Of a stretch of DNA of 64,000 nucleotides, positions 1-64,000 are shown piece by piece. The notes beneath the pieces are model-generated. The model did no database searches, was not told where the DNA came from, and saw only the letters and a list, made by a program, of their open reading frames with translations. Every line of letters begins with the position of its first letter. Positions within the stretch are counted from its first letter, which is position 1. Source of the stretch: Polytrichum commune (lineage: Eukaryota > Streptophyta > Polytrichopsida > Polytrichales > Polytrichaceae). A program made the position numbers and the translations under genes. The DNA is taken from positions 29,995,501 to 30,059,500 of the forward strand of contig OX485805.1 of assembly GCA_950295325.1 (NCBI GenBank), read 5' to 3'.

Positions 1-439
1 ATGGTGTCATGTGGTTTTTTGGCCACAAGCAATTACTTACTTACGTTGTAGAGCTTTCGTTCTTTCCATTTGTAGTGAAGTGAAATACAATGATGTGAGT
101 TCATGCGTGTTGTGGGATTCATGACGGATGCATTAAGGTTGGAGCAGATTGAGTGTTTGGATTAATTTGGAGGAGTGTGTGTTGTGTTGCACTTTGGAGC
201 ATTGTTGCACTTGTTGTTCATGGGCCCATGATTATTGGGAGAAAGTTTGAGTAAGATATGTGGAGGGAGTAGATGCAACTCTAAACTAACCTACTCCTTA
301 TGTGCCAAGAAACTTGCTTTGGTGTAGGATGACGAGGAGGTTAACCCAAGACCGCAAGGTTGGCACAATACCTATAATCCGGCCCAATTACATTAAATAT
401 TGTTTTTGGCACCACCAATTTTAATTGTCTTGCTCAGTA
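1..439. other. Non-coding stretch, nothing recognised
   Basis: I see no gene, repeat structure or RNA here. Only short out-of-context open frames are present. Confidence 0.5.
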
Positions 440-1067
440 TAATAATCTCCCGCTTGAGTACACACTTTGAACCGGAGTTGTTGGTGCACACTTAGTTGGT
501 AGGTATGTACTTTACTCATATCACTTTCTAGACCTTATGATTCGATGAATTGCAATGGGAAACGGATGAAACTTGGGGCAACCCACTTGACCGAAGCCCA
601 ATGATGTGAAATCGTTGCAAAGTTGAGAAGGTTGAATGCGTCGAGCAAGTGGGCGCTAGGCGGGAGTACGAAGTCAATGAAGGTACCATCCGAAAAGTTA
701 TGGGAACGATGCGAATTGAAGAAGAATAACTTATCAATGACGAAATCCAGCCTATTGAGACATTTGTTGAATCTGATAGTGCTACCGACTTCAAAGGCTT
801 TGAAGCTTTAGTGTCCTTGACATCGGCAACCAATTGCTTTGCTCCGATGTTCAAACGGAAGTTGGACAAATGTATGATGAACTGTGACGATTGTTTGAGA
901 CATTTCAACGGAACGTTAACAAATTGACAATGAATGTCAAGCGTAAAAAATTTATGCATTCACGGCAAATGATTCTGATGACATGTTCAAACAATAAAGT
1001 ATGAACCTTGATTTTTGTCAAAAAAATTGCGTACTTCAACAAGTGCGTACTTAAGCGGGAGATTATT
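440..1067 (+). mobile_element. Decayed pogo-like Tc1/mariner element
   Basis: The ends are inverted repeats: AATAATCTCCCGCTTGAG on the left, and the complement of AATAATCTCCCGCTTAAG on the right. A TA precedes the left end; the right TA appears mutated to TG. Inside, the plus strand keeps a broken transposase trace reading REYEVNEGTIRKV near 660-705. This matches the CENP-B/pogo-type helix-turn-helix seen in the sister copy at 11667-12358. Stops and frame changes show it is dead. The family assignment rests on the ends and the HTH trace. Confidence 0.65.
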
Positions 1068-1073
1068 GTGCTT

Positions 1074-1540
1074 AGGACCGCTTCACACGTATGGCTGAAG
1101 GTCGAGAGGCCGTCGATTTCCACCAATAAGGTTGCAAGAAACCAAGATTTTGGCCTCTCGACCCTTCACACTAGAGGCCAAAGTCCAAAGGCAGTCGCAA
1201 TTTAAAATGCTAACTTTTTGACCAAGGAGACGGACTCTCAAAGGAAGTTTGGGTCGGACGTGAATGGAAACCCAAACTATGGTCGAGAGGCTATCAAATT
1301 TTTTCATAAAAAAATCAAACATTGACAAAGATCTTGGTATTTAGATTGGAGGGGTTGTTTTGGGCAAGGAATAAAGTGGGATGCTCCTTTAGGTTTGGAC
1401 TCTATGCTTGGCCTTTGGAGGCCTCACACTATGGCCGTCCAAGTTGAGAGGCCATGGGAGTTCATGACCAAAGGTTTGCACTTTGGGCCTAGCCTTTGGA
1501 GGCTTCACACTATGCTTGGCATACCTAACACTATTTGTCA
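1074..1540 (+). repeat. Partial copy of GAGAGGCCG-rich Harbinger-like repeat
   Basis: This stretch, rich in 'gagaggcc' and 'cttcacactatggc' motifs, is related in reverse orientation to 32608-33196 and 53891-54459. It begins TTAGGACCGCTTCACA, like the terminal motif of those copies, directly after the pogo-like element. No right end is visible, so it is truncated. Confidence 0.55.
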
Positions 1541-3659
1541 TTCCTTACAAAAAAAATTTGGGCGTTATAGATTTGCAATGTTGCAATTATTGTTACTTAC
1601 TAAGTGATTTTCATCCAAATTCTCAATCATCCATTACAACATTTCATTACATAAGTGTTAGGATGCACAATATACCAAACTTGTTTCAATATTTGGCATT
1701 TGGTTGAACTTAAAGTAAGTTGGGATGCCACTATTTGTATACTTATTCATAAAAAAAAATCCTTAAAAGTATGTAATTTCACCCTTGTGGTCCAAAGGAA
1801 AAAGAGAACAAATTTCTTTGGTTGAAAAACGTTAAAAGTGTGAACAATTCTTGACCATCGTAGTATTGTGAGTAGGTCTCAAACAACATAAGCTCAATTA
1901 AATCAAATAAAATAAAATCTCCCTTTGGGAGGTATTGGTTCCAAATTGGAAAGGGGCTTCGCTGCACCTTTTTGCATAAAAGATCCTTGTCATTTGTAAG
2001 ATGCATTGATGTCTAGCCCTTACACCTAAATCTTTAAAGTGTCCCAATAATGTCTAACTCTGCTTTTATAGAATGAAAAGTGGTACAATCCACTTTCATT
2101 AAAAATAAAAAAAATGTCCATAATATCTAACTCATAATAATATGGCCCTATACTACATCTTTTTTTTGGTCATTGTTTTGAAAAGTTTAGGACTCCTTTG
2201 GTACATCTTCCTTTACTCAAAACTCTCAACAACTTTTCTATTCGTACATTCTAGAAACAAACAATGCCTCCCTTTTTACATATACTATGTATACGAATGC
2301 ATCAAGTAATAATGTTCTTTACACTTACGTCACTTTGTACATGGTATGAAGAGTGGATAACATGGGAAATGCTTACTACTTACAAATGATTGAGAGTTGC
2401 ATGATGACCTCGTGTTGGTTGAAAATTTGTCAAAGTCCTCATTTGTCCAATGCAAACATATTTAGAGGATGCTATTGAGGTTCGATTTGTGTGTCACTAA
2501 ATGAAGTCATGTGATCTTTGAATGGTCACCACATCCAAGCATTTTCGTGGTTAGGTGATGACTTTGTGCTCCTTGAAAAACTAATGCAATGCTCTACACG
2601 ATTATGTCCTCAGTTCTACATTTTTGTTAAAAAAATTGACAACATTTTATTTATTTATTTTACTTTTATAATAAATGTTTAATACAATCCACAATCCTTA
2701 TTATTGGGACTATGTTTGCATTCCACCTATCACACATTTTAGTGTAAGGATATGGGGGCTTAGTCCAACACTAGTTCATGTACACGCCTATATTTGAGTG
2801 GTATATGGCAAGGCTTCTAGTTAAGAATGGACACCATGACAACACTTGTTACAATGAGATTGGATTAAGTGTTTGGAATAAAGACACCATTCTACATACA
2901 ATTGGGAAGGTCTATGTGATATCTTACAAAGAAAATCTACACTGTGGTGTGTTATGATTTTTGCATCTCAACTTTGATTCTTATACTTGAAATGACAACC
3001 TTCGTGATTTGCAGTTGCTAAGGTAGAGGGTACTAAAACCAACTCCTCAAAATTCAAAGTATACTTCAATAATAATAATGTTTCGCCTCATGAACACCAA
3101 ATCCCGAACGGTTTTAGATCAATTTCTACGAATAAAACCTTGAGCCCTTGTAACTTGTACATAGGGAATCCAAAGAAGGCACACTTTATTGCATTGTAAT
3201 CTCCTTTCCTTTGCTAGAAATAACATTGTATTTTTTCCAAATTGATAATAGAATCTATCCTCAAAGCTTGTAGTGACCATTTGAGCATTCTTTGCCTTTA
3301 TAAAATGAGAGGATTCCTAGTCCACTTCAATGGCCAAAATTGTTTGTGAAGTTGGAAGTGCCCATAATAGGGTTACATACCTTAAGGTATGTGGGTGTTA
3401 TTTAGCTAGTTTTTCTAAAGTGGTGAACAATGATTCTTAATTTGGCTATCTAACACTAATTTGCAATTCAAAAAATTGTAAACAAGATATTCTATGATTG
3501 TTGCATGGATTTCGTGGGTTAATAACCACAGAGTCCTTAGTAATTATAAAAGAACCGAATGCAAGGATCAACTTTTGAATGAATGTATGCAAGCATTAGA
3601 TGAAAATGTGTATAATCATCCATATGTGGCTTTGTCGCTCCAATAATAGCCCATTGTCC
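1541..3659. other. AT-rich non-coding stretch
   Basis: No gene is recognisable. A segment near 2170-2360 resembles 20025-20175 (a low-copy dispersed repeat with poorly defined edges). Confidence 0.4.
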
Positions 3660-3905
3660 GTGAAGGATTTTGAGCATAACCAGTCAATTTCCTAGTGTTT
3701 CCAAGTCCAACCAGTCATATGTTGACATCTTTCGGTTGTCCTTTATTAAATTGAAGAATATTCTATAAATTCCTCTAAACGGAGTGGTAATGTTCCTGAA
3801 ATCTTGAACTTCAACCGGTCATTTCTCAAACTCAACCAATTCATTTGTAACTAGTGGCCGGTTCTCCATGTTCACTAGTATAGCCACAACGAAATTAGTG
3901 TGGGT
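3660..3905. repeat. Dispersed repeat with AACCGGT motifs, copy 1
   Basis: The sequence runs in parallel, as reverse complement, with 24385-24605. Shared landmarks are the 'caaccggtcatttctcaaactcaacc' region and 'tgttgacatctttcggtt' against 'aaccgaaggatgtcaacat'. I could not define terminal repeats. Confidence 0.5.
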
Positions 3906-5481
3906 TTATTGCTTGACTGGTTGGCTCATTAATGGCTGGCCATTTTCACGTTTTGTATTGACCAATAACCAGTATTCACAAAATTAGTGTGGTAAAAGAC
4001 AGGTGTGGGTAGGGGGCACGGGTATAAAAGGCATCGAACACAATGATTTTGCTTGTTCAAAGGCATTATTGTGGCATCCAAAAAGATCAAACAAATGAAC
4101 TCAAATCGGTCAAAAATACTTGATGTTGATTCTTGAAAAAGATACATAAAGGTGGGAAATGCTAACATGTGATCGGCAATAGAATACATACTAGGGGCGG
4201 GCATTGGCAAAAATGTAGAAAACCACATGCGAGAAAATATAGGGTGGATTTATTCAAGATGCATATTTTTTACATTTGTTTTAGATATACAACAACGTCC
4301 TCTAAATGTGAATTTGGAAATTATATATAATGTATGGTGTGGTCTAAGTTGTTGTATTTTTATTTTTATTTAGATGTAAAGTATTATAAATAAAAATAAG
4401 TTTAAATTATATTATTTATAGGTTCAGCATAAATTATTTGCCATTAGTGGTATTGGATGAGAAATAGACAACTTCGTGAGCTCTACCTCCTCGAACTCCT
4501 CTTCTTCCATGACAGTGGCATCTTCGGCATCCACGAGTCCATCATTAATTGTGGTAGGGTTGTTGTTGTACATGCCTATGCACTATGTCATCATTCATAT
4601 AACTTCGAATTCTTCATGTTCGCTTTTAGTATTTGGAGATTCCAGTAACTATGTTCAAATCTTGTAGTCGTAGAGTCAAAATTAAGGTCTACATTTAGTC
4701 ATTCATATGGTTTAAAAGTTTGTAGTTCTAGAGTCCAAAACAAGGACTACATGTTGCCATCCGTGTGGAAGTCGGCTACAACAATTGGTTTAAGTGAGGA
4801 TTTTTCACATCCAAAGTCTGAAATTGCTAAACTCTCATTAAACTATGCCGAATGAAGCAATGGATCCATGCCTCACTCAAGGCCATTACAATGGTTCAAT
4901 TTACTAGGTAATACGTGAATAGCTCATCCCCCCTATTTAATTTCTCGTGTTGCTACAACATGATATATCCTTAGGCTTTGGGGTTCCACGGTGTAGGCAA
5001 CAACACATAGTCCCACTGCACATTAGCAATTTCCTCCCTCTCAATAAAGTTATAAATGAATCATGCAATGTTTCAATTCAAAATATCCTCATCATCATAG
5101 ACGGTTTTCTTTAGTTGTAACACATATTTTATAAACCATGGGCATATTCTTTTGAACTCCGTCTAAAAAACAATTACCTTACAAATGACAATAATTCATC
5201 CCAAGCCTTTGTTGCTTGCAATGTAAATACACCCCATCCCATGTATGGATGCGCTGACACTCAAACCTCCCACTTCCAATTCCAATATGTAAAGGGAGTG
5301 AGCTTTGGAATTGCTTATGAGCCCCATTGCCTATGGAAAGTATCCGTCCCAAAATTACACACCAAACCTTATGTGTTGGTCGCTAAATGAACTAGATTTT
5401 TCCTCCCTTTGAAGTAGTAGAGTAGGTGAAATTATAGACTGTAAAGAAAGATTTGTTACGGCCTGCACATAAGATCTCCAC
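3906..5481. other. Non-coding stretch
   Basis: No coding, RNA or mobile signature is recognised. Base composition is AT-rich and open frames are short. Confidence 0.4.
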
Positions 5482-5489
5482 ATTTCCTA

Positions 5490-5972
5490 CACGGGTAGAT
5501 CACTCTAAGGCATTTTTGTGCACCATGTGCGGCTGGGGGTTTTTTGTTTTGAGGCTATTTACCTTCAAGGGCTGAATTAAAGCCTCCCTATAATTACTTA
5601 AATTTCAAAAATGGCCCATTTGTTTGCACCCTTCCATTCCAAGTCACTGCAATTTTTTGTACTCTATATTCCTTTTAATCCAGTTCTGGACAGACGGAAA
5701 TCCCAATTGTCATCCATCCCCGTGAGTCCTAAACCCATTTACATACCATACTAAACATACCTTCTAGGATCCTTATCTTCAGCCCCTATATTATTACAAA
5801 AAATAATGGCCCACGTTTTATGTCCATCTAACTTACTTATAATGGGATTGTCTACATTTAATGGCCCCTTCATTATTTGGAATTCCTTTATAATTTTTAT
5901 TTCAAATGATTTTAATCCTCTCTATATTATGCCGCACGTTGTTTTTAAAATGCACTAAGTGATCTACCCGTG
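5490..5972. mobile_element. hAT-type MITE with 8-bp target duplication
   Basis: The 483-bp AT-rich element starts CACGGGTAGATCACT and ends with its complement (AGTGATCTACCCGTG). It is flanked by an exact 8-bp duplication ATTTCCTA at 5482-5489 and 5973-5980. An 8-bp duplication is characteristic of hAT elements. No coding capacity is visible, so it is non-autonomous. Confidence 0.85.
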
Positions 5973-5980
5973 ATTTCCTA

Positions 5981-6801
5981 CATGTTTGAATGCAACATAG
6001 CAAGCTACACACCATCCCACTTAGACACTACTCAAAAGAGAAAAACATCAACGACATCTAGCAAGCATATCAAGATTGATTTTTTAAGACTATAAGACTA
6101 GTCATACATGTAGGACAACCATGATTAAATATAGTCATTCTTTTTGTAAACTGATGACTACATCTAGTCATGAAGAATAGAAAACCTAAAACCTACAGGC
6201 AACATGGACGATATGCAAGAGAAACCCTAAAACCTAATACATTTGTCACCTATTAAACACCTAAATCGTAAACCCATAATCGCCATTTAAGCTGTCATTG
6301 TCATTTACTACGATGTCAGTGTGTCCGCAACTTCTTGCCTTCATTGCTTATAGTTGGAGGGTTTGTGTCTAACCCAATATTGTGAAGATTGAGCGCAAAT
6401 GACATAATCAAAATGATTTGTGTTGGCAACGAAAATCTCACGTTGGATGCTAATTACTAGTTTTATATTCTCCTATAATGTCTTCATAAGTTGTTCCTTT
6501 AATTGATGACATTGATATTCATAATCTCCCTTGCACATTGGAGATCTTTTTCAATAAAGCCACTGCCTACCCTATCCCCGTGGGGTTACCTACCCTATTA
6601 TCGTGTGATTTGCTTGTAATTCCATGGACGAGTACGTACTTTTGTGGCCGCTTTCCTTCCAATGTGTTGTTCTTCGACCTTTATTTGTTCTTCGGCGTTT
6701 TCCCTTTTGGTCTAGCGTGCTTGGTCCGCTCCTTCATCTCCTTAGTTCAAATTTTGTTACTACATTGAGGTGTGAGGCTTACTTCAAGGTGTTTCTAACC
6801 T
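5981..6801. other. Non-coding stretch
   Basis: No gene is seen. A 'gactacatctagtcat' motif near 6100-6175 recurs just after the tandem array at 7420-7500, suggesting a small dispersed repeat. Confidence 0.4.
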
Positions 6802-7290
6802 TTGAATCAATTGTTATCTCAACATTGGTCTTTCACTGCAAGGAAAATAACTCAAATACTTCTACTTTTGTCATCTTCCTTTGCACATGTGATAATAAGG
6901 TCCGTAGCCAATTTACTGGATGAGCATGTGAAAGAAAATTTCCAAGGAATTACTAGAATGCCACAAATATCGAGTGTTGTTTTAGATCAAATGTCAAGGT
7001 TGTTGTCTAACATGTTTGAGGACCCCAAGGACATCCCTATTCCGGGTAATCGAAAGTCAACTCCTCATAGTGATCATTCCAAACGAGGGTGTGGACTTTC
7101 TTCCAAGGGACACATAACCAGATCCATTACTAGACCAAGAAATGAAGACCTCTGCACCGGAGACACTGGGGACGACGACGACGACAACAAGAAGAGAAAA
7201 CCAGACGAAAAACACACACCGCTTACGAGTCAACGACCCACATCAAAGATGCGTAACTCTAAACCCAAAATCCTTAGAGAATATGACTAG
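6802..7290 (+). CDS. Hypothetical ORF, possibly a gene fragment
   Basis: This is an open frame of about 160 codons without an ATG at its 5' end. The C-terminal half has protein-like composition: an acidic run GDDDDDNK followed by basic, Ser/Thr-rich sequence ending KPKILREYD. That would suit the tail of a nuclear protein. No domain is recognised, no promoter or splice sites are evident, and a tandem repeat starts over its last codons. It may be an exon fragment or chance. Confidence 0.2.
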   Translation: MNQLLSQHWSFTARKITQILLLLSSSFAHVIIRSVANLLDEHVKENFQGITRMPQISSVVLDQMSRLLSNMFEDPKDIPIPGNRKSTPHSDHSKRGCGLSSKGHITRSITRPRNEDLCTGDTGDDDDDNKKRKPDEKHTPLTSQRPTSKMRNSKPKILREYD

Positions 7291-7435
7291 GACTAATCAT
7301 TAGTTTAAATAATATGACTAAGACTAATCATTAATTTAGAAAATATGACTAAGACTAATCATTAATTTAGAAAATATGACTAAGACTAATCATTACTTTA
7401 GAAAATGTGACTAAGACTAGTCATCTAGATCATAA
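7281..7435. repeat. 31-bp tandem repeat, five units
   Basis: Units begin at 7281, 7312, 7343, 7374 and 7405, with the shared start ATATGACTAAGACTAATCAT. The period is 31 bp and the units differ by a few bases. Confidence 0.85.
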
Positions 7436-10054
7436 CTATGATTAATTATAGTCATTAGTCTAGAAAACATTACTACGGCTAGTTATGTAAGTTAGTCATC
7501 ATTGGTGGTTGTATACTCACTTGTGAATCACCCATGTGTATATGAAAACCGCCAAACATCAGAACCTCAAATCTGGGAGGTAAGAAGATGACCATAGATG
7601 ATGTAGGCAATCCCCTCATGGTTTAGGGTCCCCAAACCTCCTCTCCAAATATTGAGTAGAAAGAACCCCAAAGCAAATCAAAATGTCAAAGGAGTCATGG
7701 CACAATGATGTCCCACATTGTTTGATGAAACATGTGGGAGCAAGTCTAAGGTGTAGGGCATGGAAAAAATGGTATGTCTCATTGGTTATGATATGATCTA
7801 GGCACATAGAGGGCGGACTTGCTTCGTAAAATTCATTACATCATACAGATGTTGAAAAATGTGCCTTATGAGCCTTACCTAGTGGGAAGAGTTGTATATA
7901 AACCCCCCCGCAAAAAAAAAAAATCCTTAAAAAAATATTATAACAGCATTTCTTTGCCATGACCCCTACCTTTTCCTACTTGACCACCTCTCTTGCCTCA
8001 GCAGCCTCACTCACTGCAAACCCGTTGGATCATGTTAGTGTATTAATTAGGCCTTTAAATATATCTTTTCAGGACCTTGACCTTCATGGTCATTCTGCCA
8101 TTTTTTCCTTGGTGTAAACCGAAGTGGTCCTGAGACGAGTTCAACAACCAATCAATGCTCTTACATTGCCCCAAGACGACTTTAGTGTAAACTGGCCCTA
8201 AGAGGCCCTAGTACCCTTCATGAAGAAACGAACTCACTACAAGAAGGATATTCTACCAAATAAAGGACAATTATTAACAAAGGGGAATCAACATTGATTC
8301 TTTACAAAAAAGACTATTGGTATCTTACATCAGTTGTTATATAGAATGTCATGCAAGAATATCTAATAAAGGTATTAGTACACAATGTTCTGACATGAAT
8401 GTACTTACTGGAATTAATCATGATTTAAATGGAATTAACTCCAGTAAATATAATTTATAATTAATTAGGCTTAATTAATTTGGTAAGCATATTTTCTGAT
8501 TTAATTGGGCTTAATTGGGATTAATCAGAATATATTAGACTTAGTTGCATTCAATCTTACTTAACTATTTTAATGCATATGAAAACTTTGTGATAGTAGA
8601 AGGTATTAACTATATTAACTATAAACTATATAAACTATTATAAACTATATTATATTAAACTATATTAAACTATTCAAAAATAAAAAATAAATCATTTATT
8701 TTAGTTTTATTTTAGAATGACAAAGTCCCTTTGAATTGGAAGTGACAAAAATTATAACCTCGGTGCTAATGAGGATTTTGTAATATTTTTGACTTCCAAG
8801 TTAATTACATGCTTTATTGGCGGTTTCATTTTGAGAATGAAATCTAGTCAATTGCTTATTTACTCAATGGAAGTGAACATATATATTGGATTTGAGACCT
8901 TGAAAATGAAGTGCACTCAATATGGGATTTGTGGACAAGTAGCCTTCAAAAACCCAAGTACAATTTTTTTTTGAAATCGGGCAGGCGGGCAACAATTTTC
9001 GGGCGGGTGCAGAAAAAATGGCGAACCCTGCCCCTGACAGAATAACCCCCCCCCCCCCCCCCGAAAAGTTCGTGGGGGGGTACTTAACATCCTCCGATTG
9101 TGGCCAGTAAAGGGTACCATTGTTAGAGCATCCCTACCACAACGTTGGGAGTTTTTTTTTTTTTTTTTTTTTTTTTTGTTGCCATCGGCTTTTGAGGTTT
9201 TATATGGTATGATAACATGTATGTTGATTTGTTAACCAAATACATAAGTTATGTTAATTGTGTTTATTATTGAGTGTGAAGTAGTCAATATAATTTCAAA
9301 GATGTAGTTCAATCTCTTTTAAACATGTAGTTTTATGGTGTTTGATCTTTGATCCTCTCCAAACCACGCAACAATTAAATATGAGTGTCTGATCAAGAAA
9401 AGTAACCAAATAACATCGCAATAGCTTGTAAAAAACCCAATTCCTTAATGCCCATTGATCATGGTCAATCAAGTCTCTCTTTGAAGGTATTGGTCAAGGA
9501 AATGAGAGAATATATATTATTATGAGAACATTTCAAAATTAAACCCAAAATTGTGGCCCTATTGTGGGCACTTTCAAGTTCACAAACAAATATACTTAGA
9601 CTATACTTATACTTATACTTATACTCATACTAAGGTAGAGTGTGCTTAAACCAACACTTTATGCAATTTGGCCTATTTTTGGATTCCATTTACATTGGTG
9701 GTTTGGTGTGCATGATTTGCTTATCAAATTGGCTTAGTAACTTGGCTTAACATTGTTAAAACATGTATAAAATAAAATGCACACCATATGAATATGCTAT
9801 AAATTTTTGAAGTCCCTTACCACTAGGTTTCTATATTGTCCATTGGCCCCCACTTTTTGACTGTAAAAAAACTTCCAAAACCCTCCTAACATTCATCCAA
9901 AACCGCTCTCATTTTTCACCCAAAACCAACCCCACTTTCTCTCAAAACCGTCCCCACCTTTTGCTCAAGCTACCCCCATATTGAGACCAACTTTCCTCCC
10001 AATATAAAACTTAAGCACTTACAATATTGGATGTGGGATCTTAATAAAGACATA
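7436..10054. other. AT-rich non-coding stretch with homopolymers
   Basis: No gene is recognised. It holds an AT-rich low-complexity block (8600-8690), a poly-C run near 9046-9062 and a poly-T run near 9152-9177. A partial relative of the dispersed family at 16665-16990 lies at about 9285-9395. Confidence 0.45.
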
Positions 10055-10212
10055 TAAGGGCCGCTTTACACTACGGTGGAGAAGTGCACCGGTTGGTCAA
10101 GAACTTTCGCCCAAGACATGGTTATTTGAGGCGAGGGATGGTATGCCGGAGAAGATGAAAAGACAATAAATTAAATAATGCCTTAAGAAGTCTTGATCGG
10201 CCATAGTGTAAC

Positions 10213-10302
10213 CACCTAGAGGAGAAGTGTATTGGACAACTTCACCAATAGGAGAAGTCCACCGGACTACTTCACCAAGAGGAGAAGCCCACCGGACTAC
10301 TT
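10213..10302. repeat. 30-bp tandem repeat, three units
   Basis: Units at 10213, 10243 and 10273 share AGGAGAAG and GGAC(T/A)ACTTCAC. They lie inside the PIF/Harbinger-type element and echo the GGAGAAGT motif of its terminal repeat. Confidence 0.75.
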
Positions 10303-10534
10303 CACAAAACGGTCAAAGCCGGCCATAATAGAAACCTTACCCCCTAAATGACCATTGTATTGATATTTAAAAAATTATATTGATTACAAAAAATGTATAT
10401 GGCAATGTTTTAGAACTTCTTTCATGACAATAATTTATTTGAAAATGTTCCATCTCTATAATACATCCAAATTAAGGTAAATAAGTATGTAACATTATCT
10501 TCTTATTGATTTCTAAAGAAATAACATGTTGGTA

Positions 10535-10951
10535 TAGTCCAACCTCGTTAATACAACACTCGTTTATACGACACCCTCAATATTACGACACATTTTTAGA
10601 GAACTCTTTATATTTTGGTGTTAATGAAATTATTAGTTTCCAAAAGTTAGATGGGAATTTAGATAAGATGACAATTGCTAACTTGGGTAGGCAACACCAA
10701 AGATCTTTGGACTCTTATTTTAAGAGTTCATGAGAATATTTGTAATTGTTTGGAGTTATAAGTTATTATTTCATACCATCTACATTGCTTAAACTTGTTG
10801 TATATATTTTTAAGCTCATATTACTTATGTTTTCATATTCCCTCAATATTATGACACCTTCATGTCATTTGTCATAGTAATGAGAAGACGACACCTCGAT
10901 AATACAACTTTTTGTATTTCCCAAAAATGTCATACCAAAGAGGGAGAACAA
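10535..10951. mobile_element. Short pogo-like MITE nested in the Harbinger element
   Basis: Left end TAGTCCAACCTCGTTAATA, right end complement of TTGTTCTCCCTCTTTGG; TA flanks both sides (10533-10534, 10952-10953). The interior matches 22658-23376 in inverted orientation but is about 300 bp shorter, so it is an internally deleted sibling. Confidence 0.75.
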
Positions 10952-11666
10952 TAGTGCAAAGATTTCTCACGGGGCGATCACACCCCCTTACGTTTCATAA
11001 CCATGTGCGATAAAAGTTTGCTACCCTATATTATATGCCATATATAATTTTGAATATTATGATATTTTTTCTACATATGCATAACCATTGATAATATCCA
11101 TTTTATATATTTTTTGAAATTTGTGAGCATCTTAATTTTGTAGTAATTTTTTTAGTTCAATTTTGCGTCATTCTAGTTAGAAACAATATGTTTTATAAAA
11201 TTTATTAAAAAAATCATCAAATTTGGTTATTATTTTTTACTATGTAATAGATACCGTGTATATCTACTCATGAAAAACAATTGATAAAATTTTGACCCAT
11301 TTTGGTGATGCTTTATGTAGAAAGTAGATTTTATTTATCGCACGTGGTGTTCAACTTGACAATGGAGTGCACCCCCCAAGAGTTTTCTTTAAGGAAGAAA
11401 TATTTTATTGAAATTGGAGTTCTCCGGAGGCCAAGTTTGTTGTACGAGGCTTTGAAGTTGCCCAAGAAACTTGACCTCCGGAGAACTCCCCTTGGAAAAA
11501 GTGTCGCCACTTTGCCAACCATGTCATCATTTCATCCATGTACAAAGTTCTCCACCAAAGGACTCTTGGCCGTAGTGTAAACCACCACCGGACAAGAGTG
11601 TCACTCTCGGCCAATCAAATTTCAGAATTCTTCTAGAATTCTTGACCGGAGGACTTCTCCATCGTA

Positions 11667-12358
11667 CAATAACCTCCCGCTTAAGTACGCAACTTGAACA
11701 TGCGCAGTTTGTGCGTACTTAGCTGGTAGGTGCGTACTTTAGGGTTTTCCAAATTGCTTGTGTTTCGCTATAGTTGGTAGGTGCGTACTTTAGGATTTAG
11801 GGTTTCCCAAATCGCTATCGCTTGTGTTTCGCTATAGCTGGTAGGTGTGTACTTTAGGGTTTAAGGTTTCCCAGATCGCTTGTGTTTCGCTACAATGTCA
11901 AAGAAACCAAACGGAAAGCATCTCAATGAGCATCAACATTGCGAAATCATCTTGAAGCTTAGCAGAACGAATACTCTAAGTAAAAGGGCTCTAGCCCGAG
12001 AGTACATCTTTAGTGAAGGCGATGTTAACACTCAGGAACTGAATGTCGATTTAGAACTAGGGTTTTGACTCTCTTTATAAGCATGTTCTTGACATCGAGG
12101 ATTAGTTGCTCTGCCTTGAAGTTCAAGCAAAAGCAGAGGAAATTTTTGATGGCCTTAAGAAATCATTTGAATCATTTCAGAGCAAGATCCGAGCGGTCGA
12201 CCTCAAAGCCAAACGCAAAAAACTTCAAAACTTACGCCAAATGACGATTCACGACATGTTCAACTAAGAAATCTTGAACCCTAATTTTTTTGCCAAAAAA
12301 TGGGTACTTAACCGGGATGCGTACTTAAACGGGTGCGTACTTAAGCGGGAGGTTACTG
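11667..12358 (+). mobile_element. pogo-like element with transposase remnants
   Basis: The ends are a near-perfect inverted pair. The left is CAATAACCTCCCGCTTAAG and the right complements CAGTAACCTCCCGCTTAAG. TA duplications lie at 11665-11666 and 12359-12360. It contains three tandem units of about 65 bp (11715-11893), then the start and end of a transposase gene with the middle missing. The insertion split the terminal repeat of the surrounding Harbinger-type element. Confidence 0.85.
11895..12267 (+). pseudogene. pogo/Tigger-type transposase, internally deleted
   Basis: From the ATG at 11895 about 45 codons read as a DNA-binding head: MSKKPNGKHLNEHQHCEII followed by LSKRALAREY. This is the pattern of the CENP-B/pogo N-terminal helix-turn-helix. 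The frame runs into a stop at 12066. A second piece (about 12100-12267) reads like the C-terminal tail, ending in MTIHDMFN. The catalytic DDE region is absent, so the copy is inactive. Family attribution is by motif pattern. Confidence 0.55.
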
Positions 12359-12377
12359 TAGTGTAAAGTGGCCCTAA

Positions 12378-14751
12378 GTAAGCCACCCCCTAGCTACATT
12401 CCGATGCTTGCCCAAATCCTCCCCCAATTTGCATTGGAGACATTTAGATTGTGTAAGGTGTGTTCCATGTACATGATTAGGCGTGCATAGGTGTTGCTTT
12501 CGGATGGGGTATTGGACATAGCACCCTCTACCTTAACATACTATTAAGCTTAACATGTGTTCCATAAACACGTTTCAACTTAATCACTCGCATCAACCAA
12601 TCAACTTTAAAATATCCAAAATGTTTATTTCCTTCCACCACTAGATTCCACACCACTATGACTATAACTTGCTTGGCCTCCCTATTAACCCCTAAAGGAC
12701 CACGTGTAAATTGAGATGAAAATTTTGACATTTTGCATGTTTTCACATATCAATGCAAAAGTTGATTGGAATTTAGGATTTTCTAAGATTATCTTTATGG
12801 ATTCGCACCTTGAGTATTGAGGGTCATGCTAAATTAGGCTTATGTCTTGTTTGTCGAATTAGGATGCAAGAACAACACTACAAAAAAATGTCAATGTGTT
12901 GGAAATGTACTTGTTTGAAGTTCATTTTTGAGTGCCGTCACTCACTTTTAGTGAATAAGGTGGTTTTTAAATTTTTTTTTAAAGTTGACCTTGCTTCTCC
13001 CCCATTCACATGTGGGGGTTTCACATGTGTTCCAAACAACCAAATCTACTTTTGGTTTAGTTTCCTAGGCTTCCCTAGGCATGGAATGAGTGCATGTAAA
13101 ACATGGGAGTCATTCACAAATCTTTTGATATATAGATGTGGAGTAAGCTATTCCAAGCATATGTGCAGTGGATAGGTGCAAACATATATTGTAAAGGAGA
13201 TTTTTTTATTTTGTTTTTTCCTAAAAAAAATGGTCCATCCCACTTGTATGTTGTGCCAAAAAGAACTACTCCTACCCATTCCATCCCCATTCCACCAAGC
13301 ACCCTCCCCCTTTCCCACAAAAAAATCATAGTGGGCAAAGGAGATGGACCCGGCCTTACATGGGCTATGTGTAGTGATAACAAAGCACATACCTACCCTT
13401 CCCACCCCTGCACATGGCTCCACACTCCTATAGATAGGGTCTACATATGGCTACCACCTTGGGTGGTGTTTAGGCTACCCTACATCACCCATTTACCCTA
13501 CCTAACCACCTTGCTATGGGCTCTCATGTAGCATGTACCCATGCACATGGGTAAATATCCACATTGAGGGGATGGAATCATTGGTCTTTTTTCTTTTCTT
13601 ACACATCATAACTAAGTGCCTAGTACATGTCGCATCCAATGAGTGCACCATATTGAAATGAGGCGGATGGCGTCATACCTTCCACCTTTGTGGCAAGGGC
13701 ATGGATGGCTCCACAAGTGTGGCATTTAGGCTTGATGATAATGCTCGAGCTCTTGATCACCATGTACTACATGAGCGGCTTAATGTATGGCTTCCTGCAT
13801 GAACTTTTGCCCTCCATCTAAGAATGCGTATGCACTCAAATTATTTTCCAGGACAAATCTCTCCTTTGTCGCAATGGGGCAAACATGGGCGGGGGGTTCA
13901 AAGGGGGGGGGGGGGGGTTATCTCAATCAACTCATTGGCGCTTGTGGTTAGGAGTCGGGATGGACATGAGGCAACTGCTAGGACAGAACGAGGTTGATCT
14001 TCACCTCCCTTCACCGCTGGATCGAGCGCAAACACACCCACTGCCCTCACACCAAATCCTCCCACCGCATGATAGGGAGGCCAACATTGGCCCTATGATT
14101 TTTTAGAGGTGGAAACTAATTTTGTTGAGGTAGCCATCAAGAACACCCTCATACTTGTGGCAAGTCCGTCCAAGCACCCAAGCACCCAAGCACCCAAGCA
14201 TCCAAGCTATAATTACCTTGAACTAGTGCCTTGGACCATTGGGAGATCTATGACCTATCTACTCATCTATTTAAAATTTATTGATCAAATAGTAGTAAAT
14301 CATAATAAACGCCGAGATCCAATGTGACATAGTCCTTAATTCCTTTGTCCCAAAAGTAGTACCCCAATTGTGAATGGCCCCTGATTTCATCAAATCTAGC
14401 CCAAGGACTTTACACTAGGGTTGGGCGGACTTGAACACTTGCTCATCCCATGTGGCATCCTAGGTGGCACAACTATGGCGCTAGACCTCGGGCCGGCTTG
14501 AAGAAACCGGGACGAGCTTTTCCTCAGCCCAAACTCTCAACATGGGCCCGATTGGGCATATCTGTTCGATAATGAACATCTCTACCGTCGGTGCATAACA
14601 GGTAATTCTTTTCACTACACTCTCCCCTAACGACATCGGAACCTAAATCAGGCCTCATCACTTTACGTGTCACAAAGTTGGTGTTGCAAAAAGTTGATAA
14701 AGTTGAACCTCGGGGGGGGGGGGGTAGTCATTGGTTGGAGTAGCAATATAC
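12378..14751. other. Non-coding stretch with homopolymer and short tandem runs
   Basis: No gene is recognised. Low-complexity landmarks are G runs at about 13903-13918 and 14712-14724, and a 9-10-bp tandem 'aagcaccc' at about 14171-14208. Open frames up to about 130 codons occur around 12800-13530, but they overlap on both strands and resemble nothing known. Confidence 0.4.
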
Positions 14752-15010
14752 GTGCGAACAAATGATAGGGTATTTTAAAAACATGGGAGCAAAAAATTAT
14801 AATTGGACTTAAGAGTAATATAGGGTATCAAAAATGGCACTGGACATCTTTAAAGTACTATAGGGTATGAAATAATAAGTAATTTGGAATTATAAGTAAT
14901 GCAAGTCATTTTTTTATTAACCCAAAGTAGAAATTTACATAATGATAGCATGTGAAAAAAAGAAGAGAATTGAAAGTAATACCCCCCTATAAAATAGTGG
15001 TTGTTCGCAC
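14752..15010. mobile_element. Probable MITE upstream of the methylesterase gene
   Basis: Inverted ends are GTGCGAACAA (14752) and its complement TTGTTCGCAC (ending 15010), around an AT-rich interior with 'atagggtat' motifs. A target duplication is not clear, so the family is unassigned. Confidence 0.45.
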
Positions 15011-15083
15011 CTATATCCTTAATTTTTTTTTAACACACTGCCCCCCCCCCCCCGAGAGTTGAACCGGATCGAGGACTTCATTG

Positions 15084-15129
15084 CACGTGCATCGGTGCTC
15101 GGGCCGGCCGCAAGCCATGTATAAAAAGG
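15084..15129 (+). promoter_or_regulatory. Core promoter of the methylesterase gene
   Basis: TATAAAAAGG lies at 15120-15129, with a G-box core CACGTG at 15084-15089 some 30 bp upstream. No ATG occurs between this box and the start codon at 15243, so the spacing suits a transcription start near 15150 and a leader of about 90 bases. Confidence 0.6.
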
Positions 15130-15242
15130 GCCAAATAACTGACCTACTCTCAAATTTGGAAACCCAGAGGGGAGAGAGCGAACAGGGCAGTCAGTGGAGA
15201 GATCAGTTCCTTCAATTTATTTTGTGTGCACAAGACAGTGCT

Positions 15243-15476
15243 ATGTATCATTTCGTGCTAGTCCATGGGGCCTGCCATGGAGCCTGGTGTTGGTTTAAGC
15301 TCACTGACCGCCTGCAAAATGCAGGCCACAAAGTCACAGCCTTCGACTTGGCAGCTTGTGCCATTCGACCACAAGATCTTAGCTCCATCTCCACATTTTC
15401 CGAGTACCACCAGCCCCTCATGGACTTCCTCGATGCGCTTCCCGAGGCGCCACATGAAGCCCCCCACGCCGAGAAG
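15243..15476 (+). CDS. Methylesterase exon 1
   Basis: Codons 1-78, starting MYHFVLVHGACHGAWCW and ending with ...HAEK before the donor GTTAGC. It carries the first beta strand and oxyanion-hole residues. The C-terminal part (EYHQPLMDFLDALP) is the segment found again as decayed copies in the following intron. Confidence 0.85.
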
Positions 15477-18400
15477 GTTAGCCAAATTTCTTCCCAACGT
15501 ATCGTATATTTCACCAGCACGAATTATACTTGAATGCTTGTCGTCATTGGATCTGAGATGACGGTTGTTACTGCGCGCTTTTATAGCGATGTGCAGCAGC
15601 TCAACTTGACTCCACTCTTGGTACTCCTTGCGCGCTAGAAGGGACTAGAGAAACCTTGTTTATCAATACCGTCCATTGCAACATGTCCATTCACTCGTAG
15701 AAAACCATGCCCAGTCGAAATCGGATGCGGTTTGTTTCACCAGCCTGATCTGATCTGCAGTCACTAAACGACTACAGATTTTTCGTTTTTCGTTTTTCGA
15801 CGGAAAGTTTATGTATTTCATGGCATGTAATATACCGTTGGAAAGGTATTTTCAAGACCTTTCCAACGGTATGTTTCACAACCCCAAATTCCTAAAAGTC
15901 TAGTTGCTAAACCAAGAAAACAATTACTGCAGATCATGCCGATTTCGACTGCGGTTCTTTCTGGCATAGTTTTTCTACTAGTGATTGTGACTCTTGGCAA
16001 AATAGAAGTATAATTGAATAGACTCGGTTGCTAACCGAAGGTCATTGGTTCTCTTACCAACAATGTCTTCACATTTTCCGAGCTACACCATCCACTGATG
16101 GACTTCCTTGCGTTGCTTCCCATGGCGCAAGACAAAGCCGGTGCCAAAGTTAAGCTAATTCTACGAACATTTATTCCACCATTACAAATACTTTAATTGT
16201 TTACATTGGATGTGAGATCTTTCCACTGCATGGTTTTATAGCGATGTAAAGCAGCTTGACTTGCATCATGTCCATTGTGACTCTTGGCACAAAATAGAAG
16301 TATAACTGAATAGATTGGATTGCCAACTGGAGGTTCTTGGTTTTCTTACCAACAGCATCTCCATCTTACATTTCCCCAAATACCAGGAGCCACTGATCAA
16401 CTTCCTTGAGTCGCTTCCAACACAGATGAAGCCGGGGCGAAGGTGAAGCTAGCTAATTCTTTAAACCATTATATCGCCATTACAAATTAATATTGAATGC
16501 TTGTCAGAGGATGAGAGATTTTGTTACTGCGTGGTTGTGTAAGGGATGTGGAGCAGCAGCTCAACTTGACTCGACTCTACTCCTTACCCACCACGCACTC
16601 AGAAATTGAGTAGATATGTGTTATTTGGGTACCTTTCTATCTGCACCCACTTCTTGCAGGATACGAATCATGCAAGTAGTGCTAGATGATCAGCAAATTG
16701 AAATCGTGTCTGTAGCCATTTGATTCAAATGAATTCAGAGCTCGTATAAAAAATCTTATTATCACTATCAAAGTGAAGATTCTCATGCTCATTAAGTGGT
16801 TATATAGGTCCCTCCAATCATGTTGAGTGTTGAGCCTAGAATGGTTAGCATATATTTTGAGCCTGTAGTTCAATCTCTTTTGAAAACATGATTCTTTTTG
16901 GTGTCCGTCCTTAGATCCACACCTAAACTCATCCAGCTCAAATATAGGTGTCCAAATTATTGTTATGCTGAATTTAGGCTCGTCTGCTTAGAAGGAAGCT
17001 TGTTCACTACGTACAACTGTCCGTTGTAACATGTCCATTGCAACTCTTGGTGAAAAATTTATATAAATGAAAGGATTCTAGCAACCAGAGGTTCATGGTT
17101 CTCTTACCAACACCAGAACCACATTTTCCAAGTACCAGAAGCCACTGATAAGAGTGACTTCTTGGAGTTGCTTCCAGCACAGACACAGTCAGTGTCATTC
17201 GGCAATTACTGAAACTTGGATATGAGATGTTACTGTGCATGCTTTTCTAGTGCTCACAGCATTCTTAACCGGAGAGATTCATTTCGGCAAGTTTTTTGAG
17301 TTGAGTCTTGGTAGATGGAAGAAGGGTGTGTCCGAAGATTAGAAGAATTGAAGGTGTCGACTAATGAGAGCTTGCCACTTGACTATGCTTGGCATTTATG
17401 CATGTAACAGGGGTCTCGATTCTTGGAAATCTATTCTTGAAGCTAAAATAAAAAGAAAAAATTTTACACATGTTCAAATATGCTATGGAATCTGGATGTG
17501 TAGCGAGTCAACTCTACTTTTTGTATATATTACAACTGTCCGTTGTGACTCTTCAAGAAAAAATGTATAAATGAATAAATTTGATTGCCAACTGGAGGTA
17601 AATTCGTGGTTACGGATTCTGGAGTACAGTTGGGAACCAGATTGCTTCATTTGTATATTTTTTCTGCTGCGAGACATAATGCAGTCCGGAGAGTGGATTT
17701 AATGGACAAGATTTCTGCTAGTGACGGCAGAGGTTAGGTTTTTTTTTTTTTGGCTCTTTTGGCTTGACCTCTAACTGTGAAAAACATTTAATTGCTTGCC
17801 ACACCATACAGTCCATAGCGTACCAAGCATCTCATCAACCAAGTAATGAAAGCAGCTAAGTAGCGCATGGAGAAGAAATTTCGGACTAAAATGCAATTAT
17901 ACTGGAATGCTTGCTTTTATCACGATATGTAGCGACTCAACTTGACTCTACTACTCCTTGGGTTAGATGTTCCTTTTTGTCGCAGCTTGACCTCTGACAG
18001 TGCTAGATGTTTAGTTGGTACAAATTCATGACATTTCTAGAAATTTTTATATTATAATTGACGAAATTCAAATTCTGATATAATGCTTGCAGATAGTGGT
18101 GGTTGCCCACAGCATGGGAGGAATAACATTGCAACAAGCCATGGAGAGCTTCTCCCACAAAATCAACCTGGCTATCTTCCTGGCGGCCATTGCACTCCCT
18201 CCGGGTCAAGCTCTGGTAGAACTCCCTTTATTTGACATGGTATGAATTTCAACCCTTATTATTCAAAAAAATTCTCCTTCTCAAAATTGAAAATTCTCAC
18301 AACTTCATGCAGTCACATGAATGTCAGTATGTCTTCACATGTTATCATCAGATATTTTTTCCTTGCGTTTCAGTAGTTGGAAGTACTAGAGTTTGAGCAT

Positions 18401-21400
18401 TGCGCAGGAGCTTCCAGTTTTTGGTACAATGTAAGACTCCATGAAAATGGGACTAAGTTCACTGAAGTTAACTAGACCTCCATGTAAGGAACTAAATAGA
18501 ACAGTTATATACTAGAAGAAAACTTGTTCATTACAACCATTTGTTGCAACTTGTTAATTGTAATTCACGCCAACAAAACGTATAAATAAATCATATTGGT
18601 TATCACTCGGGGGTTTTTGATAGTCAATTGTCCAGGCATGAGTTCCAATGGACAAGTTAAAACGGATGGTTGTAATGGACTTAGTTCTTACACTGTATGT
18701 CCAGACACTACAAGCACATGAGTCCTAGGCAATTGGCTTTCGTCATTGGAAACTTGTCCTATGTAACTGGAAAAATTGCAAATCCAGCACAATATGAGAT
18801 TTGCGTAGTTCTTTCATTGACGTGGGGTGATTGTATAGCACTCGTATGTTAGTAGTGAGATGTTAAATAATATCTTGAAACACTTCAGAATGGCACACAG
18901 AGAGTTGTAGGAGAAGCATAACATTCTTCAGACATATGTACATATTCGCTTCCCGAAGAATTGGGATAAAACATAGGTAGATATTGAGATCAAGCTAGAT
19001 AAATGTTGGAATTTCTAAGAGCTTTGGTTCAAATCTCACTACAAGCATGTGAGACTTGGGCAACTTGTCTTGTGTCCATGAAAATTGTCTTGCATCACCA
19101 ATTTTTTAGAAATCTACCACACTCGTAGATTTGCAAGAAAATTCACCGACACAAGGTGAGCTGCCTAGGTCTCATGCTTGTAGTGTCTTGAGTTTGCAAT
19201 GAAGGAGGAACTTGGTTTATCTCACTACCAGCATATGTGGATTTTGTCTCTAAAGAAATAACTAGAATTGTAGAGCTGATGGACAAACTTAACAATGTGT
19301 TGTCGTAACCAGTTAACTAGGGCAGCCGACGAGGGTTGCAATTAATGCTGACAAAAGCACTTTTTTCACAAGGCATGGTCTGGTGTAAAAGCCTATTGTG
19401 AATTATCAGAGCTCTACAATTGCTGATAGTCCATTCATGGTTCCTACAATTGCAATTCCTGGGTGCTTTGCCTAGTTAAACTTGCAACTCAATGGGTGGA
19501 CTCTTCATTGGAAACCTAAATGAAGTGCGTGGATCACTATGAAATTAAACCCCCCATATACAAGAATTTCAAAAAAAAAAAACCATTATGTATGTTCTAT
19601 TGACAAGCTAGAAAATGGACACATTTATTTATTTTAAGTTTTCAATTTAGCGTGATAAAAGCCTTCATTACACATATACAATTAAATCTTGATCAAATAG
19701 GCCTTTATCACATATAAAATCCATTTTCATTTTAGAATGAGAAAGTCATTGAACATTTAAAAAAAAACCTATAGCATGTAATTTAACAACTGCATCAAGC
19801 AAACAAAAACAAGGAACAATATCTTAGCCACAATCCGTAGACCAAAACTCAAGGGAGCCCATGAGCACTCCAAGACCCTTCACTTTGTAAAAACCTAGAA
19901 TTTAAGTGCAAAGTCTAACAGGAATGGTCAAGGTAGTCATTGAGGACTGTCACCATATGATGACAATGGATTGGATGAAACTAACACATCTATTGTCAAT
20001 TTCCTTTTTTTTAACCTTAAGGCCCCCTTTTGTGCATCTACCTTTACTTTTAAACTCTTAATAGACTTTTCAAATGTACCCACTAGAGAAAAATAACACC
20101 ACTCCCTTATGCTAATGCCCTGAATAGTAGTGCTTCTTACACACACTAGTTCATACATGGTGTAAAGAGTCCACCCCCTAAAACTTGCAACCTTAAGGGT
20201 TTGTATTTGCCACCTCTCCAATCTTAAATCCCCAGGTACGCAACTCCCGTATTATATGGTCTTGATTATAATCACTTATAATGCGTTTTAGTCCAATATT
20301 GAGTGATACAATTTGTTTTAATGTAGGAAACCCTTGTAGCCCTTCTAACAAGGAATCCAAAAATGTAATCATATATAGGAAATGAATATATTTTGAAGCA
20401 TATAATTGCATTAAAAACCTAATTATATGATTTTTTAATACAGGTACCATAGGTCAAACTATCCAACTTTTTGGACTTTTTAATAAAATTTTAACATTGT
20501 GAATGAATTATAATTTTAATGGGAGGCAACTATTTGTGGCTTATAATTTTAATGGGAGGCTTAATAAATATGCAACCCAACTTTTTTTTCATCTCATTTA
20601 TTTAATTTGGTCTTCACCCAACTTTTTTTTCATCTCATTTTATTTAATTTGGTCTTTACTCAACTTTTTTTCATCTCATTTTATTTAATTTGGTCTTCAC
20701 CCAACTTTTTTATCATTTTAATTTGATTTAATTTGATATAATTTTTACAAAAGCTGTCCTCTAAGCCGTTTTAAGTACGATGACCCCTGCGTATAATATG
20801 GGAGTTGCGTACCCGGGCTTAAATCGAAGCTCTAAACCACTAAAGGCTCAGGCAGTTGGCCATCTTACCCCCGGTTTGAATACGATGATAAAGAGCTCAA
20901 CATACTTATATTCCAAGATATTGAGTAGTTCATTACACCGTTTATGTCATTTAGTGTCATGTACACTATTTGCGAAGAGCCTAGACTAGATGCCTAGAGG
21001 TCTCAAAGTGTCACATCCATTGATTGCCAATATGATATTATTAGTCAGCATAAGTAATCTTTTAAATTAAGAGATATTTACATTATGACGTTTAGCATGA
21101 TACATTGCGATACTTGAGATGATAGATTTGCGATTAGTATGCAAGGGGAAAGTATTATTGAGCATACTAATGGCATGTGTCATGTGTTTACAATTTAGTA
21201 TGGAAGAGGAAAATACTCTTGAGCATACTGATGCCAAGTGTCATTTGTGTACACTTTAGTCAACTTGTAGCATGTTGTGTAACATAGGCATACACCTCAT
21301 GACACTATAAAACATGCTCATGCTAATATTAGTAAATGCACTTGAACACCAAGTGTCATGGGGTGCCACTAATGATGAAGTTTGTTGATCGTTAATATAA

Positions 21401-24400
21401 CCTAGCATATGCCTCAAAATAAGGTCAGTGACACTATTACGCATGTGACACTAAATACCATAAATGACGTAGTGGACCAGGATATCCAACAAGGCCAACA
21501 ATTATGATTCAATCCAACTAGATTTCTAAGGATTCAGTACGTGAAGTTCCCCTGCTCTAATTTTTCCATCAAATCTAGTTCATAAAATATGCATGTCCTT
21601 ATTTTCGACCTAACACTACAAGTATATGAATCCTAGGCAACTTGTTATCTGTCGGTAAAAATTGTCTTTTGTCATTAAAATTTCTTAAAATCTACTACTG
21701 TAATAGATTTGCAAGAAAACTCACCGACACAGGACAAGTTGCCTAGGTCTCATCTGCTTGTGATGTAAATTTGCAATATGCATGTAATGTTTTCCTCTAC
21801 AATTGTCTCCGGCCACTAAGTATTCAATATGTTAGTGACATTATCCATTATGAGTGATTATGGCCATTGCCCATAGAGTAATATGCTACTAGTGCTGACA
21901 CTACAACTAGCACATACCGGTAGTGCTTCGCAATTACAAACACCTAATTGCGATGTTCACTCACAGAAACCACTTGTGTTGCTAGTGATTGCATAGTCAC
22001 AATGTTGACAGTGCAAACAACCTTCACAATATTGTCATGCTTAGTGACAGCAGTCATTATTGTCCACGGTCACCAGATTTACCCATTTCGACATGAGTGA
22101 ATTCTTTGAGTAACGATAATGTCAGCACCTACTTACAAAGTCCACCAACGAAATTAAACCACGTATGCTCTTAGTGGTTGAAAACAAAGCTGAACACTTA
22201 ACGTGGCTGAAGAATGTTATGGGGGGAGGAAGGTAGCGAGAGATTCATGATGTAAGGTTGCATGTAAATGAGACTACGTACGCAAAACTACGATTTCATG
22301 TCTACACTTGAAGCATGTAAATCTACTGCATAGGCAGTCTTATGATGTTATGGGTGACTGCAACTAGAATGTAATAATTTAACGGAAGTTGTGATGATCC
22401 TCTTCCTCTCCTGATTCGGGTCAGATATTCCAAGACACGCCAGTCAGCTACAGCATCGAGTTCTCCTTCGCCAACCGCCACGACAAGCTACCCACATCCT
22501 TCCACTTCCAAAACTCCAAACTAGGCGACAGCTTATACACGGGATGCGCATCCAAGGTGCCTAATTTTCCACTTCACATATCACTTCCACCGATGTGTGT
22601 TTGTGTGTTTGTGTGGTTTTTTCATTAGATATTGTTTCCTTGGGCTTCTGTCTTGTACTGTTCTCCCTCTTTAGTATGACACATTTGGGAAACACACAGA
22701 AAGTCGTAATATCGAGCTGTCGTCTGCTCATTAATATGACAAATGGTGTAAAGTTGTCGTATTATTGAGGGAATACGAAAACATAAGTAATATGAGCTTA
22801 AAAATATATACAACGAGTTCAAGCAATATAGATGGTATGAAATACTAACTTATAACTCCTAACAAATATAAATATTCTCAAGAACTCTTGAAATAGGAGT
22901 CCAAAGATCTATGGTGTTGCCTACCCAAGTTAGCAACTGTCATCCTATCTAAATTCCCTACTAACTTTTTGAAAACTAATAAATTCATCAACACCAACAT
23001 ATGAAGAGTTCTCTAATAAGAAAGTAAGCAACAATGATGCATGACATTTAGCAACATACTAGGCAGGAGGCCACTCTAACCCTAACCATGTCCATTTTGC
23101 ACTAGCAACCCTAGTTCTCATTAAGTTCCCAATGGTGTAAGTGAAAGTTCCCAAGTGAAAATGAATGTATTTTAAGTGCACATAACATAGATGAAAAGAA
23201 TTTTAGCATTAACTACCTCCTTGACATGACAAATCGGAGATTCTAAATGTCGCATTCTCAAATCTCATAGTCGTATTAAAGAGGGAGTTTTGAACTAAAA
23301 AGTTTGGTCGTGCAAAAATGTGTTGTAATATCCGGGGTGTCGTAAAAACGAGTGTCCTATTGACGAGGTTAGACTGTACTGTGCAACCTTCTAATCACAC
23401 TACCTACTGCTCCGAACCTTCTACTCACTCAAAACATGTGGGGTCAAGCTGTACATATCCCAACCAAAAACCTTAAAATAATATAACATGACTCTCATTT
23501 GGCCTTTGTAAACCCTACTTGCTCTTCTCTCTCTAAGCTACATGGTTTGCATGGGTTATGTTTCCAATCTAACCCAAGAAACTAAGGGTAGAGAGTGGTG
23601 GGTCCCCTGTCTCAATCACTATGCTCAAATTGAATAGAGTTTCACCTTGAGTTGGTCCAATGTGAATGGGACCAAGAAACTCTCTAACATATAAGGTAGA
23701 TGGATCTTGAATGGTTACTTTTTTTCAACTAGCCCAGTTCTTTCAAAATATGAAACATGCAATTAGTACAAGATGGTTAGCAGATCTAAACCAATTGAGG
23801 CCATAGCCACTTTCCTTAAATAATAATGATAATAAAAAAAAACTGGAGGCTGGAGCTCATATGAATATCTTGTTCATTATCAACATGAAGATTCTTATGC
23901 TCATGAAGTGATCATATGGGTCCCCCCTTTCTGCCTCCGCCATCATGTTGACCATTGACCCTCGAATGATTAGCGTATTTTGAACACATAGTCCAATCTC
24001 TTTTAAACCTGGTATGTTTTTTTGGTGTATGTTCTTAGATCCACACCTAATCACATACCACTCAAATATAGATGTCCAAATTATTGCTATGTTGGATTTA
24101 GGCACGTCTACCTTAGTCTAACACATGATTACATCCTTGCATCTGACCACGGAATCTAGAGTTTCTGAGGATTGCCAAGTAAGTGTTCCACTCCATTAAG
24201 TGCAACATTTTGCATATATCTTCATTCCATGCAACCACAAATTTTGTACAGTTGTGGAGGATATGTGCTCGAGGTCTTGTATGTTAGTACTGAGGTTTCT
24301 TGACATTCTAATTACTCGTCTGGTCTCACCACGATCTACTTACATATAGTAGTTAGAAAGCTCAAAATCTGTCTGCTTCTATGATTGGGGAGAACCGGCA

Positions 24401-24953
24401 GTTAGTTACAGATGAACCGGTTTGAGTTTGAGAAATAACCGGTTGAAGTTCAAGACTTCAGGAGATTTACCGATCACTTTAGAGGAATTTATGGAATATA
24501 CCTCAAATTAATCTGGAAAAACCGAAGGATGTCAACATGAAACCGGTAGGACTTGCAAACACTAGGATCTCAACCGATTATGCCCAAAAATCTCCCCGAT
24601 CACTGGTCTGCTTGAATTTCTGATTGACCTGGTGCTGAATGCCGATTGTGTATTCATAGGACATCGTGCTGGCCTCTACTTTGCTGCGACCATTTCCAGG
24701 AAGAGTGCTGGCTGGGGGGATCAACTACACAAGTGAGAAGCACGGACAAGTCCCGGCGGTGTACCTCAAGTGTGGGAAGGACGTCGCATTGTTGCCAAAA
24801 ACACAAGATTTCATAGCTGAGAATTACGGCCCCTTCAGGGAGGTAATGGAGATGGAGACTGCAGGTCACTGCCCATTTTTCGAGCAAGTGGAGGACCTGA
24901 GCCGCATCATGTTACAATTGGCTCACAAACATGCAAAGAAATCGTCGTCGTGA
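15243..24953 (+). CDS. Plant methylesterase-like alpha/beta hydrolase, four exons
   Basis: Model: join 15243-15476, 18093-18239, 22425-22556 and 24660-24953, giving 268 codons plus TGA. All three introns are phase 0 with GT-AG ends (2,616, 4,185 and 2,103 bp). The product fits the MES family, which demethylates hormone methyl esters such as methyl salicylate, methyl jasmonate or methyl-IAA. The family is usually about 260-265 aa and cytosolic. Visible features are the N-terminal HFVLVHGACHGAWCW strand and oxyanion region, nucleophile elbow AHSMGG (Ser85), CGKD (Asp212) and AGHCPFF (His241). These align in spacing with the Ser/Asp/His triad known for SABP2. The elbow begins Ala, not the usual Gly. 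The substrate cannot be told from sequence. No frameshift or stop is seen. The start is the first ATG after the TATA box. Confidence 0.85.
15985..17975 (+). repeat. Decayed copies of exon-1 end and donor inside intron 1
   Basis: At least three stretches resemble 15390-15640: about 16060-16262, 16355-16600 and 17080-17260, with weaker ones near 17545-17600 and 17890-17970. Each repeats in order a 'tctcttaccaac' block, an exon-like 'cacatttcc..tacca..ccactgat..cttccttg' block, a donor-like 'aaggt/aagtt', and 'tgttactgc..ttatagcgatgt..cagc..caacttgactc'. The exon-like parts carry frameshifts and stops. Confidence 0.7.
16665..16990. repeat. Dispersed repeat family, copy in intron 1
   Basis: Shares the landmarks 'caaagtgaagattctcatgctcatta', 'gtagttcaatctcttttgaaa' and 'tagatccacacctaa...ctcaaatata' with 23755-24120 and 25605-25880, in the same orientation. 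No terminal inverted repeats were found. A retro-derived or Helitron-like origin is possible but unproven. Confidence 0.6.
18093..18239 (+). CDS. Methylesterase exon 2 (nucleophile elbow)
   Basis: Codons 79-127, after the acceptor TGCTTGCAG and before the donor GTATGA. It reads IVVVAHSMGGITLQQAMES, with Ser85 as the expected nucleophile, then an ...INLAIFLAAIALP strand typical of the family. Confidence 0.85.
18711..18830. mobile_element. Partial CACTA-type MITE
   Basis: Starts CACTACAAGCACATGAGTCC, like the complete copies at 19037 and 21614, but a clear right end is missing. Confidence 0.45.
19037..19185. mobile_element. CACTA-type MITE in intron 2
   Basis: The 149-bp element starts CACTACAAGCATGTGAGAC and ends with a matching inverted copy ...GCTTGTAGTG. 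The 3-bp duplication TCT flanks both sides (19034-19036, 19186-19188). A CACTA terminus and 3-bp duplication are diagnostic of the CACTA superfamily. Confidence 0.8.
19560..20200. other. Intron 2 stretch with no defined element
   Basis: AT-rich intronic DNA. The segment 20025-20175 is weakly similar to 2170-2360. No gene or RNA is recognised. Confidence 0.35.
20576..20712. repeat. 41-bp tandem repeat
   Basis: About 3.3 units of an AT-rich motif starting CCCAACTTTTTTT (20576, 20617, 20658, 20699), each followed by TTTAATTTGGTCTT. Confidence 0.75.
20936..21475. mobile_element. Probable MITE with TTTAGTGTCA termini
   Basis: The left end region 'accgtttatgtcatttagtgtca' faces an inverted counterpart near 21435-21475 ('tgacactaaataccataaatgacgtagt'). 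The left part also resembles 35668-35735 and the matching part of the second giant element (56930-57000). The family is not determined. Confidence 0.45.
21614..21765. mobile_element. Second complete CACTA-type MITE
   Basis: 152 bp, beginning CACTACAAGTATATGAATCC and ending ...CTGCTTGTGATG (terminal base change). Flanked by the 3-bp duplication TAA at 21611-21613 and 21766-21768. Confidence 0.75.
22425..22556 (+). CDS. Methylesterase exon 3 (cap region)
   Basis: Codons 128-171, after acceptor GGGTCAG and before donor GTGCCT. It reads through FANRHDKLPTSFHF and LYTGCASK, which corresponds to the cap or lid region of the family and is the least conserved part. Confidence 0.8.
22658..23376. mobile_element. 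pogo-like element in intron 3
   Basis: Ends: CTGTTCTCCCTCTTTAG on the left; complement of CAGTCTAACCTCGTCAATAG on the right. TA flanks both (22656-22657, 23377-23378). The interior is homologous in inverted orientation to 10535-10951. It is 719 bp with no transposase frame, so non-autonomous. Confidence 0.8.
23755..24120. repeat. Dispersed repeat family, copy in intron 3
   Basis: Same landmarks and order as 16665-16990, including 'agatccacacctaa' and 'ccaaattattgctatg'. It has more substitutions and an A-rich insertion. Confidence 0.6.
24385..24605. repeat. Dispersed AACCGGT repeat, copy 2
   Basis: Reverse-complement relative of 3660-3905; ends just before exon 4 of the methylesterase gene. 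Confidence 0.5.
24660..24953 (+). CDS. Methylesterase exon 4 (Asp and His)
   Basis: Codons 172-268 and the stop, after acceptor TTCATAG. It starts DIVLASTLLRPFPG, the family's 'D(L/V)xLAxxLxRP' block, then has CGKD (Asp212) and AGHCPFF (His241), and ends AHKHAKKSSS. Confidence 0.85.
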   Translation, partial: DIVLASTLLRPFPGRVLAGGINYTSEKHGQVPAVYLKCGKDVALLPKTQDFIAENYGPFREVMEMETAGHCPFFEQVEDLSRIMLQLAHKHAKKSSS

Positions 24954-25203
24954 TCTGTGTACGTAGTACAACACCGAGATTCTATAGGTTAAATGATCGA
25001 TGCATAAGTTGACATAAGTAAGCTAACTTTTGTGCCTTTGGTCCATTGCTCCATGGGATCTGGAATCAAAGGAATTTCAAAGGAATCTTGCAGACCCTTT
25101 CAGCTTGAATCTAAAGCAACTCAAAACCTGAGCTGCAGACCTGATGGGTAGGGCCACAGTCCACTAGCCATCGCAATAGAAGCAGCACACTTTACTCTTA
25201 CTT

Positions 25204-25450
25204 CTAAATAAATAAATAAATAAATAACCAACGTCGGGCAATCCGATGTGAATTTAAGCATGTCGGTCCTACCCTGCTCAAGAATCCTCTTGGTGTCGGG
25301 TGGGTTCTTGGCTTTTTACTTACCTGACTAGTTTGTTCCGTCAAGTAGAGAGAAGATTTCACAGTGGGAATCGAACTGCCAACCACTCTATTTGGAAATG
25401 GGTACCTCTCCACTATCATTTGGTAGTTTAGAGCCATCTTGGATCGTAAG
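25204..25450 (-). mobile_element. Possible tRNA-derived SINE in the methylesterase 3' end
   Basis: On the minus strand a B-box-like GTTCGATTCCCA (near 25360-25380) lies downstream of an A-box-like stretch. The sequence ends in a (TTTA)n tail at 25206-25227. This is the layout of a short SINE. Target duplications were not identified. Confidence 0.35.
25207..25212 (+). terminator. Poly(A) signal AATAAA of the methylesterase gene
   Basis: The run AATAAATAAATAAATAA starts here, about 250 bases after the stop codon, and is the first AATAAA downstream. It may come from the reverse-oriented SINE tail. Confidence 0.5.
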
Positions 25451-25604
25451 CTAGGCCATAGAAAGAGGAGTACTAGTACTAGCCCAATTACAACACAAGG
25501 AAGCAAAGAAATAGCCTCTCTTCATGTTTTGCAATAAACTGCTTAGTTCCAGTGAGCCCACATTGGTGAGCACTAAGGTAAAGCAGACCTCATATGAACA
25601 CTTT

Positions 25605-25880
25605 TGAGGATGTGGAACACGCAAGTAGTGTGAGATTATTGCCAAGTCCAAATCATGTATGTAGCCATTTGTCTCATAATTTTGCGAACTCATGTAAATA
25701 TCTAATTTATTATCAAAGTGAAGAAACTCAAGTTCATTAAATGATCATTATGTTGGTTATTAAAATTAAAATGGTTAACACTCTTTTAGCGTGTAGTCCA
25801 AATTCCTTAAACACATGTCTATGTGATGTCCATTTTTAGATCCACACTTAACCAAACATCACTCAAATATAGTTGTCTAT
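25605..25880. repeat. Dispersed repeat family, copy 3
   Basis: Third same-orientation copy of the family at 16665-16990 and 23755-24120, sharing 'cacgcaagtagtg', 'aaagtgaagaaactcaagttcatta' and 'agatccacacttaac'. Confidence 0.6.
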
Positions 25881-27276
25881 TTTAAAGGGTGACCATGAAT
25901 AAGCCACTCCTTATACATTTTCATGAGAGCAACAACCAATGCAAAAGAAACCACCAATGAGAGCAAAAGGTCAAGAATGGGGTGAAACATAGGGATAAGG
26001 CTAGAAGAATTCATGTAGGGAGGTTATTTGTGCATCCCTTCGACAATTATGATCATTGAAATCAAATTGAAGTATGCATGGAACAATCAAGGCCGTCAAT
26101 GTGGTATCTTTTGTGCGAACCTTGGTCAATTCATTGCTTCTTGTATGCCTTTGCTTTTTCCTGGTAATCTTGAAATCCATTAGAGCTTTAATGAGCACAA
26201 TGTGTATGGGGGAAGACCCAAGGAACACAAATTGTAGAAAGGAGAGAGAGAGAGAGAGAGAAAAGGAGTCACAAGTGCAGTGCAATCCTTAACCCCTAAG
26301 GATCAAGTGTTTTTCATATTTTTAATATTTTTAAGAGCTCCATTCGTCCCTTCATAACATTATTCGGATCCATAACAATGTTATGTGGTAGTGACAATAT
26401 TATATGGAATATTCCGCATATCACTCTAAGTGTAAGAAAAATTATGTCAAATATTGTCAGTCCCACAAAACACTATTATGAATCTGAATAATGTTATGTT
26501 GTTGTTCCTCTCTAGCCTATCAGCCTCAAGGTGGCCCGTACATATAGTTCATTCTTCTTGTTCCATGTTGGTTTAGTGACTAAAGCCTTCAATGATGGGT
26601 CATGCTCCCTCCCCTAGCCCACACGCATACTATAGTGCCTTCTGGTTGTGATTAGTACTAGAGGTTGTCCTCTTTGGTTGTCATGTCCCATTCAATCCAA
26701 AGCACCTATGGTTCTTGTGATATACTTGGATTAAATATCAATGTTTGATTATGTAAAAGAAAGACGAAATATACTTTGTTGTACTTAGCATGTGAGTAGA
26801 TGGTGTTTGGAGTCAAACAACTCCCAAGAAATAATTGGGTCGAACAACCTCAGAAAGAATGATGCACAAGGGCTAGACAACACATGAAGGAATTTTGCAT
26901 CGGAGTTAGACAACTCCAACTAGGAGTTAGACACCTCCATTTGGAAGACCTTTGTGTTGGAGTTAGGCAACTCCCAACATATGGATGTTATTCATTGGAG
27001 CTAGACAAATCTCAAGGCCCCTCACTGGATATGTTCCAACCCTCCTTGGTTCCCTAGTTACTTGGTTTCGATCCTAACCCAAGATGACTTGTCGCCACCT
27101 TCTCGTTTCAATTGCATACTAGTTCATCCAATTATTCTAGTTGGAGCCCGTACCAATTTGGCTCGTATGTACCTTGAGGTTGCGCCTCAAGCTTACAAAA
27201 CTAATTCATGATGTTGACTGCTTCAGTTAGGAGGACTATGAACTTGGCCCGCTTCCCTACCAAGCAACTTGCTTTG
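25881..27276. other. Non-coding stretch with GA microsatellite
   Basis: No gene is recognised. A (GA)n run lies at about 26241-26262. At 26810-27010 a motif close to GGAGTTAGACAACTCC, itself a short hairpin, recurs about six times at irregular spacing. Confidence 0.5.
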
Positions 27277-27755
27277 GTTCAAACCAGTGTTGAACGGGTA
27301 TGTTGTAAAGTGCATATAGGGGAGGCCTGGTTTTTGAAAATTTCTTGGAAATGTAGAACATCGAGGTATTGATATTACAAAGGTTTTGTATTTTCAAGGT
27401 AGGGTATGTGTATGTGGTCTTGTAAAATTTCTTGAATTTTAGGGTACGTGTTATGGTGTGATTTTTTTTCATATACCAGGGTGCCCAGTGCAAGGGTATG
27501 GTATGTCATTTTAAGGTTTTTAAGAGAGAATTTAATTAACTAATGTTTTAATTTAAAATAAAATAAAAAATCCAAAACAGATGAAGCATGAACTTGAGCA
27601 AACTAATCAAATTGAATCATGATTTGAATTTATCAAATTGTCATGCTTGACTAAGTATTGAATCGGATCAACATGGACTACTTCGACCAACATCAGTTTA
27701 ATCAAACAAAGTTGAATTGATAAAAAACAATCAAACAATGCCCTCAAGCTAAATC

Positions 27756-28035
27756 TCACTCTAGCTCACCCGGTGCAATCAACTCCTCTTCATGAATTTC
27801 GAGCAACTCTGCTTCATCATTGAAGAATTGAGTGATGTCACTCTCACTAAGTGTATCTGTGCGGGCATCAAAAGGCCAATTCTTTTGAATCGTGACAAGG
27901 GCATTGAGATTCTCCGTACCAAGTCTACAACGGCGAAGGGATGTGAGAATGCCGGCAATGGAAAAGATCCGCTCACACTCAATTTGACTACTTGGTATGC
28001 CTAGAAACTGTCGAGCAACAAAAGCAACAGTTGGG
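27756..28035 (-). pseudogene. hAT transposase C-terminal (hATC) remnant
   Basis: Read on the minus strand from about 28035, the frame gives ARQFLGIPSSQIECERIFS, then AGILTSLRRCRLGTENL and a tail to a TGA at 27756-27758. This is the conserved dimerisation segment of hAT transposases ('P.S...ER.FS..G...T..R..L'). Nothing upstream of it remains, so it is a 3' fragment belonging to the outer hAT element. Confidence 0.7.
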
Positions 28036-28292
28036 AAACTCCCACATTAATCAACTTTGCTAGCTTAACCCCAGCAACAAAGCTCCACTACCTGTAGTAC
28101 GTTGTGCACACAACAAACCAGTACATCGCCGGAAGCAGGGATAATGAACAAAGACGTGCATGTTTAAGGGTTTCCAAGCTCATCGTTGAGCAAGGTATAG
28201 GTTAGTGACCAGGTTTAGGGTTGGCAGTGAGTCCAGGGCCCGGGTATGAACCTGGTATTTGCGCACTGCTTGGTAGTTCAAGCTGGTATCAC

Positions 28293-28555
28293 CAGGGTTG
28301 TCTATCGCGACGTCATGACGGTGTCGTGCCGTCATGTCGTGTCGTGTCGTGACGGACCCCTCCGTCACGACACAATAGGGTCCACGTAGGGTCAACATAG
28401 GGTGAATGGACTAGGGTGGGTAAAATACTTACCTTCTTGCCAAGGTGGCGTCCTATGTGGCAGAAAACGCCGACGTGGATGTGCATATTTCCCTTGCCAA
28501 GTAAACCATTTTGCCATTGTGTTTATCATTCTGTTAAAATCAAAGTAAAAAAATA
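28293..28555. promoter_or_regulatory. Left subterminal region of the giant hAT element
   Basis: Dense GTCGTGACGG/CCGTCACGAC motifs in both orientations follow the terminal repeat (28305-28375). The same block recurs at 49603-49860. In hAT elements subterminal motifs are the usual transposase-binding sites; that role is inferred here. Confidence 0.55.
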
Positions 28556-28559
28556 TGAC

Positions 28560-28870
28560 TAAGGAGGGTGTGGGGCGGACGCTGGCGGACGGGTGGGGCG
28601 GACGGGGGCGGACGGGGGAGGGGGGTGGTGCGGACGGCGGAGGGGGGTGGAGCGGACGGACGGGGGGGTGGTGCGGACGGGGGAGGGGGGTGGAGCGGAC
28701 GGACGGGGGGTTGGTGCGGACGGGGGAGGGGGGTGGAGCGGACGGAGGGGAGGGGGTGGAGCGGACGGACGGGGGGGTGGAGCGGACGGAGGGGGAGGGG
28801 GGTTGGGAACGGGGGGGAACGCTGGAGCGGACGGGGGAATGCGGAGGGGAGCGGGGGGGAGGGGAACAGC
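28560..28870. repeat. G-rich minisatellite array A
   Basis: Units of about 16-17 bp built on GGGGTGGAGCGGACGG, G-rich on the plus strand, 260 bp inside the left end of the giant element. Open frames on both strands through it are by-products of the repeat. Confidence 0.85.
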
Positions 28871-28884
28871 GTGCAATTGCGGCC

Positions 28885-29030
28885 ATATATTTTCTGGCAG
28901 TAAAAATAATATTGCATATTCATATAGAGGACTTCATTACCTATCCATGGATACCAAGAACTCATTTTTTGAACTTCATATGAATTTTTGAGAGCCAAAA
29001 AACCGAGACTATGTCCAAACTTCCAAAAAA
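28885..29030. repeat. 150-bp module, copy M1
   Basis: Contains 'attgcatattca', 'ctatccatggatacc' and 'atgtccaaacttcc' in order. It recurs in direct orientation at about 32450-32600 and 35758-35900, and at 57010-57150 in the second giant element. It always adjoins a minisatellite. Confidence 0.8.
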
Positions 29031-29762
29031 AAGTGTTTCTGAATTATATAAATATAAATATAAGCAATTGTGAAGAGTCCTTGTGAGAGAATACCATTCA
29101 TAAAATTGCACACCCAATCAAAACTTTATTCAATATCAAGTTTACAAATCACGAGTGAATATGAATCAATGTAATTGGATGTGTAGTTTTTATCATCCAT
29201 ATTATGGTTGTATTTCATCCGTTAACGTTTATAGAATCAGATTTACAAAGAAGGGAGTACCATTTTGTTAACATTTAACACGTTTAACATTTATAGTGTG
29301 CAATATGTGGGGAGCAGAAGAAAGTTAACATTTAGAGATGTTGAGGATCACGTGTACAACCGATATAACTATTGCAATATTGTGCTCAACTTTAGTTAAC
29401 TAGATATAACTATAGTTGACTACATTTTGTGGCATACCAAAATTAGAATAAATATAGGTAACTGCATTTTGGCAAGACATGTCACAAACAACTATAGGTA
29501 ACTTGAACTTAGCACATGGATGTGATAACAACGATGTGAAAGAACGATGTGGCCTCACGAGAGGCGAGAACCTTGGTTAGCCTCCCATAGACTTCTTCTC
29601 GATTATGGAGCAAAAGCCTCATGGAGTATGAAAATTGCACTAAGATCCATAAACCTCATACAATATACAAGTTTTGTATGAAAAAATGATGGCTTTATTT
29701 ACATCTCCAACGGTTACAAAATTGGTATGATTCAAAATTGTTGCAAAAAAAACAAAAAAAAT
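29031..29762. other. 3' flank of the kinase-like gene
   Basis: AT-rich, without an open frame. Nearly the same sequence, inverted, lies at 53174-53860, so it moved as part of the kinase block. It carries the poly(A) signal of the gene. Confidence 0.6.
29694..29699 (-). terminator. Poly(A) signal of kinase-like gene, copy 1
   Basis: AATAAA on the minus strand about 65 bases after the stop codon, at the same place as in copy 2. Confidence 0.55.
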
Positions 29763-31679
29763 CTATTTTGCAGTGTCACGGAAGCACATTGTCGGGTTAA
29801 CCATGTTGTATGGAGGGGACTTCAAAATGTTCACTACGTGTGTGATGGTTGACCTTTCCGCTGGATTGGTCTTCGTCAATGAATCCAATGCTAACTCAAA
29901 CCGCATATTCAAGCCATTTGGATCACTGTTTAGCTGAAACAAGGGGGAAGTCGCATCCCTGGCATAAATCTTCTTTGCCAAAGCACCCACTGAGAAGGAC
30001 TCCGAGAGAAACGTGTGCCTATGTTTCCGAGCCATCCTCACCGGAGAGGTGGATGTTCCACGCTGCCCTCGTACATGGAATAATTCTGGACCAGCACAGT
30101 TGTATTTTGCTTTGTGCTTGTTCATCTCATCCACTGAATCTTTTCCATAGTTGGAGGGTGCGTCTTCACCTCCCCAGGATGCCATGCCCCAATCACACAC
30201 ACCAATGTAAACCGTGTTATCACGGTCTTGTGGGAAATGCAGCATGACATTGTTGGGATTAAGGTCATTGTGCAACACGTCATGCTTGTGCACTACATCC
30301 ACAATGCACATTAGAGCCCATGTCAAATAAGCTCGATGCCTTTGATATACAACCAACCGTTTCCGTGCTTCAAAGTCTGCCCCAGGCATTTGAAGGATTG
30401 TGCGCTCGTGGGTTTCCGGAACGCTGAAGTCATAGACCCTCATGTTCTTCAAGGAGCCTCCATTCCACCACATCGAATAGGATTCGTATGTTTTCATATT
30501 GAGGTATTGTAGCTTGATTACCCCATGATGATCTACTGGACACGCCAATGCTTCAATTGAACGCTCCTTTCGGTTCTCCAGACTATTCGTGGCCTTCATG
30601 GTCTTCCCAGCCCACTCTATCCAGCTAGGGATGAATGATGCTCCATGAATTGTGACTCTCCGCACCACTCCGAAGGTCCCTTGGAAGATTTCCTTATCCA
30701 AGGCTTTGATCTCCGCATTCCTAGGCAACCATATGACACCCTGCCGGCCCTGAGTGGCAATGTTGTCTGCCATCTGCCTGTCAATAAAAATGGGAAGGTT
30801 GCGGGCGGATGTTCCTTTTGCTGCTATTACGCCTCTTTTCCAATTCTCTAGCTTCATGTACAGCTCGGACTTCCTGCCACTACTATTTCCCTCGCCAGGA
30901 TGCAGAGCATCATATGCCATTGTTGGATTGTAGATTGCTTCCCTAGCTTGTTGTTCAATCCAGGTGTCCCAATCGTTCATGCCCCTAGCTTCTTCAAACT
31001 CCGGTCCAGCCGTGGCTTCCGTGAGAATAAGCATCAATTCGTTCCTCACCAACTCTAAACCCTTTGTACCATCATTGAGGTATTTTTTTTCCAAATAAAC
31101 CATGCTGTTATTTCTAAACCACTCCAACAGCACGACCCTACAATGGTTTCGAGCCTCATCGATCCGCGGGTCGCGTTTGCCTCTATTTTTCTTTTTCCTC
31201 GATTGCGAACCTGATAACGCGGACCCCTCCTCCGTCCCTTCCGAAACTGCTGGACGTTTCTGTCCCCGTCTTTCACCATGCTCCGAACCCTGAGGTACAT
31301 CACGTGTAGGGCTCTCCGGTCTTGATGTCTGCCGTGTCGGAGATCGTGGTGGCACGGACTCACCACGAGTGGCTGCATTTATATCTGTGGAACTGCCTGA
31401 GCTTGGTCCCCTTCCTGTTCTCCCTCTAAGGCCACTGTTTCCCCGACTCCCACGTGTTCCACGGCTTCCACGTGTTTGGTTGCCTCCTGAATGACCAACA
31501 ACAAAGAACTCTTCGCCAAACCGAAAAGGATCTGGACGTGGGGGACGGGCTGCAGTACTTCCACTTCCGGCATCGCTTCCCGTACCCTCTCCAGTATACG
31601 CAGATGGAGTGCGTTGGAGCCAAGCACGGTGCACCCTCCTATCCTCGTCTTGGTAAGGAGCAATGTCCTCCCCCTCCAT
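29763..31679 (-). CDS. Protein-kinase-like cargo protein, copy 1
   Basis: This 638-codon single-exon frame starts at ATG (MEGEDIAPYQDED); copy 2 has exactly the same length. Residues 1 to about 155 are Gly/Ser/Arg-rich and low in complexity. A basic, NLS-like patch (SRKKKNRGKRDPR) follows, then an unrecognised region, then a kinase fold. Its parts are glycine loop GTFGVVRRV (about 335-343), Lys in EWAGKTMK (about 359), helix-C Glu in RSIEAL, HNDLNPNNV catalytic loop (Asp about 472), CDWG in place of DFG (Asp about 496) and GPE in place of APE. The catalytic residues look present, so activity is plausible. The frame stays open upstream through the minisatellite to 891 codons. However, the TATA box and matching start in copy 2 mark that part as promoter. 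Substrate and subfamily are unknown. Confidence 0.75.
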   Translation of the reverse strand: MEGEDIAPYQDEDRRVHRAWLQRTPSAYTGEGTGSDAGSGSTAARPPRPDPFRFGEEFFVVGHSGGNQTRGSRGTRGSRGNSGLRGRTGRGPSSGSSTDINAATRGESVPPRSPTRQTSRPESPTRDVPQGSEHGERRGQKRPAVSEGTEEGSALSGSQSRKKKNRGKRDPRIDEARNHCRVVLLEWFRNNSMVYLEKKYLNDGTKGLELVRNELMLILTEATAGPEFEEARGMNDWDTWIEQQAREAIYNPTMAYDALHPGEGNSSGRKSELYMKLENWKRGVIAAKGTSARNLPIFIDRQMADNIATQGRQGVIWLPRNAEIKALDKEIFQGTFGVVRRVTIHGASFIPSWIEWAGKTMKATNSLENRKERSIEALACPVDHHGVIKLQYLNMKTYESYSMWWNGGSLKNMRVYDFSVPETHERTILQMPGADFEARKRLVVYQRHRAYLTWALMCIVDVVHKHDVLHNDLNPNNVMLHFPQDRDNTVYIGVCDWGMASWGGEDAPSNYGKDSVDEMNKHKAKYNCAGPELFHVRGQRGTSTSPVRMARKHRHTFLSESFSVGALAKKIYARDATSPLFQLNSDPNGLNMRFELALDSLTKTNPAERSTITHVVNILKSPPYNMVNPTMCFRDTAK

Positions 31680-31884
31680 CGTGAAAAAAACCGCGTGAGT
31701 GAGTGAATGTAGAAATGAGTGCGTGAATCTGGAAAAAAAATTGCGAGGGTTCCCCCACAATTTGCCCTGCCCTCCCAAACCCCCTGAGACCCGCGCGGTG
31801 CCGCTGTCCTTGGGACGGCAACAAGGTCTCGGGTCCCTTTGTGGTGGGAGGAGAGGAAAGTGAGGGGAACTAAAGCCCCACGGC

Positions 31885-31892
31885 TTTATATA
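31885..31892 (-). promoter_or_regulatory. TATA box of kinase-like gene, copy 1
   Basis: On the minus strand CCTATATAAAG lies about 205 bases upstream of the ATG, between the gene and array B. It is conserved in copy 2. Confidence 0.65.
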
Positions 31893-31954
31893 GGCAAAGC
31901 GGTGCACAATCATTATGGGATCCCGGTCGGATTTGACATGGGGCACGAAAAGGA

Positions 31955-32425
31955 CGTATGGGGAGCGTGGGAACGCGGGGGCGGACGGAGGGAACGAGTG
32001 GGCGGACGGAGGGAACGAGTGGGCGGACGTAGGGGAACTCGGGCGGACGGGAGGGAACGAGGGGCGGACGGGAGGGAACGAGGGGCGGACGGGAGGGAAC
32101 GTGGGGCGGACGGTAGGGGAACGTGGGGCGGACGGGTGGGGAACGTGGGGCGGACAGGTGGGGAACGTGGGGCGGACGGGTGGTGAACGTGGGGCGGACA
32201 GGTGGGAAACGCGGGGCGGACGGGTGGGGAACGCGGGGCGGACGGGTGGGGAACGCGGGGCGGACGGGTGGGGAACGCGGGGCGGACGGGTGGGGAACGC
32301 GGGGCGGACGGGAGGGGAACGCGGGGCGGACTGGAGGGAACGGAAGGGAACGTGAACGCACGGAGGGGAACGTGGAGCGGACGGGTGGGGAACGTGAGGC
32401 GGACGGGAGGGAACGGGTTGAAGGG
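31955..32425. repeat. G-rich minisatellite array B (5' of kinase gene)
   Basis: Near-perfect 20-21-bp units such as GGGGAACGCGGGGCGGACGG run through 32110-32330, with more variable units on either side. The array lies immediately upstream of the kinase promoter. It is the counterpart of the inverted array at 50350-50965. Confidence 0.85.
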
Positions 32426-32429
32426 GGCA

Positions 32430-32600
32430 GGGGAACAACGTGGAATTGCGGCCATGTATTTTCTGGCAGTAGAAATATTATTGCATATTCATGTAGAGGA
32501 CTTCATTACCTATCCATGGATACCAAGAACTCATTTTTTGGACTTCATATGAATTTTTGAGAGCCAAAAAACGGACACTATGTCTAAACTTTTAAAAAAA
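32430..32600. repeat. 150-bp module, copy M2
   Basis: Direct repeat of the M1 module (28885-29030), preceded in both places by 'gcggccat..attttctggcagta' and ended by the same A-rich run. Confidence 0.8.
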
Positions 32601-32607
32601 AGTGTAA

Positions 32608-33196
32608 ATGACCAAGTTCACACTATGGCCGTCCAAGTCGAGAGGCCGTGCGATTCAGTGGCCCAACTTTGTTGAGAGTCCAAAGAAATGAACTGAAAAT
32701 AGCCAATAAAATATAGTAAGGATAGCCTTAGTTGGACATAGTGTGAAGCCTCCAAAGGTCAAGCGCAAAGTCCAAACCTTTGGCCATGAACTCCCACGGC
32801 CTCTCGGCTTGGATGGCCAAAGTGTGAAGCCTCCAAAGGCCAAGCCCAAAGTCCAAACTCAAAGGAGCATGCCACTTTATTCCTTGCTCAAAATAACCCC
32901 TCCAATCTAACGGCCAAGATCTTGTCAATGATTGATTATTTTAATGAAAAAAAAGTTCGGCCTCTCGACGGAAGTTTGGGTTGAGCATTTTGCTATACCC
33001 AAACTTTACTCGAGAGGCCGAACTCTTGGCGCCATAACTTCCTAAAAGTGTTGCCACCTAGGCTCTTTTGGAGGCGACGTCCTTTGGACTTCGGCCTCTA
33101 GTGTGAAGGCCGAGAGGACGGACTTTGGGCATTTCAACATTTTCATTGGTCCAAATGTTGAACCTCTCAAAGTTTGGCCATATTGTGAACCGGCCC
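32608..33196. mobile_element. Harbinger-like repeat inside giant element 1
   Basis: The right end complements GGGCCGGTTCACAATATGGC. The left end (GTTCACACTATGGCC) is a diverged inverted counterpart. A TAA precedes the left end and TTA follows the right. Present at the equivalent place in copy 2, so it inserted before the two copies separated. Confidence 0.6.
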
Positions 33197-33216
33197 TTAG
33201 ATTTGCAATACATGTC

Positions 33217-33561
33217 TTATTCTTTTTTTGGCACAAATTGAAAATTCAAATTCAAAATACAACCAACCCAGCCGAAACAGCGCAGCCTAAGTGGAAATCT
33301 ATAAATAATGTTCATTTGAGGCCTATCCTTCCAAGTAGGGACTAAGTTGCTACGGGTCACAATAAGACCTTTGACCCCCCAAATCAAATCAAATTTGTTA
33401 AGAATGTCATGGTAGGCCACGTCCGGGGCTTTTTCCAAGTCCCTAAGCATATGTTTCCATTCAATCCTCCCATAATCTGATTTGTAATACATGTCATAAA
33501 AGCTAATGCAATTATTGTTTTGAAGTCTACCATCAAATGATATGTAAGATCGTATGTTCAC
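33217..33561 (-). CDS. Hypothetical 114-codon frame shared by both giant elements
   Basis: An open minus-strand frame without an ATG at its start, ending ...LNFQFVPKKE. The equivalent frame at 54480-54824 has the same length and about seven replacements. It could be a remnant exon (it contains LEKAPDVAYHDILNKFDLIW) or simply open by chance in two young copies. No domain is recognised. Confidence 0.25.
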   Translation of the reverse strand: MNIRSYISFDGRLQNNNCISFYDMYYKSDYGRIEWKHMLRDLEKAPDVAYHDILNKFDLIWGVKGLIVTRSNLVPTWKDRPQMNIIYRFPLRLRCFGWVGCILNLNFQFVPKKE

Positions 33562-34256
33562 ATGTGGTTGGTTCTTTTTATGTACCAGTTTAAGCCAATA
33601 CTAAAATAAAATAAACCTTATTCTATAAAATCTAGTGACACTACCATACAAGTTAGTAGAGACATTGTATATATTTTTTAATTATTCTATATATTTACAT
33701 AACTACAACTTATAATTCTGTGAAGAATATGTATACATAATACAACAAAGTTTAAATCAGTACCTCTTTTGTGCACTCACATATACTCATACGGATTTAG
33801 TATAGTGCACCCCCCCAATTGATCACTAATGTGGGCCACATTAAATTTAAGCCCACACCAATTCCCTAGTTTAATATCAATGTGGACCAGATTAATTTGC
33901 TTTTCTATAATGTTCTAATTTGTGTAAGGTGTTGGTAAGATATCTTTATGAAGCCTATGGGAACTCGGGGGATGCACTCTACATTATGTTTGAGAATCAC
34001 GTGCGTTCATGACCCCTTCTAAAAACCCCAATGTATACCATAAGTTATATGTCTAAGTAGAGATTGTGCCAACTTGAAGTAGTCCTCGCGATTTGCGAAC
34101 GTTTATCTTTCGCTGTAGGCATCGTAAAAAAAAGCGGGTGGGTTCGTTGGAAAGCTGGGAACCTAAACCCTCAAACCATGTATGGAAACACTTCTACATG
34201 AGTGTGAAAACAAAACAATGGCACATATGTGGTAGCAATTTGGAATGACATAGACG
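33562..34256. other. Conserved non-coding DNA of the giant element
   Basis: AT-rich; closely matches 54825-55511. I see no gene in it. Confidence 0.5.
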
Positions 34257-34590
34257 TAGGGTTTAGGGTTTAGGGTTGTGAAACCATATGAACCACAAAG
34301 GTTGAAACACAAATATATACTTTGTTGAATTAAAATGACATTCGAATGCGTGTGGGTTGTGAAACCATACGAACCACTAAGGTTGAAGCACAAATATGTG
34401 ATTTGTTGAATGAAAATGGCATTCGGATGCCTGAAATGCGTTGTGAAACCATATGAACCACAAAGGTTGAAACACAAATATGTACTTTGTTGAATTAAAA
34501 TGACATTCGAATGCGTGTGGGTTGTGAAACCATACGAACCACTAAGGTTGAAGCACAAATATGTGATTTGTTGAATGAAAGGACAACCCA
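34257..34590. repeat. Short TTTAGGG run and 81-84-bp tandem repeat
   Basis: A few TTTAGGG units (34257-34276) lead into four units starting GTGAAACCATA at 34278, 34359, 34443 and 34524. Alternate units resemble each other most, suggesting a higher-order dimer of about 165 bp. The 148-codon minus-strand frame here follows the period and is not a gene. Confidence 0.8.
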
Positions 34591-34798
34591 TCAAATATAG
34601 AAGCTTCAAAGAGGTATCAAAGAGGTTTCCAATGCGGGTGTCAGAAGGACTTTTTTTAAAAGTGCAACTAACTTTTTGACTTCACCAACTTTATTTTTAT
34701 TCCTATTGTGTTGTCTTTATCTTACTAACGAGAATTGGATCCTCTACATCTTGGATTACATCAAATATTGTAAATTTTATAAAGTCCTTTGAGCTCAG

Positions 34799-34806
34799 TA
34801 TATAAG
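34799..34806 (+). promoter_or_regulatory. TATA box of the 184-aa gene
   Basis: TATATAAG, 42 bases upstream of the ATG; the same box lies at the same distance in copy 2. Confidence 0.6.
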
Positions 34807-34847
34807 TCGAGCATTTAGACTCATACATATAACGAGGGTAGAGTATC

Positions 34848-35402
34848 ATGAATAGGATGGGAGAGAAGAGAGACATATTTGAGGATCTAGGATGTGATGA
34901 GGAGATAGCAAATTTAGGTGAACCCGATATTCCATTCAATCCATCATCCGAGCGTGAGAAAGATGAGAGAAGTGCTAGAGATCGATTTCGTGATGATTAT
35001 GTCATGACCCCCTTCTCACAATCTACACAAGCATGGAAGTTGAGGGCGGAGGAGGATCAACGACGATATGCGGCGAAATTCGAGATCAATGCAGTGGAGA
35101 AGGACCTAACAAAAAGCATGGGTGGAGATCCAAATGATGTGGTTGATTTGAGCGTGGATATTTGGGTGAAGCCCAGGAATGTGGATGACAATTCAATCGA
35201 CATTGAAGATGTCAAGGTAGCGGAAGAATCTTCAAGGACTTTGCCTTTTCGTAAGAAGAGGAGAGGATTATCGCCTCATCGGCTACCATTGAAGGAACGG
35301 ATGAAAGACCGAACGATTAGCTATGTTGATTTACTTCGACCGAATCCTCTCCCAAAAATGGACCCTCGACGGAAGCCACAAACATCTACGAGGTTGCCAT
35401 AA
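34848..35402 (+). CDS. Unrecognised 184-aa cargo protein, copy 1
   Basis: The ATG frame begins MNRMGEKRDIFEDLG. The N-terminal two-thirds is highly charged; a basic cluster FRKKRRGLSPHRLPLKERMK lies at about 131-150, followed by a Pro/Arg-rich tail ending STRLP. A nuclear location is plausible from the basic cluster; no domain is recognised. The copy at 56097-56657 is 186 aa. The last 65 or so residues are identical, while the N-terminal part has many replacements and a net two-codon insertion, yet the frame is kept. TATA and poly(A) signals are close by. It is probably a real small gene of the element with unknown function. Confidence 0.6.
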   Translation: MNRMGEKRDIFEDLGCDEEIANLGEPDIPFNPSSEREKDERSARDRFRDDYVMTPFSQSTQAWKLRAEEDQRRYAAKFEINAVEKDLTKSMGGDPNDVVDLSVDIWVKPRNVDDNSIDIEDVKVAEESSRTLPFRKKRRGLSPHRLPLKERMKDRTISYVDLLRPNPLPKMDPRRKPQTSTRLP

Positions 35403-35498
35403 CGGAAGTCAAGTTGACGGAATGAAGTGGAATATTAAATCATGCATGGTTTGTTCATGTATGTGATTTATAAAGGGCATTTGTACCGTCGTCGCAAT

Positions 35499-35504
35499 AA
35501 TAAA
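35499..35504 (+). terminator. Poly(A) signal of the 184-aa gene
   Basis: AATAAA about 100 bases after the stop, conserved at 56754-56759 in copy 2. Confidence 0.5.
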
Positions 35505-35757
35505 GTTATTACTTGTACAATATATTGTACCACTTCTATGATATATATTTTTTATAAAATTTCAACCAACCGCTTATTATTGCATACTTCTATGGGGTGA
35601 TAATTTGTTGGTCATCATACTACATTGGTTACTTTGTTGCTTGAGGGATCCTTCATTAGTTTTGTGTGAATAAGTACACCGGTTATGATATTTAGTGTCA
35701 CATATATTATTTGCGAAGGGCCTAAGTTAGATGGGGTGCGGATGGGGGGACGCAGAA

Positions 35758-35900
35758 ATGTGCAGTAGAAATATTATTGCATATTCATGTAGAGGACTTC
35801 ATTACCTATCCATGGATACCAAGAACTCATTTTTTGGACTTCATATGAATTTTTGAGAGCCAAAAAACCGAGACTATGTCCAAACTTCCAAAAAAAGTTA
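35758..35900. repeat. 150-bp module, copy M3
   Basis: Third direct copy of the module seen at 28885 and 32450, directly before array C. The DNA just upstream (35668-35735) resembles the MITE end at 20936. Confidence 0.8.
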
Positions 35901-35914
35901 AAAAGTGCAGATTC

Positions 35915-36715
35915 AAGGGGAACGCGGGAGCGGACGGATGGGAACTCTAAAGCGGACGTAGGGAAACATGGAGCGGACGAGAGGGAACGTTGGAGCGGAC
36001 GGGGGGAGCGGACGGGGAGCGGACGGGGAGCGGACGGGGAGCGGACGGGGAGCGGACGGGGGGAACGCGGGAGCGGACTGAGGGGAACGGACGGAGGGGA
36101 ACATGGGCGGACGGAGGGGAACGAGGGGGCGGACAGAGGGGAACGCGGGGCGGACGGAGGGAACGAGGGGGCGGACGTACGGGAACGGGTGCGGACGTAG
36201 GGAACGAGGGGGCGGACGTAAGGGAACGGGTGCAGACTCGGACGGGGGGGGGGAACGGGCGCGGACGGTAGGGAACGGGTGCGGACTGGGAGGGGAACGG
36301 GTGCGGACTGGGAGGGGAACGCGGACGGACGGGGAGGGGAACGGGTGCGGACTGGGAGGGAACGGGTGCGGACTGGGAGGGGAACGCGGGCGGACTGGGA
36401 GGGGAACGCGGGCGGACTGGGAGGGGAACGGGTGCGGACTGGGAGGGGAACGGGCGCGGATTGGGAGGGAACGGGTGCGAACTGGGAGGGGAACGGGCGC
36501 AGATTGGGAGGGAACGGGTGCGGACTGGGAGGGGAACGCGGGCGGACTGGGAGGGAACGGGTGCGGACTGGGGGGAACGGGTGCGGATTGAGGGGGAACG
36601 GGCGCGGACTGGGGGGAACGGGTGCGGATTGAGGGGGAACGGGCGCGGACGGGAGGGAACGGGTGCGGACTGGGAGGGGAACGGGTGCGAACAGGGTGGG
36701 AACGGGGAGCGGATG
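35915..36715. repeat. G-rich minisatellite array C (5' of RING-variant gene)
   Basis: Two sub-arrays: short AGCGGACGGGG units (about 36000-36060), then GGGAACGGGTGCGGACT units of 17-18 bp to 36715. It runs straight into the 5' end of the RING-variant gene. Proline/arginine-rich frames of more than 250 codons cross it on the minus strand and are artefacts. Confidence 0.85.
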
Positions 36716-36729
36716 GAGCACAGTTCTAG

Positions 36730-38528
36730 ATATTCCATACACTCCCGTTCCGGAGTGGTTCAGGAGGAATCCTCGACTAGTGGATGAGCCTGGGGCCCCA
36801 ATTCCAGAGGGTCGGGAACCAAAAAAACCTCGTAATCATAAACGACCAGCCAATGACGTGAAGATGGCCATCGAGGAGGCGTTTGAGCATATGGATGAGG
36901 GCATGGAGGCAAATATCGAGGTCAACAACCTGATCAACGACGTGGTTAACGAGGTCCTGGACGAGGTAAACCTTGGTGAATTTGGAGCGGACCCGATGGA
37001 CAGCAGAATGGAGGAATTGCGTAAGCAACATGCGTTGGAAATTCGTGAGTATAAAACGATGATTTTCGAGTTGGAAAATCGAGTTGCAACACTTACGATG
37101 GGGGAGGCTAGCAGTTCAAATAGTACACCACTTAACCTTCAGTCTTTGGAAGCAGAGAGGGACGCAGCTTTACAGGAGGCCAAGATTGCAAAGTCACAAG
37201 CTCTGGAAGTATGTATGAGGAATGAAGTAATGCGAGGAAAGATAGAGGCTTTGCAAAAGGAGGTGGTGGACATCCAACAACAACTTCAAGTGGTCAATGA
37301 AGTGGTTGTTGATCACGAAGCCAAGATTGGCGGACTAGAAGAGCAGAATGCAAGGTTGAAGAAATTCTTGTTGGATGCGATTGTGGAGCACAAGAATATG
37401 ACGACAAGCACATTGCTTGCTATGGCCAAGGCTCGTCAATTTGAAGCTGAGTTTGAGAGCATCCAGAAGGAATGGAACCGCAATCAGAGAATGCGGAACA
37501 TGATGCTCACGTCATGGCCAGAAGACGAGCATATGTACCATAGTAGGTGGGATATAACTAATGAGTGGACATTACCAAACGGGAGCATCGATTGGTGTCA
37601 AGTGACCGATCCAGATCACCATTGGGATGTGACCCAAGTGCATGAATATCCATTCCGCATGAGGGGTGAGTTGTTATGGCCAAATCCACATACAATGGTC
37701 TTCGACGGAACCGCGTGTGCGATTTGCCAATCTCCATTTGGCCCGGAAGGATGCTATCAAGTTGGATCATGTGGGGCCCAATTCCATCCACAATGTCTAA
37801 TAGGGAATATGATCAAGAAACGCCAATATCCTCATTGCAGATCACCCTTCCACCCTCGTTTGTACCTCCAATTTGGCCTTCGGGATTACATGCTTAATGA
37901 CTGGGTATTAAAGCCATGGGACTTTCCCTTCGATCTTCAAGAGTTTGATGGGGAGAATGTTGAGTGGAGTTGGTTATACAATTGTGCCAAAGTTGAGCTA
38001 TGGCACGAGAACAGAGATGGCGACTGGACACGGAATGCACGTCAAATTTTGTATGTTGCAGACGAGTTGTATCCCAACAAGCCCCCTGATCATGGCTTGA
38101 AAAGATTTTTGTACCAAACTCTTGAATGGCATTGGGATACAACCAGCAGACAATTAAAGAGAGGCATTCAGCCTCCTTGGTACAATACAGCAGGTCTCGA
38201 ATCAGTATCGGAGCATGATTTGGAAGAAGATGCAGATGACATGCCTACGGAACGGGATCCGAGATATGAATTGCAGTTAGAGGTGGGGTACCACAATAAC
38301 AGGCTGCAGTTGGCTGCAATTGATGCACTCTTGTATAGAGTTGCGGATGATGTGATATTGAGATGGCTAAATGGTGGGCCTAGACCACGTAATGCCGTTC
38401 CATTGTCTCCTGGTAGTCGTCCATACCTCACCCGTGGAACAACGCGAAGCATAGAAGCGGGGGAATCATCTCGAGCACGACGAGGATCTACTTCAGCTAG
38501 AATAGACCTCGATTCAGATTCGGATTAG
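36730..38528 (+). CDS. Coiled-coil and RING-variant cargo protein, 5' end uncertain
   Basis: Coding sequence is clear from about 36730 (DIPYTPVPEWFRRNPRLVDE). The frame continues back into the minisatellite without an ATG; the first in-frame ATG is 36864 (MAIEEAFEHM). An acceptor-like TTCTAG ends at 36729, so an upstream exon may exist or have been lost. From about 37000 to 37520 the protein is Glu/Lys/Leu-rich and likely coiled coil. At 37716-37845 a RING-like cluster reads CAIC, then SCGAQFHPQC and YPHCRSPF. The usual Cys before the last Cys is Tyr, so one metal ligand is altered. A C-terminal acidic and Ser/Arg tail ends DLDSDSD. An E3-ligase-like role is possible but not shown. Confidence 0.6.
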
Positions 38529-39228
38529 GCATTTTTGTACCATGTTTAGAAAGTTGTATAGGAACGGAGGAAGACTTTGGACACAATGAACATATTTCAT
38601 GTTCAAAGAATATGTAATATAAAGAGGATTTACCGACAAGTTGTCATTTCTAAGATCGTGTAAAAGATAGCATATGGATGTCACATGTTTTAATGTTATT
38701 CGAAACTTTTAAAAACTTACTTGAATATTAGTAATTCATATGATAGTCTAACCAAAAGTATTATTGACTACATAGTCAATATTGAATACCACATAAAGAT
38801 ATAATTATATAAAACGGATAGAAAGGTCCTCAAAAAGAGGATGTCACCAACAAAGCATGTACAATCGAGCAATAGGAGATTGCAATATTTATAAAAGCAT
38901 TTTCTTTAAGAAGCTCAATAAATAAACATAAAACTCCATTCACAATAAGAATAATACAAAATAGTAATTAATAAAGGCATAACATGTTGTTGGAAATTAA
39001 TTGCAATGCTAAGTTGACAACCATATTGTATTTTAAAATTTAAAAAAAAACATGCAATAAATAATTTTATTGCTATAATAATATGATACAACTTCGAAGG
39101 TAACGTTCGCTTTGTGGTCTAAATGTCTTACCGAAGGCCCTAAGGTTGTAACTTGTATCAATTTTGACGTAAGTAATAAATTATGGGAGTACGTGGGAGC
39201 ACCAAAATACCACATTTGTGCAAAACCA
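38529..39228. other. Convergent intergenic region
   Basis: AT-rich DNA between the ends of the RING-variant and transposase genes; no gene seen. Confidence 0.5.
39066..39071 (-). terminator. Poly(A) signal of the hAT transposase
   Basis: AATAAA on the minus strand about 160 bases beyond the transposase stop codon. Confidence 0.45.
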
Positions 39229-42200
39229 TTACATTCGAATCCGTACTGTGGGATCATTTGCTTCGACACATCTTGGGTCCTCTTCAGACTCGTCTGTGCT
39301 GCAATCATCATCCGTTTGGGGAGTCGCACTCCGAAGATGCAACTCTCGGTCACGTTGTGAGAAAATTATCTTCTTGGTCGGCCGGGAGCCCTCTGCATCC
39401 TGTATGCCATTTTCATCTAGATGTGGTCTACCCTCATCTTCATTGTAGTCTTCAGCAGTAAACGGAAGCGATCTTCCCTGATACCTCTTCCTAGTACGTT
39501 TGACACCTCTCATAGTTCTCTGACGCCCTCCACCCGTACCACGACTTGAGTGCACTTCATTTCTACTTCCATCTATAAAAACATCCCCCGTTGTACTTCC
39601 GCCTCCAACTCCAAGGCCACCTGTTCCATTGGATTGACTGTGTGGAAGTGAAACTGATGCGGACGGAATTGCAATTAGTATGTTCTCAACAACATGTCGA
39701 CGAACAGATTGACGACGTGGCGCCTCAGTAGTAACATTTCTTGAAACATTGTGTATAGCAACCAAAGTAGCACCCACCGTAGTTGCACGTGAAACACCCA
39801 ATCTAGAAGTATTGGTAATACTTCGAGTGAGAGGACGACGTTGACCTTGTACATGCACTTGCACCGTAGAGGTGGATGCAGTTCTTTGAAGAGCACGGAA
39901 TCGAGTTGTAGGTATTTCAGGAACATTGGGCGTTTGATCTTCTACACGATGGTTGGATATGAGGGAGGCGTTTATGGATTCAGAATGTACTCGGGCTGGA
40001 AGTGGATCCTGTTGAACGTGCGTTGGCTCATTTGCGGGTAGTACATTGTCACCTTCACCAAAAGAAAGAGAATCGCTCCGAGGTTGCAAGGAATCTACTT
40101 CAATTCTTACATTCTCACTTGCCCCCATAGCAACATTATGGTCAGGGCGAAACCCTTGTCCAGTGTGGAGAGTTTCAAAAGGCGGTCCTCCAATAGACCC
40201 CTCATGATCATCATGCATTCCGTCGTTATGTTGGGGGACATCCGGTTCATCAAAATCAAACACCCCAAGGTTTCCATCACCACCATTGCCATCCTCATCT
40301 TCTGAATCATGATTCTCGGAATCGAGGTCATCCAAATCAAATTCGATGTCATCAACATTGTTGTCATCATCATTTCCGGCCCTATCATTTGGATCCACGT
40401 CATCTTCGTTGTCATCTTCTTCGTCAAGGTCATCGTCAGAATGGACCTCATTCAATTCGTACCATTGCGTAGGTCTTGGGCCCCTCCGATGTCGAATGAG
40501 CCTACTATTGGTATATATGTAGATGAGGTCCTCAGCACGACTATGCTTCAAGCGATTGCGACTCTTGTTGTGAATATATGAGTACATGCTCCAATTGCGT
40601 TCACATGCGGATGCGGAACATACTTGTGTAAGGATACGTCTTGCTATTGTTTGGAGGGCTTTAGCTCCACCTCCCATTGCATCCCACCATTCATGGAGAG
40701 GTGCGGCATGCACGCTCGGGTCAGTAGAATCAGCAAAAGGCCCTCGATTTTCAAGGAAATCTTGGTACTGGTGGAGGATTTGGACATAAGTGTCCTCATC
40801 TTGAGCAAGCCTGCGAAGAACTCGATTTAGGATTGTCCTCGAATTGTCATCCTCATGGAGTGGGGCCCAACCACGTAGAAGCGGATTTAACATCGCTCCA
40901 GCCCAATGTAGATCATTCCACATCAACCTCCATCTATTTTGAAACGTTAGCATAGCATTTGCAGCAAGCTTAGGGCTTAAGCGAAATGGAGGTTTACTGA
41001 ATCCACGAATATGGGTTTGTAAATCATGCATGACCCTCCAAGCCATTCCCATTGCAGGCGCCTTGCCATCAAATACACGAAGAGCTTTAACAACCGGGAT
41101 CACCATATACAAGAAATTTTCGCACGTGTTCCAGAATCCATCAGAACGTATAAAGTGTCGCAACCCTTGCTAACCCCCTTAGCAATCTTGCCAATTTTCA
41201 ATTCTAGCAAAGGTTACGAGCGCTAACCAATCGCATTCCGCCATGCTAATGGTTAGCTCCTCCTACCCCGGACCTTATAGTTCATAGGAGGGAACCAACC
41301 CTCCTACTTTGCTTTCGGGACTCACCCCTTAATCGGTAACCCATTTCCCCAATGTGGACTTCCATCCATGGAAGTCCAATCCTATGTTGATCATCGCATT
41401 GCCGGAGCAACACTACAACAACCCGAACCATACTAGGCAACTATGGCCTCACATTGGGCCAATGCCCATGGAGGCCGTGCCGTTCGGCCTCGGGTGGGTG
41501 AGGCCACACCACCTCACCCATATAAGCCTCTAGGACTTCACGCGGGGCCCCTACCCCACCGTCAACCAACCTCTTGTCTCTCTACCAAGAGTTGGGGCCA
41601 AGTGGACATTTTCCTTTAGCTGCTGGGCCTAGAACCCCCCCAGCAGCTTCAGACCATCATAACTTCCTTGTATGATGTCTGATCATAACAACCAACCACT
41701 CCATCTTCATCTACGCTTCACGTAGATGCCGATGGGCTCCTCACTTGCTCCATTTGAGCAAGTCTTGAGGAAGTTATGCCTGTTTGAACCTTGGCAGTCC
41801 CGGGAATCACTCCCAGGCACTGCTGTACCAGGGCGCTGTCCCGGGACAGCGCCCCACTCAAATGGCCATAACTCCTAGCTCACACCTCCGATTGAGGTGT
41901 TCTTGAGCTTTCTAGAATCACCACGCCATGAGCTACGCATAACTCATGGCCTTACCCTTGTGCCTCCTAGTCTTCGTGGGTGGGAGGCGTTCCCAACGCC
42001 CGGGGCCCTCACCCACACTAGGATCACTTGGGCCCTCTCACCAACGGCGCCACAAGTCCCGGGTGTCACTCCGGGGTCCCCCTTGTGCCCATGGTGTTTC
42101 GGGAACTCCTCATGGAGAGGTGCGCGACATAAAGCTTCGCACAGCAGAGCCCTTCATGTAAGAGGTGCGAGATCTCCTCCTCATATCACGCATTAGAGTA

Positions 42201-43405
42201 GGCCAATCCTCATCAACCACCATTCTTTCCAAAGCATTGCGTACTTGGAGAAGACGTTCTATCATGATGAAGTTCGTTGCAAAACGGGTCTCTACAGGTA
42301 GGCGGAGTGAGAGATTTGGTGACAACCTCCGGAATATAGCTTGAGAAGCATGATGGTTTTTAACAAATACACAAATATGGCGCACTTTTTTTACCAACTT
42401 TTTCACCCATTCCTCCTTCCCCCAATCTTCTAAGAGGAGATCTAGGCAATGTGCAGCACATCCTTGAAAATATAGATCGGGATTTGCTCGAATCAAGTCA
42501 CGAGCAGCGGAGGCCATAACTGGGGCATTGTCGGTGCAAACTTGGACCACATTATGTCGACCAACCTTTTCCACAAATGGTTGAATTTGAGCAGCAACGT
42601 AGACATGATCCTTGTGATTTCCCGTGGTGTCAATGGTACCCAAGAAAACGTCTCCCTTTGTGCCACATTGAAGAACGTTTAGGAGAGGTCGGTTTTACAC
42701 GTTGTCCCATCCATCGCAACATAGTGTAACGCCATATTTGTCAACGGAATTCCCCAGCTTCTCCTTCACTTGCCTATCTAGGTCAACCTTTTTATCAGTT
42801 AACAACTTCGTACGGATGGCATTGTACGATGGTGGTGTGTAGGCTGGCATTCGATGATGGGCAGTTTCACGCACAACATTAACAAATACAGAATGTCTCA
42901 CAATGTTGAAAGGAATGTTAGCTTCATAAAAAGCCGTTGCCCATGCTTTATCAAGGAGTTGTTTTGTTGACACATTGAACCCCTCCGTTATGTTGAGTTG
43001 ACGTAGTTCACGAGGAGGTGTGCCATATATCACAACATCAAAATGTTGAGTGGATTGGGACATAAGCAAAGGCTCTGTTTCACTAATTACGGAGTCCGCT
43101 ATAATAGGCTCCAGAGGTACAATATCTGGCACCGGAGAGTCCTCATTTACAATGCCTACATGTAAGGGCACAATGCCTCCGCAATGTTCAAACAAGACCC
43201 TAATATGCGGGGGAACCATCCTACATGTGGAAACATCACAAGCACCCCCTACAGGAGGTCTATAACCAAGGTGGGCCAACATTCTATTTCCTCGGTAAGA
43301 TATGACGAACGGGCAAAACCTACATTTAACCTGCCTTTGTGATTTACCGGGAACCATCCCCTTATCCTCGTACCAATGATCCCATGCATCATTTCGGCGT
43401 GACAT
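39229..43405 (-). pseudogene. hAT transposase (BED, DUF659, hATC), two lesions
   Basis: The likely start is the ATG at 43405 (MSRRNDAWDHW), just after an acceptor-like TATTTGCAG, so the leader may hold an intron. In order: BED finger (CRFC ... AHL), DUF659 region (CCDGWDNV), the DDE-type core (VVQVCTDNAPV, CAAHCLDLLLEDWG) and the hATC block (CSASACERNWSMYSYIHNKSRNR as family pattern, about 40590-40520). A long acidic, low-complexity tail of about 370 residues follows, unusual for hAT proteins. Lesion 1: a TAA at 42695-42697 where relatives carry a sense codon before NRPLLNV. Lesion 2: a solo LTR at 41156-42129 with its duplicated TAAAG. Counting the target site once, the total is 3,198 bases, a multiple of three (1,066 codons with stop). 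The gene was therefore intact before these events. Confidence 0.85.
41156..42129 (-). mobile_element. Solo LTR of a Ty3/gypsy element in the transposase gene
   Basis: The 974-bp LTR starts TGTCGCAACCC and ends GGTGCGCGACA. It is flanked by an exact 5-bp duplication TAAAG (41151-41155, 42130-42134). It is closely similar to the LTR at 58635-59606. Strand is assigned from that copy's pol genes. A 24-bp perfect palindrome (half-site GGGCGCTGTCCC) lies at 41831-41854. Confidence 0.9.
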
Positions 43406-43649
43406 GACTTCAACAAAACCTGCAAATACAAACAAGTTAGAGCAAGTAACTTTGATCGCATACTAGGTCCTGTTCAAGAGTGCCACAAGGGCAACCCTAA
43501 TTCACAGTCACTAGATTGGACAAAGTATCCTCTGCATTCGGGTCTCACGCATTCAATCCTCACTCCTCAAAGGAGAATCAAAAGACTTGAGACACACTAT
43601 GTCAGTGGAGGCAAAAATGGCACCTTGAACCCTCAATTTATAGTATTCG
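43406..43649. other. 5' flank and leader of the transposase gene
   Basis: Contains the inferred acceptor TATTTGCAG on the minus strand near 43420-43430, and otherwise no recognisable feature before the minisatellite. Confidence 0.4.
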
Positions 43650-44035
43650 AATCGGACGGGGGAGCGGACGGGGGAGCGGACGGGGAGCGGACGGGGAGCG
43701 GACGGGGAGCGGACGGGGAGCGGACGGAGGGGGGGGAGCGGACTGGGGGGCGGACGGGGGAGTGGGGGGGAGCGGACGAACGGGGGGAGGAGCGGACAAG
43801 GGAGCGGACGGACGGGGGGGCGGACGGACGGGGGGGGAGTGGACGGAAGGGCGGACGGGAGAGGGTGGGGAGCGGACAGGGGAGGGTGGGGAGCGGAGGG
43901 GGGGGGCGGACGGGGAAGCGGACGGAGGGGGGGGGAGCGGACGGGTTGGGGACGGGGCGGGGAGCGGGAGCGGACGGGGGGGAACGTGGGCGAACGGGGG
44001 TTGGGAACGGGGGCGGACGGGGGGGCGGACGGGCT
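43650..44035. repeat. G-rich minisatellite array D (5' of transposase)
   Basis: Units GGAGCGGACGGGGA and variants, G-rich on the plus strand, about 230 bp from the right terminus and about 245 bp upstream of the transposase start. Confidence 0.85.
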
Positions 44036-44180
44036 CTAGTAAATTTTTCTCCACTTTACCTTTACTTTGCTGACATGTCATCACACGTGGACATTGTAAA
44101 TCCTACGTGTCCGAATTGGGTTAATGTAATTACACAAAAAAATCGGTAAAATTCAAGTCCGTCAGGATAAAGACAGCATC

Positions 44181-44266
44181 CGGCATAATGTCGTGACGGA
44201 TACGTGTCGTGACGGCACGACATTATGCCGGGATTACCCTCCATCACAACACAATAGACAACCCTG
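44181..44266. promoter_or_regulatory. Right subterminal palindrome of the giant hAT element
   Basis: CGGCATAATGTCGTG (44181-44195) faces its perfect complement at 44216-44230 around two GTGACGG motifs, followed by the terminal repeat. It could form a hairpin or paired transposase-binding site; the role is inferred. Confidence 0.6.
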
Positions 44267-44342
44267 GGTATCACAAACCAGTGTACATACCCTTTTACAG
44301 ACCCGTGTGCGGGACAGATACCCGTTCAACACTGGTTCAAAC

Positions 44343-45182
44343 CCCTTTTCCATTTGGGTGCCTACTTGCCATGGTAGCCTAGTCCTCTATAACCATGGGG
44401 AGGTCATTGTTGAAATAATTATTAAACTACATGAGAAAATATATAGGATACTTTTAATGCAATAGAACAAAATTATACAAATTTTAGTAATAATATAGCT
44501 TGGATGAAATTACACATACAATATTATATTTAAATTAGGGTAAGGGAGAAATACAAGTAGTAATTAATAGTTCTATAATATAGTAGGATCTATAATATTT
44601 GGAGGAACAAAGAGTTGATGTGAGGATCAATGAATGTCTCTAGATTGAATAGGGAATTGAATATTGAATTACATGGATTCAAGGGAAAGTCTCCTTGTAA
44701 CTAATTTGATGTCAAGTGGCCGATGAGGTTCCCCCAAGCTTTCAATTTCCGTTCTTATGATATATAATAACTTGTAATCATTTATTCTAATTTTTATTTT
44801 GATAAGGGCAACTCACATGGGGACTTGGGGCAAGGCATGCTTACTAAGGTTTAAGGGGCCACAAGGGGCCTGCTTGTCGAAGGCTTTGGGAAGAGTCGAG
44901 CTTGAGAGATAGAGAGAGGTCACCTCTATGTAAATACGGGAACCACCTATGTGCAAAGGGTATTTGTTGGGGGGGGGGGTATTATATTTGGAGGCCATAA
45001 TTTTACCCACCCTTCCATTACTTGAAATTCTAATGCATCCTTATTATGAGGACCCTATTGGTGGCTATAATTTGTAGGGTTAAACAATTTACATCACCCT
45101 AAATTGATTATAATAGTTAGATATGTGAATGTTAGTGTAAAATCTAATATTCCTACTAAAAATGAATCCAAATGGTTGCAAG
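44343..45182. other. AT-rich non-coding stretch
   Basis: No gene seen. A short G run lies at about 44970-44979. Confidence 0.45.
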
Positions 45183-46633
45183 TGTTACGCATGATACTCT
45201 ATGCCCTCTGTCACGTGAGGTGACATCGGGGGCTAAGTTACGTCAATTTAGGAGTAAATGGACTCCATTAGGAGTCCATGTGTGTTGGGATGAGTAACGA
45301 ACTCCATTGGGAGTCCTAGTTAGTTGTTCATCCACTCCATGGATGAACTCCACATAGGATTGGGGTTGTATGGAGAGGAAGGCCTCTTGACTTGCCATTG
45401 TTGTCAAGTCAAGTCTTGTGAGTGTGTTTTGAGAGAGAGAGAGAGCTTGTTGTTGCTTTCTCATGGCTATGGTATAGTAGATTATGAGTAAAGCCTTTGC
45501 ATTCTTTCTCCACCACTTGCACTCTTGGATTCTCCCTTCGTGGAGTGAGAGATAGCTTGACTCTTATGTGTGAATTTCAGAGTTTCTTAAGCTTTGTAAG
45601 AAGACATTTTAGTTTCTTAAGCTTGGAGAGAGAAACCCTCATACTTGACAACAATCGCTCAAATTTTTCATTTTTGGTTGTATTTCTGAGCTAGAATGGC
45701 CCAGTATTGAGAGAAAATGAGTGATACAAGTGTTTGAAAACTTAGTTTGTCATTTCTTGCAACCCTCAAGAAGATTTTGAGAGAAATCTTCCCATTTTTC
45801 TTTTGTTGTCTCTTTGTATTTTCTTCAATTGTTGATGGTTGAATCTTGAGATTCCATTTAGTCTCAAGATTCTCAAGTCACATTTTCTTGCTTGCAAATT
45901 GTGAAAGCAAAGTTTAATTCAAACACAAACACAAACCAAAATTAAAATCCAATTTGTTTTTAATTTTGGTTGAGCTCCGGACGGATCCGGAGCTCACCGG
46001 ACCCTCTTGGAGCTCTTGGAGCTCCTGGAGCTCCAATTCTGGGAGGACTGGGGGCGGGCAGCGCAGGCCGGGCCGGGGCCGGGGGCGGGCGGGTGTCGGC
46101 CGGGCCCCACGGGCGGGCGGGCGCCAGCCAGGCCCTGGCAGGCAGGTAAGGTAAGCCCTTACCTTTTTATATATATATATAATTATATATAATTTTGTTG
46201 AATTAAAAAAAAAATTAATTTAATTTTTTCACATTTTTACTTTCACCTTTCAAACTTGGCATCCAATTCTCACAAACTTTGAGGTTCAAATTTGGGGGCA
46301 TACTAGCTCCGATTGGAGTGAAATTTGAGCCTATCTTGTGTGAAATTTGCCAAGGAATCCAATGGTGTAATTGGATTGTTGATTGGAATTCAAAATCATT
46401 GCTGAAATTATTAATTTCAACGCTGATTTTTGTTTTTGGGAGCAAATTAACTCCGAACGGAGTGAAATTTGAGCCTAATTTGTGTGAAATCTTCCTAGGA
46501 GTCCATTGGTGCACTTAGTTTGTTGATTGGAGTCCATAATCACCTTGGAAATGAGCCTTTTCAACGCTGATTTTTCATTTTAATTACCAATCTCAAACCT
46601 TTGCACAATTTTGGAATTCTGGGGGCATAAACA
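45183..46633 (+). mobile_element. Possible 5' LTR/leader of the gag-protease retroelement
   Basis: The boundaries TGTTACGC... and ...ATAAACA are a guess from TG/CA ends. A TGGCATTTGG directly after could be the primer-binding site. The region contains a GC-rich, CpG-rich block (46005-46145) and no gene. The partner LTR is not in the window, so this stays tentative. Confidence 0.3.
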
Positions 46634-46730
46634 CTTGGCATTTGGCAAGGGATTGCCATTTAGATAGCCCGCAACAGGTGCAGGTTGCCATTACCTTGTA
46701 GATAGTTGCAGGTACTCAAGTGATTATTTT

Positions 46731-49602
46731 ATGGTGCAAACTAGGAGCCGATATTATCGATCTCCATCACCAGATTACTTGGAGGACGTGCATACCACAA
46801 ATCTTGAGCCAGAGGTAGATACCAACGAGGCTTTTGAGCCTATTTCGGCGTTGGACACTACTAGTAGGCTTCGGATTTGGAGTGTCGGCACGTTCGACAC
46901 TGATTTCAGTGCGTGATCGGTTTTCAGGTCGAGCTGGGGGCATTTCCTTGGCCGATTGGAAACTCCGGTTTCGTACCTGGATTAAGGAGAAACGCCAAAG
47001 GTCTTCCAATTTCAATGATTGGTATGCCTTTGAACTTCTGCCTCAACATTTGGAGTATGAGGCACTCCAAACTTATGAACGCTGGACAGAGGGTCATCAG
47101 CGACAACTTCGGGAGGTGGAGCAGTATTGGGAGGCTCGGATTGAGCTCATTTCAGCCCTTAAGGATGGGGCGGTTGCTACCTTAGCTCCACCCACCTTAA
47201 AGGAGGAGGAATCGCCGGCGGAGTCTAAGGACACGGAACTGGCACTTGGGCCAATGGTGGCTAGCAGTAGCACGGCAACCCTTTCACGGGTGGCACGTGC
47301 TACACAGGCAGCATTGACGGCTGTTGGTCCACCACCTCCGTTTAATCCCCTTACTGAATTTGTCGCACATTTGGAAGTGGAGTATGGTGGGTTTCGGCGA
47401 GACCAGATGCAGTGCATCCAAGATTTCCGCCGAGAGAATGATGATACTCCACGGACCATGTATACGCGACTCGCGCGATTTGCTGTGGAGTCGGGAGGTG
47501 TTTTTGCTGAGAGTCAGCTTGTTAAAATCTTTTTGTCTAAGATTGACAAGCGGCTACTTGAGTTGGCATCACCTCGGATTATCCTCGACTACGAGGGCCG
47601 AGCTACGCTTGCACAAGCGTTTGCCGTGGTTGAGAGATGTGATCGGGCTCTTTGCCAACATGATGCCACGGATATGGTATCTTGGATGACAGAGAGTCCG
47701 AAACCAAGAAGAATTGTCACAGCTACTAGTAGTTTAGCTGAGACTCAACCCGTTAAGGAGCAAAAGATTTTGCATTGTTGGGGTTGTGAAGAAGCTGGTC
47801 ATTCGAAGAATGATCCCAATTGTCCTAAGAAGAAGAAAACTCAGCCTTTGGGAAAATTAAAACAAAAGATGGAACCAGTAAAGGCAGGGGACAATTCTAA
47901 GAAAAGACAATTGAAATGTAACCATTGTGGTGGCACTAATCACGATGTGGATCATTGTTTCCAACTTCATCCTGAGATGCGGCCTGCCAGTTATGTCACT
48001 GGAAAGTCTTCAAGGGAGCAGAGTCTTGAGGCTAAGGTGGCAGAGCTTGAGGAAAAGCTCAAATCTTCTGCATCTTTTGCTCAAATTTCTGAGCCGCATG
48101 TGGGTGGTGGCACCTCGGGTTCGGACATGTATATGTTTGGAGCAGCTGGAGAGGTGGTGGCGGCGGCTTCTACCCACTCACAAACATTGGCAGATGCGGT
48201 GGCTTCCACGAGTGGTGGTAGCAACGAGGTGCTACATCCTCGCCATGCCGGACCAGCTGATCAAATTGGTCAAGCACGTTTACCTCTTTCATTTGGATTG
48301 GTAGACACCACTGTTGTTGGGGCTAAAAACCCTGTACCTTTGAGAGATGGGGATTCCATCTCGAAGGATGTTACGCAGGCATTGGCATATAAAATTCTCC
48401 ATATGCCAATTTTCTCGGGTTCGGAATTTATGGCTTCGGATTTCAAGCCTGCTACAGTTTTTCATTTAGCTGGGAGAATGTTAGAAGGTAAGGCGGATTT
48501 GCCATCCCTTCAAGTATCCCAAGCTGTGGCTGAGGAGGTGGAGGACTTAGCCAATTTGCGAGCGAGTCTTGCGGATGCGGCGATCATTGCTTTTGGTAAG
48601 CAAACTGATATTCCTCCAGCATCAATTTCAGCAGTGGATACGTCATTTTCGAATTATGCGTCGGGAGCGGCATATCTTGCAGACATTTCTACAAGGCCTG
48701 CTCGCGAACGGCATAATTTACAACCTGGAGTTGTACGGCTGATGAACGACAAATCTTTGTTTGTCGTTTCACACACGGATATGCCCACTATCCGTGCTAC
48801 ACCACTGAGAGTTATGATGGATTCCGGTGCTCAACCAGTTATGATTGGCAAAGGACTTGCTGACAGTCTTGGATTGACGCCAACAAGCTTGGATCCTTGT
48901 CCATTCACTATTGTGACTTCAGTAGGGGGCACTGAACGTGCAACAGGTTACACTAAGGCACCTCTACGTTTGATTTTTCATGTGGGGGCAGGGCCTACTT
49001 ACACTCATTTGTCAATGAAGTGTGTTGTTACTAATGCTACCAACTATGATATACTTGTTGGTCAGCAAGTTCTTTACCCACTTGGCTTTGGTTTGGATAA
49101 TTGGACGGAAGAGGCATGGATTAGACCGGGATGGTCCACTGGAGATGGCAGGAAGGTATTTATTCCCGTCACATTTGCAGCCACTGCTATGACTATGGTT
49201 GCGGAGGCAATGTTTGGTTGCAGCGGTTCAGTTGCAGATTTGCCTTGTGCTCCAGTTTTATTGGAGGAAACAATGGACTACATTTGTAATGCGGCAGAAC
49301 AACAATTTTTACCATCTTTTCAAATTCCTGCTCGACATTTCAAGGATCCACCTCCACCATGGCGAACTCCTAAGGAGTTATCCGACCATTGTCAACACAT
49401 TGTAGCGGATTTGGAGCTTGGAGAGGCACCTCCAACTTCATCCTCATTTTCTTTTGCTCAACCCATTCGTTGGCAACCATCACCTGAAGGTATTGTCCTT
49501 GTGGGGATCTTTGGAAGCATTGGCACAGGTTTGGCGGCAGTGTTGGAAGCTGGAATTACAGTTTGGCGATATATTCATGTGGACAATGGGTATGCAGCCA
49601 AC
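46731..49602 (+). pseudogene. Retroelement gag-protease ORF, frameshifted and cut by hAT 2
   Basis: Translation most likely starts at ATG 46731 (MVQTRSRYYRSPSPDYLED). That frame stops at 46916, and the main frame, open through this point, carries on to 49602, so one frameshift separates them near 46905. Domains in the main frame: a gag core (about 47320-47690), zinc knuckles CWGCEEAGH...C (47775-47822) and CNHCGGTNHDVDHC (47918-47960), and an aspartic protease with MMDSGAQ at 48814-48834 (Asp codon 48820). The end, 49489-49602, reads IFGSIGTGLAAVLEAGI and RYIHVDNGYAAN, resembling motif I of C5-cytosine methyltransferases. The giant hAT 2 interrupts the frame at 49603. No reverse transcriptase is present in the window. 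Confidence 0.75.
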
Positions 49603-49869
49603 CAGGGTTGTCTATCGCGACGTCATGACGGTGTCGTGCCGTCATGTCAGGTCGTGTCGTGACGGACCCCTCCGTCACGACACAATAGGGTCCACGTAGG
49701 GTCAACATAGGGGGAATGGACTAGGGTGGGTAAAATACTTACCTTCTTGCCAAGGTGGCGTCCTATGTGGCAGAAAACGCCGACGTGGATGTGCATATTT
49801 CCCTTGCCAAGTAAACCATTTTGCCATTGTGTTTAGGGTTCTGTTAAAATCAAAGTAGAAAAATATGAC

Positions 49870-50350
49870 TAAGGAAGGTGTGGGGCGGACGGTGGGGCGG
49901 ACGGGAGAGGGGGGTGGTGCGGACGGTGGGGCGGACGGGAGAGGGGGGTGGTGCGGACGGCGGAGGGGGGTGGTGCAGACGGCGGAGGGGGGTGGTGCGG
50001 ACGGGGGAGGGGGGTGGTGCGGACGGGGGAGGGGGGTGGAGCGGACGGGGGTGGGGCGGACGGAGGGGGTGGAGCGGACGGGGGTGGGGCGGACGGACGG
50101 GGGTGGAGCGGACGGGGGTGGGGCGGACGGACGGGGGTGGAGCGGACGGGGGTGGGGCGGACGGACGGGGGTGGAGCGGACGGGGGTGGAGTGGACGACG
50201 GACGGGGGTGGAGCGGACGGGGGAGGGGGTGGAGCGGACGGGGGAGGGGGGTGGAGCGGACAGGGGTGGGGCGGAAGGGGGTTGGGAACGGGGGGGAGAA
50301 CGCTGGAGCGGACAGGGGAACGCGGGGGCGGATGGGGGGAACGCGGAGGG
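49870..50350. repeat. G-rich minisatellite array A of copy 2
   Basis: GGGGTGGAGCGGACGG units as in array A of copy 1 but longer, G-rich on the plus strand up to an abrupt strand switch at about 50350. Confidence 0.85.
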
Positions 50351-50965
50351 CTCCGTCCGCCCCAAGTTCCCTCACGTCCGCCCCACGTTCCCCCGCCGTG
50401 CGTTCACGTTCCCACACGTTTCCTAACGTCCGCACCCGTTCCCTACCGCGTTCCCTCCCGTCCGCGCCCGTTCCCTCCCGTCCGCGCCCGTTCCCCCCCA
50501 GTCCGCACCCGTTCCCTTCCCGTCCGCCCACGTTCCCTCCCGTCCGCCCCACGTTCCCTCCCGTCCGCCCCACGTTCCCTCCCGTCCGCCCCACGTTCCC
50601 TCCCGTCCGCCCCATGTTCCCTCCCGTCCGCGCTACGTTCCCCTCCCGTCCGCCCACGTTCCCCTCCCGTCCGCCCACGTTCCCCTCCCGTCCGCCCACG
50701 TTCCCTCCCGTCCGCCCACGTTCCCTCCCGTCCGCCCCATGTTCCCTCCCGTCCGCCCCATGTTCCCTCCTGTCCGCGCTACGTTCCACTCCCGTCCGCC
50801 CGCGTTCCCCTCCAGTCCGCCCCACGTTCCCCTCCCGTCTGCCCCATGTTCCCGTACGTTCCCTCCCGTCCGCGCTCCGTTCCCTTCCGTCCGCCCGTGT
50901 TCCCCTACGTCCGCCCCCTCGTTCCCTCCGTCCGCCCCCGCGTTCCCACGTTCCCCATACGTCCT
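50350..50965. repeat. Minisatellite array B of copy 2, inverted (C-rich)
   Basis: Units CGTTCCCTCCCGTCCGCCC, the complement of array B in copy 1. It abuts array A head to head. Long open frames on both strands, up to about 400 codons, are by-products. Confidence 0.85.
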
Positions 50966-51023
50966 TTTCGTGCCCCATGTCAAATCCGACCGGGATCCCA
51001 TAATGATTGTGCTCCCCTTTGCC

Positions 51024-51031
51024 TATATAAA
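51024..51031 (+). promoter_or_regulatory. TATA box of kinase-like gene, copy 2
   Basis: TATATAAA, about 225 bases upstream of the ATG. The intervening leader is almost identical to copy 1 except for a short insertion near 51210-51235. Confidence 0.65.
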
Positions 51032-51256
51032 GCCGTGGGGCTTTAGTTCCCCTCACTTTCCTCTCCTCCCACCACAAAGGGACCCGAGACCTTGTTGCCG
51101 TCCCAAGGACAGCGGCACCGCGCGGGTCTCAGGGGGTTTGGGAGGGCAGGGCAAATTGTGGGGGAACCCTCACAATTTTTTTTCCAGATTCACGCACTCA
51201 TTTCTACATTCACTCACTCCTTTTTACATTCACTCACTCACGCGGTTTTTTTCACG

Positions 51257-53173
51257 ATGGAGGGGGAGGACATTGCTCCTTACCAAGACGAGGATACGAG
51301 GCTGCACCATGCTTGGCTCCAAAGCACTCCACTTGCGCATACTGGAGAGGGTACGGGAAGCGAGGCCGGAAGTGGAAGCACTGCAGCACGTCCCCCACGT
51401 CCAGATCCTTTTCGGTTTGACGAAGAGTTCTTTGCAGTTGGCCATTCAGGAGGCAACCAAACACGTGGAAGCCGTGGAACACGTGGGAGTCGGGGAAACA
51501 GTGGACATAGAGGGAGAACAGGAAGGGGACCAAGCTCAGGCAGTTCCACCGATATAAATGCAGCCACTCATGGAGAGTCCGTGCCACCACGATCTCCGAC
51601 ACGGCGGACATCAAGACCGGAGAGCCCTGCACGTGATGTACCTCAGGGTTCGGAGCATGGTGAAAGACGGGGACAAAAACGCCCAGCAATTTCGGAAGGG
51701 ATGGAGGAGGGGTCCGGGGTTTCAGGTTCGCAATCGAGGAAAAGGAAAAATAGAGGCAAACGCGACCCGCGGATCGATGAGGCTCGAAACCATTGTAGGG
51801 TCGTGCTGTTGGAGTGGTTTAGAAATAACAGCATGGTTTATTTGGAAAAAAAATACCTCAATGATGGTACAAAGGGGCTGGATTTGGTGAGGAACGATTT
51901 GATTCTTATTCTCACGGAAGCCACGGCTGGAGCGGAGTTTGAAGATGCTAGGGGCATGAGCGATTGGGGCACCTGGATTGAACAACAAGCCGTGGAAGCA
52001 ATCTACAATCCAACAATGGCATATGATGCTGTGCATCCTAGCAAGGGAAGTAGTAGTGGCAGGAAGTCCGAGCTGTACATGAAGCTAGAGAATTGGAAAA
52101 GAGGCGTAATAGCAGCAAAAGGAACATCCGCCCGCAACCTTCCCATTTTTATTGACAGGCAGATGGCAGACAACATTGCCACTCAGGGCCGGCAGGGTGT
52201 CATATGGTTGCCTAGGAATGCGGAGATCAAAGCCTTGGATAAGGAAATCTTCCAAGGGACCTTCGGAGTGGTGCGGAGAGTCGCAATTCATGGAGCATCA
52301 TTCATCCCTAGCTGGATAGAGTGGGCTGGGAAGACCATGAAGGCCACGAATAGTCTGGAGAACCGAAAGGAGCGTTCAATTGAAGCATTGGCGTGTCCAG
52401 TAGATCATCCTGGGGTAATCAAGCTACAATACCTCAATATGAAAACATACGAATCCTATTCGATGTGGTGGAATGGAGGCTCCTTGAAAAACATGAGGAT
52501 CTATGACTTCAGCGTTCCGGAAACCCACGAGCGCACAATCCTTCACATGCCTGGGGCAGACTTTGAAGCACGGAAACGGTTGGTTGTATATCAAAGGCAT
52601 CGAGCTTATTTGGCATGGGCTCTAATGTGCATTGTGGATGTAGTGCACAAGCATGACGTGTTGCACAATGACCTTAATCCCAACAATGTCATGTTGCATT
52701 TCCCACAAGACCGTGAGAACACGGTTTACATTGGTGTGTGTGATTGGGGCATGGCATCCTGGGGAGGTGAAGACGCACCCTCCAACTATGGAAAAGATTC
52801 AGTGGATGAGATGAACAAGCACAAAGCAAAATACAACTGTGCTGGTCCAGAATTATTCCATGTACGAGGGCAGCGTGGAACATCCACCTCTCCGGTGAGG
52901 ATGGCTCGGAAACATAGGCACACGTTTCTATCGGAGTCCTTCTCAGTGGGTGCTTTGGCAAAGAAGATTTATGCCAGGGATGCGACTTCCCCCTTGTTTC
53001 AGCTAAACAGTGATCCAAATGGCTTGAATATGCGGTTTGAGTTAGCATTGGATTCATTGACGAAGACCAATCCAGCGGAAAGGTCAACCATCACACACGT
53101 AGTGAACATTTTGAAGTCCCCTCCATACAACATGGTTAACCCGACAATGTGCTTCCGTGACACTGCAAAATAG
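51257..53173 (+). CDS. Protein-kinase-like cargo protein, copy 2
   Basis: 638 codons from MEGEDIAPYQDED, collinear with copy 1. Key positions: Gly334 in the GTFGVV loop, Lys359 in EWAGKTMK, Asp472 in HNDLNPNNV, Asp496 in CDWG and Glu532 in GPE. Differences from copy 1 cluster in the N-terminal linker and in a stretch around residues 215-260 (DLILILTEATAGAEFEDA against ELMLILTEATAGPEFEEA). From about residue 270 to the end the two are almost identical. No stop or frameshift has appeared in either copy. The gene reads on the opposite strand relative to the element compared with copy 1. Confidence 0.78.
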   Translation: MEGEDIAPYQDEDTRLHHAWLQSTPLAHTGEGTGSEAGSGSTAARPPRPDPFRFDEEFFAVGHSGGNQTRGSRGTRGSRGNSGHRGRTGRGPSSGSSTDINAATHGESVPPRSPTRRTSRPESPARDVPQGSEHGERRGQKRPAISEGMEEGSGVSGSQSRKRKNRGKRDPRIDEARNHCRVVLLEWFRNNSMVYLEKKYLNDGTKGLDLVRNDLILILTEATAGAEFEDARGMSDWGTWIEQQAVEAIYNPTMAYDAVHPSKGSSSGRKSELYMKLENWKRGVIAAKGTSARNLPIFIDRQMADNIATQGRQGVIWLPRNAEIKALDKEIFQGTFGVVRRVAIHGASFIPSWIEWAGKTMKATNSLENRKERSIEALACPVDHPGVIKLQYLNMKTYESYSMWWNGGSLKNMRIYDFSVPETHERTILHMPGADFEARKRLVVYQRHRAYLAWALMCIVDVVHKHDVLHNDLNPNNVMLHFPQDRENTVYIGVCDWGMASWGGEDAPSNYGKDSVDEMNKHKAKYNCAGPELFHVRGQRGTSTSPVRMARKHRHTFLSESFSVGALAKKIYARDATSPLFQLNSDPNGLNMRFELALDSLTKTNPAERSTITHVVNILKSPPYNMVNPTMCFRDTAK

Positions 53174-53880
53174 ATTTTTTTTGTTTTTTTTGCAACAATT
53201 TTGAATCATACCAATTTTGTAACCGTTGGAGATGTAAATAAAGCCATCATTTTTTCATACAAAACTTGTATATTGTATGAGGTTTATGGATCTTAGTGCA
53301 ATTTTCATACTCCATGAGGCTTTTGCTCCATAATCGAGAAGAAGTCTATGGGAGGCTAACCAAGGTTCTCGCCTCTCGTGAGGCCACATCCTTCTTTCAC
53401 ATCGTTGTTATCACATCCATGTGCTAAGTTCAAGTTAACTATAGTTGTTTGTGATATGTCTTGAAAAAATGCAGTTACCTATATTTATTCTAATTTTGGT
53501 ATGCCACAAAATGTAGTCAACTATAGTTATATCGGTTGTACACGTGATCCAAAATATCTCTAAATGTTATCTTTCTTTTACTCCTCACATATTGCACACT
53601 ATAAATGTTAAACGTGTTAACAGTTAACAAAATGGTACTCCCTTCTTTGTAAATCTGACTCTATAAACGTTAACGGATGAAATACAACCATAATATGGAT
53701 GATAAAAACTACACATCCAGTTACATTGATTCATATTCACTCGTGATTTGTAAACTTGATATTGAATAAAGTTTTGATTGGGTGTGCAATTTTATGAATG
53801 GTATTCTCTTACAAGGAATCTTCACAATTGCTTATATTTATATTTATATAATTCACAATCATTTTTTTTTGGAAGTTTGG
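53174..53880. other. 3' flank of kinase-like gene, copy 2
   Basis: Inverted equivalent of 29031-29762. It ends in a run 'ggaagtttggaca' that is the inverted edge of module M1, marking one inversion junction. No gene is seen. Confidence 0.55.
53237..53242 (+). terminator. Poly(A) signal of kinase-like gene, copy 2
   Basis: AATAAA about 65 bases after the stop, same place as copy 1. Confidence 0.55.
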
Positions 53881-53890
53881 ACATATTCTT

Positions 53891-54459
53891 GGCCGTCCAA
53901 GTGAAGAGGCCGTGCAATTAAGTGGCCCAACTTTGTTGATAGTCCAAAGAAATGAACTGAAAATAGCCAAGAAAATATAGTAAGGGTAGCCTTAGTTGGG
54001 CATAGTGTGAAGCCTCCAAAGGCCAAGCGCAAAGTCCAAACCTTTGGCCATGAACTCCCACGGCCTCTCGGCTTGGATGGCCAAAGTGTGAAGCCTCCAA
54101 GGCCAATCCCAAAGTCCAAACTCAAAGGAGCATGCCACTTTATTCCTTGCTCAAAATAACCCCTCCAATCTAACGGCCAAGATCTTGTCAATGATTGATT
54201 ATTTTAATGAAAAAAAAGTTCGGCCTCTCGACGGAAGTTTGGGTTGAGCATTTTGCTATACCCAATCTTTGCTCGAGAGGCCGAACTCTTGGCGCCATAA
54301 CTTCCTAAAAGTGTTGCCACCTAGGCTCTTTTGGAGGCCACGTCCTTTGAACTTCGGCCTCTAGTGTGAAGGCCGAGAGGACGGACTTTGGGCATTTCAA
54401 CATTTTCATTGGTCCAAATGTTGAACCTCTTAAAGTTTGGCCATATTGTGAACCGGCCC
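53891..54459. mobile_element. Harbinger-like repeat inside giant element 2
   Basis: Same element and position as 32608-33196. The right end complements GGGCCGGTTCACAATATGGC. The extreme left end is missing, lost at the inversion junction. Confidence 0.6.
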
Positions 54460-54479
54460 TTATATTTGCAATACATGTC

Positions 54480-54824
54480 TTATTCTTTTTTTGGCACAAA
54501 TTGAAAATTCAAATTGAAAATACAACCAACCCAGCCGAAACAGCGCAGCCTAAGTTGAAATCTAGAAATAATGCTCATTTGAGGCCTATCCTTCCAAGTA
54601 GGGACTAAGTTGCTACGGGTCACAATAAGACCTTTGACCCCCCAAATCAAATCAAATTTGTTAAGAATGTCATGGTAGGCCACGTCCGGGGCTTTTTCCA
54701 AGTCCCTAAGCATCTGTTTCCATTCAATCCTCCCATACTCTGATTTGTAATACATGTCATAAAAGCTAATGCAATTATTGTTTTGAAGTCTACCATCAAA
54801 TGATATGTAAGATCGTATGTTCAC
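54480..54824 (-). CDS. Hypothetical 114-codon frame, copy 2
   Basis: Counterpart of 33217-33561 with no stop and a few replacements, again without an ATG at its start. No domain is recognised. Confidence 0.22.
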   Translation of the reverse strand: MNIRSYISFDGRLQNNNCISFYDMYYKSEYGRIEWKQMLRDLEKAPDVAYHDILNKFDLIWGVKGLIVTRSNLVPTWKDRPQMSIISRFQLRLRCFGWVGCIFNLNFQFVPKKE

Positions 54825-55511
54825 TTGTGGTTGGTTCTTTTTATGTACCAGTTTAAGCCAATACTAAAATAAAATAAACCTTATTCTATAAAATCTAATG
54901 ACACTACCATACAAGTTAGTAGAGATGTTGTATATTTTTTAAAATTATTCTATATATTTACATAACTACAACTTATAATTTTGTGAAGAATAATACATAA
55001 TACAACAAAGTTCAAATCAATACCTCTTTTGTGCACTCACATATACTCATACGGATTTAGTATAGTGCATCCCCCCCCAAATGATCACTAATGTGGGCCA
55101 CATTAAATTTAAGCCCACACCAATTCCCTAGTTTAATATCAATGTGGACCATATTAATTTGCTTTTCTAGAATGTTCTAATTTGTGTAAGGTGTTGGTAA
55201 GATATCTTTATGAAGCCTATAGGAACTCGGGGGATGCACTCTACATTATGTTTGAGAATCACGTGCGTTCATGACCCCTTCTAAAAACCCCAATGTATAC
55301 CATAAGTTATATGTCTAAGTAGAGATTGTGCCAACTTGAAGTAGTCCTCGCGATTTGCGAACGTTTAACTTTCGTTGTAGGCATCGTAAAAAAAAGCGGG
55401 TGGGTTCGTTGGAAAGCTGGGAACCTAAACCCTCAAACCATGTATGGAAACACTTCTACATGAGTGAGAGAACAAAACAACGGCACATATGTGGTAGCAA
55501 TTTGGAATGAC
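54825..55511. other. Conserved non-coding DNA of giant element 2
   Basis: Matches 33562-34256 with few changes; no gene seen. Confidence 0.5.
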
Positions 55512-55850
55512 GTAGGGTTTAGGGTTTAGGGGTTTAGGGTTTAGGGTTTATGAACCACAAAGGTTGAAGCACAAATATGTGAATTGTCGAATGAAAGGGC
55601 AAGGGGATGCGTGTGGGTTGTGAAACCATACGAACCACTAAGGTTGAAGCACAAATATGTGAATTGTTGAATGAAGATGGCATTCGGATGCCTAATATGC
55701 GTTGTGAAACCATATGGACCACAAAGGTTGAAGCACAAATATGTACTTTGTTGAATTAATATGACATTCGAATGCGTGTGGATTGTGAAACTATACGAAC
55801 CACTAAGGTTGAAGCTCAAATATGTGAATTGTTGAATGAAAGGACAACCC
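55512..55850. repeat. TTTAGGG run and tandem repeat, copy 2
   Basis: About five TTTAGGG-type units (55512-55550), more than in copy 1, lead into about four units of the 80-bp family. The run replaces the first part of the first unit. Confidence 0.8.
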
Positions 55851-56047
55851 ATCAAATATAGAAGCTTCAAAGAGGTTTCCAATGCGGGTGTCGGGGGACT
55901 TTTTCAAAAAGTGCAACTAACTTTTTGACTTCACCAACTTTCTTTTTATTCCTATTGTGTTGTCTTTATCCTACCAACGAGAATTGGATCCTCTACATCT
56001 TGGATTACATCAAATATTGTATATTTCATAAAGTCCTTTGAGCTCAA

Positions 56048-56055
56048 TATATAAG
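56048..56055 (+). promoter_or_regulatory. TATA box of the 186-aa gene
   Basis: TATATAAG, 42 bases before the ATG, conserved with 34799-34806. Confidence 0.6.
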
Positions 56056-56096
56056 TAGAGCATTTAGACTCATACATATAACGAGGGTAGAGTATC

Positions 56097-56657
56097 ATGG
56101 ATAGGATGGGAGAGAAGAGAGACATGTTTGAGGGTCTAGGATGTAATGAGGAGATAGCAAATTTAGGTGAACCCGATATTCCATTCAATCCATCAACCGA
56201 GCGTGAGAGAGATGAGAGATGTGCTAGGGATCGATTTCGTGATGAGTATGTCATGACTCCCTTCTCACAATCTACACAAGCTTTGAGGATGAGGGCGGAG
56301 GAGGACCAACGACGATATGCGGACAACTTTGAGATCGATGCGGTGGAGAATGACAACACACAATGCGTGGGTGGAGATCTAAATGATCTGATTGATTTGT
56401 GTGCGGATATTTTGGAGAAGCCCGGGGATGTGGATGTGGAAGAGACTTCAATCGACATTGAAGATGTCAAGGTAGCGGAAGAATCTTCAAGGACTTTGCC
56501 TTTTCGTAAGAAGAGGAGAGGATTATCGCCTCATCGGCTACCATTGAAGGAACGGATGAAAGACCGAACGATTAGCTATGTTGATTTACTTCGACCGAAT
56601 CCTCTCCCAAAAATGGACCCTCGACGGAAGCCACAAACATCTACGAGGTTGCCATGA
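56097..56657 (+). CDS. Unrecognised 186-aa cargo protein, copy 2
   Basis: The ATG frame begins MDRMGEKRDMFEGLG. Compared with the 184-aa copy it has about 30 replacements and a small in-frame insertion near VDVEETSIDIE. The stretch from IEDVKVAEESS to the end is unchanged, including the basic cluster FRKKRRGL. A frame kept open despite many changes argues for past function; the identical C-terminus may also reflect gene conversion. No domain is recognised. Confidence 0.6.
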   Translation: MDRMGEKRDMFEGLGCNEEIANLGEPDIPFNPSTERERDERCARDRFRDEYVMTPFSQSTQALRMRAEEDQRRYADNFEIDAVENDNTQCVGGDLNDLIDLCADILEKPGDVDVEETSIDIEDVKVAEESSRTLPFRKKRRGLSPHRLPLKERMKDRTISYVDLLRPNPLPKMDPRRKPQTSTRLP

Positions 56658-56753
56658 CGGAAGTCAAGTTGACGGAATGAAGTGGAATATTAAATCGTGC
56701 ATGGTTTGTTCATGTATGTGATTTATAAAGGGCATTTGTACCGTCGTCGCAAT

Positions 56754-56759
56754 AATAAA
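56754..56759 (+). terminator. Poly(A) signal of the 186-aa gene
   Basis: AATAAA about 100 bases after the stop, conserved with copy 1. Confidence 0.5.
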
Positions 56760-57009
56760 GTTATTACTTGTACAATATATTGTACCACTTCTATGATATA
56801 TATTTTTTATAAAATTTCAACCAACCGCTTATTATTGCATACTTCTATGGGGTGATAATTTGTTGGTCATCATACTACATTGGTTACTTTGTTGCTTGAG
56901 GGATCCTTCATTAGTTTTGTGTGAATAAGTACACCGGTTATGATATTTAGTGTCACATATATTATTTGCGAAGGGCCTAAGTTAGATGGGGTGCGGATGG
57001 GGGGACGCA

Positions 57010-57150
57010 GAAATGTGCAGTAGAAATATTATTGCATATTCATGTAGAGGACTTCATTACCTATCCATGGATACCAAGAACTCATTTTTTGGACTTCATA
57101 TGAATTTTTGAGAGCCAAAAAACCGAGACTATGTCCAAACTTCCAAAAAA
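57010..57150. repeat. 150-bp module M3 of copy 2
   Basis: Near-identical to 35758-35900 and likewise directly before array C. Confidence 0.8.
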
Positions 57151-57164
57151 AATTAAAAAGTGCA

Positions 57165-58634
57165 GATTCAAGGGGAACGCGGGAGCGGACGGATGGGAAT
57201 TCTAAAGTGGACGCAGGGGAACTCTAAAGCGGACGTAGGGGAACATGGGGCGGACTTATAGGAACGTTGGAGCGGACGTAAGGGAACATGGAGCGGACGG
57301 GGGGGGGGGCGGAAGGGGGGGGGGGGGGGCGGGTTGGAGCGGACGGGGGGAACGCGGGAGCGGACTGAGGGGAGCGGACGTAGGGAACGAGGGGGCGGAC
57401 GTTTGGGAACGGGTGCGGACGGGGGCGGGAACGGGTGCGGACTGGGGGGAACGGGCGCGGACGGGTGCGGACTGGGGGGAACGCGGGCGCGGACGTTTGG
57501 GACGTTTGGGAACGGGGGCGGACTGGGGGGAACGTGGGGGGCGGACGTAGGGGAACGGGTGCGGACTGGGGGGGAACGGGCGCGGACGGGAGGGAACGGG
57601 TGCGGACTGGGGGGGAACGGGCGCGGACGGGAGGGAACGGGTGCGGACTGGGGGGGAACGGGCGCGGACGGGAGGGAACGGGTGCGGACTGGGGGGAACG
57701 CGGGCGCGGACGTTTGGGAACGGGTGCGGACTGGGGGGAACGCGGGGGGCGGACGTAGGGGAACGGGTGCGGACGTTTGGGAACGGGTGCGGACGTTTGG
57801 GAACGGGTGCGGACGTTTGGGAACGGGTGCGGACGTTTGGGAACGGGTGCGGACTGGGGGGGAACGGGTGCGGATGTTTGGGAACGGGTGCGGACTAGGG
57901 GGAACGCGGGGGGCGGACGTAGGGGAACGGGTGCGGACTGGGGGGGAACGGGTGCGGATGTTTGGGAACGGGTGCGGACTGGGGGGAACGCGGGGGGCGG
58001 ACGTAGGGGAACGGGTGCGGACTGGGGGGGAACGGGCGCGGACGGGAGGGAACAGGTGCGGACTGGGGGGAACGCGGGCGCGGACTGGTAGGGAACGGGA
58101 GCGGACTGGTAGGGAACGGGAGCGGACTGGTAGGGAACGGGTGCGGACTGGGAGGGGAACGGGCGCGGACTGGGAGGGAACGGGTGCGGACTGGAGGGGA
58201 ACGCGGGGGGCGGACGTAGGGGAACGAGTGCGGACGGGGGCGGGAACGGGTGCGGACTGGGGGGGAACGGGCGCGGACGGGAGGGAACAGGTGCGGACTG
58301 AGGGGAACGCGGGCGCGGACTGGTAGGGAACGGGTGCGGACTGGTAGGGAACGGGTGCGGACTGGTAGGGAACGGGTGCGGACTGGGAGGGGAACGGGCG
58401 CGGACTGGGAGGGAACGGGTGCGGATTGGAGGGGAACGCGGGGGGCGGACGTAGGGGAACGAGTGCGGACGGGGGCGGGAACGGGTGCGGACTCGGAGGG
58501 AAACGGGCGCGGACTGGGAGGGAACGGGTGCGGATTGGAGGGGAACGCGGGGGGCGGACGTAGGGGAACGAGTGCGGACGGGGGCGGGAACGGGTGCGGA
58601 CTGGGAGGGGAACGGGCGCGGACGGGAGGGAACG
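57165..58634. repeat. G-rich minisatellite array C of copy 2
   Basis: About 1.47 kb of GGGAACGGGTGCGGACT-type units, nearly twice array C of copy 1. Higher-order blocks of about 150-240 bp recur (for example the GGGGGGCGGACGTAGGGGAACG block six or more times, shown by its core GGCGGACGTAGGGGAACG). The right edge is the insertion point of the gypsy LTR, so the true end is beyond. Proline/arginine-rich frames of up to about 500 codons on the minus strand are artefacts. Confidence 0.85.
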
Positions 58635-59606
58635 TGTCGCAACCCTTGCTAAGCCCCTTTGACAATCTTGCCAATTTTCAATTTTAGCAAAGGTTAAGAG
58701 CGCTAACCATTTGCATTCCGCCATGCTAATGGTTAGCTCCTCCTACCCCGGACCTTATAGTTCATAGGAGGGAACCAACCCTCCTACTTTGCTTTTGGGA
58801 CTCACCCTTTAATCGGTAACCATTCCTTAGATGTGGACTTCCATCCATGGAAGTCCAATCCTATGTTGATCATCGCATTGCCGGAGCAACACTACAACAA
58901 CCCGAACCATACTAGGCAACTATGGCCTCACATTAGGCCAATGCCAATGGAGGCCGTGCCGTTCGGCCTCGGGTGGGTGAGGCCACACCACCTCACCCAT
59001 ATAAGCCTCTAGGACTTCACGCGGGGCCCCTACCCCACCGTCAACCAACCTCTTGTCTCTCTACCAAGAGTTGGGGCCAAGTGGACATTTTCCTTTAGCT
59101 GCTGGGCCTAGAACCGCCCAGCAGCTTCAGACCATCATAACTTCCTTGTATGATGTCTGATCATAACAACCAACCACTCCATCTTCATCTACGTTTCACG
59201 TAGATGCCGATGGACTCCTCACTTGCCCCATTCGGGCAAGTATTGAGGAAGTTATGCCTGTTTGAACCTTGGCAGTCCCGGGAATCACTCCCAGGCACTG
59301 CTGTAACAGGGCGCTGTCCCGGGACAGCGCCCCACTCAAATGGCCAAACTCCTAGCTCCCACCTCCGCTTGAGGTGATCTTGAGCATTCTAGAATCACCA
59401 CGCCATGAGCTACGCATAGCTCATGGCCTTGCCCTTGTGCCTCCTAGTCTTCGTGGGTGGGAGGCGTTCCCAACGCCCGGGGCCCTCACCCACACTAGGA
59501 TCACTTGGGCCCTCTCACCAACGGCGCCACAAGTCCCGGGTGTCACTCCGGGGTCCCCCTTGTGCCCATGGTGTTTCGGGCACTCCTCATGGAGAGGTGC
59601 GCGACA
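58635..59606 (-). mobile_element. 3' LTR of a chromovirus-type Ty3/gypsy element
   Basis: 972 bp, TGTCGCAACCC...GTGCGCGACA, closely similar to the solo LTR at 41156. Read on the minus strand, a purine tract GGTGGGGGTGAG lies directly before it, as expected for a polypurine tract next to a 3' LTR. The 24-bp palindrome recurs at 59309-59332. The 5' LTR lies beyond the window. Confidence 0.8.
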
Positions 59607-60490
59607 CTCACCCCCACCAAACGGAGTCGATGCCCTCATCGACTATACTCGTAGTCGGCACACCAATTCTCAAGTTGCCATCCTCTATGGTGCGGCATTG
59701 TGTTTACCTTAGGGCGCGACCCCCACAATGCATCTTCAAATTTGGCATAGTCCCAAAGGTGTCGTTACTAGGCGGTCCGTTAGCGACCTTGGAACTCCTC
59801 CAAGGACCTAACCTACAATAGACCCACCTACTTTGAGACTCACTTGGGTTGCCCCTCCTTTGGGGCCTCCCCCATTAGGCTTCACTAGCCTAACATGACA
59901 CATCTAGGCGAGACCTCAACGCTTGCACTAAGTTGTCTCGGTTGCAACTCCGAGATGGCTTTCCATTGTTAAGCCACGCCTCGATCGCACGGGGGTGATG
60001 CCAAGTCCCGCCCGACTCGGTTCCCACTTTGCTCTTTCGAGACATGGGTTCATGACTCCCATGCGCCAACTCTCGTTAGCTCGCGGGTAGCACTTTTATG
60101 AGCACGCGCCATCACCTTGCCCCCGCCCGGACAAGCCCACAACTAAGAAGTTTCTTGGTTTTATCCAAGGCCCCTCCAAGCCATGGCCCCCAATTACTCG
60201 GCTTACCCAACCTAGTTTGGCATATCTATTCCCCCTCTTCCATTAACCAAGCACAAGTACAAGACTAGGACCTCATCTCATACTTTTCTCTTTGCACCAC
60301 TAAAGTTTGGACTTTATTCCCTCAAGCCAAAGAACAAGTTCATGTTGTGGAGTAATTAACCTCGAAGCTAAGTGTGCTACTAGCGTCTCTCCCCCACTAA
60401 AGGAGATTGATGTCCTCATCAATGCCTACGCTTCATTTTATTGGAATCCTTAACCTTAGTTTCTTCAAAGTGCTTCACCTATTCATTGGT
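59607..60490. other. 3' non-coding region of the gypsy element
   Basis: No intact frame. The segment starting 'cccccactaaaggagattgatgtcctcatc' (about 60391) resembles the sequence just inside the LTR (59607-59640), so a second polypurine-like tract exists about 785 bp upstream. Confidence 0.5.
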
Positions 60491-60494
60491 ATTC

Positions 60495-61835
60495 ACCATG
60501 TCTCTTGCCGCCACCCAAGCGGTTTCTTTCTCATGGTATCCTCACCATTTCACCAAGTACTCCTTTGTACATTTTCTTTCATTTTTACTTGGGCTTCCTA
60601 CACTTGAGGATGCCCTCCTACCTCATGTTCCAAATGACGTCCACAAGGTGGGGAGGTGGCCTAATCACTTGCTTGTGATCGGGCCACAAGGTGTCGTCCT
60701 TAAATGGTTTTAGGAATGAGACATGAAATGTCGGATGCACTTTGATCTTGGGCGGTAATTCCAACTTATATATGTCCTTGAACACTTGTTCCACAATGGA
60801 AAACGGAGCTCCAATTTTGGACATGAACTTTGGAGTGAGGCCTTCCGGCTAGGTGAAGTTGTTCACATTCAACAACACCTTTTGGCCCACCTCATTCTCC
60901 ACTTCGCGTCTTCCGGCATTGACTTGCACTCCGTAGTACCTTCGGGCTTTCTCCACCAACAACTTGGTCATCTCCAAGACTTGTTTACGATCCTTGGCCA
61001 AGTCCTCACCATCTTGGTTAAACTCTAGTGTTGAATGTGCCCCCTCGAGAGCTAGGTTAATAGGTTGGAGCGCATCCACTCCATAAGCCACCACGAAAGA
61101 CCACCCCTTGGTAGCCAAGTGCGTGGCTACATTGCAATTACACTCCGCTCGACCCACATAGTCCGCCCAATCTCTTTGGTCCGCCCCCACCAAGTTCCTC
61201 AAGTATTGCTTCAAGACTCCATTCACACGCTCCGTTTTCCCATCCATTTGGGAATGCAAGGCCGTGCTAAACCTTAGTTTCATTCCGACCTCCTTAGAGA
61301 AATGCATTGAAAATGCACTTGTGAACTTTGGATCTTGATCCCACACAATCACTCTTGGCAACCCGTGGTGCCTCAACCATCCTTTGAGAAAAGGCTATGC
61401 GGTCTCCAACGCGGTGGCGGTTCCCACAATCGGCACCATGTGTGCCAACTTGGCAAACCACTCTACCATCAACAAGATGGCATCATACCCATGTGACTCC
61501 GGCAAACTTGTGATCAAATCCATGCACATAGTATGCCATGGCCCCGACGGGATAGGCAACGGTTGCAAGAAACCGCCTTGCTTTTGGTAAGAGGCTCGGT
61601 TCACTTGGCACTTTGTTCACGCCTTCACAAAGTGGGTTATATTCTCTTTTATGCACCGCCAATGGTACCTCTTTGACACCATTCTATGGCAGCTTTTTCT
61701 TTCTCCTCTATGGCCGGCAATAAGACTATCATATTCCTCCTTCAAAACCGATAGCCTCAACTTGCCTTGTGTCACATACACCCAACTTTGCTTGCACTTG
61801 AACAATCCGTCCACCAACTTAACCTCTTTGAGCAC
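60495..61835 (-). pseudogene. Integrase with chromodomain remnant
   Basis: Pieces on the minus strand, in order: zinc-binding region (about 61617-61835, ...GHRGERKSCHRM), core start (61395-61604, PWHTMCMDLITSLPESHGYD), core with GLPRVIVWDQDPKFTS and HSQMDGKTERVNGVLKQYLR (60849-61376), and a C-terminal 'YKLELPPKIKVHPTFHVSFL' block (60618-60824). Then comes a chromodomain trace KEYLVKW-stop-GYHEKETAWVAARDM (about 60495-60570). The chromodomain places it among chromoviruses. Stops and frame changes between pieces show it is dead. Confidence 0.75.
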
Positions 61836-61999
61836 CTTGCTCTTGCGAAGCTCACCTAAAAGCTTTTGTACTTTGGGGTAGTTAATTTACCCCTCCCGTA
61901 TCTTGCATCACAAGTTTCCTTCGCCGGCACACATTAGCCACAAGGTTTGGATGGTTCTCATTGCTTGGAACTCTTCCGGCCTACTTAGCGCATCCGGCA

Positions 62000-63400
62000 C
62001 CACATTTCCACGGTTCGGTTTGTGGATTAAATCCACCTTCATAAGCGCCAAACTATCATGTCACCGCAATGACTTGGCGCTCACTTACGCTTGAATGTCA
62101 AAATACTTTTAGGACATATTGTCCATGTAGACCTTTGCTATGTGCAACCCCAAATAGTGTCGCCACATCTTCAAGCAATGCACTACGGCAAAGAAATTCT
62201 TTGTCATGAGTTGGTTGTCTTCTTTGACAACCATCGAGCTTCATGCTCCCATATGCAATGGCCATCCAATTACACATAATCCACCATTGGCAAAGTCGCT
62301 CACCCCCGTATGCACCTCAAAAGGTTTGTCAAGCTCCGCGAACTTGAGCACGGGCGTCTAAAAACACTTGCTCTCAAGCTCCCCAAAGACTTGGTGGCAA
62401 GGCTCATCCCACTCTTGGGATAGTCATTTCTTCCACAAGTCGGATAAGGTTGGATAACCATCAAGCTTAACGCTCTCATATGCAATGGCCATCCATCCTA
62501 CGTTAACCATCCGCCAATGGCAAAGTCACTCGCCTCCCCCGTATGCACCTCAAAAGGTTTGTCAAGCTCCGCGAACTTGAACACGGGTGGCAAAGACAAT
62601 TTTGTATTAAGCTCCCCAAAGACTTTGGGGCAAGGCTCATCCCACTCTTGAGATAGCTATTTCTTTCATAGGTCGCACAAGGTTTGACAACCTTTAAGCT
62701 TAATACTCCCATATGCAATGGGCATCCATCTTGGATCAACATCCGCCAATGGTAAAGTCACTCGCCCCCGTATGCACCTCAAAAGGTTTGACAAATTTCG
62801 CAAACTTGAGTACGGGCGGCGAAGAGAACTTGGTCTTAAGCTCTCCAAAGACTTGGAGACACGGCTCAACCCACTCTTGGGATAGCCATTTCTTTCACAA
62901 GTCGCATAAGGTTCGGCAACCATGGAGCTTAATGCTCCCATAAGCAATGGTCATCCATCGTGGATCAACATCCGCCAATGGTAAAGTCACTCGCCCCCGT
63001 ATGCACCTCAAAAGGTTTGTCAAAGTTCGCGAACTTAAGCACGGGTGGCGAAAAGAACTTGTTTTTGAGCTCCCCAAAGGCTTGGTGACAAGGCTCATCC
63101 CACTCTTGGGATAGCCATTTTCCTCAATAAGTTGAATAAGGTCCTAACAATCTTAGAAAACTCTCGAATGAAGTGGTGGTAGTAGTTGGCTAGGCCAACA
63201 AATGACCTAAGCCATTTTTGAATGAAGGGCCAATTATCCTTTTGGATTGCCTTGACATTCTTCATGTTCGTCCACCAACTTCCTTTGTCACCACATACCT
63301 TAAGAACTCAATCTCTCGTTGAGCAAAGTTATTTTCCACTCCTTGGCGGTAACTTTTTAGGCAACACATTGGTGAATACATCCTTGTATCTCACCAACAT
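62000..63400 (-). pseudogene. Reverse transcriptase end and RNase H, rearranged
   Basis: On the minus strand DVFTNVLPKKLPP (near 63360-63400) is followed within about a dozen bases by NFAQREIEFLRYVVTKE (63290-63335). The RT palm that should lie between is therefore missing. KWLRSFVGLANYYHH follows (63172-63216). Then the RT-connection/RNase H start (LKFANFDKPFEVHTGASD) occurs four times in tandem. All pieces are frameshifted. Confidence 0.7.
62290..63110. repeat. 230-bp tandem repeat inside the pol region
   Basis: The landmark GTATGCACCTCAAAAGGTTT recurs at 62308, 62541, 62770 and 62999 (spacing 233, 229, 229). Units are diverged, so the amplification is not recent. Confidence 0.85.
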
Positions 63401-63434
63401 CACACCAATGTTGTTTGGAGGAGGCCCATCTTTC

Positions 63435-63824
63435 CTAGCCTCCCCATACGTTCCTTGGAGTTGCTCCAATTGAACCACGACCATTATGCTTTCTATTTTT
63501 CATTTGGTCCATTAAGACCAAATTCAACTTAGATCCTCCTACCATAGGAGTCCTTGTCAATTTGAACTTCAATTCTTTGCCATTATGACACATCATAATG
63601 CACCGCAAGCACACCGGCTTGCACCTCACATCTATCATGTGAGTTTCAAAGAAGGCGGCCTTCACAATGACATGCATTTCATCTATTTCACTTGGTGTGA
63701 AATTTTGACAAAAATCCAATGTCCCACATTGAAAGGTTACATGCATCGCGGCCTCCTTTGTCTCATGCGGTTTGCCCTTTCCAAACCGCACCTTGGTGGG
63801 CTTGCCCGCTCTACCAATCGGCAA
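63435..63824 (-). pseudogene. Protease-RT linker region of the gypsy element
   Basis: The frame ends after TPRNVWGG and contains FFETHMIDVRCKPVCLRC and KLTRTPMVGGSKLNLVLMDQ. This is a block typical of the segment between gag-protease and RT in plant Ty3/gypsy polyproteins. The protease active site is not visible in it. The rest of gag would lie beyond 64000. Confidence 0.5.
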
Positions 63825-64000
63825 GCCCCAACTCCCTTATGAGTTTTGGGCTCAAGAAGGCATGGCTTGCCTCTTTGTCAACCCATTAGACGTTTGTCCC
63901 ATTCATTTGAGCCTCAAGATATAAAATAGTTGGCCTTGGCTTAAGGCTACTAGCCTTGGCCACAAAGCCATCGTCTAACATTTGGTCCTCGGCAACACCA

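Follow-up and report, generated by a model that had tools for sequence, protein, structure and literature searches.

In silico analysis of the window, a stretch of 64,000 nucleotides of Polytrichum commune DNA, indicated a complete hAT element, named W1, in which the frames of a hAT transposase, a kinase-like protein, a 184-aa protein and a RING protein were found as described in the original prediction (Table 1). Its limits had been claimed to be exact to the base, and this was confirmed by the exact 13-bp ends, CAGGGTTGTCTAT, and the perfect 8-bp duplication, GGTATCAC. Inward of the 13-bp ends the inverted similarity continues imperfectly, and subterminal TGTCGT, GTCGTG and TGACGG repeats are present at the left end. 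A third exact CAGGGTTGTCTAT in the window (49603-49615, + strand) is the start of a second element, named W2. In a shuffle control allowing up to two mismatches, 13 of 100 shuffles reached three matches, and chance is not excluded by this control alone; the three matches in the window, however, are all exact, and CAGGGTTGTCTAT is matched exactly 494 + 515 times in the 408-Mb genome as compared to only 0 + 1 times for the pattern read backwards. The W1 region is repeat-rich, and a 183-nt unit and the tandem arrays recur beside several genes. The proposal that each gene has its own signals fared poorly, since TATAWA was located within 600 bp upstream of three of the four starts (not that of RING), while 43% of 600-bp stretches drawn at random from the element contain it as well.

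Table 1. Features of the two hAT elements in the window (positions are those of the window; TIR, terminal inverted repeat; TSD, target-site duplication).
Feature	Position	Strand	Remarks
W1, complete hAT element, subfamily A1	28293..44266	+	exact 13-bp TIRs and 8-bp TSD; length 15,974 bp
Left TSD of W1, GGTATCAC	28285..28292	.	identical to right octamer
Left 13-bp TIR of W1, CAGGGTTGTCTAT	28293..28305	+	exact match
Left subterminal GCGGACGGGG tandem array, W1	28572..28860	.	
Kinase-like gene of W1	29763..31679	-	638 aa, open; PF00069 E 7.8e-06
Tandem array upstream of W1 kinase gene	31969..32415	.	
184-aa ORF of W1	34848..35402	+	open frame
Tandem array upstream of and overlapping W1 RING frame	35918..36718	.	
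RING/coiled-coil gene of W1	36633..38528	+	631 aa from stop to stop, 554 aa from the ATG at 36864
hAT transposase gene of W1	39229..43405	-	DUF659 and Dimer_Tnp_hAT; interrupted in W1
Solo LTR inside W1 transposase	41156..42129	.	974 bp, TG..CA ends, 5-bp duplication TAAAG; junctions read
Tandem array upstream of W1 transposase	43653..44033	.	
Right 13-bp TIR of W1, CAGGGTTGTCTAT	44254..44266	-	exact match
Right TSD of W1, GGTATCAC	44267..44274	.	identical to left octamer
W2, second element, subfamily A2	49603..64000, on to 67459 (L031:3459)	+	duplication CAGCCAAC on both sides, exact
W2 kinase gene	51257..53173	+	open; orientation reversed relative to W1
W2 copy of 184-aa gene	56091..56657	+	
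LTR retrotransposon nested in W2	58635..64000, on to about 65756	.	

The W1 kinase scores below the curated PF00069 cut-off, whereas two of its relatives (P0021 and P0036) score above it. In an alignment of 12 rows, comprising the window protein and 11 of 43 homologues (29-86% identical), there is no variation at the Lys, Glu, His, Asn and Asp-Trp-Gly residues, and 11 of the 12 rows retain the Asp of the catalytic loop. A PDB sequence search with this alignment returned a single marginal match, FUS3, and a fold search with a low-confidence model (pLDDT 57.9) gave kinases as the best PDB matches, with low TM-scores. As judged from its sequence, the gene encodes a divergent protein kinase, the catalytic residues being kept in the aligned rows apart from the loop Asp of one. 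The gene is free of stops and frameshifts in four of 11 copies (W1, W2, L029 and L027). The kinases of L027 and L025 differ by 0.5% in a nucleotide alignment and by 3.2% in a protein-guided comparison, the latter figure being put down to the protein-guided pieces at the frameshift of L025. A second kinase copy lies outside the element in the L027 stretch; comparisons between copies use the inner one.

The RING gene of W1 is damaged, as the N-terminal ~170 aa of its relatives are missing from the frame and a Tyr occupies the place of one Cys ligand. Seven RING ligands are invariant in 11 aligned homologues (36-86% identical), W1 having the Tyr at one of the seven, and the eighth position is His in some relatives (CGHxxHxxC) and Ala here (CGAQFHPQC). 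The protein had been labeled 'RING-variant'; RING-H2-like fits better, with zf-RING_2 above its cut-off of 27.3 bits in one of the three relatives scanned (37.0 bits) and below it in the other two (25.6 and 22.7 bits). The structure predicted for the RING protein is of low quality (pLDDT 54.4) and shows a long coiled coil. Among fully covered RING copies only the 594-codon stretch of W1, which lacks the N-terminus, is free of stops and frameshifts; in the genome search 13 of 76 RING rows had no internal stop, seven of them over the whole query. The 184-aa ORF gave no match in a Pfam scan.

The transposase is 1060-1065 aa long in the open copies read. In a Pfam scan of the 1065-aa protein of L025, DUF659 was matched with E 2.9e-35 and the Dimer_Tnp_hAT domain with E 3.8e-10. 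An ACERNWS motif is visible in the C-terminal region of the transposase. W1 itself cannot yield an uninterrupted transposase, since its gene is split by the solo LTR, which is absent from all eight other bounded elements compared, and carries a second lesion, an in-frame stop at 42695-42697. About 100 transposase copies are present in the 408-Mb genome, counted as the top 103 of 148 rows (the remainder being second pieces, rearranged copies and distant relatives), and an open frame of at least 1000 aa without a stop in the matched exon was found at 41 of 90 places tallied. The neighboring element W2 has the kinase and 184-aa genes and lacks both RING and transposase, so that the cargo predicted to be shared with a second copy is shared except for the RING gene. 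The LTRs of the retrotransposon nested in W2 are 96.5% identical to the solo LTR of W1. Joining the W2 flanks restores an open target frame, which shows a clean insertion only. As W1 and W2 are both defective, they would need transposase supplied by another copy in order to move.

Twelve copies of the element were examined, namely W1, W2 and ten elements fetched via top transposase matches; the ten were taken from the first 17 rows of the transposase list, chosen for contig spread before any search for cargo, and C1:28934442, with ends 30 kb apart, was left out on that account. Ten of the 12 have both ends and an exact 8-bp duplication, all ten octamers being different, while in L019 and L025 one exact end is missing within the fetched stretch. 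The recurrence of the cargo was borne out in these copies: in the ten bounded copies the kinase is present in 10/10, RING in 9/10 (one a 108-aa fragment), the transposase in 9/10 and the 184-aa gene in 8/10 (one partial). Neither a majority of full-length copies without cargo nor cargo confined to this locus was found in this sample of ten. Gene order is identical in copies on several contigs, and element size is 12.1-17.1 kb in nine copies measured, nested insertions counted. In the majority of the copies fetched, the kinase or RING gene is broken by a stop or frameshift. Not all copies are independent, as three on C1 (near 21.9 Mb) and two on C2 (near 35.9 Mb) have the appearance of segmental duplicates.

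In addition, the association of RING with transposase was scored genome-wide at 74 RING places among 243 candidates (two second pieces having been dropped from the 76 rows, and two left-out transposase rows restored for this test). At 67 of the 74 places a transposase is found no more than 8 kb from RING, always convergent with it, where chance would give 0.3; three of the 74 are far from any listed transposase. A search for the terminus, as originally suggested, gave the exact matches reported above, and long pairs were present among the ends surveyed, i.e., the first 100 of 1009 listed, all on C1. These form 37 adjacent inward pairs, of which 24 are short (0.5-1.8 kb) and 13 long (10.8-35.8 kb), the other 26 ends having no partner; two of the 13 long pairs hold no listed transposase and no listed RING. 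None of the 37 pairs falls in the range of 3-8 kb, where a hAT with no gene but its transposase would be expected, and a transposase-only lineage with incidental cargo was not seen among them. Two short forms that were read (L001 and L008) have 8-bp duplications too. The shared gene set of the ten bounded copies and the RING-transposase pairing at 67 of 74 places support the 'stable multi-gene hAT lineage' originally proposed, and we regard a stable family of this kind as highly likely.

Constraint on the genes was assessed between subfamilies, where group A1 in the tests and distances counts L019 as a member despite an unreached left end. Subfamily A2 forms a tight group whichever of the four genes is compared, and the orientation of its kinase distinguishes it; for RING, and slightly for the transposase, within-A1 distances overlap A1-A2 distances. 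With subfamily majority sequences the non-synonymous/synonymous ratio was 0.30 for the transposase (p 1e-4), 0.36 for RING (p 0.016) and 0.53 for the kinase (p 0.03), the tests being one-sided on modest counts with base-change bias uncorrected, three to eight copies per group and one A2 RING a fragment. Ratios against the distant subfamily were 0.45-0.54 for the transposase and 0.44-0.64 for RING, and pooled ratios over all copies were 0.58-0.78. In A2 RING the majority sequence is broken by a stop, and the ratio for private changes is 1.89, on eight changes. These comparisons of coding sequence, modest as the tests are, show the transposase, RING and kinase genes to be constrained between subfamilies; the 184-aa ORF gave no constraint in the between-subfamily test. 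The distant subfamily (L034 and L036, right end not reached) has RING and transposase and, between the left end and RING, no kinase. Synonymous divergence of RING and transposase is unequal in this subfamily, 0.26-0.33 against 0.12-0.16, and together with the lack of a kinase left of RING this suggests that modules have probably been exchanged.

Relatives of the kinase, RING and transposase proteins were identified in other sequence sets. The contigs of a kinase (P0021) and a transposase (P0071) are both 15,563 bases long, and those of a kinase (P0025) and a RING protein (P0056) both 476,656 bases, the equal contig size being indirect evidence of pairing in both cases. Searches with the kinase and RING proteins found no relatives in viral contigs.

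hAT elements normally have one gene, the transposase, and the recurrence of kinase and RING in copy after copy is therefore unusual; terminal motifs of the CAGGG type are a trait of the superfamily. The present family agrees with it in its exact 8-bp duplications (10 of 12 copies), its short CAGGG-type TIRs (13 bp, exact at both ends) and its transposase domains (DUF659 and Dimer_Tnp_hAT). With Ac/Tam3/hobo-type elements it shares DUF659 and C-terminal hAT dimerisation domains, short TIRs, 8-bp duplications, subterminal repeats and short deletion derivatives; it adds conserved kinase and RING genes and the 184-aa ORF, measures 12-17 kb, and showed no one-gene form among the 37 C1 end pairs. 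Pack-TYPE plant DNA transposons carry varied captured fragments and no transposase. The present family is likewise a DNA transposon with non-transposase coding sequence, but the same fixed genes recur beside a transposase, and it does not belong there. Fungal Starships depend for their movement on a tyrosine-recombinase captain at one end, and their cargo varies. Large size and cargo are in common; here, in contrast, the gene set is nearly fixed and hAT domains are present, and six W1 ORFs scanned gave no recombinase match at E 0.001. The VANDAL elements, plant transposons of the Mutator type, have a second, anti-silencing gene, VANC. This is likewise a conserved accessory gene beside a transposase and serves as a model for the role supposed here, although the superfamily is another one and the accessory proteins of the present family are a kinase and a RING protein of predicted role only. 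Among the closest published cases is ToxhAT of wheat-infecting fungi, which is described as a TIR-bounded element of ~14 kb with a hAT-like transposase and several other genes, no identifiable target-site duplications, and an origin as a composite of at least two transposons (PMC6737239). Both are large and TIR-bounded with a hAT-type transposase and several genes; unlike ToxhAT as so described, the present family has exact 8-bp duplications in 10 of 12 copies, ~100 transposase places in one genome, and a kinase and a RING protein as its extra genes (PMC6737239). As regards a nested second transposon of the ToxhAT kind, W1 and W2 were examined for the exact 13-bp ends, and no inner copy was found. 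A literature search, mostly of titles and the beginnings of abstracts, returned no other multi-gene hAT of this kind. The 'undescribed system' originally suggested thus holds for the present family; the bare idea of a multi-gene hAT is already in print with ToxhAT (PMC6737239).

Together, we observed directly the ends with their exact 8-bp duplications, the number of copies and the set of genes that they share. The best explanation overall, which we consider probable, is that W1 belongs to a family of large hAT DNA transposons with several genes, among them resident accessory genes. In its working form such an element would have, near the right end, a transposase of the DUF659/Dimer_Tnp_hAT type, a convergent RING coiled-coil protein, a divergent kinase near the left end and the 184-aa ORF as a fourth, usual companion. 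The transposase would bind the repeat-rich ends and move everything between them. Kinase and RING would be retained for a benefit to the element, most likely because they modify or remove host factors of silencing or repair, or tune the transposase, by analogy with the anti-silencing proteins of some plant Mutator-type elements. That these genes serve the element, and not the host or no purpose at all, we judge to be about as likely as not. The wider view, that a hAT clade has kept its own kinase and RING across species as a toolkit against silencing or limiting host proteins, acting via phosphorylation and ubiquitination, is offered tentatively and we would lean against it.

Passive capture, in which host kinase and RING genes were picked up once and copied along without function in the manner of Pack-type elements, appears unlikely to us: full-length open frames persist, kinase and RING are constrained between subfamilies, key residues are kept across the diverged homologues aligned, and the kinase is found again with transposase or RING on equal-sized contigs elsewhere. 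This reading could draw on the decay of many copies, the unconstrained 184-aa ORF and the capture of gene fragments by plant hAT elements, and a diverged host parent gene is possible given the RING candidates scored and the three places far from a listed transposase. A composite of nested elements, with kinase and/or RING brought by other transposons inserted in a hAT element, would fit the arrays and 183-nt unit beside several genes, the inverted kinase block of A2, the distant subfamily without a kinase left of RING and the unequal synonymous divergence. It is nonetheless improbable, as neither W1 nor W2 has a further exact 13-bp end inside, the only inner end pair in the ten fetched 20-kb stretches is that of a 1.5-kb element nested in L017 and flanked by a duplication of its own, and the arrangement is common to copies at independent sites. 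Even less probable is that the genes benefit the plant with the element as carrier, as proposed for fungal Starships; kinases and RING proteins are typical host regulators and are open in some copies, but the gene set is nearly constant in the ten bounded copies, decays like the transposase and is under constraint resembling the transposase's. An assembly artefact or chance, with unrelated genes between two matching short ends in a repeat-rich region, is ruled out by the exact 8-bp duplications, a different one at each of ten copies, and by the open frame restored on joining the W2 flanks.

If the multi-gene transposon family is real, hAT elements, which are among the most studied transposons and usually seen as one-gene machines, can become multi-gene systems. 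A high-copy family with two extra constrained genes, and with relatives in further data sets, would permit a direct test of transposon kinases and ubiquitin ligases against host silencing. With subfamilies, broken copies and short derivatives within one assembly, the family is testable by comparative genomics and RNA data.

The element W1 carries exact 13-bp inverted ends with GGTATCAC flanking both sides, and its limits are thus certain to the base, as originally predicted. The W1 family belongs to the hAT elements, as judged from its transposase domains, termini and target-site duplications. In the host genome (408 Mb, 64 contigs), the end 13-mer occurred 494 times forward and 515 times reverse (backward control, 0 and 1), and the listed transposase and RING matches were confined to seven contigs (C1-C7). 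A transposase search with a 194-aa query piece gave 148 matching rows, the top 103 of which were tallied as family or near kin. Ten elements were fetched out of the first 17 rows, chosen prior to any cargo search; eight of them had both exact ends and identical octamers, the octamer being unlike between copies, and two (L019 and L025) missed one exact end within the fetched 20 kb. Adding W1 and W2, the second element of the window, 10/12 copies are bounded by exact ends and duplications. Nine measured copies spanned 12.1-17.1 kb, the longest (L017) containing a nested 1.5-kb family member bearing its own duplication, and W2 measured 17.9 kb with its nested retrotransposon included.

The cargo recurred in the ten bounded copies: the kinase was found in 10/10, RING in 9/10 (only a 108-aa fragment in L029), the transposase in 9/10 and the 184-aa gene in 8/10 (missing from L011 and L029, partial in L015). 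The incompletely bounded L025 had all four genes, and L019 had RING, transposase and 184-aa gene, with no kinase found in the stretch read. In a genome-wide RING survey that scored 74 places among 243 candidates, RING lay within 8 kb of a transposase at 67 places, where chance would give about 0.3, and the two genes were convergent in 67/67; of the other seven, four were 9-25 kb from a transposase and three beyond 490 kb. A listed RING lay within 8 kb at at least 65 of the 103 transposase places, a lower bound because the tblastn-found RING of several fetched elements was absent from the scored list.

Kinase orientation separates subfamily A1 (W1, L011, L013, L015, L017, L021, L023, with L019 placed here on the genes it does have) from A2 (L025, L027, L029, W2). 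The breakpoints of the inverted kinase block lie close to tandem arrays and a 183-nt unit. Because of its within-group nucleotide distances, A2 is tight across all four genes; the A1 spread overlaps the A1-A2 distance in RING and, slightly, in the transposase. This pattern fits genes travelling together. The recurring gene set, the convergent RING-transposase pairing and the tightness of A2 support the proposal of a stable multi-gene hAT lineage. Constraint on the transposase, RING and kinase genes is modest.

Nucleotide distances and non-synonymous to synonymous ratios (ratios and p are simple one-sided counts, uncorrected for base-change bias; the L027 kinase sequence in the pooled set is mixed)
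Gene	Within A1	Within A2	Between	A1-A2 majority-codon ratio (p)	Private single-copy changes, A1	Private single-copy changes, A2	All copies pooled
Transposase	1.3-2.1%	0.3-0.8%	2.0-2.8%	0.30 (1e-4)	0.88	0.56	0.58
RING	2.5-5.4%	1.4% (two copies)	3.5-4.4%	0.36 (0.016)	0.67	1.89	0.59
Kinase	1.2-2.2%	0.5-0.8%	2.9-3.9%	0.53 (0.03)	0.71	0.38	0.66
184-aa ORF	2.5-5.5%	1.3-2.2%	7.2-9.5%	1.03 (0.59)	0.61	1.09	0.78

Two further copies, L034 and L036, form a distant subfamily with about 70% (RING) and 81-88% (transposase) identity; no kinase was present between left end and RING in the stretch read, which stops short of the right end, and their mutual homology extends to, or nearly to, the limit of the fetched stretch. 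Ratios against A were 0.45-0.54 for the transposase and 0.44-0.64 for RING. Synonymous divergence from A was 0.26-0.33 in RING and 0.12-0.16 in the transposase, and this inequality points to modules having been exchanged.

When neighbouring ends that face inward were paired among the first 100 in the list, which all lie on C1, 37 pairs resulted and 26 ends were left over. The 24 short pairs (526-1846 bp) held no listed transposase, none of the 37 pairs measured 3-8 kb, and 13 pairs were long (10.8-35.8 kb), with a listed transposase in 11, a listed RING in eight and neither in two. In the short forms L001 and L008, two ends with exact 8-bp duplications enclose array sequence. The GCGGACGGGG-type array fills the longer of these short derivatives and is a possible shared promoter or binding region. 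Three giant C1 elements, with the same adjoining short forms at near-equal spacing, look like a recent segmental duplication.

Features of the window and of related stretches
Feature	Position	Strand
W1	28293-44266	
GCGGACGGGG-type tandem array near left end of W1	28572-28860	
Same array type, upstream of W1 kinase	31969-32415	
Same, upstream of W1 RING	35918-36718	
Same, upstream of W1 transposase	43653-44033	
Kinase block, W1 (A1)	29003-32418	
Kinase block, W2 (A2), inverted relative to A1	50507-53892	
Solo LTR in W1 transposase	41156-42129	
W2	49603-67459	
LTR retrotransposon in W2	58635-65756	
About four 229-bp tandem copies in the nested-retrotransposon region	62223-63120	
Retroelement-like target frame of W2	46819-49602 and L031 (continuation beyond the window):3468-4145	
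Fragment (C-terminal) of a different hAT transposase, immediately to the left of W1	27756-28046	-
Alpha/beta-hydrolase fragment, just under the Pfam cut-off, similar to a plant methylesterase	15063-15533	+
Left ends, distant subfamily	L034:11750; L036:11796	
Three giant elements	C1, 21.83-21.97 Mb	

The original prediction also described the W1 cargo as open and shared with a second copy. Both points held for the kinase and 184-aa frames, which are open in W1 and W2. RING lacks its first ~170 residues in W1, where it has Tyr at one Cys, and is absent from W2. The W1 transposase is interrupted by the solo LTR, with a 5-bp duplication, and has an in-frame stop besides; W2 lacks a transposase and contains the retrotransposon of about 7 kb. 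The LTRs of the latter and the W1 solo LTR belong to one family (96.5% identical). W2 lies in an open frame that is stop-free once its flanks are joined minus one octamer. This frame has a weak aspartyl protease match, just under cut-off, and on the far side of W2 it encodes a domain of the C5 cytosine DNA methylase type (PF00145, E 2.2e-10); the retroelement hit by W2 thus seems to carry a DNA methyltransferase. Retroelements of this kind are known in other eukaryotes.

Homologues were found for the kinase (43), RING (23) and transposase (57); the organism-named transposase homologues, all distant, came from Cryptomeria, Taxus, Rhodiola and Saponaria. In a 12-row kinase alignment (window and 11 homologues), Lys, Glu, His, Asn and the Asp-Trp-Gly motif were invariant and the catalytic-loop Asp was retained in 11/12. 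In a fold search with a low-confidence kinase model, all 17 matches with E up to 0.001 were protein kinases (TM-scores by query length, 0.18-0.23). Eleven aligned RING homologues had a RING-H2-like finger in common, as well as a region at the N-terminus, and a long coiled coil was predicted in the RING model. Kinase P0021 and transposase P0071, homologues from other sequence sets, each lie on a contig of 15,563 bases, and kinase P0025 and RING P0056 each on one of 476,656 bases; from these equal sizes we read each pair as sharing one contig.

The W1 family departs, as predicted, from the usual one-gene hAT form, and literature searches over open-licence papers showed no hAT family in which a kinase gene and a RING gene are resident. 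The nearest published case found there was ToxhAT, which is some 14 kb long, carries several genes and is reported to have a second transposon nested in it (PMC6737239). The W1 family is likewise a multi-gene hAT but, unlike ToxhAT, for which no identifiable duplications are reported, has exact 8-bp duplications. In the mechanism that we propose, the transposase would move the whole gene block, and the kinase and RING protein may act on the element's behalf, their likeliest targets being host silencing or repair proteins, or the transposase itself.
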